In this document: positions 1 through 64,000 of the stretch, piece after piece
Layout: every line of letters begins with the position of its first letter
Numbering within the stretch: the first letter of the stretch is position 1
Origin: Actinomycetospora sp. TBRC 11914
GTDB lineage: Bacteria; Actinomycetota; Actinomycetes; Mycobacteriales; Pseudonocardiaceae
Direction of reading: 5' to 3'
DNA length: 64,000 nt
Assembly (NCBI RefSeq): GCF_012933465.1
Contig: NZ_JABBND010000019.1
Coordinates: 62,001 to 126,000, forward strand
The notes under the pieces: model-generated
Databases searched by the model: none
What the model was told of the DNA's origin: nothing
What the model saw: the letters and a program-made list of their open reading frames with translations, nothing else
Program-made: the position numbers and the translations under genes

Positions 1-1
1 C

Positions 2-922
2 GCCCTCCGCGAGGCCGGCCTGCTCGACGACTTCTTCGCCCTCGCCCGCTTCGACGGGCAGGAGATGCGCCGGCTCGACCCCGCCGGCCGCCTGCTGGCC
101 CACCACCTGCCGGCCGAGGGCGAGACCAGCAGCCCGGAGATCGACCGCGGCCGGCTCCGCGACCTGCTGCTGCGCTCGCTGGAACCCGGCACGGTCCGGT
201 GGGGTCGCACGCTCGCCGCGGTCTCCGGACCGGACGACGGGCCCCGCACCCTGGAGTTCACCGACGGCGGCACCGTCGAGAGCGACCTCGTGATCGGCGC
301 CGACGGCGCCCACTCCCGCATCCGGGCCGCCCTGTCGGGCGCCCGCCCCGGGTACACCGGCGTGGGCTTCCTCGAGGCCTGGTTCGACGACGTCGACACC
401 GCGCACCCGGAGCTGGCCGAGCTCGTCGGCCGGGGCAGCGCGGCGGCCGCCGACGGCACCCGCGGCGTGTTCGCCCAGCGCAACGGCGGCGGCCACCTGC
501 GCGTCTACGTCGTCCAGGGCGTCCCCGCCGACTGGCTCGCGGCGAACGGCCTGTCGACCGCCGACACCGCGGGGATCCGCGCGTACCTGCGCCGCGAGTT
601 CGCCGCCTGGTCGCCGGAGATGGTCCGGCTGGTCACCGAGAACGACGGCCCGTACGTCGACCGCCCCATCCACGCGCTGCCGGTGCCCCACACCTGGGAG
701 CCCTCGGCCACCCTCACCCTGCTCGGCGACGCCGCCCACCTCATGCCGCCGCTGGGAGTCGGGGTCAACCTCGCGATGCTCGACGGCGCCGAGCTGGCGC
801 TCGCCGTCGCCGGCGCGGCCACCGTCGAGGAGGGGCTGCGCGCCTACGAGGCGACGATGCTGCCGCGCTCGGGCGAGACCGCGCGGGCGCTCGAGGGCCG
901 GGCCATCGACCTCACCAGGTGA
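2..922 (+). CDS. FAD-dependent monooxygenase, TetX-like, 5' truncated by window edge
   Basis: The frame is open from base 2, so the N-terminal Rossmann GxGxxG segment lies outside the window. What remains matches class A flavin monooxygenases of the TetX/PHBH type. It has the PEIDRGRLRDLLLRSL segment after the substrate region, a DLVIGADGAHSRIR motif, and the C-terminal FAD motif GDAAHLMPPLGVGVNLAM. It is paralogous to the complete gene at 35744-36862. Such enzymes hydroxylate aromatic or polyketide substrates using NAD(P)H and O2; the substrate here is unknown. It converges on the aldo/keto reductase, and its TGA lies in the left edge of a dispersed palindrome. Confidence 0.85.
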   Translation, partial: ALREAGLLDDFFALARFDGQEMRRLDPAGRLLAHHLPAEGETSSPEIDRGRLRDLLLRSLEPGTVRWGRTLAAVSGPDDGPRTLEFTDGGTVESDLVIGADGAHSRIRAALSGARPGYTGVGFLEAWFDDVDTAHPELAELVGRGSAAAADGTRGVFAQRNGGGHLRVYVVQGVPADWLAANGLSTADTAGIRAYLRREFAAWSPEMVRLVTENDGPYVDRPIHALPVPHTWEPSATLTLLGDAAHLMPPLGVGVNLAMLDGAELALAVAGAATVEEGLRAYEATMLPRSGETARALEGRAIDLTR

Positions 923-989
923 CTTCGTCCCGTGAGCACTTTCTGGTGCCATGACACCAGAAAGTGCTCACGAGGCCGAAGGCCACCTA
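916..989. repeat. Dispersed palindrome family A, copy 1
   Basis: A 74-bp near-palindrome between convergent genes. The inner arms are GTGAGCACTTTCTGGTG (932-948) and its complement (955-971) around a 6-nt loop. The outer arms are AGGTGACTTCG-like on the left and CGAAGGCCACCTA on the right. The plus-strand gene stops inside the left edge, and the minus-strand gene takes its TAG from the right edge. The loop differs from copies 2-4, which carry CGGTATA or CGCTATA. A bidirectional terminator function is inferred. Confidence 0.85.
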
Positions 990-1955
990 CCTGTGGCCGG
1001 CGATCCCCCGCGGCGCGTAGGTCTCGCCGAGCTCGGTGAGCTCGTGCTCGTCGAGCTGCAGGTCCACCGCGGCCACGGCGTCGTGCAGGTGCTCGAGCTT
1101 CGTCGCGCCGATGATGGGCGCGTCCACGACGGGGTTCGCCAGCACCCAGGCCAGCGCGACCTGGGCGCGGCTGACCCCGCGCTTCTCGGCGATCTCGGCG
1201 ACCTTCTCGACGATGTGGCGGTCGGAGTCCTGGTAGAGGGTCTTGCCGAACTCGTCGGTCTCGCCGCGGGTGGTCGACTCATCCCAGTCGCGGGTGAGCT
1301 TGCCGCGCGCGAGCGGGCTCCACGGGATCGACCCGACGCCCTCGTCCGCGCAGAGCGGCAGCATCTCCCGCTCCTCCTCGCGGTAGAGCAGGTTGTAGTG
1401 GTCCTGCATCGTCACGAACCGGGCCCAGCCGTTCGCGTCCTGCAGGTGCAGCGCCTTCGCGAACTGCCACGCGAACATCGACGACGCCCCGATGTAGCGG
1501 GCCTTGCCCGACTTCACGACGTCGTGCAGCGCCTCGAGCGTCTCCTCGAGCGGCGTCTCGGGGTCGAAGCGGTGGATCTGGTAGAGGTCGACGTAGTCCA
1601 TGCCCAGGCGGGACAGCGAGTGGTCGATCCCGGTCATGATCGCCTTGCGGGAGAGCCCCGCACCGTTCGGGCCCGGCCGCATCCGGTTGAAGACCTTGGT
1701 CGCGACGACCATCTCGTCGCGGTCGCCCATCTGGTTCAGCCAGCGGCCGGTGATCTCCTCGGAGGTCCCCTGCGAGTAGACGTCGGCGGTGTCGAAGAAG
1801 TTGATCCCGGCGTCGAGCGCCGCGGAGAAGAAGGGCTTGGCCTCGTCGGACGGCAGCGCCCAGGGCCAGCGGTCGTTCGCCTCGCCGTAGCTCATGGTGC
1901 CCAGACAGATCCGGGAGACGTCCAGGCCGGTCGAGCCGAGCTTCGTGTACTCCAT
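987..1955 (-). CDS. Aldo/keto reductase
   Basis: A 322-aa NADPH-dependent aldo/keto reductase of the (alpha/beta)8-barrel family. The catalytic tetrad is visible: Asp and Tyr in FFDTADVYSQG, Lys in VVATKV, and His in YQIHRFDP. The C-terminal SKLEH-like position reads GATKLEHL, in the cofactor-binding loop. The length is normal for the soluble YajO/Tas-like group. ATG start at the end of the frame. The stop TAG is part of dispersed palindrome copy 1. It lies downstream of the FMO gene on the same strand, separated by about 200 bp that holds two further hairpins. Substrate not predictable. Confidence 0.93.
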   Translation of the reverse strand: MEYTKLGSTGLDVSRICLGTMSYGEANDRWPWALPSDEAKPFFSAALDAGINFFDTADVYSQGTSEEITGRWLNQMGDRDEMVVATKVFNRMRPGPNGAGLSRKAIMTGIDHSLSRLGMDYVDLYQIHRFDPETPLEETLEALHDVVKSGKARYIGASSMFAWQFAKALHLQDANGWARFVTMQDHYNLLYREEEREMLPLCADEGVGSIPWSPLARGKLTRDWDESTTRGETDEFGKTLYQDSDRHIVEKVAEIAEKRGVSRAQVALAWVLANPVVDAPIIGATKLEHLHDAVAAVDLQLDEHELTELGETYAPRGIAGHR

Positions 1956-2005
1956 GGTGTCGGTCTACCCCGCTCCCGCGCGCCCCGCACCCGTCGTCGT
2001 CGTGA

Positions 2006-2058
2006 TGACCGAAGGGCCCCTTCGCTCGACTAGATCGAGCGAAGAGGCCCTTCGGTCA
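2006..2058. repeat. Palindrome family B, copy 1
   Basis: A 53-bp nearly perfect palindrome that runs from TGACCGAAGGGCCCCTTCG to CCCTTCGGTCA around a central TCGACTAGATCGA-like core. It lies between the tandem minus-strand genes FMO and aldo/keto reductase. Both ends read TGA outward, giving a stop codon on each strand. Its GAGCGAAG...CCTTCG core relates it to the units at 2084-2133 and 52605-52685. Likely a terminator hairpin. Confidence 0.7.
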
Positions 2059-2083
2059 GTTCGTGTCCGCGCGCCCGATTCCG

Positions 2084-2133
2084 GCGAAGGGCGCCCCTGG
2101 CCCGTCTATCCGAGCGAAGGTGCCCTTCGCTCG
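2084..2133. repeat. Palindrome family B, copy 2
   Basis: Contains the hairpin GAGCGAAGGTGCCCTTCGCTC (2112-2132) preceded by TCTATCC. The same TCTATCC plus hairpin module recurs at 52636-52662 with one base difference in the stem. An imperfect GAAGGGCGCCCCTGG half lies just upstream. Intergenic, 20 bp from the FMO stop codon. Confidence 0.65.
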
Positions 2134-2152
2134 AGACCCGCCGGGGAGCCGG

Positions 2153-3976
2153 CTACTCCGCGTGGTGCGAGGGCTGAAGGCCGTACACCGGGGTGTCGAT
2201 GCCCTCCTGCCGGGCCTTGAGCTGCAGCGCCAGGTAGAGCGAGTAGTGGCGGCTCTGGTGCAGGTTGCCGCCGTGGAACCACAGGTTGGGCTGCTGGGTG
2301 GGCTTCCACATGTTGCGCTGCTCGCCCTCCCACGGACCCGGGTCCTTGGTGGTGTCGGAGCCCAGACCCCACACCTTCCCGACCCGGTTCGCCATGTCCG
2401 CCCCGATGATGTCGGCCACCGAGGTGATCATCGAGCGGTAGCCGGTCGCGAGCACCACCAGGTCGGCCTCGAGCTCGGTGCCGTCGTCGAGGCGCACGCC
2501 GGTCTCGGTGAACTCGGCGACCTGCCCCTTGACCAGCTTCACCTTGCCCTCGGCGACGAGGTCGGCCGCGCCGACGTCGATGTAGTAGCCCGAGCCGCGT
2601 CGCAGGTACTTCATGAACAGGCCGGACTCGTCGTCGCCGAAGTCGAGGTCGAACCCGGCGTCGCGCAGCCGCTGGTAGAAGTCGGCGTCGCGGACCTTGG
2701 CCTCGTCGTACGCCGGCTTCTGGAAGTCGGCCATGATCCGGTAGGGAAGCGACGCGAAGGTGAGGTCCGCGGTCCGGGTGGTGACGCCGGAGCGCACCGC
2801 CTCCTCGGAGTACAGCCCGCCGAGCGCGAGCTCCATCAGCGTGTCCGACTTGATGATGTGCGTCGACGAGCGCTGCACCATCGTCACGTCGGCGCCGGCC
2901 TCCCAGGCCGCCCCGCAGATGTCGAACGCGGAGTTGTTCGACCCGACGACGACGACCTTCCTGCCCTCGTAGCCCTCCGGCCCGGGGTGCTCCGACGAGT
3001 GCTGGATCTCGCCGCGGAAGCGGTCCATCCCCGGGAACTCGGGCTTGTTCGGCTTGCCCGAGACGCCCATCGCGAAGACCAGCTGCCGCGGGCGGAGCAC
3101 GACCTCCTCGGGCCCGTCGCCGCGGTCGCGCTGGACCCTCACCGTCCACCGGCCCTCGGCCTCGTCGAACTCGGCGGACTCCGCCGTCGTCGAGCCCCAG
3201 TAGTTGATCTCCATGACCCGCGTGTACATCTCGAGCCAGTCGCCGATCTTGTCCTTCGGCGCGAACACCGGCCAGTTGTCCGGGAACGGTAGGTAGGGCA
3301 GGTGGTCGTACCAGACCGGGTCGTGCAGGGCGAGGCTCTTGTACCGCTTGCGCCAGGAGTCGCCGGGCCGCGCGTTGCGCTCCACGACGATCGTCTCGAC
3401 GCCGAGCTGGCGCAGCCGGGCGGCCAGGGCGATCCCGCCCTGCCCGCCGCCGATGATCACCACCTCGGGCTGGCGGGAGTACCCCAGCTCGGCGGCCTCG
3501 CGCTCGCGGCCCTCCTTCCACGTCTCGCGGTCGGGGTCGGCGCCGTGGAACGTGCCCTTCGGGCGGCGCTCGCGCTGGTTCTCCTCGTGGCCCTTGAGCT
3601 CGTCGAGGCTGGTCAGCAGCGTCCACGCCTTGCCGTCGCGCAGCCGCAGGTGACCGGTGCCGCGCCCCACCGCGGTCTCGAACGTCAGCCACGCCTCGTC
3701 GACGCCGTCGGTGGAGGTCGCCTCGCCGCTCACCGCGAAGCCGGTGGGGTCGACCCGGTCGAGGACGGTCCGCAGCAGGTCGGCGACCTCGTCGGTGCCC
3801 TCGACGGTCGTGATGTTCCAGGTGAAGGAGACCAGGTCGCGCCAGTAGCAGTCGGTGTTGAACAGCGCCACCGCGGCCTCGACGTCGCGGGCCGACAGCG
3901 CGTCCTGGAACGCCGACACCCACTGCCCGACGCGGGCCCCCACCTCGCTCCCGGGACGGTCCAGAGTCTGGGTCAC
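2153..3976 (-). CDS. Flavin-containing monooxygenase with N-terminal NTF2/SnoaL-like domain
   Basis: A 607-aa two-domain protein. Residues about 17-125 form an NTF2-like (SnoaL/nuclear-transport-factor) fold with the FNTDCYWRDLVSFTWN segment. From residue 170 on there is a flavin monooxygenase module. Its FAD site is VVIIGGGQGG (172-181). Its NADPH site is VVVVGSNNSAFD (341-352), where the usual second-Rossmann glycine pattern is GSNNSA. The late FAD motif is LVVLATGYRS. This fusion is seen in actinobacterial NAD(P)/FAD-dependent oxidoreductases. It probably oxygenates a ketone, amine or sulfide. The ATG start follows a GGGAGAGG-type Shine-Dalgarno. Monocistronic or followed by the aldo/keto reductase. 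Confidence 0.9.
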   Translation of the reverse strand: MTQTLDRPGSEVGARVGQWVSAFQDALSARDVEAAVALFNTDCYWRDLVSFTWNITTVEGTDEVADLLRTVLDRVDPTGFAVSGEATSTDGVDEAWLTFETAVGRGTGHLRLRDGKAWTLLTSLDELKGHEENQRERRPKGTFHGADPDRETWKEGREREAAELGYSRQPEVVIIGGGQGGIALAARLRQLGVETIVVERNARPGDSWRKRYKSLALHDPVWYDHLPYLPFPDNWPVFAPKDKIGDWLEMYTRVMEINYWGSTTAESAEFDEAEGRWTVRVQRDRGDGPEEVVLRPRQLVFAMGVSGKPNKPEFPGMDRFRGEIQHSSEHPGPEGYEGRKVVVVGSNNSAFDICGAAWEAGADVTMVQRSSTHIIKSDTLMELALGGLYSEEAVRSGVTTRTADLTFASLPYRIMADFQKPAYDEAKVRDADFYQRLRDAGFDLDFGDDESGLFMKYLRRGSGYYIDVGAADLVAEGKVKLVKGQVAEFTETGVRLDDGTELEADLVVLATGYRSMITSVADIIGADMANRVGKVWGLGSDTTKDPGPWEGEQRNMWKPTQQPNLWFHGGNLHQSRHYSLYLALQLKARQEGIDTPVYGLQPSHHAE

Positions 3977-4151
3977 CGCACACCTCTCCCTCGCTCGTGC
4001 GGGCCCGGCGGGCCCCGCGTGCTTCGGTGACCACGGTCACGTGCGCACGCGCGCGCGGCAAGGGTTGCAGCGGTGTTGCGATGCCGGGCAGGGCCGGGCG
4101 TCCCGGATCACACTGGACGTGGAGTGCACTTCAGGTCATAGCGTGGAGTGC

Positions 4152-5972
4152 GTGACCGACTCCGCACCATCCCCCGTCGCTTCGCTCGCCCCGGCGCGAC
4201 GGTGGTGGATCCTCGCCGTCATCGGCGTGGCCCAGCTGATGGTCATCCTCGACAACTCCATCGTGAACATCGCGCTGCCCTCGGCGCAGGCCGACCTCGG
4301 CTTCACCGACGCGCAGCGGCAGTGGGTGGTCACCGCCTACGCGCTGGCCTTCGGCAGCCTGCTGCTGCTCGGCGGGCGGCTCTCCGACCTGTTCGGGCGC
4401 AAGGCGGCGTTCATCACCGGCCTCGTCGGGTTCGCCCTCGCCTCGGGCCTCGGGGGCCTCGCCCCGGGCTTCGGGCTGCTGGTCGGTGCCCGCGCGCTGC
4501 AGGGCGCGTTCGGCGCGCTCCTCGCCCCCGCGGCCCTCTCGCTGCTCACGACGACGTTCCCGTCCGGCCGCGACCGTGCCCGCGCGTTCGGCGTCTTCGC
4601 GACGCTGGCCGGGTCCGGCGCCGCGATCGGGCTCCTGCTGGGCGGCGCGCTCACCGAGTACGTCGACTGGCGCTGGTGCATGTACGTCAACGTCGTCTTC
4701 GCGGTCGTCGCCCTCGTCGGGGCGCTGGTCCTGCTGCCCGCGCACCCGGCGCAGCACCGTCCGCGCCTCGACCTCGCCGGCACCCTCACCGCGTCCGGCG
4801 GGCTGTTCTGCATCGTCTTCGGGTTCGCGACGGCGGAGACCAGCGGCTGGACGTCGTGGGTCGTCTACGTCTTCCTCGCTGCCGGCGTCGTGCTGCTCGC
4901 GGCATTCGTCGCGATCCAGCGGACGGTGACCGCCCCGCTCCTGCCGCTGCGGGTGCTGCTCGACCGGCACCGCGGCGGCTCGTTCCTGACGATCCTCGTG
5001 CTCACCACCGGCATGTTCGGGGTCACGCTCTTCCTGGCCTACGTGCTGCAGCAGGACCTCGGCTTCTCCCCGGTGATGACGGGCGTGGCGATGCTGCCGA
5101 TGGTCGCGGCGATCATGTCCGTGTCGACCTCGGCGCCCGCGCTGCTGCTGCCGCGGATCGGCCCGAAGCCGCTGATCTTCACCGGGCTGCTGCTCGGGGC
5201 CGGCGCGCTGTTCTGGTTCTCGTTCCTCTCCCCCGGCTCCTCGTACGCCGGCAGCGTGCTCGGCCCGCTGATCGTCATGGGCCTGGGCATGGGCACCGCG
5301 ATGTCGACCTCGATCAACACCGCGACGCTCGGCGTGGACCCGCGGGACGCGGGCGTGGCGTCGGCGAGCGTGAACACGATGCAGCAGGTCGGCGGGTCGG
5401 TCGGCACCGCGCTGCTGTCCTCCATCGCGGGCACGGCCACCGCCGCCTCGCTCGCGATCGCCGGCACCTCGCCGCGGACCGCCGCCCTCGCCGGGTACGA
5501 CCGGGCCTTCGTCGTCGCCTCGCTCATCTTCCTCGTCGGCGCGGTGGTGTGCGGGCTGCTGGTGCCCGCCGGCCGGCCGCACGCGACGCCGGCCGCCACG
5601 CGCGCCGGGGACGGTGCCCGCGCGCTGCCCAGTACGGCGGACGACTCCTGGGGCGGCCCGGACAGCGTCCCGACCCCGACCCCGGTCACCGCGCGCACCG
5701 GCGAGGGCGGCCTGGTCGGACGGGTGCTCGACGGCTCCCCCGCCGGCCGGGGCCCGGTCGCGGCCACCGTGACGCTGATCGACGCCAGCGACGGCGCCCA
5801 GGTCGGGCGGGCCCGGACCGCCGCCGACGGCTCCTACTCCCTGTCGGTGCCGCGTCCCGGCGACTACCTGCTCGTCTGCGCGGCACCGGGCGCCCGGCCG
5901 GTGGCCGAGCGGGTGCGCGTGGCGGCGACGGACCTCGCGATCTCCCGCGACCTCTGGGCCCCCGCCGGTTGA
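4152..5972 (+). CDS. MFS drug exporter (14-TM EmrB/QacA type) with C-terminal carboxypeptidase-regulatory-like domain
   Basis: The transporter part (about residues 1-475) has the DHA2 signatures: LDNSIVNIALPSAQADLGF in TM1, the loop motif GRLSDLFGRK, and motif C near GSGAAIGLLLGG. After TM14 and a proline/threonine linker comes a beta-sandwich domain of about 85 aa. That domain carries GLVGRVLDG, ADGSYSLSVPRPGDYLLV and a YxLVCAAPG-like strand typical of carboxypeptidase regulatory-like or Cna-B-like folds. The GTG at 4152 is chosen because a GGAG precedes it; an in-frame GTG at 4143 is possible. The frame stays open far upstream but that part is not protein-like. It converges on the multicopper oxidase with only 4 bp between the stops. 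Confidence 0.88.
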   Translation: MTDSAPSPVASLAPARRWWILAVIGVAQLMVILDNSIVNIALPSAQADLGFTDAQRQWVVTAYALAFGSLLLLGGRLSDLFGRKAAFITGLVGFALASGLGGLAPGFGLLVGARALQGAFGALLAPAALSLLTTTFPSGRDRARAFGVFATLAGSGAAIGLLLGGALTEYVDWRWCMYVNVVFAVVALVGALVLLPAHPAQHRPRLDLAGTLTASGGLFCIVFGFATAETSGWTSWVVYVFLAAGVVLLAAFVAIQRTVTAPLLPLRVLLDRHRGGSFLTILVLTTGMFGVTLFLAYVLQQDLGFSPVMTGVAMLPMVAAIMSVSTSAPALLLPRIGPKPLIFTGLLLGAGALFWFSFLSPGSSYAGSVLGPLIVMGLGMGTAMSTSINTATLGVDPRDAGVASASVNTMQQVGGSVGTALLSSIAGTATAASLAIAGTSPRTAALAGYDRAFVVASLIFLVGAVVCGLLVPAGRPHATPAATRAGDGARALPSTADDSWGGPDSVPTPTPVTARTGEGGLVGRVLDGSPAGRGPVAATVTLIDASDGAQVGRARTAADGSYSLSVPRPGDYLLVCAAPGARPVAERVRVAATDLAISRDLWAPAG

Positions 5973-5976
5973 GGCA

Positions 5977-7527
5977 CTACTCCGGGTCGTTCGGGGTGTC
6001 CGCGCCGGCCCGGTAGGGCGTCGTCACGCCCTCGTACATGAGGTGCGCGACGAGGCCCTGCTTCGGGTGGGCGAGGTTGTGGCAGTGGTCCATCCACAGC
6101 CCCGGGTTGTCGGCGACGAACGCGACGTCGTAGGTCGCGCCGTCGGGCACGTCGAGCGAGTCGATCCACCACGGGCTGCCGGTGGCGGGGACGCCGTCGC
6201 GGGCGAGCACGACGGCGTGGTGGCCGTGCAGGTGCATCGGGTGGACCTCACCGGAGGTGTTGCTGATGCGCATCCGCACCACGTCGCCCTCGCGGACCAT
6301 GAACATGGGCACGTCGGGGTAGAGGTGGCCGTTGATCGTCCAGTAGAGCCCCGGCACCCCGTCGACGAATCCGGGCCGCCGGCCGATGGCGTAGTCGAAG
6401 ACCCGGGTCGGGACGGTCGGGTCGAAGCCGACCGTCACGGGGGTGAGCGGGGTCGGGGTCCCGTAGTGGAGCAGGTCGACGACCGGGGTCGGCGGCGGCG
6501 CCGGCGGCGTCGGCGCTGCTCCTGGCCGCGGGTTCCCGACGACGACCGCCACCCCGCCCAGCTCGACCCGCGCCGGGGCGGTGACCTCGAGGTCGGCCCG
6601 CCCGCCCGCGGTCACCTGGGTGGCGGCGCCGGTGACCGGGGTCGGTCCGCGGACGTCGGTCCCGTCGACGGCGAGGACGCGGTAGGGGGACGCGGACCAC
6701 GCCCGCATCGGGCCGGTGTCGGTGTTGGTCACCCGCACCCGGACGACGCTGCCCGGTGCGGCCGGGACCGCGAGGTCGCCGTCGACCCCGGCCACGGTGC
6801 GCCGGCCGTCGTAGAGGTGCACGAGCGCGGAGACGTCGCTGGCTGACGGCACCGCGGACGTGCCTCGCGGCACGACCACGAACGACCCGAACAGCCCGCC
6901 GCGGACCTGGTCGTCGGCGACCTGGTGGGAGTGGTACCAGAAGCTGCCGGCCTGGTCGGCCCGGAAGCGGTAGACGAACTGCCCGCCGGGCAGCACCGCG
7001 TCCTGGGTGACCCCGGCGACGCCGTCGTCGCCGTTCGGGACGTCGAGGCCGTGCCAGTGCAGGGTCACCCCGCGGGGCACGTCGGCGTTCACCAGCCGGA
7101 CCCGCACCGTCTGGCCCTGCACGGCGCGGATCTCGGGGCCCGGGGTGGTGCCGTTCAGGGTGTAGCCGGTGACGGTCCGCCCGCCCGCGAGCCGCACCGT
7201 CTGGGCGCGGGCGACGAGGGTGACGTCGACGTCGGCGGGGCCATCGGGCAGGCGCAGGGTGTCGACCGGGCGCCCCGTGCCGGCCATCCCCGCCATCCCG
7301 TGGTCGGGCATCAGCGGCGGACCACCGCCGTCGTCGGGGTAGCCCATGTCGGTCACCGACCAGGTGCCCGACGGCAGGCTGGCCGCCCAGGACCAGACGA
7401 TCGGGGCGAGGACCGCCAGCGCGGCCAGGACGGCGACGAGGGTGCGCCGGCGGCTCCGTCGCACCGGGGCGGGAGGGGGTGCGAGCGGGGGCCCGCCCTC
7501 GGGGCGGGCCTCGTCCGTCTCGAGCAC
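5977..7527 (-). CDS. Membrane-anchored multicopper oxidase
   Basis: A 516-aa protein with an N-terminal membrane anchor (about residues 29-50, after RRSRRR) and three cupredoxin domains. Copper ligands are seen at HWHG (157-160), WYHSH (197-201), HPMHLHG (429-435) and HCHNLAHPKQGL (481-492). The type-1 axial position is Leu rather than Met, which in laccases tends to raise the redox potential. A Met-rich segment (DHGMAGMAG, near 75-83) may bind copper. The GTG start has GGGAGGA 6 nt upstream. It probably oxidises Cu(I) or phenolics outside the membrane. It lies 38 bp downstream of a small membrane protein, probably in one operon. Confidence 0.92.
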   Translation of the reverse strand: MLETDEARPEGGPPLAPPPAPVRRSRRRTLVAVLAALAVLAPIVWSWAASLPSGTWSVTDMGYPDDGGGPPLMPDHGMAGMAGTGRPVDTLRLPDGPADVDVTLVARAQTVRLAGGRTVTGYTLNGTTPGPEIRAVQGQTVRVRLVNADVPRGVTLHWHGLDVPNGDDGVAGVTQDAVLPGGQFVYRFRADQAGSFWYHSHQVADDQVRGGLFGSFVVVPRGTSAVPSASDVSALVHLYDGRRTVAGVDGDLAVPAAPGSVVRVRVTNTDTGPMRAWSASPYRVLAVDGTDVRGPTPVTGAATQVTAGGRADLEVTAPARVELGGVAVVVGNPRPGAAPTPPAPPPTPVVDLLHYGTPTPLTPVTVGFDPTVPTRVFDYAIGRRPGFVDGVPGLYWTINGHLYPDVPMFMVREGDVVRMRISNTSGEVHPMHLHGHHAVVLARDGVPATGSPWWIDSLDVPDGATYDVAFVADNPGLWMDHCHNLAHPKQGLVAHLMYEGVTTPYRAGADTPNDPE

Positions 7528-7565
7528 GACCGTCCTCCCGCCCCGCGCCGAGTCGACCTGGCCGG

Positions 7566-8039
7566 TCAGACCTTCGCGGCGTGGGCGCCGGTCGCGGGCT
7601 CGTCGTCCATCGCGGAGGGGGCGCCGGAGGACTTGCGGGCCGCGACGAGCGCGACGACGAGGAGCACGAGGGCGACGACGCCGTGGAGGATGCCGAGCGA
7701 CGGGACCGAGTGCGCGAAGATCCCGAGCGCGACCTGGACGATCACCGCGGCGAACGCCGCGCCGGCCCACGCGACCGCGCCCGGGAACCGGGCGAAGAAC
7801 GACACGACGAACAGCAGCAGCCCGATCACGGGGACGATCATCTGGCCGTTGAGGCCGTGGACGGCGAACCCGAGGACGCCGTCGAAGGCGGTCCCGTCGC
7901 TCTCCATCTGCGCCTTGTCGAGCACGCCGCCGTTCTCGATCCAGGTCGAGAGGCCGAACACGGCCCAGGCGATGGCCGCCGCCTGCACGACGACCTCGAG
8001 GGCCAGCAGGTAGGCCAGGACACGGTAGGTGGCGCGCAT
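7566..8039 (-). CDS. Small four-TM membrane protein (DUF6220-like)
   Basis: A 157-aa protein with four hydrophobic helices: about 6-27, 62-80, 84-105 and 108-128. GFAVHGLNGQM and GILHGVVALVLL carry His-Gly pairs that could face a haem or metal, as in small cytochrome-b-like membrane proteins. The C-terminus is a polar tail. The ATG at 8039 has GGGGGAG 5 nt upstream; a GTG 21 bp further out is less well placed. The position just ahead of the multicopper oxidase suggests a joint role in copper or redox homeostasis at the membrane. The DUF6220 assignment is from memory of the family and is tentative. Confidence 0.75.
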   Translation of the reverse strand: MRATYRVLAYLLALEVVVQAAAIAWAVFGLSTWIENGGVLDKAQMESDGTAFDGVLGFAVHGLNGQMIVPVIGLLLFVVSFFARFPGAVAWAGAAFAAVIVQVALGIFAHSVPSLGILHGVVALVLLVVALVAARKSSGAPSAMDDEPATGAHAAKV

Positions 8040-8274
8040 CGGGACTCCCCCAGATCTCACATGCGGTGGTGATGGCGAGGCCGCCGTGGGTCCTCTGGCC
8101 CAGCGCCACAGGGACGTCCTCGCGCGATAGTTACTCTAAGTCCCCGATGTGGCGCAGGTCTTACCTCTTTCGAGTGAGTCGCCTGGTTCTCGGTGTCGGC
8201 GCGCGATCAGTGACGTGTGCCGCCCCGGGCGGGCACCGCCCGTGGGCGCCGGACGGGATGGGTACCGTCGGGGC

Positions 8275-8604
8275 ATGGCCGACAGCCTCACCGACACGAC
8301 CTCGGTCCCGGATCTCGTCGGGCTCGCCGCGGCGGACGCCCACGATGCCGCGCTCGACGCGCGTCTCCTGGCCGTCCCGCAGAACGCCGCCCACACGGGG
8401 GCCGGGCGCAGCACCGTCACCAATCAGCGTCCGCGCGCGGGAGCCTCCGCCACCCCGGGCGACACCATCTCGATCTGGGTCGACGACCCAGCGGCCGGTC
8501 CCTCCTCGGACGAGGGTCCCGACGACGACGGCTCGGGCGGCGGGGGCGGCGGCTCGCGCGTCCCCGACGGCCCGAAGCCGACCCCGACGGCGGGCGCCGC
8601 CTAG
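8275..8604 (+). CDS. Small PASTA-domain protein
   Basis: A 109-aa protein. Residues about 9-70 form one PASTA unit: VPDLVGLAAADAHDAALDARLL, the typical entry into the domain, then PRAGASATPGDTISIWV, which matches the closing strand. The rest is an acidic, glycine-rich tail (a DDDGSGGGGGGS-like run) and a Pro/Thr end. It has no signal peptide or TM helix, so it is cytosolic or a fragment of an ancestral PknB-like receptor. ATG start. Two TAG codons follow each other at 8602-8607, the second belonging to the dispersed palindrome. Divergent from the multicopper oxidase operon. Function unknown. Confidence 0.75.
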   Translation: MADSLTDTTSVPDLVGLAAADAHDAALDARLLAVPQNAAHTGAGRSTVTNQRPRAGASATPGDTISIWVDDPAAGPSSDEGPDDDGSGGGGGGSRVPDGPKPTPTAGAA

Positions 8605-8678
8605 TAGGTGGCCTTCGGCCTCGTGAGCACTAAGTGCCGCTATACCGACATTTAGTGCTCACGGGCCGGAGGCACCTA
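8605..8678. repeat. Dispersed palindrome family A, copy 2
   Basis: Reads TAGGTGGCCTTCGGCCTCG, then GTGAGCACTAAGTG, CCGCTATACCG, and the complementary half, ending in CACCTA. Both ends carry TAG in the outward-reading sense: TAG at 8605 follows the PASTA stop, and the TAG at 8678-8676 is the stop of the minus-strand Dabb gene. Located between convergent genes. Confidence 0.9.
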
Positions 8679-8978
8679 GTGGGCGAACTGCACCGCCGTC
8701 CGCGTCGCGATCCGCGGCGCGATGTGCTCGGCGATGATCGACCGGTGCTCCGGGTCGTCCCGGTAGCGCTCGTAGGCATCCTGGTCGGTGAACGTGGCCG
8801 ACACCGCGAACGCGGCGTTCCCGTCCGCCAGGCCCAGGTCGGTCCCCGCCTGCCAGGCGACCAACCCCTCGAGCTCCCCCTTGTCGATCCAGGTCTGCAG
8901 CCGGGTCCGGATGTCCTCGACGGTCTCCGGCGCGGTGCCCTCGACCCAGCTGAACGTGACGACGTGCGTGACGGCCAT
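8676..8978 (-). CDS. Dabb (stress-responsive alpha/beta barrel) protein
   Basis: A 100-aa dimeric ferredoxin-like Dabb-domain protein. The MAVTHVVTFSW strand, the central LVAWQAGTDLGLADG segment, and the conserved DQDAYERYRDDPEHRSI helix ending near HIAPR are all typical. The ATG at 8978 has AGGA 8 nt upstream. An ATG at 8987 overlaps the gmd stop as ATGA and would add three residues. It is translationally coupled to the gmd-like gene. Dabb proteins range from heat-stable stress proteins to polyketide cyclases; the role here is unknown. Its stop codon is given by palindrome copy 2. Confidence 0.85.
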   Translation of the reverse strand: MAVTHVVTFSWVEGTAPETVEDIRTRLQTWIDKGELEGLVAWQAGTDLGLADGNAAFAVSATFTDQDAYERYRDDPEHRSIIAEHIAPRIATRTAVQFAH

Positions 8979-8983
8979 GGTCG

Positions 8984-10009
8984 TCATCCTGCCAGTGACG
9001 TCACCCCGGACACCGGTCCCTCGAGGGCGGAGAGCTCCGCGTCGACGAGGATCCGGGCGAGCTCGGGCACGAACGTGCGCGGACGCCAGCCCAGCGCCGC
9101 CGCCGCGCCCGACGGGTCGCCGACCAGCGCGTCCACCTCGGCCGGCCGCACCAGGCGCTCGTCGAACCGGACGTGCCGCGTCCAGTCGAGGCCGACGTGG
9201 GCGAAGCAGGCCCGTGCGACGTCCTCGACGGTGTGCGCGGTCCCGGTCGCGAGGACGTGGTCCCGCGGTTCGTCCGCCTGCAGCATCGCCCACATCCCCT
9301 CGACGTACTCGGGCGCGAAGCCCCAGTCCCGGACGGCGTCGAGATTCCCGAGCGTCACGTGGCGCTCGCGGCCCAGGGCGATCCGGGCCGCCGCGCGGGC
9401 GATCCGCCGGGTCACGAACGCCTCCCCGCGTCGCGGCGACTCGTGGTTGAACAGGATGCCGTTGACCGCGTGGGTGCCGTAGGTCTCGCGGTGGGTGCGC
9501 ACCGCCCAGTACGCGGTGAGCTTGGCCAGCGCGTGCGGTGAGCGGGGCCGCATCGGGCCGTCCTCGTGCTGCGGCGGCGGGGTGTCGCCGAACATCTGGG
9601 CCGACGCGGCGTGGAACACCCGGACGTCGAGGTCGATCAGCCGCACCGCCTCGAGCAGGCGGACGGTGCCCAGCCCGGTGACGTCCGCGGCCGCCTCGGG
9701 CTGCCGGAACGACGCGGCCACGTCGGTCTGCGCGGCGAGGTGGTAGACCTCGTCGGGCGCGATCTCGGAGAGCAGCGCGACGAGCCGCGAGGAGTCGGTG
9801 ACGTCGCCCTCGTGGAGCACGAGCCCCGGGCGCCCCTCGTAGGGATCGGCCAGCACGTGCTCGACGTGCGCGGTGGACGCCGGCGACACCCGCCGCGCCA
9901 GGCCGTGGACCTCGTAGCCCTTGGCGAGCAGGAGCTCGGCGAGGTACGAGCCGTCCTGGCCGGTCACGCCGGTGATCAGGGCGGTCCGCGCGTGCAGCGG
10001 GGCGCTCAC
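8984..10009 (-). CDS. gmd: GDP-mannose 4,6-dehydratase homologue with altered catalytic residues
   Basis: A 341-aa extended SDR. Along its whole length it follows Gmd: cofactor motif GVTGQDGSYLAELLLAKGYE (14 onward), NGILFNHESPRRGEAFVTRR, and the DAVRDWGFAPEYVEGMWAML block. The catalytic centre differs. The STSE segment reads ASAQ (135-138), so the base Glu is Gln138. The YxxxK motif reads HALAK (159-163), so the catalytic Tyr is His159; Lys163 is kept. Both codons are clear in the DNA (CAG and CAC). The GTG start has GAGAGGAG 7 nt upstream. It either has a different activity or has lost dehydratase function. No fucose synthase gene adjoins it. Confidence 0.85.
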   Translation of the reverse strand: MSAPLHARTALITGVTGQDGSYLAELLLAKGYEVHGLARRVSPASTAHVEHVLADPYEGRPGLVLHEGDVTDSSRLVALLSEIAPDEVYHLAAQTDVAASFRQPEAAADVTGLGTVRLLEAVRLIDLDVRVFHAASAQMFGDTPPPQHEDGPMRPRSPHALAKLTAYWAVRTHRETYGTHAVNGILFNHESPRRGEAFVTRRIARAAARIALGRERHVTLGNLDAVRDWGFAPEYVEGMWAMLQADEPRDHVLATGTAHTVEDVARACFAHVGLDWTRHVRFDERLVRPAEVDALVGDPSGAAAALGWRPRTFVPELARILVDAELSALEGPVSGVTSLAG

Positions 10010-10109
10010 GTCGGCTCCTCTCTCCCGTGGATACCTCTCGCGGGACGCGGACCGGCCGGCGCCGTGTCGCCACGACCACGGCGATTCACCCGATGCGGGG
10101 GTCACGCGC

Positions 10110-10295
10110 CCAGGAACGAGCCATTGCCACCGCCGAGGCGGCCGGCCCGTCCCGCCCGGCCCACGACCGAGCGGCGCCGTCCCCCCGTCCGACGCCAGGA
10201 ATGTGCCATTGCCACCGTCGAGCTGGCCGGCCCGTCCCGCCCGGCCCACGGGCGAGCGGCGCCGTCCTCCCGTCCGACGCCAGGAATGTGCCATC
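10110..10295. repeat. 85-bp tandem repeat, about 2.2 copies
   Basis: Units start with CCAGGAAYGWGCCATYG at 10110, 10195 and 10280, so the period is exactly 85 bp. The first two full units share GGCCGGCCCGTCCCGCC and GAGCGGCGCCGTCC segments with few substitutions. The third is cut after about 16 bp. It fills the space between the PBP stop and the gmd upstream region. Frames through it are shadow ORFs. No gene seen. Confidence 0.9.
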
Positions 10296-10332
10296 GGCGC
10301 CGCGGGCCGGGGCGGGACCGACCGACGGCTGG

Positions 10333-12594
10333 TCAGCTCGACGGGGCCGCCGGTGGCGCCGCGACCTTCCCGGTCGAGGACACCAGCGAGATCGTCTGCC
10401 CCTGAATCGCCTGGCCGCTGCCACCCGCCGGCGTCTGCCCGACGACGGTGCCCGCCGGGGCCCGGCTGTCGACCGTCGACGTGGTCACCACGAACCCGGC
10501 GTCGCGCAGGTCCGAGGTGGCCTGGGCGAGGGGCCGGCCGATCTCCTGCGGCACCGAGATGCGGTTGCCGCCGGTCACGTAGCGGGGGTCGGTCGGCGGC
10601 AGCGGCAGCACCGGCTGACCCGCCAGGTACTGGTTCATCGCCTGGTAGAAGGTCTGCGCCGGGGTGTTGCCACCGAACAGGTTCCCGGTGGAGCACGACG
10701 TCGGCGGGGTGCCGTTGCAGATCGGGCGGGGACTCGACGAGTCGTCGAAGACGATCGAGGCGGCCGAGACCTGCGGGGTCGCGCCGACGAACGCCCCCGA
10801 CTCCGAGGTCTCGGTGGTCCCCGTCTTCGCCGCCGTCGGGCGGTTCCAGCCCGCGGCCGCGGCGGCCGCCGCCGAGGTGCCCCCGGGCTGGTCGTCCTTG
10901 GACATCCCCGTCATGAGGGTGTCGGCGAGCGGGGCGGGCAGCGCCTGGTGGCAGGCCGTCGCCGGGATCGTCACCGGGGAGCCGGTGGCGTCGGTGACCG
11001 AGAGGATCGGGTTCGGTGGGCACCACGTGCCGTTCGAGGCCAGCGTGGCGTCGACGTTGGCGAGCTCGAGCGGGCTCGTCGGCGTCGGGCCGAGGGTGAA
11101 CGACGCCTGGTTCTGGGCCTTCATGGTGTCCGCCAGCGACGGGCCACCGGGGGTCTCCGGCTTCGCGAGCGACGTCATGCCCAGGTTCACGGCCATGTCG
11201 ACGACCGGCGCCACGCCCGTCGTCTCCTCCAGCTTGACGAACGCGGTGTTGGGCGACTGCGCGAGGGCGTCCTGCAGGGACAGCTGGCCGGGGTAGTTGC
11301 CGTCGTTCTTCACGACGAAGCCGGGGGTCAGCGGCGAGGCGTACCCCGACGGCGGGACCGGCAGGATGTTGGAGATGCCGCCGCCGCCCATGAGGTAGGT
11401 GGCCGAGGTGAAGATCTTGTAGACCGAGCCGGCGCCGAGGTTCTCGGGCTCGGCGGGCAGGTCGTAGGTCGTCTGGCCCTGCGAGGCGTCCAGCCCGTAG
11501 CCGCGGTTCGCGGCGAGCGCGAGGACGGGGTGGCTGGTCGCCCCGGGCTGCACGACGGCGAGGGTGTCGGCCACGTGCGGCTGGGTCGGTGGGACCTGCG
11601 CGTCGACGGCCTGCTTGGCGGCGGCCATCGCGGCCGGGTTCAGCGTGGTGCGCACCGTGTAGCCGCCGGAGCGCAGCTGCTCCGGGGTGATGCCGGCCTG
11701 GTCGAGGTAGTCGAGGACGTAGGCGCAGAAGAACCCGTCGTCGCCGGCGCCGACGCAGCCGTTGGAGACCCCGTGCAGCGGCGCCTGCACCCCCAGCGGC
11801 GCGGCCTGCGCGGCCGCGGCCTGCTCGGGGCTGAGCTCGCCCTGCTGGCGCATCTGGTCGATGACGACGTTGCGCCGGCCGGTGGCGGCCTGCGGGTGGT
11901 TCACCGGGTCGTACGCCGACGGGCTCTGCACCATCCCGGCGAGGAGCGCCGCCTCCGGCACCGTCAGGCGGTCCGGGGTGGTGTTGAAGTAGGTGCGCGC
12001 GGCCGCGGCGACCCCGAACGACTGGTTCCCCAGGTACACCACGTTGAGGTAGCGGGTGAGGATCTCGTCCTTGGACAGCGTGTGGTCGAGCTGCTCGGCG
12101 ACGCGCGCCTCCCGCAGCTTGCGGCCGAACGTCGCCTCGGTGGCCTTGAGCTGCTCCGCCGGCGTCTTGGCCGCGACGTACTCGTCGTAGTTCTTGACGT
12201 ACTGCTCGGTGAGCGTCGAGGCGCCCTGGGTCGAACCGCCCGAGCCGTTGTTGACGACGGCCCGCACGATGCTGCGCGGGTCGAGCCCGGATTCGGAGAA
12301 GAACCGCCGGTCCTCGATGGCGACGATGGCCGCCTTCATCGTCACCGAGATCTGCTGGGACGGGACGATCTGCCGATTCTGGTCATAGAGGTACGCAATG
12401 GGAGCACCCGCGTCGTCGGTGATCGTCGTGATCGAGGGCATGTCGCCGCCCAGCACCCCCGGGGAGGTGTCCTGCGCGCCCTCGATGGCCTGGTTGGACA
12501 GGAGTCCCAGGCCTCCGACCAGCGGAAAGGTGATCCCCGCGATGAGGATCCCCGCGATCACCGTCACGGCCAGCAGCCGCACCTTCGCCGTCAT
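10333..12594 (-). CDS. Bifunctional class A penicillin-binding protein with PASTA domain
   Basis: A 753-aa PBP1/PonA-type enzyme for septal or side-wall peptidoglycan. Order of parts: one N-terminal TM (about 6-33), a GT51 glycosyltransferase with catalytic Glu in IEDRRFF (E94) and QGASTLTEQYVKN, then a transpeptidase with SVYK (S390-K393), SPN (447-449) and KTG (590-592), then a PASTA-like unit (about 680-745) with IGRPLAQATSDLRDAGF. The basic cytoplasmic N-terminus is unusually short (4 residues). ATG start, without a strong Shine-Dalgarno. Monocistronic. The 3' end borders the 85-bp tandem repeat. Confidence 0.95.
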   Translation of the reverse strand: MTAKVRLLAVTVIAGILIAGITFPLVGGLGLLSNQAIEGAQDTSPGVLGGDMPSITTITDDAGAPIAYLYDQNRQIVPSQQISVTMKAAIVAIEDRRFFSESGLDPRSIVRAVVNNGSGGSTQGASTLTEQYVKNYDEYVAAKTPAEQLKATEATFGRKLREARVAEQLDHTLSKDEILTRYLNVVYLGNQSFGVAAAARTYFNTTPDRLTVPEAALLAGMVQSPSAYDPVNHPQAATGRRNVVIDQMRQQGELSPEQAAAAQAAPLGVQAPLHGVSNGCVGAGDDGFFCAYVLDYLDQAGITPEQLRSGGYTVRTTLNPAAMAAAKQAVDAQVPPTQPHVADTLAVVQPGATSHPVLALAANRGYGLDASQGQTTYDLPAEPENLGAGSVYKIFTSATYLMGGGGISNILPVPPSGYASPLTPGFVVKNDGNYPGQLSLQDALAQSPNTAFVKLEETTGVAPVVDMAVNLGMTSLAKPETPGGPSLADTMKAQNQASFTLGPTPTSPLELANVDATLASNGTWCPPNPILSVTDATGSPVTIPATACHQALPAPLADTLMTGMSKDDQPGGTSAAAAAAAGWNRPTAAKTGTTETSESGAFVGATPQVSAASIVFDDSSSPRPICNGTPPTSCSTGNLFGGNTPAQTFYQAMNQYLAGQPVLPLPPTDPRYVTGGNRISVPQEIGRPLAQATSDLRDAGFVVTTSTVDSRAPAGTVVGQTPAGGSGQAIQGQTISLVSSTGKVAAPPAAPSS

Positions 12595-12733
12595 CGACCC
12601 CAGACCCGCTCGAACCGGACAATTCCTGCAGCGGCTTGTTCCGCGTACCGCTCCAGTGTCCCCGCCCGTCGGGAAAGCACTCGTGAGGGCCCGGTGGCGT
12701 GTTCCTCACCGCAACCCGTCGGGCCCCCGCGCG

Positions 12734-13981
12734 TCACCAGCGCACGGGCAGTTCGTGCACCCCGTAGACGGCCATCGTGTCGCGGAACGGGATGTCCTCG
12801 ACGGCGGCGTCGACGCGCAGGTCCGGGAAACGGCGCAGCAGGGCCGGGTAGGCGGCCTGCAGTTCGACCCGGGCGAGCTGCTGGCCGAGGCACTGGTGGA
12901 CGCCGTGCCCGAAGGCGACGTGGTGGTTCGGGCTGCGCTCGACGTCGAGGGTGTCCGGCGCCGGGAACGCCTCGGGGTCGCGGTTGGCGATCTCGCCGGC
13001 CGCGATGACGCCCTCGCCGGCCCGGATGAGCACGCCACCGACCTCGACGTCCTCGGTCGCCGCCCGCCGCCGCCCGATGTGGGTCACGGTGAGCAGCCGC
13101 AGCAGCTCCTCGACGGCACCGTCCACGGCGTCACCGGAGCGCACCCGGGCCGCCTGTTCGGGGTCCCGCAGCAGCACGAGGGTGCCGAGCGCGATCATGT
13201 TGGCGGTGGTCTCGTGGCCCGCGACCAGCAGCAGCAGCCCCATCGACCCGGCCTGCTCGCGCGTGATCTCCCCCGTCAGCACGTGGCGCGCGGCCAGCCG
13301 CCCGAGCAGGTCGACCGGCTCCCACCCCGTGCCGGCCTCCTCCCCCGCCCGCGCCTGCTCCTCCCGCTGCGCCACCAGCCCCTCGAGGTACCGCCGCAGC
13401 TCCTCGGACGCGGTCCTCGAGGCCTCCGGGCTGGACGTGGTGTCGACGATCGTGTGCGAACGGCTCTGGAAGAACGGGTGGTCCGCGTAGGGCACCCCGA
13501 GCATGCGGCAGATCACGAGGGAGGGCAGCGGCAGGGCGAAGGCCTCGACGAGGTCCGCCGGCTGCGGACCCGCCGCCATCGCGTCGAGCAGCTCCTCGAC
13601 CGTCTCGTCGATCATCGGGCGCAGCCGCTTCACGGCCTTGACGCTGAACTCGCTGATGAGCATGCGCCGGAAGAAGGCGTGGTCGGGGTCGTCCATGGCG
13701 ATGAACGACGGCGAGTCCCGGCGGCGCGCGAGCAGGCCCGGCGACGACGGCGGGTACCCGGGAGAGTCCGTGTCGGCGGAGAAGCGCTGGTCGGCGAGCA
13801 CCGCCCGGACGTCGGCGTGCCGGGTGACCAGCCACGGGCGGCTGCCGTCCCACAGCGCCACCCGCCGCACCGGCTCCTCGGCCTGCAGCTCCGCCAGCTC
13901 CGCCGGCGGGTCGAACGGGCACTGCCGGGCCATCGGGTAGGTCGGGTCCTGCGCCTCGCCGTTCTCCAGCACCGTCGTCAC
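12734..13981 (-). CDS. Cytochrome P450 (bacterial class I, CYP105-like)
   Basis: A 415-aa soluble P450. The I-helix oxygen motif is AGHETT (254-259), the K-helix ExxR is EELLR (about 291-295), and the haem loop is FGHGVHQCLGQQLAR with Cys364 as thiolate ligand. The GTG at 13981 is preferred because GGAGG sits 8 nt upstream; a GTG 9 bp earlier is inside that site. No ferredoxin or ferredoxin reductase gene is adjacent, so redox partners must be supplied elsewhere. The substrate is unknown. CYP105-type enzymes often modify xenobiotics or natural products. Confidence 0.95.
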   Translation of the reverse strand: MTTVLENGEAQDPTYPMARQCPFDPPAELAELQAEEPVRRVALWDGSRPWLVTRHADVRAVLADQRFSADTDSPGYPPSSPGLLARRRDSPSFIAMDDPDHAFFRRMLISEFSVKAVKRLRPMIDETVEELLDAMAAGPQPADLVEAFALPLPSLVICRMLGVPYADHPFFQSRSHTIVDTTSSPEASRTASEELRRYLEGLVAQREEQARAGEEAGTGWEPVDLLGRLAARHVLTGEITREQAGSMGLLLLVAGHETTANMIALGTLVLLRDPEQAARVRSGDAVDGAVEELLRLLTVTHIGRRRAATEDVEVGGVLIRAGEGVIAAGEIANRDPEAFPAPDTLDVERSPNHHVAFGHGVHQCLGQQLARVELQAAYPALLRRFPDLRVDAAVEDIPFRDTMAVYGVHELPVRW

Positions 13982-14236
13982 GGCCGCCACCTCCGTTGTT
14001 CGTTGCTTGGGCTAACGATACGAGTGCGGCTTTCTAGACGCCAGCGGAGCGTCGTTGCTTGCATCCAGTGGCAGGAAAGCCCCGTCGTCGCACGGGCGCT
14101 CGCCCGCCGTCGTCGCCCGGACGGCCGTACCGCCCGGCGAGCTCCCCCGTTCGTGCAGCTCGACGCGGTCCCGCCGACTGCGTGAGATCGCAGGGGCCGC
14201 CCGACACCGGAGGCGGCGCGACGGGGGTGGGGGACG

Positions 14237-15889
14237 GTGGCGGCTGGACGGTGCTCGCGCTGCGGCGCGGCGCGGACCGAGGGCTGGGCGTTCTGTCGAG
14301 CCTGCGGCGCGGTCGACATCCCCGCCCCCAGGGCGGCCGCCGACGCCGCGATCCCGGCGCGCGAGCGGCGCGTCGCGACGGCGCACGGCTCCGCGACATC
14401 GGCCCAGACCCCGGCGGCGACCCCGACCCCGGCCGCGACTCCGACTCCGACCCCGACTCCGCGCTCGGGCGCGACTCCGGCCCCGACTCCGCGCCCGACC
14501 CCGACTTCGCGCCCCGCCCGAACCACCGCACCCGGACGCCCCGCACCCCGGCCCGGCCCGCGTCCCGCCGCCGGGCCCCGACGGGTCCCGCTGCGCGACG
14601 ACGCCACCGACCGCCGTGCCCTCCGCGGCGCCATCCCGACCCTCACAGCCGGCACCCCCCGCGACTGGCTCGCCGCCTTTCTCGCCGCCGCCGCGACCCT
14701 CGCCGTGCTGGCGGTCCCCGGGGCCGTGCTCGCCCTCGTCGCCGGCACCGAGTCGCCGACCGGCGGCGCGGTGTCCCCGCTGGTGCTGGTGCCCGTCTCC
14801 GTCGCCCTCGGGGTCGGCGGCTCGGTCGCGGTGCAGCTCGACCTCGGACTGCTCGGCGGCGTGCACAGCGTGGTCGCCGGCACCCCGCTGCTCGCGACCG
14901 GTGTCGCCGTCGCCACCGGCGCCTCGCTCGTCGTCGGCGACGCCCGGCCCGCGGCCGACGTCCCCGCCCAGGCGCTGCGCGCACTCGTGGCGTTCCTGCT
15001 CGGCCTGGCCGGCATCGCGCTCACCGGGCACGCCGTCGCGACCGGCGGCGCGATCAGCGTCGCGGTCCTGCCGACCCTGCTCGGCGGCGCGCTGTGGTTC
15101 TCCGGCGCGCTGGCCTTCGCGCTGGCCTGGCGCCGCCCGGACACCCTGCCGCCCGGGCTGCGCCGCGCCCGCGACGTGCTCGCCGGACCCACCGCCGGAG
15201 CGGGCGCCGTGCTCGGCTCCTGCTGGCTCGGTGGGCTGGCCCTGGTGGTGGCCGGGGCGCTCGCGCGGGCGGGACGCGGGACGGGGACGGCGGGTCTGCT
15301 GCCGGGCGGCTGGTCGGACGCGGCCGGGTCCTCCCCGACGGCGGGCCTCGTCGCGGTCGTCGCGCTCGTCGTGTTCGCCCCGACGGCGCTGCTGGCCGCG
15401 TTCGCGTTCTGCCTCGGGGTGCCGCTGGTCGGGCACGGGCCGACGGGTGACGCCGAGGTCGGCCTGGTCCACCTGCTCGGGTCGGGTCCGTCGTGGTGGC
15501 TGGCGCCGCTGGTGGGGACGATCGTGTGCGCGCTCGGCGGCATGGTCGCGGCGCTGCACGCGCCGTCCCCCGACGCGGCCGTCCGCCGCGGCTGGGCGCT
15601 GGGCCCGGCCCTGGCCGTAGGGCTCGGCCTCCTCACGGTGGTCACCGCGCTGTCCGCGGGGCCGTTCGGCGTCGAGCTCGACCTCGCGCCGGCCGTGGTG
15701 CTCGGGCTGGGCTGGGGCGCGGTCGGCGGGCTCCTCGGCGCCGTGGTGGCGCCCGGTCTGCCGCCCGCCCTGCGGCAGGGTCGGCTGGGCGGCTCCCCCA
15801 CCGGCCAGGTGGTCGGCGTGCTCGTCGTCGTGGGCTTCCTCGGCGCCGCGCTCGTGATCGGCTTCGCCGCGGCGGCCAACATCACCTGA
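14237..15889 (+). CDS. Zinc-ribbon polytopic membrane protein with Thr-Pro linker
   Basis: A 550-aa protein with no clear enzymatic family. Residues 1-30 hold a zinc ribbon with two CxxCG-type knuckles (CSRCG and CRACG). Next is a low-complexity Pro/Thr/Ala linker (about 55-110) with PTPAATPTPTPTP-like repeats. From about 143 there are some ten hydrophobic helices in pairs, with Gly-rich turns. The DNA of the linker is itself a degenerate GACCCCGACTCCG repeat (14400-14520), so it is probably length-variable. It resembles the large uncharacterised membrane proteins of streptomycetes. GTG start after GGGGGTGGGGGAC. Function unknown. Confidence 0.75.
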   Translation: MAAGRCSRCGAARTEGWAFCRACGAVDIPAPRAAADAAIPARERRVATAHGSATSAQTPAATPTPAATPTPTPTPRSGATPAPTPRPTPTSRPARTTAPGRPAPRPGPRPAAGPRRVPLRDDATDRRALRGAIPTLTAGTPRDWLAAFLAAAATLAVLAVPGAVLALVAGTESPTGGAVSPLVLVPVSVALGVGGSVAVQLDLGLLGGVHSVVAGTPLLATGVAVATGASLVVGDARPAADVPAQALRALVAFLLGLAGIALTGHAVATGGAISVAVLPTLLGGALWFSGALAFALAWRRPDTLPPGLRRARDVLAGPTAGAGAVLGSCWLGGLALVVAGALARAGRGTGTAGLLPGGWSDAAGSSPTAGLVAVVALVVFAPTALLAAFAFCLGVPLVGHGPTGDAEVGLVHLLGSGPSWWLAPLVGTIVCALGGMVAALHAPSPDAAVRRGWALGPALAVGLGLLTVVTALSAGPFGVELDLAPAVVLGLGWGAVGGLLGAVVAPGLPPALRQGRLGGSPTGQVVGVLVVVGFLGAALVIGFAAAANIT

Positions 15890-15992
15890 GTTCCTCGTCC
15901 GTTCGGGTGGTCCTCGTAACGGCCGGATGCCGCAGGGCGACGACCGGGGCGACACGCTTCGTCGGGGAGCGTCGAGGTTCTCGGGGGAAACC

Positions 15993-16247
15993 ATGATCAG
16001 CACCGTCGTCGTCGGGACCGCCGCGCTGGGCGCCTGGCTCGTCGCACCATTCGTCGCGATGGCCCGCCAGGGCACGCTGGACGACCAGACCCGCGCCGCG
16101 ATGCGCGAGGAGGGCCTGCGCGCCGAGGCGATCCGCCGGGCGCGTCACCGCGAGGCGCTCGTCGCCGCCGCCGCCCTCGAGATCCCCGCTCCGCGCGGGG
16201 CCGAGCATGACGCCCTGCCGCGGCGCAGCGCCCTCGTCGGCGTCTGA
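15993..16247 (+). CDS. Small single-TM protein
   Basis: An 84-aa protein: one N-terminal TM helix (ISTVVVGTAALGAWLVAPFVAM, about residues 2-23) followed by a basic/acidic amphipathic helix (DDQTRAAMREEGLRAEAIRRARHREAL). Start ATG 15993 chosen because GGGGG lies 6 nt upstream; the open frame extends 66 bp further without a ribosome site. No family recognised. It stands alone between the zinc-ribbon protein and the patatin gene. Confidence 0.6.
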   Translation: MISTVVVGTAALGAWLVAPFVAMARQGTLDDQTRAAMREEGLRAEAIRRARHREALVAAAALEIPAPRGAEHDALPRRSALVGV

Positions 16248-16352
16248 CCGCGGCACTCCCCGCCCGGGAAGACCGCGCCCCAAGGAGGCGCACCGCGCCC
16301 CGAGGGGAGGTCCGCGGTGGTGACGCGGGACGGAGGGGGATGATCGAGGGCG

Positions 16353-17363
16353 ATGCGTGCTGACCTGGTTCTCGAGGGCGGCGGGGTGAAGGGGATCGGC
16401 CTCGCCGGGGCCGTCGCGGCGGTCACCGACGCCGGCTACGTCCCGCAGCGCATCTCCGGGACGTCGGCCGGCGCACTGGTCGGCGCGATCGCGGCGGCGG
16501 GGGCGCGCGGGACGGAGCTCGGCGAGATCCTGCGCCGGCTCGACTTCCGGGCGGTCGCCGACCGGCACGGCCTCGGCCTCGTGCCGCTGATCGGCCCCGG
16601 GCTCGCGCTGCTCTCGGGCTCCGGGCTCTACCGCGGTGGGTACCTGCTGGACTGGATCACCGACGAGCTCGCGGCGCTGGGCGTGCACACGTGGCGCGAC
16701 CTGCGCCTCGACGACCCGTCGCTGCCGCCCGAGCAGCGCTACCGCCTCGTCGTCACCTGCTCGGACCTCACCCTGGGGCAGCTCGTCCGCTTCCCGTGGG
16801 ACTACCGCAGCGTCTACGGGCTCGACCCCGACTCGCAGCCGGTCGCCGACGCCGTCCGCGCCTCGATGGCCATCCCCTTCCTCTTCGAGCCGACGACGCT
16901 GACCCACGCCGACCCCGCGGTGACCTCCACGCTGGTCGACGGCGGGCTGCTCTCGAACTTCCCCATCGACTCGCTCGACCGCACCGACGGCGCGGCCCCC
17001 GCCTGGCCGACGTTCGGGGTGACGATCACGACGGCGCCCAAGCCCGGCATCGGCGACCGGGTCGCCCTCTTCCACACCCGGATGTTCGACTGGCCGCAGC
17101 CCACGGCGCTCCGGCTGCTCGAGCAGCTCCTGACGACCATGATCCTCGGCCGCGACCAGGCCTACCTGAACCGGCCGTGGGTGCAGGCCCGCACGATCCA
17201 CGTCGAGGCGGGCGAGGTCGGCCTGCTCGACTTCGGGATCACGCAGGCGCGCCGCGACGCCCTCTACCAGCGGGGGTACGACGCGGCCTCGGGCTTCCTG
17301 GCGGCCTTCGACTGGGACGCGTACCGCGAGCGGTTCCGGGGCGAGGTGCCCGCGGCGGGGTAG
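16353..17363 (+). CDS. Patatin-like phospholipase
   Basis: A 336-aa lipid acyl hydrolase with the Ser-Asp dyad of the patatin family: oxyanion loop EGGGVKGIG (8-16), nucleophile Ser38 in GTSAG, and Asp196 in VDGGLLSNFP. RASMAIPFLFEP, shortly before the DGG, is typical of bacterial patatins. No signal peptide, so it acts in the cytosol or is exported by another route. ATG start with a modest GGGGGATGATCGAGGGCG leader. It converges on the XRE regulator. Likely substrate: phospholipid or other acyl ester. Confidence 0.92.
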   Translation: MRADLVLEGGGVKGIGLAGAVAAVTDAGYVPQRISGTSAGALVGAIAAAGARGTELGEILRRLDFRAVADRHGLGLVPLIGPGLALLSGSGLYRGGYLLDWITDELAALGVHTWRDLRLDDPSLPPEQRYRLVVTCSDLTLGQLVRFPWDYRSVYGLDPDSQPVADAVRASMAIPFLFEPTTLTHADPAVTSTLVDGGLLSNFPIDSLDRTDGAAPAWPTFGVTITTAPKPGIGDRVALFHTRMFDWPQPTALRLLEQLLTTMILGRDQAYLNRPWVQARTIHVEAGEVGLLDFGITQARRDALYQRGYDAASGFLAAFDWDAYRERFRGEVPAAG

Positions 17364-17411
17364 TCCCCGCAGTCGCGGGCGGCCAGGTCACCGGCGCTCC
17401 GACGTCCGGTC

Positions 17412-18257
17412 CTAGCGCGGCGCAGCCGAGTGCGCCCCGATGACCGAGAGCAGCTGCAGCCTCTCGTGGCTCTCGCTGCCCGGGACCGCCGTGTAGACGA
17501 ACAGGCGGTGGGACTGGTCGGGGTCGAGCAGCGTCTGGCAGTGGAGCTCGAGCGCGCCGACCTCGGGATGCACGAAACGCTTCACCTCGTGCGGGTGGAT
17601 GCCGATCTCATGGGCGTCCCACAGCTCGCGGAACTCCTCGCTCCGGGCCAGGAGGAGCTCGGCGTAGTGCGCCGCCCTCGACCCCGGGCCGCGCAGCGTG
17701 GCGAGGCTGCGCAGGCCCGAGGCGTACATCCGGGAGAGGAAGGCGTGCTCCTCGGGCGCGTGGATCGACCGGCTCGCGGGGTCGGCGAACCACCGGTAGC
17801 CGCGGCTGCGGGCCGGACCGGTGTGGTGGCCGGCGTCGCCGACGAGCGCGACGCCCAGCGGGGTCTGGCGCAGCGTCTCGCCGAGCTCGGTGACGATCTC
17901 CGCGGGCGTGTCGGCGAGGCGGTCGAGGATCCGCAGGAGGCCCGGGCTGATGTGCTCACTGTCCACGCCGCGGGCCGGCGGGTGCTGGCCGGCGAGCCGG
18001 TAGAGGTGGTCGCGCTCGTCGAGCGACAGGTGCAGCCCCTGCGCGATCGAGGCGATCATCTGCTCCGAGGGATGCGGCCCTCGCTCACGCTCGAGGCGCG
18101 CGTAGTAGTCGGTCGACATGTGGCAGAGCGCCGCCACCTCCTCGCGCCGCAGCCCCGTGGTCCGCCGGCGCCGCCCGCGCGGGAGGCCGACGTCCTCCGG
18201 CTGCAACGACTCCCGGCGCCGTCGCAGGAACTCCGCCAGCCCGGCCCGATCGATCAT
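17412..18257 (-). CDS. XRE-family regulator with MmyB-like ligand-binding domain
   Basis: A 281-aa repressor type common in actinomycetes. The N-terminal HTH (about 33-85) contains TTGLRREEVAALCHMSTDYYARLERERGP-like sequence. The MmyB-like PAS domain (about 105-275) contains RYRWFADP-like and EFRELWDAHE motifs; fatty acids are proposed ligands in this family. ATG start. Divergent from the SDR gene. The shared 221-bp spacer carries a long inverted repeat, so control of the SDR is the simplest inference. Confidence 0.92.
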   Translation of the reverse strand: MIDRAGLAEFLRRRRESLQPEDVGLPRGRRRRTTGLRREEVAALCHMSTDYYARLERERGPHPSEQMIASIAQGLHLSLDERDHLYRLAGQHPPARGVDSEHISPGLLRILDRLADTPAEIVTELGETLRQTPLGVALVGDAGHHTGPARSRGYRWFADPASRSIHAPEEHAFLSRMYASGLRSLATLRGPGSRAAHYAELLLARSEEFRELWDAHEIGIHPHEVKRFVHPEVGALELHCQTLLDPDQSHRLFVYTAVPGSESHERLQLLSVIGAHSAAPR

Positions 18258-18309
18258 CGCCCCTCGCCCTCTCCCCGGTCTCCTCCGTTCCTACCGCCGC
18301 CGCGTGGGT

Positions 18310-18377
18310 GGCAGCCACGACCTGCCGATCCCCCCGTCGTGATCCGCGGAAGGGGGGATCGGCATGCCGTGGCTGTC
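18310..18377. promoter_or_regulatory. Long inverted repeat in XRE/SDR intergenic region
   Basis: Two 26-bp arms (18310-18335 and 18352-18377) are complementary apart from a few bases near the middle of each arm. They contain GCAGCCACG and TGCCGATCCCCCC and are separated by 16 bp. The position between divergent promoters argues for an operator, or for a structured 5' leader of the SDR mRNA, rather than a terminator. Confidence 0.65.
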
Positions 18378-18478
18378 CTCGCGGCGCGCGGTGAGTGTCG
18401 GTGTCGCCGGGCCCCGACGTGGAGCCCTCCGGGACTCCGTCCCCGCAGTCGCCCGACACGCACCACCGAGGAGGAGCC

Positions 18479-19456
18479 ATGCCCCGCACCCCCGCCATCA
18501 CCGTCCCCGACCTCACCGACACGCGCGCCGTCGTCACCGGCGCCTCCGACGGCATCGGCCTCGGCATCGCCCGGCGCCTCGCCGCTGCGGGCGCGGAGGT
18601 CGTGCTCCCGGTCCGTGACCCGCGCAAGGGTGAGGCCGCCGCCGCCGCGATCCGGGAGGACGTCCCCGGTGCCGCGGTGCTGCTGCGCACCCTCGACCTG
18701 TCCTCGCTCGCGTCCGTCGCCGCCCTCGGCGCGGCCCTGCGCGAGGAGGCCCGCCCGATCCACCTGCTGATCAACAATGCGGGCGTCATGACCCCGCCCG
18801 ACCGCCGGACGACTGCCGACGGATTCGAGCTCCAGCTCGGCACCAACCACCTCGGCCACGTGGCCCTCGTCGCGCATCTGATGCCGCTGCTGCGCGCCGG
18901 TCGCGCCCGCGTGACCTCCCAGGTGAGCATCGCCGCCCGCAGCGGCTCGATCGACTGGGACGATCTCCAGGGGGAGCGCGCCTACGACGGCATGCGCGCC
19001 TACCGCCAGTCGAAGATCGCGCTCGGGCTCTTCGGACTGGAGCTCGACCGACGCAGCCGGGCCGGCGGCTGGGGCATCAGCAGCAACCTCGCCCACCCGG
19101 GCGTCGCCCCGACCAGCCTGCTCGCCGCGCGCGCCGAGCTGGGTCGTGACGAGCCCGCCCGGGGCCGCCGACTCATCGGGACCCTCTCCGCGTGGGGCAT
19201 CCTGGTCGGCACCGCCGAGAGCGCCGGGCTCCCCGCCCTCCACGCCGCGACCTCCCCGACCGCGGGCGGCGGGCGCTTCTACGGACCCCGGGGGCTCGGC
19301 CACCTCGGCGGCCCGCCCGCCGAGCAGGAGCCCTTCCCGCCGATGCGCAGCACCGACGACGCGCAGCGCATCTGGGCGATCTCCGAGCAGCTGACCGGGA
19401 CGTCCTTCGGCGACCCCACCGGACACGTCGCTCCGGCGTCGCCGTCGACGGGCTGA
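18479..19456 (+). CDS. Short-chain dehydrogenase/reductase
   Basis: A 325-aa classical SDR. Cofactor motif TGASDGIG (20-27), NNAGVM, a serine in QVSIAARSG, and the YRQSK catalytic pair (YxxxK) are all present. The length and the [13 protein letters not shown]-terminal region match the retinol-dehydrogenase/protochlorophyllide-reductase-like SDRs often annotated simply as SDR family oxidoreductase. ATG start after GAGGAGGAG. Probably controlled by the divergent XRE protein. Substrate unknown. Confidence 0.93.
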
Positions 19457-19499
19457 TCGGGCGAGCTCGTACCGCGCCGGACCTCACGGGCGCGGCGCG

Positions 19500-19571
19500 A
19501 GGTGCCTGCGGCTCGTGAGCACCAAGTGTCGGTATAGCGACACTGAGTGCTCACGAGCCCGAAGGGCACCT
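19500..19571. repeat. Dispersed palindrome family A, copy 3
   Basis: AGGTGCCTGCGGCTCGTGAG, then CACCAAGTGTCGGTATAGCGACAC, then the complementary half up to GGGCACCT. Two mismatched positions in the stem. It lies between the convergent SDR and maleylpyruvate-isomerase-fold genes. The TGA of the latter (19553-19551) is formed inside the right arm by the GTGAGC motif. Confidence 0.9.
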
Positions 19572-20246
19572 CGGCTGGTCGTCGGTCCGCAGGCCGAACA
19601 CGGTGAGCGGCTCCAGCCACGGCTCGGGGTCGCCGTCCCACGCCCACCCGCGCATCTGGGCGGCACTGCGGCGGCTGAACACGCCGCGGAAGCACTCCCA
19701 CGGAGCCACCTCGACCGCGGCCGTCGGGCCCTCGCCGCCCGACCCGCCGGTCCACTCGTCGTCCCCGCTGCGCACGGTGAGCGTGCCCGCGCCGTCGAGA
19801 CCCCGGACCTTCCCCCGGCACAGCAGCCGCGCGGCGTCGCGCCAGCCGTCCTCCGGGGGCACCGGGTCGGCGAGCGCCTCCGCGATGTCCCCCTCGTGGA
19901 CGAGCACGTCCGCCGCGGCGGGCGGCGGGATCGTCCGCGTGTCCAGGCCCTCGGCGATCGTCGCCACCTGCGGCGCCCAGGCGTCGAGCACCTCCTCGAC
20001 CGGCACCCCGAGACACCGGTCGACCTGGCCCGCGGTCCATTCGTCGTCGGGGATGCCGCGCAGTCGACCGCCGACGATGTCGTCCGCGAGCCCGGCGAGG
20101 TGCGAGACCACGCTGTGCACCGTCCAGCCCGGGCACGCCGGGACCTGCGCGCCCAACGACGCCGGGTCGGTGGCGGCGAGGGAGCGCAGGCGGGAGTCGA
20201 GGCGCGTGTACGCGCCGCGGTAGGCGTCGCCCAGGGAGACCGGCAT
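19551..20246 (-). CDS. Mycothiol-dependent maleylpyruvate isomerase-fold (DinB-like) protein
   Basis: A 231-aa protein with the TIGR03083-type N-terminal domain: CPGWTVHSVVSHLAGLADDI (about 39-58) includes the metal-ligand His, and LVHEGDIAEAL supplies further ligand positions. Proteins of this fold are typical of mycothiol-producing actinobacteria and may act as thiol-dependent transferases. ATG 20246 chosen; an in-frame ATG 12 bp earlier is possible. The last residues (PSGS) and the stop are encoded by the dispersed palindrome, so insertion of the element probably reset the C-terminus. Confidence 0.85.
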   Translation of the reverse strand: MPVSLGDAYRGAYTRLDSRLRSLAATDPASLGAQVPACPGWTVHSVVSHLAGLADDIVGGRLRGIPDDEWTAGQVDRCLGVPVEEVLDAWAPQVATIAEGLDTRTIPPPAAADVLVHEGDIAEALADPVPPEDGWRDAARLLCRGKVRGLDGAGTLTVRSGDDEWTGGSGGEGPTAAVEVAPWECFRGVFSRRSAAQMRGWAWDGDPEPWLEPLTVFGLRTDDQPRCPSGS

Positions 20247-20284
20247 GGCGCGGAGCATGCCAGCCCGACCCCGGACGCCCCGCC

Positions 20285-21325
20285 TCAGACGGACTGCGGC
20301 ACCGACGACCGCAGCGCCGGCGCCACCTCCCGCGCGAGCAGCTCCACCGAGCGGCGGGCGTGCTCGACCGGCGTCCCCGGCCAGTCGGTCCGCAGCACGA
20401 AGTGGTCGATGCCCAGGTCGAGCCAGCCCGACAGCGCCGCGGTGCAGTCGTCGGGCGTGCCGATGACGAAGCGGTCGTCGGCCAGCTCCTCGAACCCCAT
20501 GCGGAACGACTCCCGGTCGGGCATCACCCGGTCCTGGCCCCAGTCGGCGTAGACCGCGTACTTGCTCTCCAGGTACGGCCGGGCCCGTTCGAGCGCCTGC
20601 TCCCGGGTGTCGGCGCAGAACACCTCGCGCATGAGTGGCCGCGCGCCCGCCGGCCCGAGGCCGTGCTCGGCGCGCTCGGCGTCGAAGAGCTCGAGCTGGC
20701 GGCGCACCGTCGCCGCGGTCGCGTGCGGGTTGATCATCCAGGCGTCGGCGAGGCGGGCAGCCCGCCGGACGGCGTTGTCGGCGTTGGCCGTGATCCAGAT
20801 CGGCGGCCGCGGCCGCGCGACGGGGCGCTGCACCAGCCGCGCCCCGTCGAGCCGGGTCCACGGCAGGTCCCGCGTCACCGACTCGCCGCGCCACAGTGCG
20901 TCGACGATCGCGAGGTTCTCGGTGAACCGGCGCACCTTCTCGCGGGCCGGCACACCGAACGCGGCGTACTCCTCCTCGCGGTAGCCCAGGCCGACGGCCA
21001 GCACCGAGCGGCCGCGGCAGACGACGTCGAGGCTCGCGTACGCCTCGGCGGTGTCCACCGGGTTGTGCACGGCCAGCAGGTGGCAGCCGGTGCCGACCGT
21101 CATCTCGCCGGCCTCGGCAGCGAGCCGGGCCAGCCAGGGCAGCGGCTGGATGTGGGCGAACGACTCCGCCAGGTGGTGCTGGCCCGCGAACACCGAGTCG
21201 AGGCCCTCGTCGCGCGCGAGCCGCACCAGCCCGAGCTGCTCGTCGAGGGTGGTGACCGGGTCCTGCTCGGGCCGGCGCTGGTGGGTCAGGTGGAGCCCGA
21301 CGCGGACCGTGCCCGGCTCAGCCAC
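20285..21325 (-). CDS. LLM-class flavin-dependent oxidoreductase
   Basis: A 346-aa luciferase-like TIM-barrel enzyme using FMNH2 or F420. Typical features: VFAGQHHLAESFAHIQPLPWLA, TVGTGCHLLAVHNPVDTAEAYASLD, LAVGLGYREEEYAAFGVP and RPPIWITANADNAVRRAARLAD. The GTG start overlaps the end of the MmgE/PrpD gene by 8 bp (GTGGCTGA), so the two are translationally coupled. It is the last gene of the catabolic block that starts with maoC, or of a subunit of it after palindrome copy 4. Substrate unknown. Confidence 0.9.
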   Translation of the reverse strand: MAEPGTVRVGLHLTHQRRPEQDPVTTLDEQLGLVRLARDEGLDSVFAGQHHLAESFAHIQPLPWLARLAAEAGEMTVGTGCHLLAVHNPVDTAEAYASLDVVCRGRSVLAVGLGYREEEYAAFGVPAREKVRRFTENLAIVDALWRGESVTRDLPWTRLDGARLVQRPVARPRPPIWITANADNAVRRAARLADAWMINPHATAATVRRQLELFDAERAEHGLGPAGARPLMREVFCADTREQALERARPYLESKYAVYADWGQDRVMPDRESFRMGFEELADDRFVIGTPDDCTAALSGWLDLGIDHFVLRTDWPGTPVEHARRSVELLAREVAPALRSSVPQSV

Positions 21326-22709
21326 GGCAGGCCTCGGCGAACTCCCGCGCCGGGGTGTCGTCGCCGAGGGAGAGCACCGCGGTGCGCACCCGGTCGGCGG
21401 TGGCGGCGTCGGCGACGGTACCGATGCTCTGCGCGTACTTCGCGGCGATCTCGTCGTTGGTGAGCGGGCGCTCGTCGTGGCCGCGGTTGACCTGCTCGCG
21501 GCGGGACACGCGGCGCCCGTCGGCGAGCTCGAGCTCGACGTACCCGGAGTAGGCCCGCGGGAAGGCACCCTCGTGGTCCTCGACCACCTCGACCCGCCGG
21601 GTCAGCTCCAGCGTCGCCGGGTCGCCCAGGGCGTCGTCGGCGAGTTCCTCGAGCCCGAACCGGCCGCGGCGCAGTGCGGTGGCGACCACGTACGGGAGGG
21701 AGAACTTGGCGTCGTACTCGTCCCGCGGCGCCCACTTGTTCGCCGCGGGCTCGCACACCACCTTGCCGGGCACCGGGTGGATCGCGCAGCGGATCGAGCG
21801 CACGTCGTCGGCGGCCAGGCCGTGCTCGGTGCGCAGGGCCAGGGCCGCGTCGGCGAAGGCGTGGATGAAGTGGCAGATCGGATAGGGCTTGACCGCGGTG
21901 CGCATCAGCTCCCACCGCTCCCCCAGCCCGTCGGCCACCGCCGACGGGTCGCTCTCCCGCTGCTGCAGGTGCGTCGCGTACAGCCCGAACCGGCCTTCGT
22001 ACACCGCCGCGGGCCCCGACCAGCCCTCGTCGGCGAACGCGGCCGCGGTCAGCCCGGAGCTCGCGGCCCATCCCGGGTGCAGCCGCTTGGTCCACGAACC
22101 GTCCTCGAGGAACTCCAGCAGCCCCGCGGACATCGACCCGACGACGCCCTGTGCCGCGGTGATCGCCGCGGCGTCCAGTCCCCAGAGCTTGCCCGCCGCC
22201 ACGGTGGCGCCGAAGGCACCGGCGACGGCCGTGGGGTGGAACCCGACGTCGTGGAAGCCACCGGCCCCGCCCAGCCCGACCCGCGCGGACACCTCGACCC
22301 CGAGCACGTAGGCCAGGAGCAGGTCACGGGTGGTGGCGCCCGCCGTGGTCGCCGCCGAGATCGCCGCGGGCAGCGCCGCCGCCGACACGTGCGTGACGGC
22401 CGGGATGTGGGTGTCGTCGAAGTCCATGCCGTGCACCAGGACGCCGTTGAGGGTGGCGGCGTCGCGCGGGGAGAGCCGGTCGGGCATGCCCAGCACCGGG
22501 TGCTCGCCGGACCCGAGGCGCGCGAGGGCGTCGCGGGCCGTCGTCGGGAAGGAGTACGCGGTCGAGGCGAACGCCAGGCCCACGGCGTCGAGGACGAGGT
22601 ACCGGGCGCGCTCGAGCACCTCGTCGGGGACGTCGGCGGGACCCGCCCCGGCGACGAAGTGCCCGACGGCGGCGGCGAGCGAGGTGCGGGGCGGGCTGTC
22701 GATCGACAT
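21318..22709 (-). CDS. MmgE/PrpD family protein
   Basis: A 463-aa member of the 2-methylcitrate dehydratase / cis-aconitate decarboxylase superfamily. HGMDFDDTH (about 94-102), GVEVSARVGLGG and VKPYPICHFIHAFADAAL (KPYP plus CHxxH-like motif) are characteristic. The family either dehydrates 2-methylcitrate or decarboxylates cis-aconitate to itaconate; the sequence alone does not tell which. ATG start with an excellent GGAGGAAC 5 nt upstream. Separated from the RutA-like gene by palindrome copy 4 and coupled to the LLM gene downstream. Confidence 0.92.
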   Translation of the reverse strand: MSIDSPPRTSLAAAVGHFVAGAGPADVPDEVLERARYLVLDAVGLAFASTAYSFPTTARDALARLGSGEHPVLGMPDRLSPRDAATLNGVLVHGMDFDDTHIPAVTHVSAAALPAAISAATTAGATTRDLLLAYVLGVEVSARVGLGGAGGFHDVGFHPTAVAGAFGATVAAGKLWGLDAAAITAAQGVVGSMSAGLLEFLEDGSWTKRLHPGWAASSGLTAAAFADEGWSGPAAVYEGRFGLYATHLQQRESDPSAVADGLGERWELMRTAVKPYPICHFIHAFADAALALRTEHGLAADDVRSIRCAIHPVPGKVVCEPAANKWAPRDEYDAKFSLPYVVATALRRGRFGLEELADDALGDPATLELTRRVEVVEDHEGAFPRAYSGYVELELADGRRVSRREQVNRGHDERPLTNDEIAAKYAQSIGTVADAATADRVRTAVLSLGDDTPAREFAEACRG

Positions 22710-22721
22710 GGAAGTTCCTCC

Positions 22722-22794
22722 GGGTGGCCTCCGGCCTCGTGAGCAGAAAGTGTCGGTATAGCGGCACTTTCTGCTCACCAGCGCGAAAGCGCAC

Positions 22795-22797
<3 letters not shown>
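22722..22797. repeat. Dispersed palindrome family A, copy 4
   Basis: GGTGGCCTCCGGCCTCGTGA, then GCAGAAAGTGTCGGTATAGCGGCACTTTCTGC, then a right half ending in GCACCTA. The central stem has AGAAAGTG paired with CACTTTCT where copies 2 and 3 have ACTAAGTG-like pairs; the changes keep the pairing. It lies between two minus-strand genes and gives the RutA-like gene its TAG stop. Confidence 0.9.
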
Positions 22798-23847
<1,050 letters not shown>

Positions 23848-23954
23848 GGGGGATCACACCTTCTCGCGCGGAGGGAGCCCGACGGCGGCGCCGTCGTGGT
23901 GGCCGGGGCCACAGGAAGATACGTCGGAGGTATGACCGGCGGAAGTCCCCGCGG

Positions 23955-25118
23955 TTAGCCGACGGTTGCCTTGCCCGCGAGCAACGACTTCGCCACGACC
24001 GTCCGGAGCACGTCGTTGGTGCCCTCGCCGATCGACATCAACGGGGCGTCGCGGTAGAGCCGCTCGACCTCGAACTCCGTCGAGTAGCCGTAGCCGCCGT
24101 GGATGCGCATGGCGTCGGTGGCGCACTGCAGCGCCGTCTCCGAGGCGAAGATCTTGGCCATACCGGACTCGGTGTCCATGCGGACCCCGTCGTCCATCCG
24201 CGACGCGGCCCAGTAGGTCATCAACCGGGCCGCCTGCAGCTGCACCGCGATCTCGGCCAGGCGCAGCTGGACGGCCTGGAAGTCGCCGATCGCCTGGCCG
24301 AACGCCGTCCGGTCGCGGGCGTAGGACAGCGCCTCGTCGTAGGCGCGCTGGGCGATGCCGACCGAGCGCGCGGCGATGTTGATGCGCCCGGTCTCCAGCG
24401 ACGACAGCGCCTGCTGCAGGCCGCGGCCCTCGACCCCGCCGAGCAGCTGTGACGACGGGACCCGCACGCCGTCGAGGACGACCTCGCAGGACTCGGTGCC
24501 CTTGTAGCCGAGCTTGCCGATGTCCTGGGTGACCTGCAGGCCGGGGGTGTCGGCGTCGACGAGCAGGATGCTCATCCCGCGGTGCGCGGGCTCGGCCCGC
24601 GGGTCGGTCTTGACGAGCACCGGGAGCGGGTTCGCGTACCGGGCGTTGGTGATCCACATCTTGGTGCCGTCGATGACGTAGTCGTCCCCGTCGCGGCGGG
24701 CCACCGTCGTGATGCCCTGCAGGTCGGTCCCGGCGCCGGGCTCGGTGAGGGCGATCCCGGTGCGCCGCTCCCCCGTGGCCAGCTCGGGCAGGTACCGGTC
24801 CTTCTGGTCCGGCGTGCCGTGGTGGGCGAGCATCCACGACGAGACCGAGTGGCTGCCGAGGATGCCGGCGATGCCCATCCACCCGCGGGAGATCTCCTCG
24901 AAGGTCAGCGCGAAGGACACGGTGTCGGCGGCCAGCCCGCCGTACTCCTCGGGGATCGCCAGGCCGAACAGGCCCAGCTTCTTCATGCTCTCGACGATCT
25001 CGGTCGGGTAGCGCCCGGAGTGCTCCCAGTCGCGGGCGACGGGGACGATCTCCGAGTCGACGAAGTCGCGCAGCGAGTCGCGGTAGAGCCGCTGCTCGTC
25101 GGACAGCTGGAAGTCCAT
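23955..25118 (-). CDS. Acyl-CoA dehydrogenase
   Basis: A 387-aa FAD enzyme of normal length. It has the N-terminal helical domain, the beta-domain signatures GIALTEPGAGTDLQG and MWITNARYANPLPVLV, and the C-terminal helix region with RIHGGYGYSTEFEVERLYRD. The catalytic Glu lies in SIGEGTNDVLR near residue 365. It introduces an alpha,beta double bond into a CoA thioester and passes electrons to ETF. ATG start. It follows the CoA-transferase gene by 13 bp, clearly in one operon. Confidence 0.95.
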   Translation of the reverse strand: MDFQLSDEQRLYRDSLRDFVDSEIVPVARDWEHSGRYPTEIVESMKKLGLFGLAIPEEYGGLAADTVSFALTFEEISRGWMGIAGILGSHSVSSWMLAHHGTPDQKDRYLPELATGERRTGIALTEPGAGTDLQGITTVARRDGDDYVIDGTKMWITNARYANPLPVLVKTDPRAEPAHRGMSILLVDADTPGLQVTQDIGKLGYKGTESCEVVLDGVRVPSSQLLGGVEGRGLQQALSSLETGRINIAARSVGIAQRAYDEALSYARDRTAFGQAIGDFQAVQLRLAEIAVQLQAARLMTYWAASRMDDGVRMDTESGMAKIFASETALQCATDAMRIHGGYGYSTEFEVERLYRDAPLMSIGEGTNDVLRTVVAKSLLAGKATVG

Positions 25119-25131
25119 CGATGTCTCTCCC

Positions 25132-26430
25132 TCAGCGGGCCGGCGCCGAGGGCGCCTCGGGGACGGCGGTGTGGTCGACGCCGGAGCCGACCTCGGACAG
25201 CGGACGGGCGGCCTCGTCGGGATCCGGCGGCGGCCCGAACGCCCCGGCGGCGCGCAGGGAGGCGACGCGCCCGGCGTCGTATCCGAGCCCGGTGAGGACG
25301 TCGTCGGTGTCGCGGCCCATCGGCGGGCCGCCGCGGGCGGGGGCCACGTCCGCGCCGGGCGGCCCGACGCGGACCGGCGAGCGCAGCGAGCGCACGGTGC
25401 CGAAGCGGGGGTGCTCGGTCTCGACGATCAGCGCCCGGGCCAGGGTGTGCGGGTCAGCCAGCGCGCCCTCGACCTCGTGGATCGGCGCGCACGGGATGCG
25501 GGCCGCGTACAGCGGCTCCAGCCACTCGTCGACGGTCCGGGTCCGGAAGAGGTCCTCGAGCAGCGGGACGAGCACGTCGCGGTGCCGGTCGCGGTCGGCG
25601 AACGTGGCGAAGCGCGGGTCGGCCGCGAGGTCGGGCCGCCCCAGCACCTCGGTCAGCCGCTGCCAGAACTTCTCCTTGGCGCACCCGACGACGAGCCAGC
25701 CGTCGGCGGCCTCGAACGCCTGGAACGGCACGAGGGAGGGGTGGGCCGAGTGGTGGGTGCGCGCCGGCGTGTAGCCCTCGGTGAGGTGCCAGGTGGCCGG
25801 GTAGGTCAGCAGGCTGATCGCGGTGTCGTAGAGCGAGAGGTCGCAGTCGGTGCCCACGCCGTCGCGCCGGGCCTGGTGGATGCCCGCGAGCAGCGCGATC
25901 GCCGCGACGAACCCGCCGCTGTAGTCCACGAGCGACAGGCCCGCCTTCTGCGGGGCGCCGCCGGGCTCGCCGGTCACCGACATCCAGCCGCCGAGGGCCT
26001 GCAGCACGTAGTCGTAGCCGGGCTCGTCGGAGCGCGGCCCCGTCATGCCGAACCCGGTGAGCGAGCAGCAGACGATCCGCGGGTTGACCACCTTCAGGTC
26101 CTCGTAGCGGATGCCGAGCTTGGCCGGGACGTCGCCGCGCAGGTTGGAGTACACCGCGTCGGCGGAGCGGACGAGGTCGTGGAAGACCTCGCGGCCCGCG
26201 GGCGTCCGGATGTCGAGCACCATCGAGGACTTGTTCTTGTTGAAGGACTCGAAGAACAGCGAGTCCTCGCCGCCGGCGTAGGGCGGGACGTAGCGGCCCA
26301 CGTCGCCGCCGGAGCCCGGGTCCTCGATCTTGATGACCTCGGCACCCAGGTCGGCGAGGTGCATCGAGCCGAACGGCCCCGCGCCGTACTGCTCGAGCGA
26401 GATGATGCGGACGTCCTCGAGCGGCCTCAC
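25132..26430 (-). CDS. CaiB/BaiF-type CoA transferase (class III)
   Basis: A 432-aa protein with LADLGAEVIKIEDPGSGGD at the N-terminus and the class III catalytic Asp in EPGYDYVLQALGG (Asp about 139). GVGTDCDLSLYDTAISLL and FWQRLTEVLGRPDLAADPRF are further family marks. It transfers CoA from a donor thioester to a free carboxylate, which would activate the acid that the next enzymes use. The GTG start overlaps the maoC stop as GTGA. Actinobacterial C-terminus of about 30 disordered residues. Confidence 0.93.
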   Translation of the reverse strand: MRPLEDVRIISLEQYGAGPFGSMHLADLGAEVIKIEDPGSGGDVGRYVPPYAGGEDSLFFESFNKNKSSMVLDIRTPAGREVFHDLVRSADAVYSNLRGDVPAKLGIRYEDLKVVNPRIVCCSLTGFGMTGPRSDEPGYDYVLQALGGWMSVTGEPGGAPQKAGLSLVDYSGGFVAAIALLAGIHQARRDGVGTDCDLSLYDTAISLLTYPATWHLTEGYTPARTHHSAHPSLVPFQAFEAADGWLVVGCAKEKFWQRLTEVLGRPDLAADPRFATFADRDRHRDVLVPLLEDLFRTRTVDEWLEPLYAARIPCAPIHEVEGALADPHTLARALIVETEHPRFGTVRSLRSPVRVGPPGADVAPARGGPPMGRDTDDVLTGLGYDAGRVASLRAAGAFGPPPDPDEAARPLSEVGSGVDHTAVPEAPSAPAR

Positions 26431-26963
26431 GCGGACACCCCCTCGCTCTCCAGCGACAGCGGCGTCGCCGCCTGCGGGAAGAGCGAGGCCGCGCCCGCGG
26501 AGTCCCGACGGTGCACGTAGAAGGTGCGCTTGAAGGTGAGCACCTCGACGGCGTCCTGGTTCAGCGTCCGGGTGCGGATGGTGACGATGCCGGCGTGCGG
26601 GCGGCTCGTCGACCCGCGCACCTCGAGCACGATGCTCTCCGACCAGATGGTGTCCCCGACGAACACCGGCGCGGTCAGCCGCAGGTCGTCCATCCCGAGG
26701 TTCGCGAACGCGTTCTGGGTGGTGTCGGTGACCGACTGCCCCACCGCGATCGCGATCGTCAGCGGCGAGACCACCAGCCGCCGCCCGAACTCCGAGGACT
26801 CCCCGACCTGGGCGTTGAAGTGCGCCTGGTTGGTGTTCATCGTCAGGAGGGTGAACCAGGTGTTGTCGCTCTCGCTGATCGTGCGCCCGAGCGGGTGCTG
26901 GTAGACGTCGCCCACCTCGAAGTCCTCGAGGAACCGTCCGCGCCAGCCGTCCTGCACCGTCAT
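26427..26963 (-). CDS. MaoC-family enoyl-CoA hydratase/dehydratase
   Basis: A 178-aa single hot-dog domain. FEVGDVYQHPLGRTISESDN contains the hydratase start. NTNQAHFNAQVG holds the Asn/His position of the hydratase-2 loop. It resembles mesaconyl/itaconyl-CoA-type hydratases more than long-chain PhaJ, but this is inference. First gene of the catabolic operon. ATG start with GGAGGGAG 6 nt upstream. A palindromic site at 26991-27005 lies 28 bp before the start codon and is a likely repressor-binding site. Confidence 0.9.
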   Translation of the reverse strand: MTVQDGWRGRFLEDFEVGDVYQHPLGRTISESDNTWFTLLTMNTNQAHFNAQVGESSEFGRRLVVSPLTIAIAVGQSVTDTTQNAFANLGMDDLRLTAPVFVGDTIWSESIVLEVRGSTSRPHAGIVTIRTRTLNQDAVEVLTFKRTFYVHRRDSAGAASLFPQAATPLSLESEGVSA

Positions 26964-26988
26964 CGTGCTCCCTCCGTCGTTCCTGACG

Positions 26989-27270
26989 CTAAACGTCTGA
27001 TGTTTCCCCGGCAAGGGCGTCCGCCGAGATTTCCTCGACCCACGGTCGCTGGTGCACGCCCCGACGAGGAGCAGGACGGGGCCGCGCGGTGGCCGCCGGG
27101 TGGACATGGACCGCGACCGTGCCGAGCCCCGTGGAGATCGCGGCGACGAGCACCCCGCCGACGACGCCGGCCGACCGCCCCGCTCCGTTCGCGATCCCCG
27201 ACCCCAACCCCCGCAGCCCCAGCGGGAAGACCTCGGCGACGTCGGTGGAGAGCACCACGGCGCGCGGGCG
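26989..27270 (-). pseudogene. Remnant of an MFS transporter C-terminus
   Basis: The minus frame reads STDVAEVFPLGLRGLGSGIA, then NGAGRSAGVVGGVLVAAIST, and ends near WVEEISADAL. In sugar or aromatic-acid MFS porters, AEVFPLRVRGLGSG-like and RGRxLEEIS-like sequence bracket the last two TM helices. Between them the fit is lost, and part of the match (GPVLLLVGA) moves to the next frame. This indicates frameshifts and loss of the 5' part. It probably once belonged to the maoC operon as a substrate importer. Its TAG lies in the 26991 operator site. Confidence 0.5.
26991..27005. promoter_or_regulatory. Putative FCD-GntR operator, site 1 (maoC operon)
   Basis: AAACGTCTGATGTTT: a 15-bp palindrome with one mismatch, upstream of maoC. 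It matches the perfect site at 27335 and a weaker one at 27642 next to gntR. Confidence 0.6.
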
Positions 27271-27334
27271 CGACCCGTCGTGGACGGGCACCCCGGAAGG
27301 CTGGTCCGATGTCGACAGGACCACGCGTGGGGCA

Positions 27335-27349
27335 AAACATCAGATGTTT
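27335..27349. promoter_or_regulatory. Putative FCD-GntR operator, site 2
   Basis: AAACATCAGATGTTT: a perfect 15-bp palindrome around a central A. It sits just upstream of the MFS remnant, where the promoter of the intact ancestor would have been. Confidence 0.65.
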
Positions 27350-27640
27350 CGGGAACGGACGGGGTGGTGTTGCCGTGGGCTGCGATGGCCGTGCTCCGCA
27401 GCGACGGGCACGCTGCGCAGCCCTGGACACCCCCCGCGACTGCCCCACGTACCCCTCATCGGGCGGGCTCCGAGCGGACCCCACGCCCGAAGGGCACACT
27501 CCGCAGCCCGGACCGCCCTGGAGCCTGCCCGACGCGCCCGGCGCGGCCCCGAGCCCGGCGACATCGGAGTCGGACGAGGCGGGGCACGAGCAGGACGGTG
27601 GACGCCGCGCGGAGACGCTCGGACATCGTCGCCATCGTCC
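27350..27640. other. Intergenic DNA without recognisable gene
   Basis: About 290 bp between the site-2 palindrome and the gntR promoter region. Open frames cross it on both strands, but none shows protein-like composition, a family motif or a ribosome site. It may be eroded coding sequence from the same event that broke the MFS gene. Confidence 0.5.
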
Positions 27641-27641
27641 G

Positions 27642-27655
27642 AACGTTTGATGTCT
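27642..27655. promoter_or_regulatory. Putative FCD-GntR operator, site 3 (gntR promoter)
   Basis: AACGTTTGATGTCT matches the ACRTYWGATGTYT pattern of the two other sites, although the palindrome is imperfect. It lies 133 bp before the gntR start, a plausible place for autoregulation. Confidence 0.45.
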
Positions 27656-27787
27656 GAGGTTTTCTTGTCAAGAGTGGCCGGACGACCTCGGACGACGCGT
27701 AGGGTTAGCCGGGCCCGATGCCACGGGCACCGCGCCGGGCACCCCGACGACGACGCGACCCATCACCGCGGAGCGTGATCGACCGCC

Positions 27788-28606
27788 ATGCCTGCCTCCC
27801 GCCCCCCCGCCGCCGGCGCCTCGTCCGACACGGGGAGCGGCGTCCCCGAGCGGCCCTCCCGGGCCGTGCCCGCCGCGCACCTGCGCGTCCAGCGCGTGCG
27901 CCCGGCCTACCGTCAGGTGGCCGACGAGCTGCGGGCCCAGATCGTGGGTGGCACCCTCGCGGCGGGCGAACGGCTCCCGAACGAGGCCGACCTCTCGCGG
28001 GCGTTCGGCGTCAGCCGCAGCACCGTGCGGGAGGCGCTGCGCGTGCTCGCCAGCCAGCACCTCGTCGAGACCCTGCGCGGGGTGCAGGGCGGCTCGTTCG
28101 TCGCCTCCCCCGATCCCTCGCAGGTCGTCGAGGACGTCGGCGGCGCGCTCGGCGTGCTCGTCATGACCCCGCAGCTGCGGCTGCACGACCTGCTCGAGGC
28201 GCGCCTGCTGCTCGAGCCCTCGGCGGCGCGGCTCGCGGCGCAGCGGGCGGACGCCGAGACCGTCGAGGCGATCCAGACCGCGGCCGGGGGACGGCGTGAT
28301 CCGCGGGACCCGAGCGGGTTCGTCGGCCACCTCGACTTCCACACCACCGTGCTCATGGCCACCGGCAACCTGATGATCACGATGATGGGGCAGCCGGCGA
28401 ACGACGTGCTGCGCACCCGGCTGCGCCGCGTCGGGGTCGAGGCCGAGGAGTGGGACCGGGTCGACGAGTGGCACCGCACGATCGCCGGCCACATCGCGGC
28501 CGGCGAGGCGGAGGCCGCCGAGGAGGCGATGCGCGACCACCTCATCGCGCTGCGCCCGCTCTACGAACGTGACGGGCTGTGGACCGAGGACCCGCTGGGG
28601 CGCTGA
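27788..28606 (+). CDS. GntR-family regulator with FCD ligand domain
   Basis: A 272-aa FadR-subfamily repressor. The winged HTH (about 45-105) reads ERLPNEADLSRAFGVSRSTV followed by REALRVLASQHLVE. The all-helical FCD domain (about 125-255) has the metal/carboxylate-binding signature HLDFHTTVLMATGN and HRTIAGHIAAGEAEAAEEAM with His. FCD proteins usually sense small carboxylic acids, matching the CoA-transferase operon on the other side of the spacer. ATG start. The three AAACATCAGATGTTT-like sites suggest it controls the maoC operon and itself. Confidence 0.93.
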   Translation: MPASRPPAAGASSDTGSGVPERPSRAVPAAHLRVQRVRPAYRQVADELRAQIVGGTLAAGERLPNEADLSRAFGVSRSTVREALRVLASQHLVETLRGVQGGSFVASPDPSQVVEDVGGALGVLVMTPQLRLHDLLEARLLLEPSAARLAAQRADAETVEAIQTAAGGRRDPRDPSGFVGHLDFHTTVLMATGNLMITMMGQPANDVLRTRLRRVGVEAEEWDRVDEWHRTIAGHIAAGEAEAAEEAMRDHLIALRPLYERDGLWTEDPLGR

Positions 28607-28755
28607 ATCCTGGTCACCCTCCGTGCCTACCGCGGGGTAACGAGTGAACCTCGGGCTTCGCGGGACACGGACGGCCGTTCCGGCTCGAAGATCCCCGGCG
28701 CCGCGACGCAGAATGCGGGCACGACGTCGGGGGACGGACGGACGGGAGCCACTCG

Positions 28756-29634
28756 ATGACGGTGGACGCCGGCCCGCGACCCGACGCGGGCTCGCCCCGC
28801 GCGCACGTGCTGCAGGTCGCGGACAACGACCACGCGCGCCGCGTCGGCGCGGCCGCGTGGGTCGACCGGGAGCTCGCCTTCGGCGCCAAGGTGTTCTACA
28901 AGGGCTGGCTCGGTGACGACGGCCGCGTCGAGAAGCACTGGATCGCCGGCCCGGAGGGCACCCGCCGCACGCGGGAGGCGCTGCGGTCGGGCCAGCTGGA
29001 GTTCCTCGACTTCCCCACGCTGATCGCCCGGTGCGAGGACGCGTCCGAGGGATTCACCGCGGGGCTGCACCGGATCCAGACCGAAGAACTGGACCGCGCC
29101 CTGGCCGAGGGCTGGCCGTCGGTGGCCATGACGCAGGAGAGCCCGCGCCGCGAGCTCGCCGACGACGCCGAGGTGGCCGAGTTCGCCCGCCAGGAGGGCG
29201 GCTACGACGCGCTGGTCGCCCGGGCCCCGCTGCGGGTGCTGTGCCAGCTGGACACCACGGTGGAGAACGAGGTCCACGTCTTCGAGTCGCTCGGGGTGCA
29301 CCACCGCCACGTCGTCGACACCGGGTGGGACGTGGCCCTCGACGACGGCCGCTGGCGGTTGCGGGGCGACCTCGACGCGCACGTCGCGCGACGGTTCGGG
29401 GGTGCCCTCGCCGGCGCGCTGCGCGAGAAGTCCACGGGTGCGGACCTCCACGTCGATCTCGCCGACGTCGGCTTCGTGGACGTCGCCTGCGCCCAGCTGC
29501 TGGTCCACGCGGCGCGGGCCGAGCCGGAGTGCCGACGGATCGTCCTGCACGACCCGCCCCGGCTGCTGCGCCGCCTGCTCGACGTCCTGCAGCGTCCGGC
29601 GTCGCTCGTCGTCGTCGACGGGGACCGGTCGTGA
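28756..29634 (+). CDS. MEDS-STAS protein (anti-anti-sigma-like)
   Basis: A 292-aa protein with two domains. Residues about 17-190 match the MEDS sensory fold (SGQLEFLDF, EGWPSVAMTQESPRREL, APLRVLCQLD). Residues about 195-285 form a STAS domain (WRLRGDLDAHVARRFGGAL, then LHVDLADVGFVDVACAQLLV), as in SpoIIAA-like antagonists. The usual STAS phosphoacceptor Ser is replaced in FVDVACAQ by Val/Ala, so regulation by phosphorylation is doubtful. The downstream gene overlaps by GTGA and encodes the probable ATPase partner. ATG start. Confidence 0.8.
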   Translation: MTVDAGPRPDAGSPRAHVLQVADNDHARRVGAAAWVDRELAFGAKVFYKGWLGDDGRVEKHWIAGPEGTRRTREALRSGQLEFLDFPTLIARCEDASEGFTAGLHRIQTEELDRALAEGWPSVAMTQESPRRELADDAEVAEFARQEGGYDALVARAPLRVLCQLDTTVENEVHVFESLGVHHRHVVDTGWDVALDDGRWRLRGDLDAHVARRFGGALAGALREKSTGADLHVDLADVGFVDVACAQLLVHAARAEPECRRIVLHDPPRLLRRLLDVLQRPASLVVVDGDRS

Positions 29635-30536
29635 CCGCGGACGTCGCCGAGGACGGGGCCGGACTCCTGCACGCCGCCGTGCTCTGCGGCGACCCCGACG
29701 AGCTCGCCCACCGGCTCGACCCGCGGATCCGGGGCACGCTCGACACCGGGGGCGCCGTGCGGATCGTGCTCGGCCGCCGCGGGGTGCGCGCCGTCCGCGA
29801 CGTCCTCGGCGACGCCGGTGACCGCGTCGACTTCCCCGTCCCCGCCGAGGTCGCGGCGACGCCCCCGGCGCACCGCCTCGCGGGACTCGACGGGGAGGAC
29901 CGGAGCCTGCTCGTGGGCCGGGTGTGCGCGGACGACCCGGGTCCCGACGGCGAGGTCGGCGAGGAGGCCATCACCCTCCTGCTCGCCGATGCCCCGGCCA
30001 CGGTGCTCTGCGTGTACGACCCCGACGACCCCGACGAGCACGCCCGCGCGCTGCGCACCCACCCGTGGCTCCTCACCGACGACGGCCTGCACCGCAACCC
30101 CGACTTCCGGCCCCCGAGCAGCACCTCGCCCGTGCCGGTGGGCCTGCTCGGCTCCTCGGTCGCGACGCTGCCGGTGCCCGACGGCGCCGCGCTGTCCACC
30201 CTGCGCGAGCGGGTGGCCGCGGTCGCGCGCGAGGCCGGGCTCGACCCCGAGCGGACCGAGGCGATCGTCCTCGCCGCGCACGAGGCGATGCTGCTCGCGT
30301 CCGGCGCCGACCTGCGCTCCGACCTGCTGCCCGGCGAGCACGTGCTCGACGTGCGGATCACCCCCGCCGCCCTCGTCACCGAGTGCCGGGGCACGCCGCC
30401 GTCCGGGACCTCGTCGGTGCCGCTCGTGCCGGGCGACGACCCGCGCTTCGCGCACCTGCGGCGGTTCTGCGACCACGCCACGGCGCACGCCGACCGCGAC
30501 GGCCGGCTCGTGCGCGTGCTCACCGGCACCCCCTGA
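29631..30536 (+). CDS. MEDS protein with degenerate HATPase (anti-sigma-like)
   Basis: A 301-aa protein. The N-terminal half is a MEDS domain (GLLHAAVLCGDPDELAHRL, ATVLCVYDPDD, RTHPWLLTDDGLHRNPDF). The C-terminal half (about 190-300) has the layout of the RsbW/SpoIIAB-type ATPase. However, the N-box helix reads LAAHEAMLLASG where the family has E...NAxxH, so ATP/Mg binding is probably lost. The GTG start overlaps the MEDS-STAS stop by GTGA: an obligate pair. No sigma factor gene is adjacent. Probably a partner-switching module. Confidence 0.72.
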   Translation: MTADVAEDGAGLLHAAVLCGDPDELAHRLDPRIRGTLDTGGAVRIVLGRRGVRAVRDVLGDAGDRVDFPVPAEVAATPPAHRLAGLDGEDRSLLVGRVCADDPGPDGEVGEEAITLLLADAPATVLCVYDPDDPDEHARALRTHPWLLTDDGLHRNPDFRPPSSTSPVPVGLLGSSVATLPVPDGAALSTLRERVAAVAREAGLDPERTEAIVLAAHEAMLLASGADLRSDLLPGEHVLDVRITPAALVTECRGTPPSGTSSVPLVPGDDPRFAHLRRFCDHATAHADRDGRLVRVLTGTP

Positions 30537-30542
30537 CCGACC

Positions 30543-31730
30543 GTGCGGCTCCGGGTGGTCGGCGCCGGTGTCCTGCTCGGCCTCGCCGCCGCGGCCGTGG
30601 TGCTGGCGGTCGTGCCGCCGGAGGCCGAGGTGCGCCAGCTCCACCACCCGGTCGCCGGGCTCGACCCGGTCCGCCTCGCGGCGTCCCCGGGCCTGGACGC
30701 CGACGCCTCCGCGCTGCTCGGCGGGCGGCCGGACCCGGGCGGCGTCGCACGCTCGGTCGACGTCGAGCCCGGCACGGGGGTCCTCGAGGTCCGCGCCCGC
30801 GCGGAGACCGCCGCCGACGCCGGGGTGGTGGCCGAGGCGGTCGGCACGGTGCTGTCCCGGCGGGCGTCGACGCAGGCCGGAGGGGTGGCGGGCACGACCG
30901 GGCTCACCACCGGCCCGCTCGAGGACCTCGGCTCCCGGCCGCCCCCGGGCACCGTGCTCGCCGTCGGCGGCGCGGTGGGCCTGGCGGTGGGGCTCGCGGT
31001 GGGCGGTGTGGGCTCCCGCCGCGTCGCCTCGGCCGAGGTGCTGGGCCGCCGGGGTGGTCGGCCGGTCCTGGGCGTGGTCCCGGCGGGCCCGGCGCGCGAC
31101 CCCGCCGTGCTCGCGCGCGCTCCCGACCACGCCCGCCGTCGTCACCCGGTACGTCGCCGGGCCGCGGCCGTGCGGGAGCTGGCCGGGGCGGTCCGGACTG
31201 CGGCCGGCGCGGCCCGCGTCGTCGTCGTGCTCGCCGTCGAACCGCAGGCGACGACGGTGGCCGTGGCGACCGACCTCGCCGTCGCGCTCGCGGGGGACGG
31301 TGAGCGGGTCCTGCTCGTGGAGAGCGGGCCCGGGTCGGCGGGGTCGCCGGTGCAGCGGGTCGCGGACCCCACGCCGGGGGTGCGCGAGGTCCTCGCCGGG
31401 TCGGCCGAGCTGGGGCGGACGGTGCAGCGGTGGTCGCGCGGCGGGCTAGACGTGCTGCCGGCGGGCACCGCGGCGCACCGCGGGGCCGCGCCGCTCGAGG
31501 GGTCCGACGTGGCCGCGGTCCTGGCCCGGGTGCGCGCCCACTACGACCGCGTGGTCGTCGACGCGCCCGGCGAACCGGGCGCCCGGGCCGCCGTCGAGCT
31601 CGCCCGGGCCGGCGACGTGACGGTGGTCGTCGTGCCCCGCGGCGCGCCGGCCGCGGCGGTGACGACGACGCTCGCCGCGCTCGACGACGCCGGGGTCGAG
31701 GTCAGCGGGACGGTCCTCGCGGGAGGCTGA
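30543..31730 (+). CDS. Wzz/BY-kinase-like protein lacking the Walker A motif
   Basis: A 395-aa paralogue-like version of the exopolysaccharide copolymerase/kinase at 41712-43712. It has two TM helices (about 5-24 and 137-155) flanking a shortened periplasmic region, then an MRP/BY-kinase-like domain. The P-loop position reads VLAVEPQATTVA (229-240) instead of SSxPGEGKT. The A' strand (VLLVESGPG) and Walker B (RVVVDAPG, 336-343) are traceable. No Tyr-rich tail. It cannot be a normal ATP-binding tyrosine kinase and may be a chain-length regulator only. GTG start 6 bp after the MEDS-ATPase gene, so cotranscription is likely. Confidence 0.7.
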   Translation: MRLRVVGAGVLLGLAAAAVVLAVVPPEAEVRQLHHPVAGLDPVRLAASPGLDADASALLGGRPDPGGVARSVDVEPGTGVLEVRARAETAADAGVVAEAVGTVLSRRASTQAGGVAGTTGLTTGPLEDLGSRPPPGTVLAVGGAVGLAVGLAVGGVGSRRVASAEVLGRRGGRPVLGVVPAGPARDPAVLARAPDHARRRHPVRRRAAAVRELAGAVRTAAGAARVVVVLAVEPQATTVAVATDLAVALAGDGERVLLVESGPGSAGSPVQRVADPTPGVREVLAGSAELGRTVQRWSRGGLDVLPAGTAAHRGAAPLEGSDVAAVLARVRAHYDRVVVDAPGEPGARAAVELARAGDVTVVVVPRGAPAAAVTTTLAALDDAGVEVSGTVLAGG

Positions 31731-31734
31731 GGCA

Positions 31735-32000
31735 CCCATCGCCTCGGCCTCGGCCTTGTCGGCGCGGACGGCGAGCACGGCGTCCAACAGCGCTTCCGGC
31801 ATGCCCGGCGTGTCACCGTGCCCGCCCAGGACGCCGCGAGCTCCGCGCTGGCCGCGGAGAGCGGGTTGGTGGCGGCGACCACGGGGCCGGCCCGCCGCGA
31901 CGTAGGACGTGAGCTTGGAGGGCCCGCACATCTCGGCGACGCCGGGGCGCTCGTGCAGCAGCAGGACGTCGGTCGCGGCGAGCAGTTCGCTGGGAAGATC
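31735..32000 (-). pseudogene. Frameshifted fragment of a GT4 glycosyltransferase (WcaI-like)
   Basis: From 32000 down, the minus frame reads DLPSELLAATDVLLLHERPG, VAEMCGPSKLTSYVAAGRP. It then changes frame after a CCCC run and continues as VVAATNPLSAASAELAASWA. A second shift brings back MPEALLDAVLAVRADKAEAE. This is the C-terminal third of a family-4 glycosyltransferase (nucleotide-sugar site, EMxxPSKLTSY). No start and no N-terminal two thirds are present. It lies convergent with the degenerate Wzz/BY-kinase gene, suggesting a decayed polysaccharide locus. Confidence 0.75.
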
Positions 32001-32423
32001 TTTTCTCCCCGCGTGGCTCTCCGTACGTCGGGCGCTACTCCGGGTATCGGTATCGAAGCTCGTGTCCTGTTCGAGATTGAGTCGTGACCGTTCTTCTCGC
32101 GTCTACCGAGAGAGGTGAGCCCGCTTCTCCGAAGCTACGAGCGGGGAGTACCTTCCCCGGAACCGCCGAGCGACAGCCACAACGCACGCCCGCCCGGCGG
32201 AGCGGATCGCCGGGCGAAGTCTCACGAGGACGCGTCACGACACCACATGATGTCGATGCGAAGTTCTGTGCAAGGACGTGACGGGTCGAGAGGCATTGAT
32301 TGCTGGAATCCACCGGTGAATAACCGGTCTCGATCCTCACGGATTCGATCGACATCATCGTCTGATCGACACGTTGCAGCCACTACCTCGAAGGCCCGAA
32401 ACTCGACTGAAGGAGATCCCTTC
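32001..32423. other. Gene-free stretch of lower GC
   Basis: About 420 bp with visibly more A/T than the surroundings and no convincing frame. It holds short inverted repeats: CCGGTGAATAACCGG, and TGATGTCGAT at 32248 with its complement ATCGACATCA at 32348. Probably the upstream region of the 44-aa peptide gene and possibly foreign DNA. Confidence 0.5.
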
Positions 32424-32558
32424 GTGCCCATCACCTTGGACCGCAACCTCATCCTCCTCGTCATCGGTCTCGGCTGTGCATACCTCGTGAGCCCGATGTT
32501 GGCCGGAGTGCTCGCCGCGATCATCGTGCTCGGCGCTATACCGATCCGACTTCGCTGA
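32424..32558 (+). CDS. 44-aa hydrophobic membrane peptide
   Basis: The GTG start has AAGGAG 7 nt upstream, one of the best ribosome sites in the region. The product has a short polar start (PITLDRN), one long hydrophobic span (LILLVIGLGCAYLVSP plus MLAGVLAAIIVLGAIP) and a basic IRLR end. It could be one long or two short membrane helices. No family recognised. It may be a small regulatory or toxin-like membrane peptide. Compare the 66-aa membrane protein at 35527. Confidence 0.55.
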   Translation: MPITLDRNLILLVIGLGCAYLVSPMLAGVLAAIIVLGAIPIRLR

Positions 32559-33023
32559 GCCGCGAGCTACCCGAATCCCTCGATGCGCTCGACCGTCGAC
32601 CGGTGCCCTGACCATCGACCGGTGCTCCGACCGGTGCGTCGTGAGGCGCGACCCCGCCGGGCGACCGACTGGGCAGAGCGCCTTCCTTCGGATGCGGAAG
32701 TCTCGGCGAGAACGCTTCCAGGACGGTCGCCGGGTCGGACCCAGCAGTCGAGTGCGGGCGGACCCGCCGTAGGCGCGGCATGCCGCTTCCAGTACCTTCC
32801 GCCACAGCGCGGCCCAACCTTCCCAGCCGCGACGTGGTGGGTCCTGGGCCTCACGAGGGCACCGGTTGCCACCGAAGAGTGAGATGACGGGCAGACCGTC
32901 GCTCGGACGCGCGCAGATCACTCACCTCCGCGTCTGAGTGGTCCGACTGCGGTAGGAAATGACCGACACCGGGCACCGACCGCCCGGCACCGTCAGGAGC
33001 AGGCGAAACAGGGGGAAGCCGAC
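32559..33023. other. Intergenic region without supported gene
   Basis: About 465 bp. Frames are open on both strands but have irregular composition and no family motifs. CGACCGGTGC recurs three times near 32590-32640. I see no gene here. Confidence 0.5.
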
Positions 33024-33254
33024 GTGCGCATGTCGGGTGCAGGAAGCATGGGGCGTCGTGCCCTTCCGCCGACAATGCGGCGCTCGATGCCGGCGCTACG
33101 TCCCGTAGGACCTGAAGTCCTGCCCGGCGCGGGTGTCGTCACCGCACCCGGTGGCGGCGGAGCTGTCCGGCTTCCCAGTGGCAGTGGAGCCATCACCCTC
33201 CCAGGTGGAGGAGGAGCGGTCGACGCTCCCGGCGGCGGGGGCGCCGCCGTCTGA
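33024..33254 (+). CDS. Small Gly-rich repeat protein
   Basis: A 76-aa product. The GTG start is preceded by AGGGGGA with 7-nt spacing. After a basic, Met/Arg/Pro-rich N-terminus (about 35 residues), the protein consists of imperfect repeats: VTAPGGGGAV, RLPSGSGAI, TLPGGGGAV, DAPGGGGAAV. There is no TM helix and no Cys. The repeat pattern (xxPGGGGAV) is unlike any enzyme; it could be a structural or exported small protein or a peptide precursor. It converges on the membrane protein gene at 33278. Not recognised. Confidence 0.5.
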   Translation: MRMSGAGSMGRRALPPTMRRSMPALRPVGPEVLPGAGVVTAPGGGGAVRLPSGSGAITLPGGGGAVDAPGGGGAAV

Positions 33255-33277
33255 ACGCGCCCACCGCGGCCGCCGTA

Positions 33278-34462
33278 TCAGAGCTCTTTGAAGGGGCGCC
33301 ACATCAGCGCCACCCCGTGCCCCGGCAGCATCCAGCTGCGCAGCGGCAGGTCGCTCGGACTGGCGCCACTCACCCAGGTCGACGGCGAGCCTGCACTCGA
33401 GATGGCGAACGGCTTCGCGTGGAAGAACACTTCCGGACTGTTGGGTAGGTGCAATTCGGTGGTGTCGAAGTGCATCGACTCGACGAAGCAGGGGTACGGG
33501 GCCTGCCAGTAGCAGAAGCCATCGCTGACGAGCTGCAGGGTGGTGGACCGGATCGTCAGCCTCAGGATCGTCTCGATCACCGCGCCGTCGCCTGCGAGCG
33601 CGGGCAGTTCGATCTCGAAGATTCGAAGACTGTCCATGTAATCGACCCGATTCAAGACCGCGCCGTCCTCCGGACCGTCCGCGCGGAAGAAGTCGAGGTA
33701 GCGACCCCAGTCGCGCAGCTTCACCTCTCGCAGGTGGCGCCCGGGGTGTCGGGCCTCGACGTCGTGGATGCGTCCCTGGTCGTCGGCGAACTGCATGCCC
33801 ATGCGAACGGAGTCGCGCATCCCTTCGACCGAGTCCTCGAAGCGAGGCTCGTCCGGGTCTTCACGGACGAACCACAATTCGAACAGCGGTAGCCGGCAGC
33901 CCGAGATGATCGTGTCCCTCAACCGGGGCGCCGAGGTCGCGAAGATGACGAACGTCGAGGTCGGGATGCGATTGCGGAACGAGTACCGCTGCTCCATGAC
34001 GAGCTGGTAGCTGCGGTCGTCCACGCTGTCCAGGCGGAAGTCGATCTCGGTGTGCTCACTGATGGTGAGGTCGCCGCCGTTCGACACCCGGCCTTCACCG
34101 CCGAGCAGCGCCGTGGCGACCTCACGGTTGGAGGCCGACTCACCATAGATGCGCTCGAGCAGCCGGTCCGCGATCCGACCCGGCGGCAGAACTTCGACCA
34201 CGCCGCGTTCTACCACCTCGTTGACGAACGCGACGTGCCGGAGTAGTTCGCGCCGGACCGTTGCCCCGATCGCGGCCGTGGCGAAGGTGAGTGATCCGAA
34301 CAGGACCAGGACCGATCCCACCACGGTTGCGGCGCGCCCGGCGGGCAGGAGCGCGAGGACGAGGACGCCGATGACGGCCGCCGCTCCCCCCGCCACCCCC
34401 CACCGTTTCAGGTGCCACGGCACCACATCCCGTTGTCCGTTCCCCCCAGCCACACCCCACAT
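33278..34462 (-). CDS. Membrane-anchored protein of unknown function
   Basis: A 394-aa protein from ATG 34462; a GTG about 36 bp inside is an alternative. Two TM helices near the N-terminus (GVAGGAAAVIGVLVLALLPAG and ATVVGSVLVLFGSLTFATAA) are followed by a large soluble domain. Aromatic-rich strands include RSYQLVMEQRYSF, FELWFVREDPDEP and DGFCYWQAPYPCFVESMHFD. No catalytic motif recognised. A CTTGTGTGGC leader and a GAGACAA half-site (34484-34490) precede the start and resemble the TTGTCCGACAA operators of the neighbouring GntR. GC is lower than average. Unknown. Confidence 0.65.
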   Translation of the reverse strand: MWGVAGGNGQRDVVPWHLKRWGVAGGAAAVIGVLVLALLPAGRAATVVGSVLVLFGSLTFATAAIGATVRRELLRHVAFVNEVVERGVVEVLPPGRIADRLLERIYGESASNREVATALLGGEGRVSNGGDLTISEHTEIDFRLDSVDDRSYQLVMEQRYSFRNRIPTSTFVIFATSAPRLRDTIISGCRLPLFELWFVREDPDEPRFEDSVEGMRDSVRMGMQFADDQGRIHDVEARHPGRHLREVKLRDWGRYLDFFRADGPEDGAVLNRVDYMDSLRIFEIELPALAGDGAVIETILRLTIRSTTLQLVSDGFCYWQAPYPCFVESMHFDTTELHLPNSPEVFFHAKPFAISSAGSPSTWVSGASPSDLPLRSWMLPGHGVALMWRPFKEL

Positions 34463-34512
34463 CTTGTGTGGCAGGAGTGGCGTGAGACAACAGTTCGAGG
34501 ACGGACGACGAG

Positions 34513-35352
34513 TCAGTCCGACTCCTGCCCGTCCTCCCACGTCGGCTCGTTCTCCATGTCGAGGTAGGTGGAGAGCCCGGCGATCGGGCGGTGTCCGCTG
34601 CCGGATTCGGCGCGTTGGGAGCGGGCCACGCCGGTGTACAGACCGAGCAGGTGCGTCGTCATGGCCAGGCGGGCGCCCACGTCGTCCTGGCGACGGATCT
34701 GCACCGCGACCTGCATGTGGTCGAGAGCCGACCGGTCGTGCACGTGCGCGCTCGTGAAGCTGTTGCGGCGCCAGGCGGCGACCAGGGGCGTCACCATCTC
34801 GTACAGCGCCTTGAGGTAGTCGTTACCGGCGGCCTCCACGACGGCCCCGTGGAATGCCTCGTCGGCAGCCAGGAGCGCGGCCGAGTCCTCGGGGTCGGTG
34901 GCCTGGTCGATCTTGCTGAGCTTGAGGATGTCGTCCCGCTGCCCAGCAGAAGCGCGCGTGGCGGCCAGGCCGGCGGCGGCCTGCTCGAGGGCGATCCGGA
35001 CCTCCATCACCTCGGTGACGTCGTAGTCCCGCGACGCCAGGCGCTCCTGCATGAGGTCCGCCGCGTCACGCGAGCCCGACGCGGAGACGAACCAGCCACG
35101 TCCGCGCTCGACCGCGACGACGCCCTGCGCCTGGAGCCGTTGGAGGCCGGACCGCACCGAGCTGCGAGCGACCCCGAAACGTCGGGCCACCTCGGGCTCG
35201 GTGGGCAGCCGCTCCCCCGGTGGGATCACTCCCGCCCGGACCAGCTCGAGGACCCGGTCCGCGACGAGGTCCGGGACCGGCCGGCGCGAATCGGGCAGGG
35301 TCCAGGGGTCCTCGTTGTCGGACGACGTGCCGTCCTGCTCATCCGCGACCAT
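34513..35352 (-). CDS. GntR-family regulator with FCD domain
   Basis: A 279-aa FadR-type repressor. The HTH reads GERLPTEPEVARRFGVARSS followed by VRSGLQRLQAQGVV (about 47-80). The FCD domain has AADEAFHGAVVEAAGNDYLKAL (metal-binding His) and DHMQVAVQIRRQDDVGARLA. ATG start after GAGGTCGGGTC. Four TTGTCCGACAA-type palindromes surround it (35442, 35463, 35497, 35732), the classical half-spacing of FCD operators (TTGTCnGACAA). The likely targets are its own promoter, the 66-aa membrane protein, and perhaps the 33278 gene. Confidence 0.92.
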   Translation of the reverse strand: MVADEQDGTSSDNEDPWTLPDSRRPVPDLVADRVLELVRAGVIPPGERLPTEPEVARRFGVARSSVRSGLQRLQAQGVVAVERGRGWFVSASGSRDAADLMQERLASRDYDVTEVMEVRIALEQAAAGLAATRASAGQRDDILKLSKIDQATDPEDSAALLAADEAFHGAVVEAAGNDYLKALYEMVTPLVAAWRRNSFTSAHVHDRSALDHMQVAVQIRRQDDVGARLAMTTHLLGLYTGVARSQRAESGSGHRPIAGLSTYLDMENEPTWEDGQESD

Positions 35353-35441
35353 GACCCGACCTCGTGACGCTGGCGGTTCTCCCAGCCCGTCACCCGGACG
35401 TCGGACGGCGGACAGCACACCGTAGCACGGCAGGACAAGTG

Positions 35442-35507
35442 TTGTCCGACAGCAGAACGCTGTTGACAGACAACAGTCTGCCACGCACGCTCCTCCTTGT
35501 CCGACAA
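35442..35507. promoter_or_regulatory. Cluster of three FCD-GntR operators
   Basis: TTGTCCGACAG (35442-35452), TTGACAGACAA (35463-35473) and TTGTCCGACAA (35497-35507), in the divergent spacer between gntR (starts 35352) and the small membrane gene (starts 35527). The last is a perfect 11-bp palindrome 20 bp before the start codon. Confidence 0.75.
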
Positions 35508-35526
35508 CGACATCCCGGGGGACGAC

Positions 35527-35727
35527 ATGGCGGGAGTGACGGCAGGGCAGCTGGTCACGGTCCTGGTGATCGTGATCTTCCTGATCATCGTGTTCTGGCG
35601 CATCGCGATCCCGCTCCTGGCGGCGTTCGTGCTGGCCAAGGTCGTGGTGGCCGTGATGGGCACCATGGCGGCGATCCACGGGACCGCAGGGCCGACAGCG
35701 GCGGTGTTCCTCCCCCTGCTGCTGTAG
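35527..35727 (+). CDS. 66-aa two-TM membrane protein
   Basis: ATG 35527 is preceded by GGGGGA at 6-nt spacing; the open frame begins 30 bp earlier inside an operator. Hydrophobic spans: TAGQLVTVLVIVIFLIIVFW and RIAIPLLAAFVLAKVVVAVM; the tail is Ala/Pro/Leu-rich (GPTAAVFLPLLL). No family recognised. It is framed by TTGTCCGACAA sites on both sides and divergent from gntR, so it is the probable direct target of that regulator. Confidence 0.65.
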   Translation: MAGVTAGQLVTVLVIVIFLIIVFWRIAIPLLAAFVLAKVVVAVMGTMAAIHGTAGPTAAVFLPLLL

Positions 35728-35731
35728 GGGG

Positions 35732-35742
35732 TTGTCCGACAA
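35732..35742. promoter_or_regulatory. Perfect TTGTCCGACAA site after the 66-aa gene
   Basis: An 11-bp perfect palindrome 4 bp after the stop of the small membrane gene and 1 bp before the stop of the convergent monooxygenase. A binding site here could allow looping with the three upstream sites. Confidence 0.65.
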
Positions 35743-35743
35743 C

Positions 35744-36862
35744 TCAGCTGTGACCCGCCATCACCTCGACGAGCCCGGCCGAGCCGGCGGCGCCGAATGC
35801 GATCTCGAGGTTCGCCGCCGACTCCCCCGCCGCGGCCGCCGCGCGCGGGACCATCGCGGTCTCGTGCTCGGCGAGCGCCGCCGCGACGGCCGCCGGCTCC
35901 TCGATGCCGTGCGCCACCAGCGCGGCGGCGAGCTCGGCACCGTCCTGCATCGCGAGGTTGGCGCCCTCCCCCGCGAAGGGCGACATCAGGTGCGCGGCAT
36001 CGCCGATCAGCGTGACGCCCGGCCTGCGCGGCCAGGCATGACCGACCGGCAGCACGTGCAGGGGCCGCGGGACGAGGGGGTCGTCGGCCTCGGCGACCAG
36101 CGCCCGCAGCTCCGGGGCCCACCCGGCGAACGCGTCGAGGAGGAATCCACGGAGATCCTCGGTCCCGAGGGCGGCCTGATCGGTGCGCAGCGCCGCGTAC
36201 ACCTCGATCGTCGCGCCGGGCTCGCGGTGGGCGAGCAACCCCTGCCCGCCGGCGAGCGCGAAGAGCATCCCGCCCCCGACCGCCGCGGCCGCCTCCGGGT
36301 GCGCCTGGTCGACGTCGTGCAGGCGCGTGGTCACGAACGAGATCCCGGTGTACGCCGGGACGGCGCCCGAGAGCAGTGGGCGCACCCGCGACCAGGCGCC
36401 GTCCGCACCGACGAGCACCGTCGAGATCACGACGCCGCCGTCCGCGAACGTCAGCTCGTGCCACCCGCCGCGGACCGGGCGCACCCCGACGAGCTTGCGG
36501 CCCCACCGCACCGTGCCCGGCGCCAGCGACTCGAGCAGCAGGCGTCGCAGGTCGTCGCGCTGGATCTCCGGCCGGCCGCCGTCGCCGTCGTCGTCCTCGG
36601 TCCGGAGCACCCGGCCGTCACGGTCGAGGACGCGGAGGGCCTCACCGCCGGGGAGGACGTGGGCGCGGAAGGCGTCCTCGAGCCCCGCGGCGCGCAGCGC
36701 GGCCTGGCCCGACTCCTCGTGCACGTCGAGCATCCCGCCCTGGGCGCGGGCGTCCGGTCCCGCGTCGAGGTCGTACACGACGACGCCGACGCCCTGCCGC
36801 TGGAGCACGCGCGCCAGGGTCAGACCGCCCAGGCCGGCGCCGATCACGGTGACCGTGCTCAT
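35744..36862 (-). CDS. TetX-like FAD-dependent monooxygenase
   Basis: A 372-aa class A flavoprotein. FAD motif [15 protein letters not shown] (6-20), QGGMLDVHEESGQAALRAAG like the GGTLDLHKGSGQ of TetX, PEIQRDDLRRLLLESL, LVGADGAWSRVR, and GDAAHLMSPFAGEGANLAM. The resemblance to tetracycline destructases is at family level only. The ATG start overlaps the TetR stop by ATGA, so regulator and enzyme form one operon. The likely role is hydroxylating detoxification of a toxic aromatic or polyketide inducer. Confidence 0.92.
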   Translation of the reverse strand: MSTVTVIGAGLGGLTLARVLQRQGVGVVVYDLDAGPDARAQGGMLDVHEESGQAALRAAGLEDAFRAHVLPGGEALRVLDRDGRVLRTEDDDGDGGRPEIQRDDLRRLLLESLAPGTVRWGRKLVGVRPVRGGWHELTFADGGVVISTVLVGADGAWSRVRPLLSGAVPAYTGISFVTTRLHDVDQAHPEAAAAVGGGMLFALAGGQGLLAHREPGATIEVYAALRTDQAALGTEDLRGFLLDAFAGWAPELRALVAEADDPLVPRPLHVLPVGHAWPRRPGVTLIGDAAHLMSPFAGEGANLAMQDGAELAAALVAHGIEEPAAVAAALAEHETAMVPRAAAAAGESAANLEIAFGAAGSAGLVEVMAGHS

Positions 36863-37560
36863 CGGGTCTCCTTCGCGGGGCGGGAGGTGGTGCGGGCGCC
36901 GGCGACCAGGACGTCGACGAACCACCGGGTGCGATCGGGGCCGCTGCCCGAGAGCAGGTCGGCGCCGAGGGCGGCGATGTGGGGGTGGACGGCCGGATCG
37001 GCGTCGGAGAGCGCGGCCGCGAACTCGTCGTCCTCGGCGGCGGCCGTCGACGGAGCGGCGTCGCGGGTGCCGTGCTCCGCGGCGGTCGCCGTCGCGACGA
37101 GGAGCAGGACGTCGACCGCCCAGGCCGCCCGGTCCGGTGGGACGCCCGCGGCGTCGAGCAGCGCGAGCAGGCCGTCGACGAGCGCGAGGTAGTGCGGCCC
37201 GCTCGGGTGGGTCACCAGGGCGGTGCGGGCCAGGCCGGGGCGCGCGTAGAGCACCTCGGTGTAGGACGAGAGGACGGCCCGGAGCCGGTCGCGCGGGTCG
37301 CCGCCCGACGCGGTCACCGGCGCGAGGTCGACCTCGCCGAGGAAGACGTCGAGCACCGCTGCGTGCAGGGAGGCGGTGTCGCGGACGTAGACGTAGAGCG
37401 ATGCGGGGCCGGTGTCGAGCTCCTGGGCGAGGCGGCGCATCGTCACCCGTTCCGTGCCGTGGGCGCGGACGAGCTCGACGGCGGCCGCGACGACGGCCTC
37501 GCGACTGAGCGCGGGCTTGGCCGGGCGGTCCCGACGGCTCACGGGGGCGGTCCTGGGCAC
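36859..37560 (-). CDS. TetR-family repressor
   Basis: A 233-aa regulator. The HTH (about 18-62) contains VELVRAHGTERVTMRRLAQE and LDTGPASLYVYVRDTASLHA. The C-terminal domain follows the TetR_C pattern with YARPGLARTALVTHPSGPHY. GTG 37560 (reading VPRTAPVSRRD) is preferred, because further upstream the frame runs through the palindromic operator. Its gene is cotranscribed with the TetX-like monooxygenase. Autoregulation is expected from the double operator at 37574-37602. Confidence 0.9.
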   Translation of the reverse strand: MPRTAPVSRRDRPAKPALSREAVVAAAVELVRAHGTERVTMRRLAQELDTGPASLYVYVRDTASLHAAVLDVFLGEVDLAPVTASGGDPRDRLRAVLSSYTEVLYARPGLARTALVTHPSGPHYLALVDGLLALLDAAGVPPDRAAWAVDVLLLVATATAAEHGTRDAAPSTAAAEDDEFAAALSDADPAVHPHIAALGADLLSGSGPDRTRWFVDVLVAGARTTSRPAKETR

Positions 37561-37573
37561 ACCCCGACGATAC

Positions 37574-37602
37574 ACGAACATGTTCGTCACGAACGTGTTC
37601 GC
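37574..37602. promoter_or_regulatory. Double TetR operator
   Basis: ACGAACATGTTCGT (37574-37587) is a perfect palindrome. It is followed at 15-bp centre distance by ACGAACGTGTTCGC (37589-37602). It overlaps the presumed transcription start of the tetR-monooxygenase operon. Confidence 0.75.
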
Positions 37603-37622
37603 CGCCGTATTCGTCCACTAGT

Positions 37623-37648
37623 GGTTGACGTAGCGACCATCGTCAACC
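37623..37648. promoter_or_regulatory. Inverted repeat GGTTGACG-N10-CGTCAACC
   Basis: Perfect 8-bp arms in the divergent spacer between tetR and the Clp_N gene, ending 4 bp before GTG 37653. Each arm contains TTGACG, which could be a -35 element or a second operator, possibly for the HTH-Clp_N protein. Confidence 0.55.
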
Positions 37649-37652
37649 CACA

Positions 37653-38402
37653 GTGGACGCCATGACCGCGCCTCTCCCCATCCCGCCCCCCGTCCGGCTC
37701 GACGACCTCATCCGCGCCATCACCGCCGTCCACGACGACGCCCTCGACCAGCTCACCGACGCCGTGCTCGCCGGCGAGCACCTCGGCGAGGTCGCCGACC
37801 ACCTCATCGGCCACTTCGTCGACCAGGCCCGGCGTTCCGGGGCCTCGTGGACCGAGATCGGCAAGAGCATGGGCGTCACGAAGCAGGCCGCGCAGAAGCG
37901 GTTCGTGCCGAAGGGCAGCACGCCCGACCTCGACCCGGAACAGGGCTTCAGCCGGTTCACCCCGCGGGCGCGCAAGGTCGTCGTGGCCTCACAGTCCGAG
38001 GCCCGCGCCGCGGGCAACACCGAGATCACCCCCGCCCACGTCGCGCTCGGGCTGCTCGCTGAGCCCGAGGGACTCGCGCTCCGCATGGTGACCGCCCAGG
38101 GCGTCTCGCCCGACACCTTCCGACGGCGGGTCGCCGCGACGCTGCCCGCGGCCGACGGGACGCCGCCGCCCGAGCTCATCCCCTTCGACGCGGCCGCCAA
38201 GAAGGTCTTCGAGCTGACCTTCCGCCAGGCGCTCCGGCTCGGGCACAACTACGTCGGCACCGAGCACATCCTGCTCGCGCTGCTCGACCACGAGGACGGC
38301 GACGGGGTGCTGACCGGTCTCGGGCTCGACCAGCAGGCCGCGGAGACCACCCTCGCCGCGCTCCTCGCGCAGGTCACCGCGCCGGCGTCGTCGGAGGACT
38401 GA
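37653..38402 (+). CDS. HTH plus Clp N-terminal domain protein
   Basis: A 249-aa protein; GTG 37653 or ATG 37662. Residues 65-84 (SWTEIGKSMGVTKQAAQKRF) form a helix-turn-helix. Residues about 100-240 are a double Clp_N repeat (RFTPRARKVVVASQSEARAA with EITPAHVALGLLAE, and FELTFRQALRLGHNYVGTEH with ILLALL) as in ClpC/ClpA. There is no AAA+ module, so it is not an unfoldase. It may act as a DNA-binding adaptor or substrate receptor for ClpC. Its 3' end overlaps the broken hydrolase on the other strand by 29 bp. Confidence 0.85.
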   Translation: MDAMTAPLPIPPPVRLDDLIRAITAVHDDALDQLTDAVLAGEHLGEVADHLIGHFVDQARRSGASWTEIGKSMGVTKQAAQKRFVPKGSTPDLDPEQGFSRFTPRARKVVVASQSEARAAGNTEITPAHVALGLLAEPEGLALRMVTAQGVSPDTFRRRVAATLPAADGTPPPELIPFDAAAKKVFELTFRQALRLGHNYVGTEHILLALLDHEDGDGVLTGLGLDQQAAETTLAALLAQVTAPASSED

Positions 38403-38783
38403 GCCGAGCGAGGACGTCCCGGACGGCGGTGGCGACGACCGCGGGCGCCTCGTACACCGGGGTGTGACCACAGTCGGCCCAGTGCAGCGACGCGGCCGGC
38501 AGCAGCGCGGCGAGCTCCTCGGCCTCGGCGGTCGAGCGGGCGCGGTCGTGGACGCCGTGGACGACCACGGCCAGGCAGCGGACGCCGCGCAGCGCGGCCG
38601 TGAGGTCGAGGTCGCGCTGGCTCTCGAGCACCTCGACGGCCGCCCCCGGCACGGTCCACGGGTCCGGTGCGGTCATCCACGAGACGGCTCGGCGACGACC
38701 TCGGTGCGCAGCTCGGCGAGCGTCGGACCGAAGACGGCCGGGGAGCAGATCGTGCCCGGGAGCGCCACCAGCGGCAGGACCAT
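38374..38783 (-). pseudogene. Alpha/beta hydrolase with internal deletion
   Basis: The 5' piece (38783-38673) encodes MVLPLVALPGTICSPAVFGP and TLAELRTEVVAEP, the first strand and oxyanion region of an alpha/beta hydrolase, then stops. The 3' piece (38676-38374) encodes the C-terminal part: LRGVRCLAVVVHGVHDRARS with the acid, and LHWADCGHTPVYEAPA with the catalytic His. The nucleophile-elbow region and cap (roughly 100 or more residues) are missing, and the two parts are in different frames joined by ATGA. Non-functional as a hydrolase. Confidence 0.7.
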
Positions 38784-38802
38784 GCGGCCATCCTGCCGTG
38801 AC

Positions 38803-40440
38803 TCAGCCGGCCGCTCCGTCGGAGGGCGCGTGGCCGTTGCGGCGCCCCGGCTCGCCGTCGCGCGAGGGCCCTGCGGAGCGCATGCCCCGCAGGTCGAAGA
38901 CCGGCCGCCCGGTGTCCCGGGATCGGGAGGCGTCCCCGCTCTGCGCGTCCTCGTCGCCCGGCGCCGCGTCCGGCACCGCGTCCGATGAAGGGTCCGATGT
39001 GGACCCCTCGGCGACGACGGCGGCCGCCCCCTCGCCGTCCGACCGGCCCTCCCCACCTTGCGGGCCCGCGGACGCGCTGGTGTGCGGGGTCGCGTCGATC
39101 CGCAGGCGCGGGAGCTGGACCGCGTCGGCCGGGGCGCCGCCGCGGCGCCGGAACCAGCGGCCGGGTGCCCCGTCGTCCGCGCCCTCCCCCGAGCCCGCCG
39201 AGTCGGCCGCCCACGCGGCCAGGGAGCGCGTGTCCGAGAGGGTGATCTCGTCGCCGGTCAGGGTGGTCGGGGCCCGCTCGGCGTGCGCGGGGTGGCCGAG
39301 CGCGAGGTGCAGGTCGTCGAGCGGGAGCGGGCGGGCCACGGTCACCGTCGTCGCGACCTTGGCGGACAGGTCGACGTTCGGGTAGCCCCCGGAGAACAGC
39401 TCGAGCTGCTCGGCGGCGGCCGCCGCGACGCGGTGCAGGTGGGACGTCGAGGCCCCGGGCACGATCAGGGCGAACTCGCGCTCGGAGAGCCGGACGGCCG
39501 CGTCGACCGGACCGAGGGGCTCCGTGAGCGCGGACGCGGCCTGGCGGGCGGCGTGGTAGGCGGCCCGGCGGCCGTGGGCGCCCTCGGCATGGCCGAGCCC
39601 GGCGACGTCGAACACCGCGATCCCGATCGGGAGTGCCGAGACCCGGCCGTCGGTGCCCGCCCACCGGCCGAGGAAGTCGGGCGTCGGGAGGCCGGACTGC
39701 GGCTCGAGGTGGGCCTGCGCGCGCGCCTCCGCCGCCGCCTGGGCGTCCGCGAGCTGGGCGCGCAGCAACCGGCTGCCGGCACGCGCGTGGTGCATCCGGG
39801 CGGTCACCCGCTGCAGGGACGCGGTCGCCCACTGCTCGCCCGTGGTCCCGCGCGACGCCGCCACGGCCCCGCCCTGGGGCATGATCCGCGCCAGCAGCTC
39901 GTCGATCGTGCGCCGCGTGTCGGGCCGCAGGCGCTCGCCGAGCGCGATCCGCATCCGCGCCAGCTCGTTGGCGGCCTGCACCCGCGAGTAGCCCCAGCGG
40001 CCCAGGAACCAGCGGCCGGCCTCGAGCGTGTACTCGGTGGGGTCGATCTCGCCGGTGTCGGTGGCCACGAGGAAGGCGCCGGCCTCGGGCCCGACCGCGA
40101 TGACGCTCCACTCCTCGGCGAGCGGCTCGGACGGGTCGAGCAGGACGACCTCGACCGTCTCGCCGACGTCGTGCTGCTCGCCGTCGCTGAACCCCACGAC
40201 GACGTGGATGCCGGACCGGGCGAGCTCCTCGTAGACCGCCCGCTCCCGGGTGAAGTACGCCATCCGCTGGAACAGCGCGACCACGACGGTCGGCTCGTCG
40301 CGCGGGCCCTGCGCGACCGCCGACTCGATCGCGTGGGAGATCGCCACCAGCGAGCGCTTCGAGGCCGGCGCGGGCACGTCGGGCGCGCGAACGGCCTCGT
40401 CACGACCCTGGCGCGCTGCGATCCTCGTCGTCCCTGCCAT
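38803..40440 (-). CDS. DICT-domain sensory protein with degenerate GGDEF domain
   Basis: A 545-aa protein. The N-terminal DICT domain (about 28-150: SLVAISHAIESAV, ALFQRMAYFTRERAVYEELA, HVVVGFSDGE) is a sensory module found with diguanylate cyclases. The middle (about 230-400) is a GGDEF fold in which the active-site loop reads LSEREFALIVPG, so cyclase activity is unlikely. The C-terminal 140 residues are disordered and charged. ATG start; no TM segments. It follows no operon and may be a c-di-GMP-independent regulator. Confidence 0.82.
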   Translation of the reverse strand: MAGTTRIAARQGRDEAVRAPDVPAPASKRSLVAISHAIESAVAQGPRDEPTVVVALFQRMAYFTRERAVYEELARSGIHVVVGFSDGEQHDVGETVEVVLLDPSEPLAEEWSVIAVGPEAGAFLVATDTGEIDPTEYTLEAGRWFLGRWGYSRVQAANELARMRIALGERLRPDTRRTIDELLARIMPQGGAVAASRGTTGEQWATASLQRVTARMHHARAGSRLLRAQLADAQAAAEARAQAHLEPQSGLPTPDFLGRWAGTDGRVSALPIGIAVFDVAGLGHAEGAHGRRAAYHAARQAASALTEPLGPVDAAVRLSEREFALIVPGASTSHLHRVAAAAAEQLELFSGGYPNVDLSAKVATTVTVARPLPLDDLHLALGHPAHAERAPTTLTGDEITLSDTRSLAAWAADSAGSGEGADDGAPGRWFRRRGGAPADAVQLPRLRIDATPHTSASAGPQGGEGRSDGEGAAAVVAEGSTSDPSSDAVPDAAPGDEDAQSGDASRSRDTGRPVFDLRGMRSAGPSRDGEPGRRNGHAPSDGAAG

Positions 40441-40608
40441 CGGGCACCCCCGGCCGCTGCCGACACTGAGTCACGACGTCGAGCGAGTTGGTTCACTCGG
40501 ACAGTCGCCAGGGCATCCCCCGGACAGGGGTGTCGTCGACCGGCGGGCAGGTAGAGGTGCGCCCGATGGTTGTAACAATGCGGTGAACGGGCGATCGGCC
40601 GCGTCCGA

Positions 40609-41715
40609 TCAGTGGGCGAGGGCCCCGTCCGGCACCGTCCCGACGAGGCCGGTCGCGAACCGGGCGAGGTCCCGGCGCGACGCGGCCGCGGTCCGGCCCA
40701 CGAGCCGGCGGCCGGCCTCGGACGCCTCCAGCCAGGAGGCGGGCTCCTCGGCGAAGCGCCGCAGCGCCGCGACCGCGGGCCCGACGAAGTCCTCCCCGCC
40801 GGCGATCACCACCCCCGCGGCCCCGACCGCCACGTCGGTCAGGCACCCGGCCTCGTGGGCGATCACCGGCGCCCCGCGGCCCATCGCCTCCCAGGCCGCG
40901 AGCCCGAAGGACTCGTGGACGTGCCGGGACGGGAAGAGCAGCACGTCGACCTCGTCGAGGAACGCGTCGCGGGCCGGGCCCGACAGGGCACCGACGCACT
41001 CCACCTCGGGCCGGTCGGCGAGCAGCCGGGCGGCCTCGGGATCGATGACGGGCCCCGCGACCCGCAGTCGGACGGTCATCCCCGCGCGGGCGGCCGCGTC
41101 CACCGTCTCCAGCGCCGTCCCGATCCCCTTGTCGACGGTGACGTTGCCGAGGAAGCCGACGACCAGGGGCGCGTGCGGGCGCGTGCGCGGCGACCCGACG
41201 GTCAGCCCGCCCGCGATGCCGACCACGCGCGCCCGGATCCCGGGATGACGGGCCCGGAGGTCGTCGCGCATGCGCGGGCAGCTCACCAGGTGCTCACAGC
41301 CGGGCCCGGCGACGCGGACGAGCAGGCCCAGCAGCCGCGAGGGGCGGGTCAGGTACGCGTAGGAGTGGTGCTGGAGGTGGCGTCGGTAGCCCAGCAGCCG
41401 CGCCGTCCCGAGCAGGGCGACCCCGTAGACCATCCCGGCCCCGGCGTCGCAGGTGAACACCGCCGTGGCGGTCCGTCGTCGCTCGGCCACCAGCACGGCG
41501 AGCGCGCGGAGCACCCGCAGGACCCGCACCAGGTGGTAGTGCGGCGACCGGACCAGCGAGGGCGCGGCGACGCTGACCCGCCTCACCGTGGTGACCTCCT
41601 CGATCGCCGCGGTGAGGCGGCCCACGGCGACGGCCATGCCGTGCACGGGCGGGGCGAAGTGGGCGACGACGAGCACCCGCGATGCCCGACCCTGCGGCCC
41701 GAGGAGCACCGTCAC
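40609..41715 (-). CDS. GT4-family glycosyltransferase
   Basis: A 368-aa GT-B enzyme. ARVLVVAHFAPPVHGMAVAV-like glycine loop at the N-terminus, VVGFLGNVTVDKGIGTALET (start of the nucleotide-sugar domain), VLLFPSRHVHESFGLAAWEA with the E(x7)E retaining motif, and GRGAPVIAHEAGCLTDVAVG. The GTG start overlaps the BY-kinase gene stop (GTGA). It is the only intact glycosyltransferase in the locus and the last gene of the minus-strand polysaccharide operon. Confidence 0.92.
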   Translation of the reverse strand: MTVLLGPQGRASRVLVVAHFAPPVHGMAVAVGRLTAAIEEVTTVRRVSVAAPSLVRSPHYHLVRVLRVLRALAVLVAERRRTATAVFTCDAGAGMVYGVALLGTARLLGYRRHLQHHSYAYLTRPSRLLGLLVRVAGPGCEHLVSCPRMRDDLRARHPGIRARVVGIAGGLTVGSPRTRPHAPLVVGFLGNVTVDKGIGTALETVDAAARAGMTVRLRVAGPVIDPEAARLLADRPEVECVGALSGPARDAFLDEVDVLLFPSRHVHESFGLAAWEAMGRGAPVIAHEAGCLTDVAVGAAGVVIAGGEDFVGPAVAALRRFAEEPASWLEASEAGRRLVGRTAAASRRDLARFATGLVGTVPDGALAH

Positions 41716-43712
41716 GACGTCGACCCGTCTTCGGTCTCGTCCGGGCCCTGCTCGGCCGCCCGGGCCCCGTAGGCCTGGTCGAACCACCCGGGCTGCGCGC
41801 GCCCGACCGGCGGCGACGCCGTCGGCGCGTCACGCTCGACCGTCGGCCACGGACGTGGCCGGGAGGGCTCGGCGTCGTCGGGGCGCACCTCGTCCGGGCG
41901 CACCTCGTCGGGGTGCACCTCGTCGGCCCGCACCTCGGTAGCCGTCGCCCCCGCCGCCTCCGCCGGCTCGGGGGCGACCGCGGTGGGCGCGGACGCCGGC
42001 CGCGCGTGCCCGTTCGTGTGGGGGTTCGCGTGACCGTTCGTGGCGGGCTGCTCGTGGCGGACCTGCTCGGCCGGCCGCGCCGCGGCGATCGGGACGCTCG
42101 CCGGGGCCCCGGTGACGACCCAACCGCGCGGGAGCGCCGAGACCGTCACCGGGCGCGGGACCGGCGACGCCGGGTCGGGCTGGGCCGCCGGCGGATCGGG
42201 CCGGGCCGCCGGCGGATCGGGCCGGGCCGCGGGCGGACCGGACGCCCGCCCGGACGACGACGACCCCTCCGGCGCCGAGGAAGCCCCGGGGCCCGGCGAG
42301 GGCGCAGCCGAGGGCGAGGGGCGGGGAGGCGAACGACGCGGGATCGGCTGCGGGGCCACCGGCCGCGGCGGCGCGCTCGGGCGTGCGGTGTAGGCGTCGC
42401 AGTCGGTCCCCCGGGCCGGCTCGGGCGCCATCGTGAGCACGACCCCCAGGACACGCGCCCCGACCGCGGCGAGCGCCTCCCGGGCCTCGTCGAGACGGGC
42501 CCGCACGGTCCGGCCGTGGCGGCACAGCAGCAGCGCCCCGTCGGCGAGGCTCGCGAGGACCGCCCCGTCGGCGACGGGCGCCAGCGGCGGTCCGTCGAGG
42601 ATCACCACGTCGTAGTGGGACCGCAGCTGGGCGACGAGGTCGCGCATCTGCCGGGAGGACAGCAGCTCGCTCGGGTTCGGCGGGACGGTGCCGCACACGA
42701 GGACGTCCGCCCCGGACGGGTGCCAGCGCTGCACGGCGGCGGCGAGGCCCGTCCGGCGGGTCAGGACGTCGGTCAGCCCGACGCCGTCGACGAGGCCGAG
42801 ACGGGCGGCGACGGTGGGCCGGCGCAGGTCGGCCTCGACGACCACGACGCGGGCGTTCTGCGCGAACGCCGCGGCCAGGGCGCAGCTCAGCGTCGTCTTG
42901 CCCTCGGCGGGCATCGAGCTGGTCACCGCGAGGACCGACGGCGGGTCGTCGACGTCGGCGAAGAGCAGGTTCGTGCGGACGCGGCGCACCGCCTCGCCGT
43001 ACCGGCCCTCGAGCGGCGGAGCCCCCTCGGTCAGCCCGGGGACGAGCGGGAGCGAGCCGAACGAGGTGATGCCGGTCCGCTCGGTCAGCTCCGCGGAGGA
43101 GCGGACCGTGGTGTCGAGCGCGCCGCGCAGCACGGCGGCCGCCAGCCCCACCACGAGTCCCACGACGAACCCGATCACCAGGTTCGCCGTGATCCGGGGG
43201 CTGACCGGGGTGGTGTCGACCTTCGCCGGGTCGACGACGCTGGCCGTGACCGCGGGGGCAGCGTTCGGGCCCTTCGGGCGCTCGATCTGGGCGACGACGT
43301 TCGCGAAGCTGCTGCCGATCCCGCCCGTGATCGCGGCGGCCTTCTGCGGGTCCGGGTACGTGACCGTCACCGTGATGATCGTCGACGCGGTCGTCGAGGA
43401 CACCGACACGTCGTCGGCCAGCTCGGTGGTGGTCTCCGGGAGCCCGAGGTCCGCGACCACGGGCGCGAGGACCCGGTCGGAGACCATCAGCTCGGAGTAC
43501 GACTTGATGCGCTGCTGCGAGAGCAGGCCGCCCTGGTAGGCCGAAGCGGCGTTCTGGGTGTCGGCGGCCGCGACGTAGAGGCTCGTCGACGACCCGTAGC
43601 TGCGCGGCATGAACGCGGTGACGGCCGCCGCGAGCGCGAGCCCGGCGAGCACCGCGGCCACCAGGAGGATCCAGCGGTCCCGCAGGACGCGCAGCAGGGA
43701 CGGGAGGGTCAT
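41712..43712 (-). CDS. Wzz/BY-kinase (polysaccharide copolymerase, Wzc/CapAB-like)
   Basis: A 666-aa protein. Wzz domain with TM helices at about 14-34 and 176-197; kinase with Walker A SSMPAEGKTT (265-274), A' VVVVEADLRRP (289-299) and Walker B VVILDGPP (369-376). It controls chain length and export of the polymer. The C-terminal 235 residues are a long disordered Pro/Ala/Asp tail with AARPDPP and EVRPDEVRPDE repeats. It has only two Tyr, rather than the usual Tyr cluster, so the autophosphorylation mode is unclear. ATG start after GGGAGG. Overlaps its neighbours at both ends. Confidence 0.93.
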   Translation of the reverse strand: MTLPSLLRVLRDRWILLVAAVLAGLALAAAVTAFMPRSYGSSTSLYVAAADTQNAASAYQGGLLSQQRIKSYSELMVSDRVLAPVVADLGLPETTTELADDVSVSSTTASTIITVTVTYPDPQKAAAITGGIGSSFANVVAQIERPKGPNAAPAVTASVVDPAKVDTTPVSPRITANLVIGFVVGLVVGLAAAVLRGALDTTVRSSAELTERTGITSFGSLPLVPGLTEGAPPLEGRYGEAVRRVRTNLLFADVDDPPSVLAVTSSMPAEGKTTLSCALAAAFAQNARVVVVEADLRRPTVAARLGLVDGVGLTDVLTRRTGLAAAVQRWHPSGADVLVCGTVPPNPSELLSSRQMRDLVAQLRSHYDVVILDGPPLAPVADGAVLASLADGALLLCRHGRTVRARLDEAREALAAVGARVLGVVLTMAPEPARGTDCDAYTARPSAPPRPVAPQPIPRRSPPRPSPSAAPSPGPGASSAPEGSSSSGRASGPPAARPDPPAARPDPPAAQPDPASPVPRPVTVSALPRGWVVTGAPASVPIAAARPAEQVRHEQPATNGHANPHTNGHARPASAPTAVAPEPAEAAGATATEVRADEVHPDEVRPDEVRPDDAEPSRPRPWPTVERDAPTASPPVGRAQPGWFDQAYGARAAEQGPDETEDGSTS

Positions 43713-45184
43713 GCGCGGGGTCCTTCCGCGGCAGCCGCCGCGAGCACGGCGGGAGCGTCGGGCGCCGGGGCGGCGCGGGCTGGGAGCGGCTCGGGGTCGT
43801 CGGCGGGCACGGCCGCGCGCAGCGCCGCGAGGAGGGCGAGGGGCACGTAGAGGAACAGGTCGGTCAGGTGGTTCTCGATCGAGCACACGACCAGCCAGGT
43901 GGCCACCGCGAGCGCGAGCGCGGCCACGAGTCCGGGCGGCACGGCCGGGTCGGGGTGGCGCAGGAGCGTGCGCACGTCGACCCCGAGCAGGACGAGCGCC
44001 GCGAGGAAGCCGAGCAGCAGCAGCGCGCCGCCGCTGGCGAGCAGCTGCAGGTAGATGTCGTGGCCCTGCAGCGCGACCTCGAGGCCGATCCCGTGCAGCG
44101 GGGAGACGAGGAAGTCCTGCCACGCCTGCGCCCCGATGCCGGCCCGCACGGCGTCGCTGGCGTCCGCGCTCGCTGCGTCGGCGAACCGCAGCCGCTCGCC
44201 GACGTCGCCGAGCAGGGCGGGGACCGCCGCGAGCGCCAGCACGACCGCGAGCGCTGCCGCCCCGAGCAGCGCGAGCGCGAGCCGGCGGGTGCGCGCGGAG
44301 CACAGGAGCACGGCCAGGGCGGCGAGGACCGCGCCGACGAGCGCGCCCCGGGACGCCGAGACCACCAGCCCGCCCGCGTCGGCGCCGAGGCACACGGCCG
44401 CGGCGACCCGGGGCGCGACCGGCCCGGTCCGCACCAGCCGCCACACGGCCCAGGGCACGGTGATCGCGGCCGCGACCGCGACGTGGTTCGGCTGCACCGA
44501 GAGGCCGGCCTGCCGACCCCCGACGTCGACGTAGGGCAGGATCGCGGCGGAGAGGTGGCTCAGCCCGAGCTCGTCGGTCACCGCGACGCCGGCGCTGATC
44601 GACGCCCCGAGGGTCCAGGCGTCCGCGAGACGCGCGACGAGCCAAAGGCGCCCGTGGCAGGCGGCGGCCACCACGACCGGAAGCACCACCGCGGCCACCA
44701 GCCACTGCAGGCCCTGCACGGCGCTGATCCCGCCGACCTCCGAGATCGGGGGCGAGGCGAAGGCCCCGTCCCCGACGTAGCGCGACGCGAAGTAGGCCCC
44801 GTCCGGCGGCAGGAACCAGGTGAGGACCGCGACGAGCGCGATGCTCCCCCCGAGGACCACCACCCACGGCCGCATCCGCAGCGGCGTGCGCCCGGCCAGC
44901 ACCGGCACCGCCAGGAGCGCGGTGGCGCCGAGGAGGAGGGCCGGCGCGAGCTTGATCCCGGCGACCGACACCGCGTTCCACGGTGCGGTCCCCACCGCCG
45001 CGAGCAGGAGCAGCACCCCGAGCTCCTCGGGACCACGCAGCACGCCGAGCACGACGAGCGCACCGAGCGCGACGACGCCGACGGCGACCGTCCCCACGCC
45101 CACGCCGCCGAGGGCGGCGAGCAGGACGGCGGCGGGGCAGATCACGGCGGTCACCGCGACCACGGCCGCCGGACCGCGGATCAC
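43709..45184 (-). CDS. O-antigen ligase/polymerase-like membrane protein (Wzy-type)
   Basis: A 491-aa polytopic protein with about 11-12 TM helices. The conserved loop segment reads SVQPNHVAVAAAITVPWAVW, followed by VVSASRGALVGAVLAAL (typical S-R-G of WaaL/Wzy proteins) and the SPLHGIGLEVALQGHDIYLQ motif (HxxxL...GH). It would polymerise lipid-linked repeat units at the outer face of the membrane. GTG start in a GTGA overlap with the methyltransferase gene. Followed by ATGA-type coupling to the BY-kinase. Confidence 0.9.
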   Translation of the reverse strand: MIRGPAAVVAVTAVICPAAVLLAALGGVGVGTVAVGVVALGALVVLGVLRGPEELGVLLLLAAVGTAPWNAVSVAGIKLAPALLLGATALLAVPVLAGRTPLRMRPWVVVLGGSIALVAVLTWFLPPDGAYFASRYVGDGAFASPPISEVGGISAVQGLQWLVAAVVLPVVVAAACHGRLWLVARLADAWTLGASISAGVAVTDELGLSHLSAAILPYVDVGGRQAGLSVQPNHVAVAAAITVPWAVWRLVRTGPVAPRVAAAVCLGADAGGLVVSASRGALVGAVLAALAVLLCSARTRRLALALLGAAALAVVLALAAVPALLGDVGERLRFADAASADASDAVRAGIGAQAWQDFLVSPLHGIGLEVALQGHDIYLQLLASGGALLLLGFLAALVLLGVDVRTLLRHPDPAVPPGLVAALALAVATWLVVCSIENHLTDLFLYVPLALLAALRAAVPADDPEPLPARAAPAPDAPAVLAAAAAEGPRA

Positions 45185-45939
45185 CCCTCGTCACCCCGCT
45201 TGCGCAGGAACACGAGGTGCATCGAGCGCACGGGCGGCGGGGTCAGCGCGGCGAGCCCGGACAGCAGCGACCACGCGACGCGGGAGCCGCCCGCGTAGGC
45301 GGGCTCGCTCTCGTGGGTGTAGCCGTGGTGGTCGAAGCGCGACGTCGGGAACGCCCGCCGCAGCGCCGCGGGGGTGTTCATCCGGTAGCGCGTCGGGAAC
45401 GTGTCCCGCTCCTGCTTCGTCGGCTGGACCCGGGCGAGGACGGCGTCGTGCAGGCGGTTCGGCACCAGGCGGGCGGGCACCGCGATGGCCCCCCACCGGT
45501 TCGGGGTCCGCGCGCAGATCCAGCCGCCCGGGCGCAGCACGCGGTCGAGCTCGGCCCCGGCCCACGCCGGGTCGTCCACGTGCTCGAAGGTGAAGTCCGA
45601 GACGACGAGGTCCACCGACGCGTCCGCGACGGGCAGCGCCTCGCCCGAGGTGATCACGTGGGCCTCGTCGACGGCGGGGTTCTCGAGGACCACCGGGTCG
45701 ACGTCGAGGCCGATGACCCGCGCGGCCTTGCCCCGCAGGTCCTGGAGGTCCCGCCGGAAGGGCAGCTCCTCCTCCCGGAACCGGCCGCGGCCCGCGCCGA
45801 GGTCGACGACGACGTCGTCGGGCGCGAGCAGGGCGTTGACCCGCAGGTAGAACTCGACGGTGCCGTCGAGGCGGGAGTAGCCGCCGGCGGCGATCTCCGG
45901 CCAGAGCCGGCGACGGTGACGTTGCAGGGCCTGGGACAC
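45181..45939 (-). CDS. Class I SAM-dependent methyltransferase
   Basis: A 252-aa Methyltransf_11-type enzyme: SAM motif I VVVDLGAGRGRF (about 43-54), acidic IGLDVDPVVLENP, post-motif SVDLVVSDFTFEHVDDP, and ELDRVLRPGGWICARTPN. Commonly found modifying sugar residues in polysaccharide loci. GTG start 1 bp after the upstream acyltransferase stop. Fully embedded in the operon. Confidence 0.92.
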   Translation of the reverse strand: MSQALQRHRRRLWPEIAAGGYSRLDGTVEFYLRVNALLAPDDVVVDLGAGRGRFREEELPFRRDLQDLRGKAARVIGLDVDPVVLENPAVDEAHVITSGEALPVADASVDLVVSDFTFEHVDDPAWAGAELDRVLRPGGWICARTPNRWGAIAVPARLVPNRLHDAVLARVQPTKQERDTFPTRYRMNTPAALRRAFPTSRFDHHGYTHESEPAYAGGSRVAWSLLSGLAALTPPPVRSMHLVFLRKRGDEG

Positions 45940-45940
45940 G

Positions 45941-47080
45941 TCAGGGACCGACCTCTCCGAGCAGCGCGGGCGTCGCGGTAGGCGCCGCGTCCAGGACGGC
46001 GTCCAGGGCGTCCGCCACGGTCCGCGGCGCGAACGCGGCGGCGTTCACCACGCAGGCGACGTGCAGCACGTCGCCGAGCCGGGTGAGGTGGACCCCGATC
46101 CGGTGGCCCCAGACCGGGACGAGGCCGGCCGCGACGCGGCGGGGCCCGACGCCCCACGGCAGGTCCTCCCACTCGCCGACCCGGCCGCGGTCGGACCACC
46201 CCAGGGTCGGCCAGCCCTCGCGCAGCGCCGTCGGGGCCACGGTCCGGACGTGGCCGCGGGCGCGTCCGGCGAGGTAGCGCACGAGCGGTTCGCCGCCGTC
46301 GACGGCGAGGCGCCGTTCCCGGTCCAGCACCGCCGGGTCCGGGTCGGGCGTGAGGCGGAGCAGGGCCACGAGGTTCCCGCCCTGCCGGTGCTCGCCCAGG
46401 TAGCGGCGCAGATCGACCGGCATCGACACCACCTCCGGCCCGATGCCGCGCGCGCCGAGCTCGCCGACCAGCCCCGCCAGCAGGACGGCGGAGAGGGTGA
46501 CCCCGGGGTGGTCACGGTCGCGCCGCGCGCGCAGCGCCCCCACCGGCACCGCCCGGGTGAGCAGGACCGGCGCGTCCGGGGTGGGCGCCGGGTCGCCCGG
46601 TCCGGCCGGGCGCGGGTCGGGCCGGCGCAGCGCGGAGACCAGCCGCCGGGGGTGTCGGCCCCAGCAGGCGGCGGCCGCCCGGACGACGCGCAGCCGGGGC
46701 GCGGGGCGCAGGCCCGGCAGGAGGAACGGGGAGCCCCCGGGCGCCAGCAGGTCGTGCACGAGCGCCCGGGAGGTGCGGGCGTCCCCGATGCCGTGGCTGT
46801 GCACCACCGCGACGTCCCGCGGCCCCACCAGGACCCGGACCGGCGGACCCGACCACGGCCGTCCGCCCGCCTCCAGGGCCGCCGCGGTGAGGTCGTCGTC
46901 GACGACGGTCGTGACCGGCCCGGGCCGGTCGCGCCACCACGAGCCGGGAGGCATCGCCTCCAGCAGGGCGGTGTGGCGGCGCTCGACGTCGTCGGGGTCG
47001 GGCGCGAGCGGGCCCAGCACGGTGGTGACCTGCGCGCCCGCCCAGCAGGGGTCGAAGGCGGGTCCCCGCTCAGATCGCAC
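45941..47080 (-). CDS. Condensation/WS-DGAT-fold acyltransferase
   Basis: A 379-aa protein of the CoA-dependent acyltransferase superfamily (condensation, PapA, WS/DGAT). The catalytic site is seen as VVHSHGIGDARTSRALVHDL (H-S-H-x3-D), a variant of HHxxxDG. Later there is GVTLSAVLLAGLVGELG and MPVDLRRYLGEHRQGGNLVA, the usual DFGWG-side lobe. GTG 47080 has GGGAG 7 nt upstream and overlaps the FkbM gene by 11 bp. It may acylate the repeat-unit sugar, or a lipid such as in trehalose/PapA-type glycolipids. Confidence 0.82.
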   Translation of the reverse strand: MRSERGPAFDPCWAGAQVTTVLGPLAPDPDDVERRHTALLEAMPPGSWWRDRPGPVTTVVDDDLTAAALEAGGRPWSGPPVRVLVGPRDVAVVHSHGIGDARTSRALVHDLLAPGGSPFLLPGLRPAPRLRVVRAAAACWGRHPRRLVSALRRPDPRPAGPGDPAPTPDAPVLLTRAVPVGALRARRDRDHPGVTLSAVLLAGLVGELGARGIGPEVVSMPVDLRRYLGEHRQGGNLVALLRLTPDPDPAVLDRERRLAVDGGEPLVRYLAGRARGHVRTVAPTALREGWPTLGWSDRGRVGEWEDLPWGVGPRRVAAGLVPVWGHRIGVHLTRLGDVLHVACVVNAAAFAPRTVADALDAVLDAAPTATPALLGEVGP

Positions 47081-48029
47081 CGCGACGCTCCCGGGGCACG
47101 AGCAGTACGTCGCGGTCGCGCGGGGCGGTGAGCTCCGCGGGCGACATCTCCGGGAGGTCGCCGGTGGGGTGGACCGCGGTCCAGCCGTCGGCGAGGAGCT
47201 CCGCGATGACCCGGTGGAGCCGGGCCGCGCCGGCCAGCACCTCGACCAGGACGATCGGCCGGCTGCGCCGTACCTCGTCGGCGGCCGCCTCCAGCACCGT
47301 GGCCTCGGAGCCCTCGATGTCGAGCTTGACCAGGTCGCGGCCGGCGAACAGCTCGGCCGCGGGCACCGTCGGCACCCGCACCGACGTCGTGGCCGCCCGG
47401 TGCCCGACCTGCTCGGTGCCCTCCCGCAGGAAGGAGCCGGTCGGCGCGGTCTGGTGCGACTCCTGGTCGGGGAAGGCGAGCTCGACCTCGTCGGGCCCGT
47501 GGGCGCCGACGACGGCGGCCTCGACGACATCGACCCCGGAGAGCCCGTTCAGCGCGAGGTTGTGCCGGGCGACGGCGGCCGCCTCGGGGGCCGGCTCGAC
47601 CGCGGTGTAGCGCCCGGGGCAGGCGCGCGCCCCCACCACCGAGTAGTAGCCCACATTCGCGCCGAGCTCGAGGACGTCGCGCGCCCCGGCGCACAGCCTG
47701 CGCCAGCACTGCGCCTCGGCCTGCTCGTAGCCGGCCTCGCCGTACCACCACAGCACGCGCTCCAGTCGGGTGCCGGCGACGACGAGCCGCTCCCCCTCGC
47801 CCCCGGGCACCTCGACCCACTCGGCGTCGAGCGACCGGTAGTAGAGCACCCGCGCCGGCACCCGCCACGTCGGCGACCGGACCCCGTCGGCGTCGATCCA
47901 CCGGTCGTGCACCAGGGCGACGGCCTTGTCCGGCACCACCCGCAGGCCCGCGTCGAGCGAGCGGCGCGCGAGCACGCGCGCCCGCCGCAGGGGCCCCAGC
48001 CGCTGCGGGGTGTTCAGGAAATCGATCAC
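47070..48029 (-). CDS. FkbM-family methyltransferase
   Basis: A 319-aa protein. SAM motif I DVLELGANVGYYSVVGARAC (about 117-136), TAVEPAPEAAAVARHNLALN, and the FkbM signature LVKLDIEGSEATVLEAAADE. The first about 95 residues are variable and may contact the sugar acceptor. O-methylation of the polysaccharide or its anchor is the likely role. GTG start with AGGAGG 5 nt upstream and a GTGA overlap with the flippase gene. Confidence 0.92.
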   Translation of the reverse strand: MIDFLNTPQRLGPLRRARVLARRSLDAGLRVVPDKAVALVHDRWIDADGVRSPTWRVPARVLYYRSLDAEWVEVPGGEGERLVVAGTRLERVLWWYGEAGYEQAEAQCWRRLCAGARDVLELGANVGYYSVVGARACPGRYTAVEPAPEAAAVARHNLALNGLSGVDVVEAAVVGAHGPDEVELAFPDQESHQTAPTGSFLREGTEQVGHRAATTSVRVPTVPAAELFAGRDLVKLDIEGSEATVLEAAADEVRRSRPIVLVEVLAGAARLHRVIAELLADGWTAVHPTGDLPEMSPAELTAPRDRDVLLVPRERRGAI

Positions 48030-49243
48030 GGGGCCTCCTGGCGGACGGCGCGGCGGGCCACGATCTGGGCCCCGGCCAGCGCGACCGCGGTCGCGCCGGC
48101 GAGCCCCCAGGCGACACCGGTCACGCCGCCGCAGAGCAGCCCGAGCACCGCGCCGACGACGAGCATCACCATGCGAACGAGCTGGACCACGAAGACGGTG
48201 CGCCCGCGCCGCAGACCGCGGAGCAGGGCCTGGGCCGGGACCGTCAGCGCGGTGAGGACGCCCTGCACGGCGACGGGCACGACGAGCGGGGCGAACGCGG
48301 TGAACTGGCCGAAGAACACCGCCATGAGGGGTCCGTGCAGCGCGGCGACCAGCACGAGCCCGACGACGACCGGGCTGACCGCGACGAGCACCCGCACCGA
48401 CGCCGCGCGGAGCGCGGCGGACGAGGCGCGGGCCCGCACCATCACCGGGGTCACCAGCACGAGCAGCGCGCCGAGCACGACCAGGGCGGGCTGGTAGGCG
48501 AGCAGCTGGGCGGCCCGCAGCCCCCCGGCGTCCGTCGCGCCGAGGACCGACCCGGTGAGCAGCAGCACGAGGAACACCTCGGCCGAGCCGAGGACGGCGA
48601 CCACCGTGAACCACCCGGCGACGTCCCGGGTCGCGTGCACCCAGGGTCCCGGGCGGCGGGGGCGCACGTCGGCCGTGAGGACGAGCAGCGCCACCCCGGC
48701 GAGCGCGCCCGCGCCCCAGGACACGGCCAGTGCGCCGATACCGACCGGGGGCCCCAGCCAGAGCCACAGACCCAGGACCGCGAGCTGCACCAGCGCCCAC
48801 GCGACGTCGAGCAGCAGCGCCGAGCCGGGCCGGCGGTCGGCGAGGAAGACGTAGCGGCCGGCGTCCTGCAGCAGCGCGCCCGTGAGCCACGGCGCGAACA
48901 CCCGCAGCTCGGGCGGGCCGACGAGCGCCGCCGCGGCGCTGAGCACCAGGCCGATGACGAGCGTGAAGCCGATCGCCGAGCGCACGAGGGCGGCCCGGCG
49001 TTCGTCGTCGAGGGTCGGGAGGTGGACGAGCATCGTCGACCCGATGAGCCCGCGACCCGCGGCGAGCACGAGCGTCACCCCGGCGAACGCGAGCACGAAC
49101 GCCCCGAAGGCGTCCGGGTGCAGCAGCTGGGCGGCCAGGTAGGCGGTGACGACGTTGGTGGCGGCGTTGAGGCCCTGGCCCGTGATGCCGAACACCGGGC
49201 CGCGGACGCGCGAGAGCCGGGTGGCGACCGGTGTCGCCGACAC
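48026..49243 (-). CDS. Polysaccharide flippase (MOP/Wzx-like)
   Basis: A 405-aa polytopic membrane protein with about 12 TM helices. NAATNVVTAYLAAQLLHPDA near the start, helix 7-8 with GGLRAAQLLAYQPALVVLGA, and VQGVLTALTVPAQALLRGLR match the polysaccharide_synt/oligosaccharide flippase pattern. GTG 49243 chosen because GGGGGAG lies 8 nt upstream; 156 bp of frame further upstream is not protein-like. First gene of the seven-gene operon, divergent from tagD across 255 bp that should hold both promoters. Confidence 0.9.
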   Translation of the reverse strand: MSATPVATRLSRVRGPVFGITGQGLNAATNVVTAYLAAQLLHPDAFGAFVLAFAGVTLVLAAGRGLIGSTMLVHLPTLDDERRAALVRSAIGFTLVIGLVLSAAAALVGPPELRVFAPWLTGALLQDAGRYVFLADRRPGSALLLDVAWALVQLAVLGLWLWLGPPVGIGALAVSWGAGALAGVALLVLTADVRPRRPGPWVHATRDVAGWFTVVAVLGSAEVFLVLLLTGSVLGATDAGGLRAAQLLAYQPALVVLGALLVLVTPVMVRARASSAALRAASVRVLVAVSPVVVGLVLVAALHGPLMAVFFGQFTAFAPLVVPVAVQGVLTALTVPAQALLRGLRRGRTVFVVQLVRMVMLVVGAVLGLLCGGVTGVAWGLAGATAVALAGAQIVARRAVRQEAP

Positions 49244-49498
49244 GACCTGCTCCCCCGCGGCCACTGGTGACGTGCCCTCCCCCCGGGGCGGGGACGGCTG
49301 GTGGCGCGTCGCGTTCCCCCGGAGGGAGGGTGCGCGCCGGGGCCGTCCGGCCCCGTCGGCGAGGAGTATGCCGAGGCGTCGTGACGCCCTGAGCACCACC
49401 CGTCACCGCCCGCGACCGCACCGCCGTCCCCGGGCGGCTCGTCGCAGCCCGGTCGCGTGGTAGTACGGTCCGCCCACTCGTCGGCTCGAGGGGGGATC

Positions 49499-49948
49499 GT
49501 GCGACGCCGGGTCATCACCTTCGGGACGTTCGACCTGTTCCACGTCGGCCACCTGCTCCTGCTCGAGCGGGCCGCCGCCCGGGGTGACGAGCTCGTCGTC
49601 GGCGTCGCGACCGACGCGCAGACGCGCCGGCGCAAGGGCCGCGACCCGGTGTTCCCGCAGGACCACCGGATGGCGATCGTGGCGGCGGTCCGGTGCGTCG
49701 CCGCGGTCTTCCCGGAGCACCGGTTCGAGGACAAGCACCGCCACATCGCCGACCGGGGCGCCTCCGTGCTGGTGATGGGCGACGATTGGGCCGGCCACTT
49801 CGACCACCTCGCGCGGCTCTGCGAGGTGGTCTACGTCCCTCGCACTCCCGCGATCTCGACGACGGCGACCATCGCGGCCATCGCCGAGCGCGGCCTCGCC
49901 CCCGGCAGTGCCCCCGAGGTCCCGGTCGCGGGGGTGGTCGCGCGGTGA
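49499..49948 (+). CDS. Glycerol-3-phosphate cytidylyltransferase-like protein (TagD-type)
   Basis: A 149-aa nucleotidyltransferase. ITFGTFDLFHVGHLLLLERA contains the HxGH motif; RTPAISTTATIA corresponds to the RTxGISTT motif of CTP-dependent cytidylyltransferases. It should form CDP-glycerol or a related CDP-polyol. The GTG start has GAGGGGGG 3-4 nt upstream. The next gene starts in a GTGA overlap and encodes the enzyme that would use the CDP-activated product. Confidence 0.9.
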   Translation: MRRRVITFGTFDLFHVGHLLLLERAAARGDELVVGVATDAQTRRRKGRDPVFPQDHRMAIVAAVRCVAAVFPEHRFEDKHRHIADRGASVLVMGDDWAGHFDHLARLCEVVYVPRTPAISTTATIAAIAERGLAPGSAPEVPVAGVVAR

Positions 49949-51195
49949 CGGCGGGCGGCCTGCTGGCCCGTCGGCGCCGGTCGGGCACGCCCGGCGGCGG
50001 GTCCGAGCCGCGCGGGCGGCGGCTCGCGGCCCGCGTCGTTCGCGTCCTCAACCGGCTCGTGCCGTCGGCGGCCGACCGCTGGGCCCTGGTCGGGGTGCCC
50101 GACGTCGAGGACGGGCTGGTCGCGGTGGCCGCCGACCTGGTGTCGCGGGGGCTGTCCGTCACCCTGCTCACGGCTGCCGACGCGGTGCCCGCCGGGCACC
50201 ACCCGCCCGAGGTGCGGATGGTGCGGCGCGACCGCCTCGCGGGGCTGTGGGCCTTCGTGCGCGCCGGCGTCGTCGTCACCACCCACGGCGTCTACGACCA
50301 CACGCCCGCCGGGCGGGGGCAGACGCTCGTGTACACGTGGCACGGGGAGTCGCTCGGCAAGCGCGCCGAGTGCCTCCTCGGGCTGCCCGCGAAGCCCGAC
50401 GGTCTCGCCCCGGTCCTCTCCGACCTCGGCGCGCTCGAGCGGTGCGCCGAGTTCGGCCTCCCCCCGGCGCGGGTGCCGGTGATCGGCGCCCCCCGCAACG
50501 ACCGCATGCTGCGCGCGGCCCGGCGGCCCGCCTCGCCGTGGCGGAAGCGCCTGACCGGCGCGCGCACCGTACTGATGTGGATGCCGACCTTCCGGGCCGG
50601 GCGGTCCGGGTGGCGCGAGCGCGTCGACGGCACCCGCGGCGACGCCGGCATGCCGTTCACCGCCGAGGAGCTGCGCCGGCTCGACGACCTCCTCCTCGCC
50701 CGCGACGCCTGCCTGCTGGTCAAGCTGCACCCGGTGGCGGCGGAGGGCTACGGGCTGGACACCCGCGCGATCGTGCCGGTCACCGACGCCGACCTGCTCT
50801 CCCAGGGGCTTACCGTCTACACCGCGCTGCCGCTGGTCGACGGGCTGGTCACCGACGTGTCGTCGATCTGGGTGGACCACCTGCTGCTCGACCGGCCGCA
50901 GGTCTTCGCCTTCCCCGACCTCGACGAGTACCGCGCGACCCGCGGGTTCGTGCTCGAGCCGTACGAGGCGTGGCTGCCCGGACCGGTCACGCGGACCGTG
51001 GAGGAGCTCGCGGACGCGGTCGGCGAGCTCGCGGCCGGCCGCGACCCGCACGCGGCGGCCCGGCGGGACGCCCGCCGCCGACTGCACCGCTTCACCGACG
51101 ACGGCGCCGCGACCCGTCTGGTCGATCTCGTGCTCGACACGCAGCGGGAGACGGGGAGCCGGCCCGGCCCGGGCTACTGTCCGCCCCGATGCTGA
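49945..51195 (+). CDS. CDP-glycerol glycerophosphotransferase-like protein
   Basis: A 416-aa protein with the GT-B-like TagF/TagB C-terminal domain. TTHGVYDHTPAGRGQTLVYT and YTWHGESLGKRAECLLG match the HG...WHGtplK region, VLMWMPTFRAGRSG the WaPTfR motif, CLLVKLHP the KlHP motif, and TDVSSIWVDHLLLDRPQVFA the tDYSSi-fDylll-rP motif. It probably adds polyol-phosphate units to a wall glycopolymer or exopolysaccharide. GTG start coupled to tagD. The 3' end overlaps the next gene by 7 bp. Confidence 0.9.
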   Translation: MTAGGLLARRRRSGTPGGGSEPRGRRLAARVVRVLNRLVPSAADRWALVGVPDVEDGLVAVAADLVSRGLSVTLLTAADAVPAGHHPPEVRMVRRDRLAGLWAFVRAGVVVTTHGVYDHTPAGRGQTLVYTWHGESLGKRAECLLGLPAKPDGLAPVLSDLGALERCAEFGLPPARVPVIGAPRNDRMLRAARRPASPWRKRLTGARTVLMWMPTFRAGRSGWRERVDGTRGDAGMPFTAEELRRLDDLLLARDACLLVKLHPVAAEGYGLDTRAIVPVTDADLLSQGLTVYTALPLVDGLVTDVSSIWVDHLLLDRPQVFAFPDLDEYRATRGFVLEPYEAWLPGPVTRTVEELADAVGELAAGRDPHAAARRDARRRLHRFTDDGAATRLVDLVLDTQRETGSRPGPGYCPPRC

Positions 51196-52604
51196 GCCGA
51201 CGCGGTGCGCTCGGGGCGCTGGCCGCCTCGGTCGGGCCCGCCGCACTGCTCACCGCGCCGGCGGCCTGCGCCCAGGAGAGCGACGCGACGCCGACCGGGG
51301 CGCCCACCGTCCTCGCCCCGGCTCCCTCGGGCGGAGACGACCTGCGGGCGCTGTCCGCCGCGCTCCCCCGCGCCGGGATCCTCGTCCTGCAGGCGGGCAC
51401 GTACCGGATCAGCGGGCGCCTGGCGCTCGGCTCGATGCAGGACCTCGTCGGCGCCGGCGGCAACCTCACCGGCGGCGCGGCGACCACGGTGCGCTGCACG
51501 GCGGCCGGGGCGGGGCTCGACATCACCGAGAGCGCCGGGATCTCCGGCAACCTGCTGGTCGACGGCGCCGGCGTCGCCACGGCCCCCGTCGTGCGCTCCC
51601 TGGGGACCAGTGGCGCCCAGCGCACGTTCCTCAACCTCGCCGTCCTGGCCAGCGCGGGCGACGGCCTCGCCGTGCACGGCGCCCAGAACGACACGTGGCT
51701 CGGCTGCGACGTCCAGGACTCGGCCCGCGACAACCTCGTGCTCGACCAGGGCGCGGGCGGTCACGCGTTCCTGCGCTGCGAGTTCAACGCGGCCGGGCGG
51801 TACGGCCTGCGCAGCGACGCGACGCTGCCCGGCGGGCCGTACGCCGTCCCCACCGACAACACCTTCGACCACTGCCTCTTCGAGCGGGAGCACTCGGGCA
51901 CCCGCACCGCGGTGAGCAGCGCCTACCTGGCCGCCTGCGACGCGCTGACGTTCACCGCGTGCAGCTTCTACGCCACCGCGGCCTCGACCGGGCCGCGGCT
52001 CGACGTCCGCAGCCCCGGCACCGTCACCGTCTCGGGCGGGCGGGTGCAGGGCGAGTCCGCGCAGGCCGGGGGGACCGGGCTGCGGGTGGTCGACGGGGCC
52101 CACGTCGTGCTCACCAACCAGGTGCGGTTCGAGAACCTGGCCACCGGCGTCGAGATCGTCTCCGGGAACCCGACCCTCGACGTCCTCGGCAACGTCTTCT
52201 GGAACGGCGTCGGCGCCCGCTACGGCGGCGGCGGCAACGCCGACGTGTCGGTCTCCTCGCCGGTCGACTCGTCGGTGCGCATCCGCCGGCAGGTCGCGGC
52301 CGGGGCCGCACTCGGGGTGTACGTCGAGGGTGAGCGCGGGCTGCGGCTGCAGCTGGGTTCCGACGGGAGCCTCGGGCTCGGCGACGGGTCGGGATACGTA
52401 CCGAAGGCCGAGCTCCGCGCGGGCGGACCCGGCGTGCTCTCGATGCCGCCCGGCCAGGTGGTGCAGACCGGCCGCGGGCCCTCGCCCGCCCGCCCGCCGG
52501 CGGCCGCCGTCGGGGCCGGTGCGCTCTTCTACGACACGACGCTGCGCCGCCCGGTCTGGTCCAACGGGACCGCGTGGACCGACGCGCTGGGCAACCCCGT
52601 ATAG
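51189..52604 (+). CDS. Tat-exported right-handed beta-helix protein
   Basis: A 471-aa secreted protein. The signal peptide contains SRRGALGALAAS (Tat-type twin Arg at 4-5) and ends near TAPAACAQ. Residues about 45-390 form parallel beta-helix coils with the spaced pattern of pectin-lyase/NosD proteins (LVGAGGNLTGGA, GISGNLLVDGAG, DNLVLDQGAG). The C-terminal 45 residues (GAGALFYDTTLRRPVWSNGT followed by AWTDALGNP) look like the short structural modules at the end of phage tail or surface fibres. It may bind, trim or modify the polymer at the cell surface. ATG overlapping the CDP-glycerol gene. Confidence 0.85.
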   Translation: MLSRRGALGALAASVGPAALLTAPAACAQESDATPTGAPTVLAPAPSGGDDLRALSAALPRAGILVLQAGTYRISGRLALGSMQDLVGAGGNLTGGAATTVRCTAAGAGLDITESAGISGNLLVDGAGVATAPVVRSLGTSGAQRTFLNLAVLASAGDGLAVHGAQNDTWLGCDVQDSARDNLVLDQGAGGHAFLRCEFNAAGRYGLRSDATLPGGPYAVPTDNTFDHCLFEREHSGTRTAVSSAYLAACDALTFTACSFYATAASTGPRLDVRSPGTVTVSGGRVQGESAQAGGTGLRVVDGAHVVLTNQVRFENLATGVEIVSGNPTLDVLGNVFWNGVGARYGGGGNADVSVSSPVDSSVRIRRQVAAGAALGVYVEGERGLRLQLGSDGSLGLGDGSGYVPKAELRAGGPGVLSMPPGQVVQTGRGPSPARPPAAAVGAGALFYDTTLRRPVWSNGTAWTDALGNPV

Positions 52605-52685
52605 GGGTTCCGAGCGATGGGCCCCATCGCTCGCTCTATCCGAGCGAAGGTGCCCCTCGCTCGACGGAGTCGCGGTCCCGGAACC
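52605..52685. terminator. Nested palindromic terminator, family B copy 3
   Basis: The whole 81-bp space between two convergent stop codons is structured. Outer arms are GGTTCCG (52606) and CGGAACC (52679). Inside are the perfect palindrome GAGCGATGGGCCCCATCGCTC (52612-52632) and the hairpin GAGCGAAGGTGCCCCTCGCTC (52642-52662). The TCTATCC spacer plus second hairpin repeats the unit at 2105-2132. Bidirectional terminator inferred from position and symmetry. Confidence 0.75.
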
Positions 52686-53657
52686 TCAGCCCGCCACCCG
52701 GTCGTCCCGCGCGGTGCGGAACGACCGGCGGTACTGCTGCGGCGTGGTGCCCATCCGCCGGCCGAAGTGCTTGCGCAGCCCGGCCGCCGTCGCGAACCCG
52801 CAGCGCGCCGCCACCGCCTCGACCGGCAGGTCGGTGTCCTCGAGGAGCTCCTGGGCCCGCCGGACGCGCTCCGCGGCGAGCCATTGCACCGGGGTCTCGC
52901 CGGTGACGTCGCGGAAGCGGCGGGCGAACGTCCGCGGGCTCGTGCCCGCGGCCTCCGCCCACTCCCGCACCTCGATCGGCGCGTCGAGCCGCTCCCGCGC
53001 CCAGTCGAGCCAGGCACCGAACGGCGTCGACGACGGCTCCGGCACCGGCGTCGGCACGAACTGCGCCTGCCCGCCGTCGCGGTGCGGCGGGACGACGCTC
53101 CACCGCGCCGTCATGCCCGCGACGCGGCTGCCGTGGTCGAGCCGCACGAGGTGCAGGCACAGGTCGAGCCCGGCGGCCGAGCCCGCCGAGGTGAGGACAT
53201 CCCCGTCGTCGACGTAGAGCACGGCCGGCTGCACCGCGACCGCCGGGTGCCGCCGGCGCAGCTCCTCGAGCGAGTTCCAGTGCGTGATCGCCGGCCGGCC
53301 GTCGAGCAGGCCCGCCGCCGCGAGGACGAACGCGCCGGTGCAGATCGACGCGATCCGCGCTCCCCGGGCGTGAGCGCGGCGCAGCGCCTCGAGCAGGTCC
53401 GCCGGGAAGTCCTCCCGCCCGTCGCGCGGCGGGGGCACGAGGACCGTGTCGGCGTCGTCGAGCGCCTCGAGCCCGTACGGGGAATCGAGTGTGCCCCACT
53501 CCCCCAGCCGCACCGGTCCGTCCTCACCGGCGCAGATCCGCAGGTCGTACCAGGGGATCCCGAGGGACTCGCCGCGGGAGGCGCCGAATACCTCGACGAT
53601 GGTCGACAGCTCGAACAGCGGCGCGCGGTCGGTCACGGGCGCGGCGACGACGTGCAT
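52686..53657 (-). CDS. GlxA-family AraC-type regulator with DJ-1/PfpI-like domain
   Basis: A 323-aa regulator. The N-terminal DJ-1-like domain (about 1-175) has the Cys-elbow motif IASICTGAFVLAAAGLLDGR and HWNSLEELRRRHP. The C-terminal AraC HTH pair (about 215-315) has WAEAAGTSPRTFARRFRDVT and AVAARCGFATAAGLRKHFGR. ATG 53657 starts at the edge of a 35-bp palindrome that probably overlaps its promoter. Divergent from a 65-aa protein, the likely partner in regulation. Converges with the beta-helix gene at the terminator. Confidence 0.93.
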   Translation of the reverse strand: MHVVAAPVTDRAPLFELSTIVEVFGASRGESLGIPWYDLRICAGEDGPVRLGEWGTLDSPYGLEALDDADTVLVPPPRDGREDFPADLLEALRRAHARGARIASICTGAFVLAAAGLLDGRPAITHWNSLEELRRRHPAVAVQPAVLYVDDGDVLTSAGSAAGLDLCLHLVRLDHGSRVAGMTARWSVVPPHRDGGQAQFVPTPVPEPSSTPFGAWLDWARERLDAPIEVREWAEAAGTSPRTFARRFRDVTGETPVQWLAAERVRRAQELLEDTDLPVEAVAARCGFATAAGLRKHFGRRMGTTPQQYRRSFRTARDDRVAG

Positions 53658-53691
53658 GGCAGGAATGTATCCGAACGCGACGTTCCTGCCA
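53657..53691. promoter_or_regulatory. Operator palindrome TGGCAGGAATGT-N11-ACGTTCCTGCCA
   Basis: 12-bp arms with one mismatch, spaced by 11 bp, between the GlxA-type regulator and the 65-aa protein. The left arm touches the regulator ATG, so binding would block its translation start and promoter: an autoregulatory site. Confidence 0.7.
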
Positions 53692-53719
53692 CTCGTGGTG
53701 CGGTGGGCGGCGCCCGACG

Positions 53720-53917
53720 ATGAGTGCCATGACGCGGATCGGGACGGCACTCCGGAGCTGGTGGGACGAGCAGCAGCACGTGTGGGACACGTTCCTGCGC
53801 CTGCAGCGGCCGTGGGAGCAGGAGGGGCCGCTGCGCTGGGAGCAGCGCCTCGGCAACGGGTGGGAGCTGCACGGGTCGACGCTGCCGGTGGACGAGCCGG
53901 CGGCCGGACCGCGCTAG
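53720..53917 (+). CDS. 65-aa Trp-rich small protein
   Basis: ATG 53720 (a second ATG lies 9 bp on). The protein has six Trp in 65 residues: SWWDEQQHVWDTFL, RPWEQEGPLRWEQRL, GNGWELHG. No signal, TM or metal motif. The composition suggests a small soluble binding or adaptor protein. It diverges from the GlxA-like regulator across the TGGCAGGAA palindrome and is its probable target. Family not recognised. Confidence 0.65.
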   Translation: MSAMTRIGTALRSWWDEQQHVWDTFLRLQRPWEQEGPLRWEQRLGNGWELHGSTLPVDEPAAGPR

Positions 53918-54033
53918 ACCCGGGAGGACCCGTCGAGGAGCGCGTCGAGGGACGCGACAGGGCGGTCGGCGTCGTCCTCGGTGGAGTGTCGGCCCGTCCG
54001 ACGCCGGTCGACGGCCTCGCACCCTGACCGGGG

Positions 54034-54240
54034 TCAGCGGTGCCGGGTGCTCCAGAGCAGTCCGAGAGCCACCAGGACGAGGACGACGGAGAGCAGGTCG
54101 GCGGTCGTGACCGCGTGGCTGCGCGAGAGCACCAGTAACTTCGGGCCCTCCACCGCCTTGTTGAGCGGCAGCCAGAGGAGCGCCGCCGCGACCAGTACCG
54201 CCGCCAGCACCCGACGTGCCGATCTGCCCACGCCGACCAC
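54034..54240 (-). CDS. 68-aa two-TM membrane protein
   Basis: GTG start at 54240 or 9 bp further in. Hydrophobic helices: VLAAVLVAAALLWLPLN and TADLLSVVLVLVALGLLW, joined by a short loop EGPKLLVLSRSHAVT, ending RHR. No family recognised. Isolated between the 65-aa protein and the two-component genes. Confidence 0.6.
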   Translation of the reverse strand: MVGVGRSARRVLAAVLVAAALLWLPLNKAVEGPKLLVLSRSHAVTTADLLSVVLVLVALGLLWSTRHR

Positions 54241-54505
54241 TCCACCACGAGCCCCCTGTCTGGGGGTGAGCGGGCCGCGGTCCGCTGGCCTTCGGTCCGC
54301 CGGCGATCTGGCGAGGCAGCGGCCGGACGAGGCTGTCTAACCCCACGGTCGGCCGGCGCGCACTCAGACGGATGACAACATCCACAAGCAGGGGCCGTCA
54401 CGTCACCGACGCCCGACGAGGTGGAACTGCGGGCTGCGCTGACCCGCACGGCCGACCGGGGCGGGCCCAGCGGCAGGTCCGAGGTGGCCCGACGGTTGAC
54501 GTCGA

Positions 54506-55201
54506 TCAATCACGGCGGACGTCGGGTTGCTGACGCACCAGGGCCACCGCCTCGAGCTGTGAGCTCACCTCGAGCTTGGTGAGGATCGAGCGGATCTGCG
54601 TACGGACCGTCGGCATGCTGACGACGAGACGGTCCGAGATGGCCGCCGCCCGTAAGCCCTCCACCAGGAGTTCGAGGACCTCACGCTCCCGACGGCTGAG
54701 TCGGCCGAGCCGGCGGGAGAGCTCACGTTCGCGGGCAAGGTAGCGGCGGTGGCGATCCACCCATTCCCGGTGTTCGACCTCGCTCATGACGGGTTCGCCC
54801 CGTGCTGCGTTGGTGATCGTCCTCAGCAGCACGTCGAACGAGCTGGACTTGGGTACAGAACCGATCGCTCCCGCAGCGATGGCGGCGGCCACGCCCGGCT
54901 GGTCGACGCTCCCGCTGACGACGAGCACCGACCAGTTCCGCTCGCGCAGGCGCCCGACGAAGTCGGCACCGTGCCGGTAGATGCCCTCGTCATCGCGGCC
55001 GAGGTCGAGATCGAGCACCACGAGTCCGGCGTGGGTCGGACGACCCCGGGCGAGCGCGATCAGGTCGCCGACGGGGATACGGCGAGCGTCCAGCCCGCGG
55101 GAGCGCAGCGCCATCGTCAAAGTCGTGCTGAACAGCTCGTGGTCGTCGATGACGAGGACCGGGTACTGCCCGTCGTTCGACGGGACGTCGACGGGGATCA
55201 T
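54506..55201 (-). CDS. NarL/LuxR-type response regulator
   Basis: A 231-aa protein. Receiver domain with DD at 19-20, phosphoacceptor Asp64 in VVLDLDLG and Lys118 in SVPKSSS; C-terminal LuxR HTH (LSRREREVLELLVEGLRAAA then ISDRLVVSMPTVRTQIRSIL). The ATG start overlaps the histidine kinase stop as ATGA, so this is a cognate pair. Targets are unknown. GC is somewhat lower than in neighbouring genes. Confidence 0.93.
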   Translation of the reverse strand: MIPVDVPSNDGQYPVLVIDDHELFSTTLTMALRSRGLDARRIPVGDLIALARGRPTHAGLVVLDLDLGRDDEGIYRHGADFVGRLRERNWSVLVVSGSVDQPGVAAAIAAGAIGSVPKSSSFDVLLRTITNAARGEPVMSEVEHREWVDRHRRYLARERELSRRLGRLSRREREVLELLVEGLRAAAISDRLVVSMPTVRTQIRSILTKLEVSSQLEAVALVRQQPDVRRD

Positions 55202-56757
55202 GCCGTCCGGCACCCGTCGCACTCACCACCACGATTTCCCTGACCGGCTCGCTCGCCCGCCTTGAGCTGGAGCACCACGACGCATCCGGGAGACCGCGGG
55301 TCCGACGGAAGGACCTCGATGGTGGCGTCCTCGGCGGACAGCAGCGTGCGGCAGACGTGCAGTCCAAGACCCAGACCGCCCGCTCGGCGGTCTCGGGTGC
55401 CGGGCTCGAGGACCGCTTGCTCGCGACCAGCGGCAATCCCAGGCCCGAAATCCCGGACCCGGACCTCGACCCTCTGCCCTCGCTGGACCACCGCGATCCG
55501 CACCGGGCTCCCAGGGGCGTGCCGCTCAGCGTTGGAGAGGAGGTTCGTCATGACCTGGGCGAGCGTGCCCGGCGCGCCGACCGCGTGCACGCCCGGTTCC
55601 ACGTCCGCCCGCACGTCCATCCCCGCGCTGCGTCGCAGCAGCACGAGCCCGTCGATCGCCGGGCGCACGGCGTACGAGCGGTCGGGGTCGTCGACCTCGT
55701 TCGCCGACCCTTGTAGCAGGCACTCGAGACGACGTAGTTCCCCGGCGACGACCCGGCTCAGCTCCCCCGACTCCGAGCCGCCGCCCAGGACGGCGGTAGC
55801 TCCGGCCAGCCCGGCCAGCCCGTTGCGTAGGTCGTGGTCCCGCTCGGCGGCACGTGCCAGCCTGATCTCCGCGCTGCGGAGCTCCTTCTCGTGGAGGGCC
55901 TGCTCGAGGTCCAGGAGGAGCATCGCGCGGCGGAGGACCCGAAGAGCGCCGCACAGCACCACGGCGAGCGCCACTACACGGAGCCCGGCGAGCGTCGGCG
56001 CCGGCTCTGCGACCGCCGCAACCGACCGCCCGGCCTGCAGAGCCCCCAGCATCGCGAGCCCCGCACCGACCACCACCAGACCCAGGCCCCGTTCCACGGT
56101 TGCGCGGGCGACGACGACGAGACCGCCCACGATCCACGCCAGCGCCACCACCACCCACCAGAGCCGGGAGCCCCCCACCTCTACCGCGACGGCCGGCGCC
56201 ACCGCGGCCCACACCACGCTCGCTGCCGCGGCCGCAGCAACCACCCCGGCCAGCCCGACGAGCAATCGGGTGGCTGCCGGCGGCGCCGGCGCGAGCAGGA
56301 CGAGCCCCCAGAGCACCACCCCGACGGCCGCGACCACGACCACACCTGCGGCCGCGGTCGGGTCCTGCCACGACTCGAACCCGCGGACGGTCGAAGCCGG
56401 GACGCCGAACAGGCTGTACCACCCCACGGCGAGCCCGACCCAGGTGACACGAGCATCCCCGTTCAGACGCCCCGCGAACACCATCATCAACGCGGCCGCG
56501 CTGCCTCCGCCGACCGCGAGGACCGCCAGGAGGAGCACGAGCGCCGGCGTGGCCTTGGTTTCTGGCTCGCCCGCCAGACCCAGCAGCGCCAGCGCGGCCC
56601 CGACCAGCGTCAGAACCGTGATCAGGTTCAGCACGAGCCGCCGGGTGACTCGTGCGCGCCGAACCGCAGCGCGGGTCCTGTTGATGCGCGTCAGGCGCAC
56701 CGTCACCGCGTCGACCAGCGGCCGACCATTCCGTTCCCCGTTGAACGTGTCCGTCAT
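55198..56757 (-). CDS. Membrane sensor histidine kinase with HDLRN phosphorylation site
   Basis: A 519-aa kinase with about 7-8 N-terminal TM helices (41-280) and no large extracellular domain, suggesting sensing within the membrane. The dimerisation helix reads ERDHDLRNGLAGLAG; His308 with D309 and N312 is the HDxxN type rather than HE/DxRTP. ATPase: NLLSNAERH (N-box, about 405-413), DFGPG (436-440), GGLGLGLHV. It pairs with the NarL-type regulator downstream. ATG start; the 5' leader is relatively AT-rich. Confidence 0.9.
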   Translation of the reverse strand: MTDTFNGERNGRPLVDAVTVRLTRINRTRAAVRRARVTRRLVLNLITVLTLVGAALALLGLAGEPETKATPALVLLLAVLAVGGGSAAALMMVFAGRLNGDARVTWVGLAVGWYSLFGVPASTVRGFESWQDPTAAAGVVVVAAVGVVLWGLVLLAPAPPAATRLLVGLAGVVAAAAAASVVWAAVAPAVAVEVGGSRLWWVVVALAWIVGGLVVVARATVERGLGLVVVGAGLAMLGALQAGRSVAAVAEPAPTLAGLRVVALAVVLCGALRVLRRAMLLLDLEQALHEKELRSAEIRLARAAERDHDLRNGLAGLAGATAVLGGGSESGELSRVVAGELRRLECLLQGSANEVDDPDRSYAVRPAIDGLVLLRRSAGMDVRADVEPGVHAVGAPGTLAQVMTNLLSNAERHAPGSPVRIAVVQRGQRVEVRVRDFGPGIAAGREQAVLEPGTRDRRAGGLGLGLHVCRTLLSAEDATIEVLPSDPRSPGCVVVLQLKAGERAGQGNRGGECDGCRTA

Positions 56758-57115
56758 CCAAGTTCCCCCGCAGCCCCGGCAGCGCTTCTCCTCGACCTTT
56801 CGAGGCGGGGTGTAGCCCGAAAGGATCTCTCGCGTGCAAAGATATCAGCAGCGCGTGAGAAAAGCCCTCGTTCAAAGGGCACAACCGAGTGGCATGCGGG
56901 TGGCATCACTCTGCGTGGGATTACCCAGTGAGTACAGTATTCGATGTCAACAAAACGCAAAATCAATGTCCGGTGAACGACGATCAATTCAGCGAGACCG
57001 TCTGACCTGTTGGGGAGGAGGCCGACCGGATCGTCGAGACCGCGGTCGTGTACGCCGCGTGCACGGTGATCGTCGTCCGCGGCTGAGCCCTCCCCGGTCG
57101 ACCGCGCCCTCCCGG
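56758..57115. other. Intergenic region of lower GC
   Basis: About 358 bp upstream of the histidine kinase gene and beyond the thiE stop. The part 56820-57000 is the most AT-rich stretch nearby and probably holds the kinase promoter. From 57020 a plus frame reads EADRIVETAVVYAACTVIVV then RG and a stop. It has no start or ribosome site and may be a gene fragment. No gene supported. Confidence 0.5.
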
Positions 57116-57742
57116 TCAGCCCCGCAGCGCGCGCACGACGGCGGCCGGGTCCGGCGCCGTCGTGATCGCCGAGCTGACCGCCAGGCCCGCCACCCCGGTC
57201 GCCCGCACCGCGGCGGCGTTGTCGGGCGTGATGCCGCCGATGGCGACCACCGGCAGCGTCCCCTCGACGAGGCCGACCAGTGCGGCGAGCCCCTCCAGCC
57301 CGATCCCCTCCCCCGCGTCCGGCTTGGTCGCGGTCGTGAACACCGGGCCGGCGCCCAGCAGGTCGACCGTGCCCGCGGGCAGGCCGCGGGCCTTCTCGAC
57401 GTGCTCGGGCACCGTCACCGAGAGCCCGATCGAGAGTCCGGGCCCGGCGAGCCGCCGGGCGGCCTCGACCGGGAGGTCGCGCTGCCCGAGGTGCACGCCG
57501 TCCGCGCCGGCGGCGAGCGCGACGTCGACGCGGTCGTCGACGACGAGCGCGACCCCGGACCCGTCGAGCAGGTGGCGTGCCGCCACGGCCGCGCCGTGCA
57601 GCTCCCGGGTGCTCGCCGCCGGGGAGCGCACCTGGACGGCGGTGACCCCGGCCGCGACGGCCTCCCGGAGCAGGTCCGCGACGCGCCGCGGGCCGTGCAC
57701 CGGGTCGAGGACGAGGTACAGGGTCGGGTCGACGGGAGCCAC
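57116..57742 (-). CDS. thiE: Thiamine phosphate synthase
   Basis: A 208-aa (beta/alpha)8 enzyme. It joins HMP-pyrophosphate and thiazole phosphate to thiamine phosphate. Motifs: VTAVQVRSPAAST (the usual QLR/K diphosphate-site strand reads QVR), LVVDDRVDVALAAGADGVHL with GQRDLP, LGAGPVFTTATKPDAGEGIG, VVAIGGITPDNAAAV. GTG start. Separated by 31 bp from the PP-loop gene, so it may share its mRNA. No TPP riboswitch seen upstream and no thiM/thiD/thiO gene adjacent. Confidence 0.9.
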   Translation of the reverse strand: MAPVDPTLYLVLDPVHGPRRVADLLREAVAAGVTAVQVRSPAASTRELHGAAVAARHLLDGSGVALVVDDRVDVALAAGADGVHLGQRDLPVEAARRLAGPGLSIGLSVTVPEHVEKARGLPAGTVDLLGAGPVFTTATKPDAGEGIGLEGLAALVGLVEGTLPVVAIGGITPDNAAAVRATGVAGLAVSSAITTAPDPAAVVRALRG

Positions 57743-57773
57743 GGGTGCAGTGCTACCCGCGCGGCCCCGGGCG

Positions 57774-58448
57774 TCAGTCGGGATCGGGGCACAGTGGCGC
57801 GTAGACGAACCCGTCGTGCTCGGCGACGTCCCCGACGACGACGTCCACCGGACGCGCGAACCCCGGCCCGTCGGTGACGAAGGTGTGGAACTCCCCGTTC
57901 TCGCCGCACGGGTCGACGCCGTCGGGGAGCTCGCGCAGCAGGTCGGCGTCCCAGGGGCGGCCCGCGAGCGACGCCGGGGCCTGGGCGGGATCCACGCACA
58001 CGACGACGGCCCGCAGCCCGGCGGCGAGCATCCCGGCGGCCAGGTCGCCGGTCGGGCGCTCCCACAGCGGGAAGCGGGCCGCGACGCCGGTCCCGTCGAG
58101 CGACCGCTCGCGGTAGGCGCGGACGTCGGCCAGGAACAGGTCGCCGAAGACGACCTCGTCGGCGCCGTCGCGGCGCAGCTGCGCCCAGGCGGCTCCGGTG
58201 CGTTCCTCGTAGACCTCGTTCGGGCACGGCCAGGGCAGCTCGACGAGGTGGAGCGGCAGGTCGAGCGCCGCGGCCTGGCGTCGCAGCAGCTCGGTGGGGA
58301 CCCGGCTCATCGCGACCTCGCCGGCGGACGCGTCGAGGGTGGTCATCAGGCCCGCGACGTCGACGTCGCCACGGGCGCGCGTCTCGGCGAGGGCGAACGC
58401 CCCGTCCTTGCCGCAGGACCAGCTGCCCCACGCCCGCCGTCGTGCCAT
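57774..58448 (-). CDS. PP-loop ATPase of the diphthine-ammonia ligase (DUF71) family
   Basis: A 224-aa protein. The N-terminal PP-loop reads GSWSCGKDGAFAL; the family consensus is SWSGGKDSxLAL, so the second Gly and the last Ser are replaced (Cys, Gly). The C-terminal signature DPCGENGEFHTFVTDGP is intact. In archaea and eukaryotes the family amidates diphthine; the bacterial role is unknown. ATG 58448 chosen; one more in-frame ATG lies 9 bp before it. Upstream is a duplicated 80-bp hairpin unit. Confidence 0.88.
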   Translation of the reverse strand: MARRRAWGSWSCGKDGAFALAETRARGDVDVAGLMTTLDASAGEVAMSRVPTELLRRQAAALDLPLHLVELPWPCPNEVYEERTGAAWAQLRRDGADEVVFGDLFLADVRAYRERSLDGTGVAARFPLWERPTGDLAAGMLAAGLRAVVVCVDPAQAPASLAGRPWDADLLRELPDGVDPCGENGEFHTFVTDGPGFARPVDVVVGDVAEHDGFVYAPLCPDPD

Positions 58449-58461
58449 GGCGGGCACGGTA

Positions 58462-58597
58462 GGACGGGTCCGCGGCGCGATGCGCGACCGGGCGACCGCG
58501 TCGCGGCGACCCGGTCGTCCCGCAGCACACCCGCCTCGGGCGGACGGGTCCGCGGCGCGATCCGCGACCGGGCGACCGCGTCGCGGCGACCCGGTCG
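58462..58597. repeat. 80-bp tandem duplication with hairpin
   Basis: GGACGGGTCCGCGGCGCGAT starts at 58462 and again at 58542 (one base differs after it). Each copy continues into CGACCGGGCGACCGCG / CGCGGCGACCCGGTCG, which is close to self-complementary and should fold. Located between two minus-strand genes, upstream of the PP-loop gene and after ctaG. Confidence 0.85.
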
Positions 58598-58658
58598 CTC
58601 GAGACCCCGACGGTCGAGGACCGACCGTCCCCCACGGCCCGGAGATCGGCGTCCCGGC

Positions 58659-59462
58659 TCAGAGCGCGGCCCGCATCACCGCGCGCCCCTCGGCCCGCCG
58701 CTGCGCCCGGCCTTCCCGCGCGTACCAGGCGCTCATCACCGCCGCGGCCATCGCGAGCTCGACCAGGTCGCCGCCGGCGAACATCACCTGCGCGCCGAGC
58801 TCGACGCCGGGCACGGCCGGCAGCCCGTGCGCGTACATCAGCTTCGCGAGCACGCCGTGCGCCGCACCGGCGAGCAGGAGCACCAGCAACGTCCCCGGCA
58901 GTCGCGGCCGGTGCGGGAGCGGGTCGCGTCCGGCGACCACGGTGCTGAACAACCAGCCCCCGAGGACCATGTGGGTGCGCACCCCGAGGTCGACCCACGC
59001 GTGCTCGTGGGCCAGGCCGAACAGCGGGGTGAGGTAGAAGGCGTACATCCCGCCGACCTCGAGCAGCAGCGCCACCGGGGCCCACGTCAGCAGCCGGGCC
59101 GCGCGGCTGTGCACGACGGCCAGCACCCGCCGTCGCGCGGGCATCGGCACGGTGCGCAGCAGCAGGGTGAGCGGCGCCGACAGCGCGAAGAGCAGCGGGG
59201 CGGCCATCGCCATCAGCAGGTGGCCCACGGCGTGGACCGCGAACACGTCGGGGTGCGACGCCACCGGCGGCACCAGTGCGGCGCCGAGCACCGCCAGCCC
59301 TCCCACGGCCGCCGTCGTGCGGGCCACCGGCCACCGGTCCCCACGCCGGAGCAGGCGCCGCACGCCGGCGAGGTAGAGCGCCGCCACGACCGCGATCGGC
59401 ACGAGCGGCAACCACGACGCCGCCGAGGCGCCGGCCGGCGCCATACCGGGCATCGGGCTCAC
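58659..59462 (-). CDS. CtaG-family cytochrome c oxidase assembly-like membrane protein
   Basis: A 267-aa protein with about 7 TM helices. DVFAVHAVGHLLMAMAAPLL, FGLAHEHAWVDLGVRTHMVL, and GAAHGVLAKLMYAHGLPAVP carry the conserved His residues of the caa3_CtaG family, thought to bind copper. GTG 59462 overlaps the DUF2243 stop as GTGA. It acts in the membrane, probably in copper delivery to a terminal oxidase. It pairs functionally with the DUF2243 gene in many actinobacteria. Confidence 0.92.
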   Translation of the reverse strand: MSPMPGMAPAGASAASWLPLVPIAVVAALYLAGVRRLLRRGDRWPVARTTAAVGGLAVLGAALVPPVASHPDVFAVHAVGHLLMAMAAPLLFALSAPLTLLLRTVPMPARRRVLAVVHSRAARLLTWAPVALLLEVGGMYAFYLTPLFGLAHEHAWVDLGVRTHMVLGGWLFSTVVAGRDPLPHRPRLPGTLLVLLLAGAAHGVLAKLMYAHGLPAVPGVELGAQVMFAGGDLVELAMAAAVMSAWYAREGRAQRRAEGRAVMRAAL

Positions 59463-59947
59463 GACGAGCCGTGGCGCTCGGCGATCGGGTGGGCCGGACC
59501 GAACAGCAGCGCGATCCCGACGACGACACCGAGGGCCCCGGAGAGGTCCCACGCGAGGTCGTAGGGCAGGAGGTCCACCCCGTAGCGGATCTGGTGCAGA
59601 CCCATCGCCTTGTGCTGGACGAGCCCGTCGTAGACCTGGAAGGCGCCCCAACCGATCAGCCCGCCGGCCCACACGCGGCGGGGGACGGTCGTGCGGCGGC
59701 GCTGCAGGTCGGCGAACCAGAACAGGCCGACGACGATGGCCAGCCAGCCGCCGGCGTGGAAGAACCCGTCCGAGACGAGACCGACGTCGGAGGTGGAGCG
59801 GTCGTAGAAGTGGTGCCAGTGCAGGATCTGGTGGAACACGGTCTCGTCGAGGAACGAAGCCACCCCGATGCCGAGGAGCACGCCCGCGCCGACCGACCGT
59901 CCGGGCATCGCCCGCCGATCCTGCGCACGGGCCTCGGTGCTCACCAT
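59459..59947 (-). CDS. DUF2243 four-TM membrane protein
   Basis: A 162-aa protein. ASFLDETVFHQILHWHHFYD is the DUF2243 hallmark, a run of His that could hold metal or haem. Then FHAGGWLAIVVGLFWFADL and WGAFQVYDGLVQHKAMGLHQ. Four TM helices. ATG start; coupled to CtaG by GTGA. The His-rich motif and this neighbour suggest a role in copper or haem-copper oxidase assembly. Confidence 0.9.
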   Translation of the reverse strand: MVSTEARAQDRRAMPGRSVGAGVLLGIGVASFLDETVFHQILHWHHFYDRSTSDVGLVSDGFFHAGGWLAIVVGLFWFADLQRRRTTVPRRVWAGGLIGWGAFQVYDGLVQHKAMGLHQIRYGVDLLPYDLAWDLSGALGVVVGIALLFGPAHPIAERHGSS

Positions 59948-60109
59948 GACCGGTGCTTCCCGAGCGTCACCGCCGGCGAAACCAGACGACCCCCAGCCGC
60001 TGCACCGCCTCGGGCACCCGCAGGAACCCCGCCGCCGTCCTCCCGGGACCTCGTCGTCCGTCGGATCTCCGGCGCAGGTACCCAGGAGCGCCGCGCCGAG
60101 TCGGCGGCT

Positions 60110-60883
60110 TCAGGGGGTGCCGAAGTCCTGCAGCACCCGCTCCAGCGGGGCCGGGTCGACGGCGACCTCGCCGGCGAAGGGGTGGTCGATCGCGACCGAC
60201 ACGAAGAGCAGCACCCCGATCAGGGCGGTGAGGCTCGCGATCATGAAGCTGTGGAGCAGGGTGCTGCTCATCCCGAAGATCATGGCGAACCCGATGGTCA
60301 CCACGGCGCCGACGATCAGCGCCACCCACAGCACCCCGGGCACGCCCTGCTCGACGTAGTCGAGGCGCTGCGAGCGGGCCGTCACCAGGTCGTTGAACCG
60401 GTCGGCCTCCACCGAGACGTACTGCTGCTCGGCGGGCGTCGTCGCGGGCAGGGCGGCCAGGTCCCGGGAGAAGGTGTCGAGCACGGCGGCCACCTCGGGG
60501 TCGCCCTGCACCCCGCGGTTCATCGCCGGCCACTCCCGCTCGACGGCCACGTGGGCGTAGTCGTTGACGTCGGTTCGCAGGCGTTCCCGGACCTCGGGCG
60601 GGAAGACCGTGCTGTCGCGGTAGACGTTGCGCAGCGCGCTGGCCTCCTGCCCGACGACGCCCTCGGCGCCGCTGAAGTTCTCCCAGCTGACGATGACGAC
60701 GAAGGCCAGCAGCACGGCGTAGATCACGCCGACGACGGCGATGATGAACCCCGCGACGTCGTTGTGGTCGCCCTCGCGCAGGGCCGCGAAGCGGTGCCGG
60801 AGGGCGACCTGGATCCCGACGGCGACCGCCGGCAGGACGACGATCAGCAGCACGGCGCTGACCCAGATCGGCAGCGTGGTCAT
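60110..60883 (-). CDS. Bestrophin-like (DUF4239) membrane protein
   Basis: A 257-aa protein. TM helices at about 5-26 and 44-68, a long soluble helical middle (about 75-185), then two TM helices near 187-230. FIIAVVGVIYAVLLAFVVIV, SWENFSGAEGVVGQEASALR and DYVEQGVPGVLWVALIVGAV fit the DUF4239/bestrophin-like family, of uncertain channel function. ATG start. Stands alone, divergent from the M20 peptidase. Confidence 0.88.
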   Translation of the reverse strand: MTTLPIWVSAVLLIVVLPAVAVGIQVALRHRFAALREGDHNDVAGFIIAVVGVIYAVLLAFVVIVSWENFSGAEGVVGQEASALRNVYRDSTVFPPEVRERLRTDVNDYAHVAVEREWPAMNRGVQGDPEVAAVLDTFSRDLAALPATTPAEQQYVSVEADRFNDLVTARSQRLDYVEQGVPGVLWVALIVGAVVTIGFAMIFGMSSTLLHSFMIASLTALIGVLLFVSVAIDHPFAGEVAVDPAPLERVLQDFGTP

Positions 60884-60994
60884 CCCGCCTGACCTTGCTC
60901 GGGGTACTGGCACCGCGCATCGTCCATCCGGGGCAACATCAGCACCCGCGGTGATGACGATCGCGGCATCCGGGGCTGCTCTACCGTCGCGGCC

Positions 60995-62386
60995 ATGTCC
61001 CGCTCGACGCCGTCCTCCCCCGCACCCCCGCCCGACGACGACCTGCGGCGCACCGTCGAGGCGGTCCTCCCCGACGCCCGGCGCGACCTCGAGGCGCTGG
61101 TGCGCATCCCGAGCATCTGGGCCGATCCCGCCCACGCCGAGGACACCCGCCGGTCCGCCGACGCCGTCGCGACGCTCGCCCGCGGCGCGGGCGCGGCCGA
61201 CGTCTCGGTGGTCGCCGCCGCGGGCGGGGCACCCGCCGTCGTCGCGCACTGGCCCGCTCCGGACGGCGCGCCCACGGTCATGCTCTACGCCCACCACGAC
61301 GTCCAGCCGACCGGCGGGGACGAGCTGTGGACCAACCCGCCGTTCGAGCCGACCGAGCGCGACGGGCGCCTGCATGGCCGCGGGGCCGCCGACGACAAGG
61401 CCGGCGTCATGACCCACCTCGCGACGCTGCGCGCGTTCGACGGCTGCCCGCCGGTCGGGGTGGTGCTATTCGTGGAGGGCGAGGAGGAGTCGGGGTCGCC
61501 GACGCTGCCGGCGCTGCTCGCCGAGCACGCCGACGCGCTCGCGGCTGACGTCATCGTCATCGCCGACGCCGCGAACCCCGCCGTCGACGTCCCCGCGCTC
61601 ACCACCAGCCTGCGCGGGCTGGCCAACGTCGTCGTCGAGGTCTCGGTGCTCGAGCGGGCCGTGCACTCCGGCATGCTCGGCGGGCCGGCCGGGGACGCGC
61701 TCACCGTGCTGTGCCGGCTGCTCGCGACGCTGCACGACGACAAGGGCGACGTCGCCGTCGCGGGCCTGGTGCGCGGCGCGTCCGACGCGCCCGACACCGC
61801 GGAGGAGACCTTCCGCGGCGACGCCGGGCTGCTCGACGGCGTGGAGCTCCTCGGCACCGGCACCATCACCGAGCGGCTCACCCACCGGCCGGCGATCGCC
61901 GTGCTGGGCATCGACGCGCCCGCCGTCGACGGCGCGGCCAACGTGCTGCTCCCCCGCGCCCGGGCGATGGTCAGCGTCCGGCTCGCCCCCGGCGACGCCG
62001 CCCCCGACGCGCTCGCGGCGCTCACCGAGCACCTGCACCGTCACGTGCCCTGGGGCGCGCACCTCGACGTCACACTCGCCGCCTCCGGGGAGCCCTTTGC
62101 GCTCGAGCCCGCCGGCACCGTCTACGACCTCGCCCGGGCGGCCCTCTCGTCGGCGTTCGGGCACACCGCGGTGGAGATGGGCATGGGCGGCACCGTCCCC
62201 TTCATCGCCGAGTTCGCCCGCACCTTCCCGGGCGCCACGGTGCTGGTGACCGGCGTGGGCGACCCCGCCAGCCGCTGGCACGGCATCGACGAGAGCCTGC
62301 ACCTCGAGATGTTCGGACGGTGCGTGCTCGCCGAGACGACGCTGCTGCGCTCCCTGGCGGAGCGACGTCCCGACGATGCTGCTTGA
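60995..62386 (+). CDS. M20-family metallopeptidase (dipeptidase)
   Basis: A 463-aa dinuclear zinc peptidase. Metal and catalytic motifs: MLYAHHDVQP (His, Asp), LHGRGAADDKAGVM (bridging Asp), VEGEEESGSP (catalytic Glu and ligand Glu), and AVHSGMLGG in the lid. The final His ligand is in WHGIDESLHLE. The length and layout fit the PepV/CNDP-like dipeptidases. ATG start in a region without a strong ribosome site. Cytosolic. Confidence 0.93.
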   Translation: MSRSTPSSPAPPPDDDLRRTVEAVLPDARRDLEALVRIPSIWADPAHAEDTRRSADAVATLARGAGAADVSVVAAAGGAPAVVAHWPAPDGAPTVMLYAHHDVQPTGGDELWTNPPFEPTERDGRLHGRGAADDKAGVMTHLATLRAFDGCPPVGVVLFVEGEEESGSPTLPALLAEHADALAADVIVIADAANPAVDVPALTTSLRGLANVVVEVSVLERAVHSGMLGGPAGDALTVLCRLLATLHDDKGDVAVAGLVRGASDAPDTAEETFRGDAGLLDGVELLGTGTITERLTHRPAIAVLGIDAPAVDGAANVLLPRARAMVSVRLAPGDAAPDALAALTEHLHRHVPWGAHLDVTLAASGEPFALEPAGTVYDLARAALSSAFGHTAVEMGMGGTVPFIAEFARTFPGATVLVTGVGDPASRWHGIDESLHLEMFGRCVLAETTLLRSLAERRPDDAA

Positions 62387-62640
62387 CCGGTGCAGGCGCG
62401 TGTCGGGATCGGCACGTCCTGCCGATCGCCTTCACGTACGCCGGGTGCGGATTCGCAGGACGAATCGCGGTCGAGCCCGAGCGCCCGTTCGTCTTCCCGA
62501 GTGAACGATTCGGATTTCAACGAACACTCCGCGACTGGACCGATCATCACGGTGGGTTGTGTCGTGTCAGACAAGATCGCCGTACCGGGCGGTAGGAGTC
62601 CATACTCGCCCGCATTCCCGACGCGATGAACGGAGCCTTC

Positions 62641-62868
62641 ATGACGATGATCGGCAGCCCCTGGGACGTGGAGACGGGGACCGAGTGGAGTGCCGAGCAG
62701 CCGCAGCGTCCGGAGTGGTTCGACGAGCTCGTGGAGCTCCACGTCCTGAGTGCCCACGGCGACGACCACGCCGCCCGTGACATGGCGCAATGGTCCGCGC
62801 AGGACCCCCAGGTCGCGCTCTTCTCCACCCAGCTCCACGCCACCCACCGGAGCATCTCCGGGGACTGA
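62641..62868 (+). CDS. 75-aa small acidic protein
   Basis: ATG 62641 has GGAG 6 nt upstream; an ATG 15 bp earlier is in frame but lacks a ribosome site. The product is soluble: PEWFDELVELHVLSAHGDDH then AARDMAQWSAQDPQVALF. Not recognised. The upstream 250 bp is lower in GC and probably holds its promoter. A strong hairpin follows. Confidence 0.65.
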   Translation: MTMIGSPWDVETGTEWSAEQPQRPEWFDELVELHVLSAHGDDHAARDMAQWSAQDPQVALFSTQLHATHRSISGD

Positions 62869-62890
62869 TCGCGGCCCCTCAGCCCTCCGC

Positions 62891-62927
62891 CGGACCCGTC
62901 GCCCGGGCTTCTCGGGTGACGGGTCCG
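62891..62927 (+). terminator. Intrinsic-type hairpin after the 75-aa gene
   Basis: CGGACCCGTCGCCCGGG and CGGGTGACGGGTCCG form a stem of about 14 pairs with a small bulge and a TTCT loop, 22 bp after the stop. No U-tract follows, as is usual in high-GC actinobacteria. Confidence 0.7.
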
Positions 62928-63313
62928 ACGTCTGTCCGGCCCCTTTTCCGGGGCTCCCACACGGATCTCGACGAGGCATCACCGACCGTGAGGACAATTC
63001 TCCCGACGGGATCTTCGGGTGTCTCTCGGCGCCACCCGCCCAGGCCAGTCCGATCGACCAGGGTGTTCGGCCGACGACGTCGCGCCGCGGCGGGCGCCGG
63101 TGCGGCGAGCGGCGCGTGTCGTGAGGTGTCCGCATGCGTCCGCCACGAGGAGGCAGGGCGGGCACACCGCCCACCGCACGCGCCTCCCTGCCCGCCGTCG
63201 CACCCCGTGTGCGCCCGGCTCGCCGCCGCCGATCTCCCTAGCCTGCTGGGCAGACCTCCGCTCCCCAGCACAGGCCCTCGGCACACCCGATGTCGGGGCC
63301 CGAGGACCGACAG
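62928..63313. other. Upstream region of mscL
   Basis: About 385 bp with no supported gene. Open frames here are shadows without motifs. It should hold the mscL promoter. A CCCCTTTTCCGGGG short palindrome lies near 62940. Confidence 0.5.
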
Positions 63314-64000
63314 ATGCTCAAAGGCTTCAAGGACTTCCTGTTCCGCGGGAACGTGATCGACCTGTCGGTCGCGGTCGTGATCGGCGCGGCCTTCACCGAC
63401 GTGGTCACCGCCGTGACGAACTCGTTCCTCAAGCCGCTCATCCAGCTGCTTTCCCCCGGCGACGTGGGCGAGATCGCCGGCACCGTCCGCGTGGACGGCG
63501 TGGTGTTCGACTACGCGACCGTCATCAACCAGACGATCACGTTCGTCATCACCGCGGCGGTCGTCTACTTCTGCGTGGTGGCGCCGATGAAGGCGATCCA
63601 GACGCGTCGCCTGCGTGGGGAGGAGTCGGGACCCACGCAGCCCACCGACGTCGAGCTCCTCACCGAGATCCGCGACCTGATGCTGAGCCAGGCCACCGCC
63701 TCGGGGGCCCCGATCCCCGCGAGCGTCGGGTCCGACCCCGACGACGTGGCCTCGCTCGGGCCACGCTCGCCCGTCGACCCGCTCCCGGCGATCGGCGCTG
63801 ACGCCGCCGGGACGTCCCCGGTCCTCCCGCGTGCCCAAGCCCCCGCGCCGTCGGGCCTGCCCCGGTGGGCGCAGGACGTCCGCCCCGCCCCGCCGAACCC
63901 CGCCCCGCCGCAGCCCGCGGCTCCGAGGCCCTCAGCGCCGCGGCCCTACGCCGAGGCAGCCGCCGGGCACGCGCCGGAGGGCCGCTCTCGCCACAGCCGG
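63314..64000 (+). CDS. mscL: Large-conductance mechanosensitive channel with long Pro-rich tail, 3' truncated
   Basis: Open to the window end (229 residues so far). The N-terminal helix and TM1 read LKGFKDFLFRGNVIDLSVAV followed by VIGAAFTDVV; TM2 reads TVINQTITFVITAAVVYFCV. VELLTEIRDLML is the cytoplasmic helical bundle that normally ends the protein near residue 125-150. Here more than 95 further residues follow (Pro/Ala-rich: RPAPPNPAPPQPAAPRPSAP-like), with no stop before the window edge. MscL opens under membrane tension to release solutes. ATG with GAGGA 7-8 nt upstream. Confidence 0.95.
   Translation, partial: MLKGFKDFLFRGNVIDLSVAVVIGAAFTDVVTAVTNSFLKPLIQLLSPGDVGEIAGTVRVDGVVFDYATVINQTITFVITAAVVYFCVVAPMKAIQTRRLRGEESGPTQPTDVELLTEIRDLMLSQATASGAPIPASVGSDPDDVASLGPRSPVDPLPAIGADAAGTSPVLPRAQAPAPSGLPRWAQDVRPAPPNPAPPQPAAPRPSAPRPYAEAAAGHAPEGRSRHSR

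Follow-up and report, generated by a model that had tools for sequence, protein, structure and literature searches.

A high-copy, two-way-symmetric palindromic module at gene ends in Actinomycetospora, probably terminator-like and rewritten in place between species

The window analysed here is a 64,000-nt stretch of the genome of Actinomycetospora sp. TBRC 11914 (G000), corresponding to positions 62001-126000 of contig C11. A 40-nt palindrome of the form GTGAGCA-N26-TGCTCAC occurs in it four times, against none in 100 shuffles. Each palindrome is the core of a module of ~76 nt, which consists of AGGTG, a small hairpin, the core, a second small hairpin and CACCT, such that two sets of terminal inverted repeats, GTGAGCA/TGCTCAC and AGGTG/CACCT, are present. 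The four elements and the genes that they adjoin are as follows.

Element 1, 917-989, core 932-971, of the CTTTCTGGTG type
Element 1, left tip: AGGTGA, with TGA at 920-922, the stop of the plus-strand gene 65-922
Element 1, right tip: CACCTA, with TAG (minus strand) at 987-989, the stop of the minus-strand gene 987-1955 (aldo/keto reductase)
Element 2, 8605-8678, core 8623-8662
Element 2, left tip: TAG at 8605-8607, directly after the TAG at 8602-8604 with which the plus-strand PASTA gene itself ends
Element 2, right tip: TAG (minus strand) at 8676-8678, the stop of the minus-strand gene 8676-8978 (Dabb domain)
Element 3, 19500-19571, core 19515-19554; left tip unused as a stop
Element 3, right flank: the C-terminal tail ...RCPSGS of the minus-strand gene 19551 (MDMPI_N family), with its TGA stop inside the core
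Element 4, 22722-22797, core 22739-22778, in a co-directional setting; left tip GGGTG, the following minus-strand gene starting at 22709
Element 4, right tip: TAG (minus strand) at 22795-22797, the stop of the minus-strand gene 22795-23847 (luciferase-like monooxygenase)

A first-pass annotation of this DNA had pointed out that the minus-strand genes 987, 8676 and 22795 stop at the TAG of a terminal CACCTA, that gene 19551 stops at the TGA within GTGAGC and that a second TAG stands right behind the PASTA stop; each of these observations holds at the coordinates listed, the product of gene 19551 ending ...QPRCPSGS. The use of the left tip of element 1 by the plus-strand gene is a further case, and the window contains one exception, a plus-strand gene ending at 19456 whose stop is 58 nt ahead of the core of element 3.

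In the genome as a whole (6.52 Mb), the pattern has 149 forward matches, a few of which are not 40 nt long since a gap of 14-40 was allowed, versus 1 for the reversed control pattern. Matches were found in 18 of the 18 genomes of the genus that were searched, at 2 to 184 each. Among 249 genomes sampled from the family with a looser pattern, the palindrome is abundant in some genera and close to the control in others, with an uneven distribution inside single genera; in genus g26, counts by species are 0-6 in ten, 31 in one and 133-248 in five. An Rfam scan of the window gave no family at its gathering score, and the element is not named in the matches, mostly the top-ranked ones, from the open-access literature on palindromic intergenic terminators and inverted repeats. 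Two elements of G000, at C2:217046-217085 and C4:201975-202014, lie less than 15 nt from contig ends, and such palindromes may break assemblies.

For closer analysis, 53 strict copies were assembled from 864 kb (the window and 800 kb of contig C1) and 22 further loci, with genes called by a simple purpose-made finder (784 genes in the 864 kb). Of these copies, 33 lie between convergent genes, 17 between co-directional genes and none between divergent genes, with three not resolved at the ends of their loci. None is inside a called gene, except for genes that end in the copy.

The fold of the module was analysed by covariation in 30 copies (26 from G000 and four from G006), selected out of 61 scanned for having GGTG at a fixed place on both sides; they align without gaps. 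A model with three hairpins is 93.1% paired, with 13 of its 26 pairs changed on both sides; the two mini-hairpins are 99.2% and 100% paired and are kept through two-sided changes. Pairing of the left flank with the right flank fails in 14-17 of the 30 copies at four varying mini-stem columns, and left and right stem types are alike in 10 of 53 copies versus 13.3 expected, so that they are uncorrelated. On these grounds, the outer arms are two independent small hairpins beside the core hairpin, and a single long hairpin, which is less supported by covariation than three, was rejected. In a single copy, the two flanks may nevertheless match by chance, as they do in window copies 2 and 3; one long hairpin is then predicted, and the single-sequence folds of these two copies prefer it to three. 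Hairpin stabilities for the four window copies on both strands range from -47.5 to -63.9 kcal/mol (z -5.6 to -10.6).

The 53 strict copies are faced by 85 gene 3' ends, and their stop codons keep a distinctive register. In 40 of the 85, the distance from stop to core is precisely 15 nt (+15), and every one of these stops is TAG; together with five at +16 and one at +17, they form a tip class of 46 ends. A further 29 stops are inside the core (20 TGA at -4, five TAA at -11 and four TAG), and the remainder lie either between +6 and +58 (seven) or more than 60 nt away (three). At the 33 convergent pairs, both stops are in or at the element in 30 and both are flush with it, at 15-17, in 10. The background usage in the 784 called genes is 629 TGA, 142 TAG and 13 TAA.

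The register extends to a relative, G006, where 13 of 22 stops within 60 nt are at 13-17, all of them TAG, seven at exactly +15. It was not seen in G005 (10 copies), G001 (six) or G003 (four): in G005, six of 12 stops are the in-core TGA and two the tip TAG, and in G001 and G003, one divergently placed copy among those of G001, stops are mostly TGA and scattered. The tip register is thus a feature of G000 and G006 among the genomes compared and is not genus-wide.

Ordinary terminators in short convergent gaps might have been squeezed onto stop codons by deletion and selection, with no copying involved. Other stems are also mostly 4-38 nt from stops, and the gaps between convergent genes that have no element are short (median 37.5 nt, 128 pairs). 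We consider this reading quite improbable, since compaction yields neither a shared sequence nor 40 of 85 stops at one distance from the core with one codon. Around 61 other stems (at least 14 bp, from the 864 kb), the 57 facing stops within 60 nt comprise 45 TGA and only 12 TAG, range from -21 to +54 and place no more than 11 of the 57 in a single 3-nt bin, in a control that is measured from stem edges, mixes unrelated stems, including a sister family with GTGAACG, and is thus not fully like for like. Measured in the same way, from stem edges, 16 family copies qualify, and their 25 stops within 60 nt include 18 TAG, with at most 8 of 25 per 3-nt bin. The contrast in TAG usage with other stems is therefore firm, and the sharp stop position is visible once the copies are aligned on the core.

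The sister palindrome, GTGAACG...CGTTCAC, occurs eight times in the G000 sample, often flanked by CAT/ATG (e.g., at C1:15907, 893884, 953030 and 1172951, in L150, L180, L182 and L189), and also ends genes at an in-core TGA of its own (7 of 14 facing ends). Closure of reading frames was considered as a separate function of the first family. Stops occur in all three frames at 20 of 104 half-sites, in two at 49 and in one at 35, the corresponding values in shuffles being 1.8%, 21% and 51%, with none in 26%; the candidate function was rejected, the closure being largely the conserved TGA and the used TAG.

The conserved GTGAGCA(C), found as inverted pairs at gene ends, also recalls the DNA-uptake words that Neisseria and Pasteurellaceae carry in terminators. 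The single word GTGAGCAC is, however, not enriched: it occurs 88 times outside elements, where a Markov-5 model expects 102.5 occurrences over all places, and we have rejected an uptake role as extremely improbable.

The nucleotide before the tip bears on how the TAG arises. T precedes AGGTG in 44 of the 46 tips used as stops, by construction, and at unused tips in four of 29 in-core sides, two of 22 sides with no near facing gene and two of seven others. Because T is rare at unused tips, we infer that the AG comes from the element and the T from the gene or from selection. These counts are relevant to a transposing element, akin to a MITE or REP, that prefers stop codons (the T of TGA or TAG, or TA) and whose AG tip rebuilds TAG. 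Such an origin, which we judge unlikely, would account for the high copy number, the conserved ends, the constant 40-nt core and the patchy spread in the family (genus g26 alone ranges from 0 to 248 matches), as well as for the tandem TAG-TAG at 8602-8607 and the TGA with which 9 of the 12 element-free orthologues compared with tip-class genes end. However, the T expected from a TA duplication is present in only six of 51 unused tips (in-core sides and those with no near gene; the seven other sides, two of which have TAG, were excluded), and many sites are common to several species but have different cores. The convergent pairs, with both stops flush or in the element as counted above, are likewise hard to obtain from one insertion. 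No Y1/REP-type transposase, the sole transposase family searched, is present in the genome: the PF01797 profile has no match in G000 (97% complete) and is positive in five of 14 control genomes. A REP/RAYT origin was rejected for lack of this enzyme.

A further account, put forward in the first-pass annotation, is that the element lands near gene ends, brings a new stop and resets C-termini. For three of the four window genes, element-free orthologues have their own stop after the same residue, the very outcome that the annotation had named as refuting its proposal. For gene 987, 7 of 7 orthologues from Actinomycetospora have the same last residue position, and five of them have no core (relatives outside the genus were excluded). 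The same is true of 14 of 14 element-free orthologues of gene 8676 (50-73% identity), and all 16 orthologues of gene 22795 (86-97% identity) end ...KPLLG, with or without the element. Hits of 31-48% identity to 8676 and 19551 (L104-L113, L130 and L131), a hit of 46% to 22795 that has an in-core stop (L149) and a cut contig (L103) were excluded. Gene 19551 behaves as had been proposed. G009, G005 and G002 have a full element there with the stop within it, remnants judged by eye lie in or beside the stop in G006 and G017, and the protein of G013, which has no element, ends ...DDQPVAR. The conserved part of the protein is uncut, and the change is limited to the last 5-8 residues. In G006, stop and tail persist although the core has decayed.

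A wider set of orthologue comparisons with G005 and G006 divides along the same line. It excludes pairs below 60% identity, short alignments, genes less than 150 nt from the end of a segment, one 'far' row, seven rows with another GTGAG/GTGAAC palindrome and 12 baseline rows in which the orthologue has a palindrome. In the tip class, 8 of 12 element-free comparisons (nine genes) end alike, which is the baseline rate (231 of 345, p=1), and the orthologue has a TGA stop in 9 of the 12. C-termini of this class are thus not reset, the element coinciding with the stop. In the in-core class, by contrast, none of seven element-free comparisons (six genes, one perhaps with a remnant) shares an end (p=5e-4 against the same baseline); the orthologue is longer in three, shorter in three and equal in one, with tail differences of -5 to +7 residues. 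Tail and stop of these genes are element sequence, with no systematic shortening.

The proposal of C-terminal resetting hence stands for in-core stops and falls for tip stops. As a general account, landing with resetting seems doubtful to us. It is favoured by the 29 of 85 ends with element-encoded tails and by the 19551 site, and wherever a tip-class comparison gives different ends (four cases), the longer protein is that of the orthologue (by 1, 1, 3 and 8 residues); against it stand the tip class (46 of 85 ends), whose agreement with element-free counterparts is at the baseline rate, and the balanced lengths in the in-core class.

At nine orthologous sites where both genomes have a copy, 11 comparisons give a mean of 10.7 differing positions in the inner 26 nt, and all cross-species pairs give 12.5 (G006) and 11.4 (G005) differences. 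Copies within one genome differ at 7.3 positions in G000, 10.7 in G006 and 12.5 in G005; homogenisation across a species is accordingly in evidence for G000 only, as copies within G006 or G005 are not that alike. Sequence just outside the core can match across species, as it does after the core at C1:641723 in G000 and G006. Some sites without the element hold another palindrome, as judged by eye. The closest pair, G001 and G003, has four copies at matching places, and at g1 272487 G003 has another palindrome instead, the gene end changing from ...LAV to ...LAAA (by eye); no clean insertion was seen when this pair was checked for clean empty sites. Most likely, the module is replaced or rewritten in place between species while the gene ends stay put.

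Other palindrome types are present too. The window has neighbouring copies of one at 2006-2058 and 2085-2132 (GAAGGGCCCC and GAAGGTGCCC), the former bounded by TGA...TCA, and palindromes like these are found elsewhere in G000 and at some relatives' sites that lack the first family. G186 and G074, from other Pseudonocardiaceae genera, have 397 and 463 exact 40-nt GTGAG palindromes (L289-L305) with centres of their own, GTTCTAAC/GTTAGAAC; in G186, a T run stands behind the stem in some of them.

Overall, we favour, with a probability of about 0.6, the reading that this is a high-copy, two-way-symmetric, terminator-like module of gene ends that is rewritten in place between species. Copy number, the register in G000 and G006, the three-hairpin covariation, the behaviour of C-termini and the differing cores at the same sites are taken directly from the data; that the module terminates transcription and is copied as a unit is what we infer. 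The reading as terminator-like is based on the position at gene ends, on a hairpin that forms on both strands and on T runs in genus g28, where, among nine loci, a T run follows the stem of the 40-nt palindrome in L289 and L301 and an A run precedes it in L289. Lying between convergent genes, or behind a gene whose neighbour points the same way, the module would serve as a terminator or RNA 3'-end structure for both strands. By the tip route, the last codon is followed by a T that, with the AG of the tip, makes TAG, and the C-terminus is unchanged. By the in-core route, the frame enters the module for ~18-25 nt and is closed by the TGA in GTGAGC or by the TAA in CTAA, in which case the module encodes the tail of the protein.

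There is no U-tract after the core in the four window copies, and a consensus terminator scan of positions 1-20000 of the window found no terminator. Given the general size of the ribosomal footprint, the 15-nt flank would leave the core immediately beyond a ribosome that has halted at the TAG of the tip. Against termination is the proximity of the stops: in E. coli, a terminator placed only a few base pairs behind a stop was almost fully repressed, and its full effect was reached only beyond ~27 nt (PMC4824070), so that a ribosome terminating 15 nt from the hairpin, or inside it, should be able to block it.

As to how the module comes to lie flush with both stops, block replacement would fit best, and transposition into stop codons may be another route. 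A bolder version, which we advance tentatively and think unlikely, is a spreading gene-end cassette, made up of two-sided stops, a flank hairpin of ribosome length and the core hairpin, that replaces convergent intergenic segments as blocks. If it is true, genomes keep rewriting their gene ends with the element and retain protein tails made by it, as at the 19551 site.

The module resembles several known systems in part. It is like bidirectional, or overlapping, terminators, including the U-lacking ends of GC-rich actinobacteria, in its convergent placement, its stable symmetric hairpin and its want of a U-tract; Streptomyces clavuligerus has U-lacking hairpin ends, with 55 bidirectional ends reported (PMC8269248). 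Here, however, there is a single repeated family with three hairpins, a fixed stop register and cores that differ between species at the same site. The REPs of E. coli are likewise repeated extragenic palindromes at gene 3' ends, and stalling of ribosomes is reported for REPs no more than 15 nt from a stop (PMC12306157), but in the present case no Y1 transposase was found, the unit is symmetric with three hairpins and the tip is part of the stop. MITEs at gene 3' ends, such as QMITE1 and QMITE2 of Coxiella, overlap gene C-termini by 1 to 50 bp and in one strain presumably supply 33 C-terminal residues (PMC5896051); the present module is much shorter, has a fixed register in most copies and shows no recognised direct repeats at its tips. 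In Rickettsia palindromic elements, too, a palindromic repeat has become protein sequence (PMC2229807), but those lie in frame inside genes, which none of the 53 copies does apart from those in which a gene ends. The uptake-signal terminators of Neisseria and Pasteurellaceae, too, have a conserved word that forms inverted pairs where genes end (PMC1852404), and differ in that single words are not enriched here.

One repeated unit ties together the choice of stop codon, the sequence of the C-terminus and the hairpin at the message end, which are usually treated apart. The ~150 copies in one genome form a natural set for studying the smallest distance possible between a translation stop and a terminator-like hairpin, and also how dispersed palindromes retain their position and structure when the sequence at orthologous sites changes. 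The window also has a long inverted repeat at 18312-18375, between divergent genes (17412-18257 on the minus strand and one from 18479 on the plus strand), which is operator-like.
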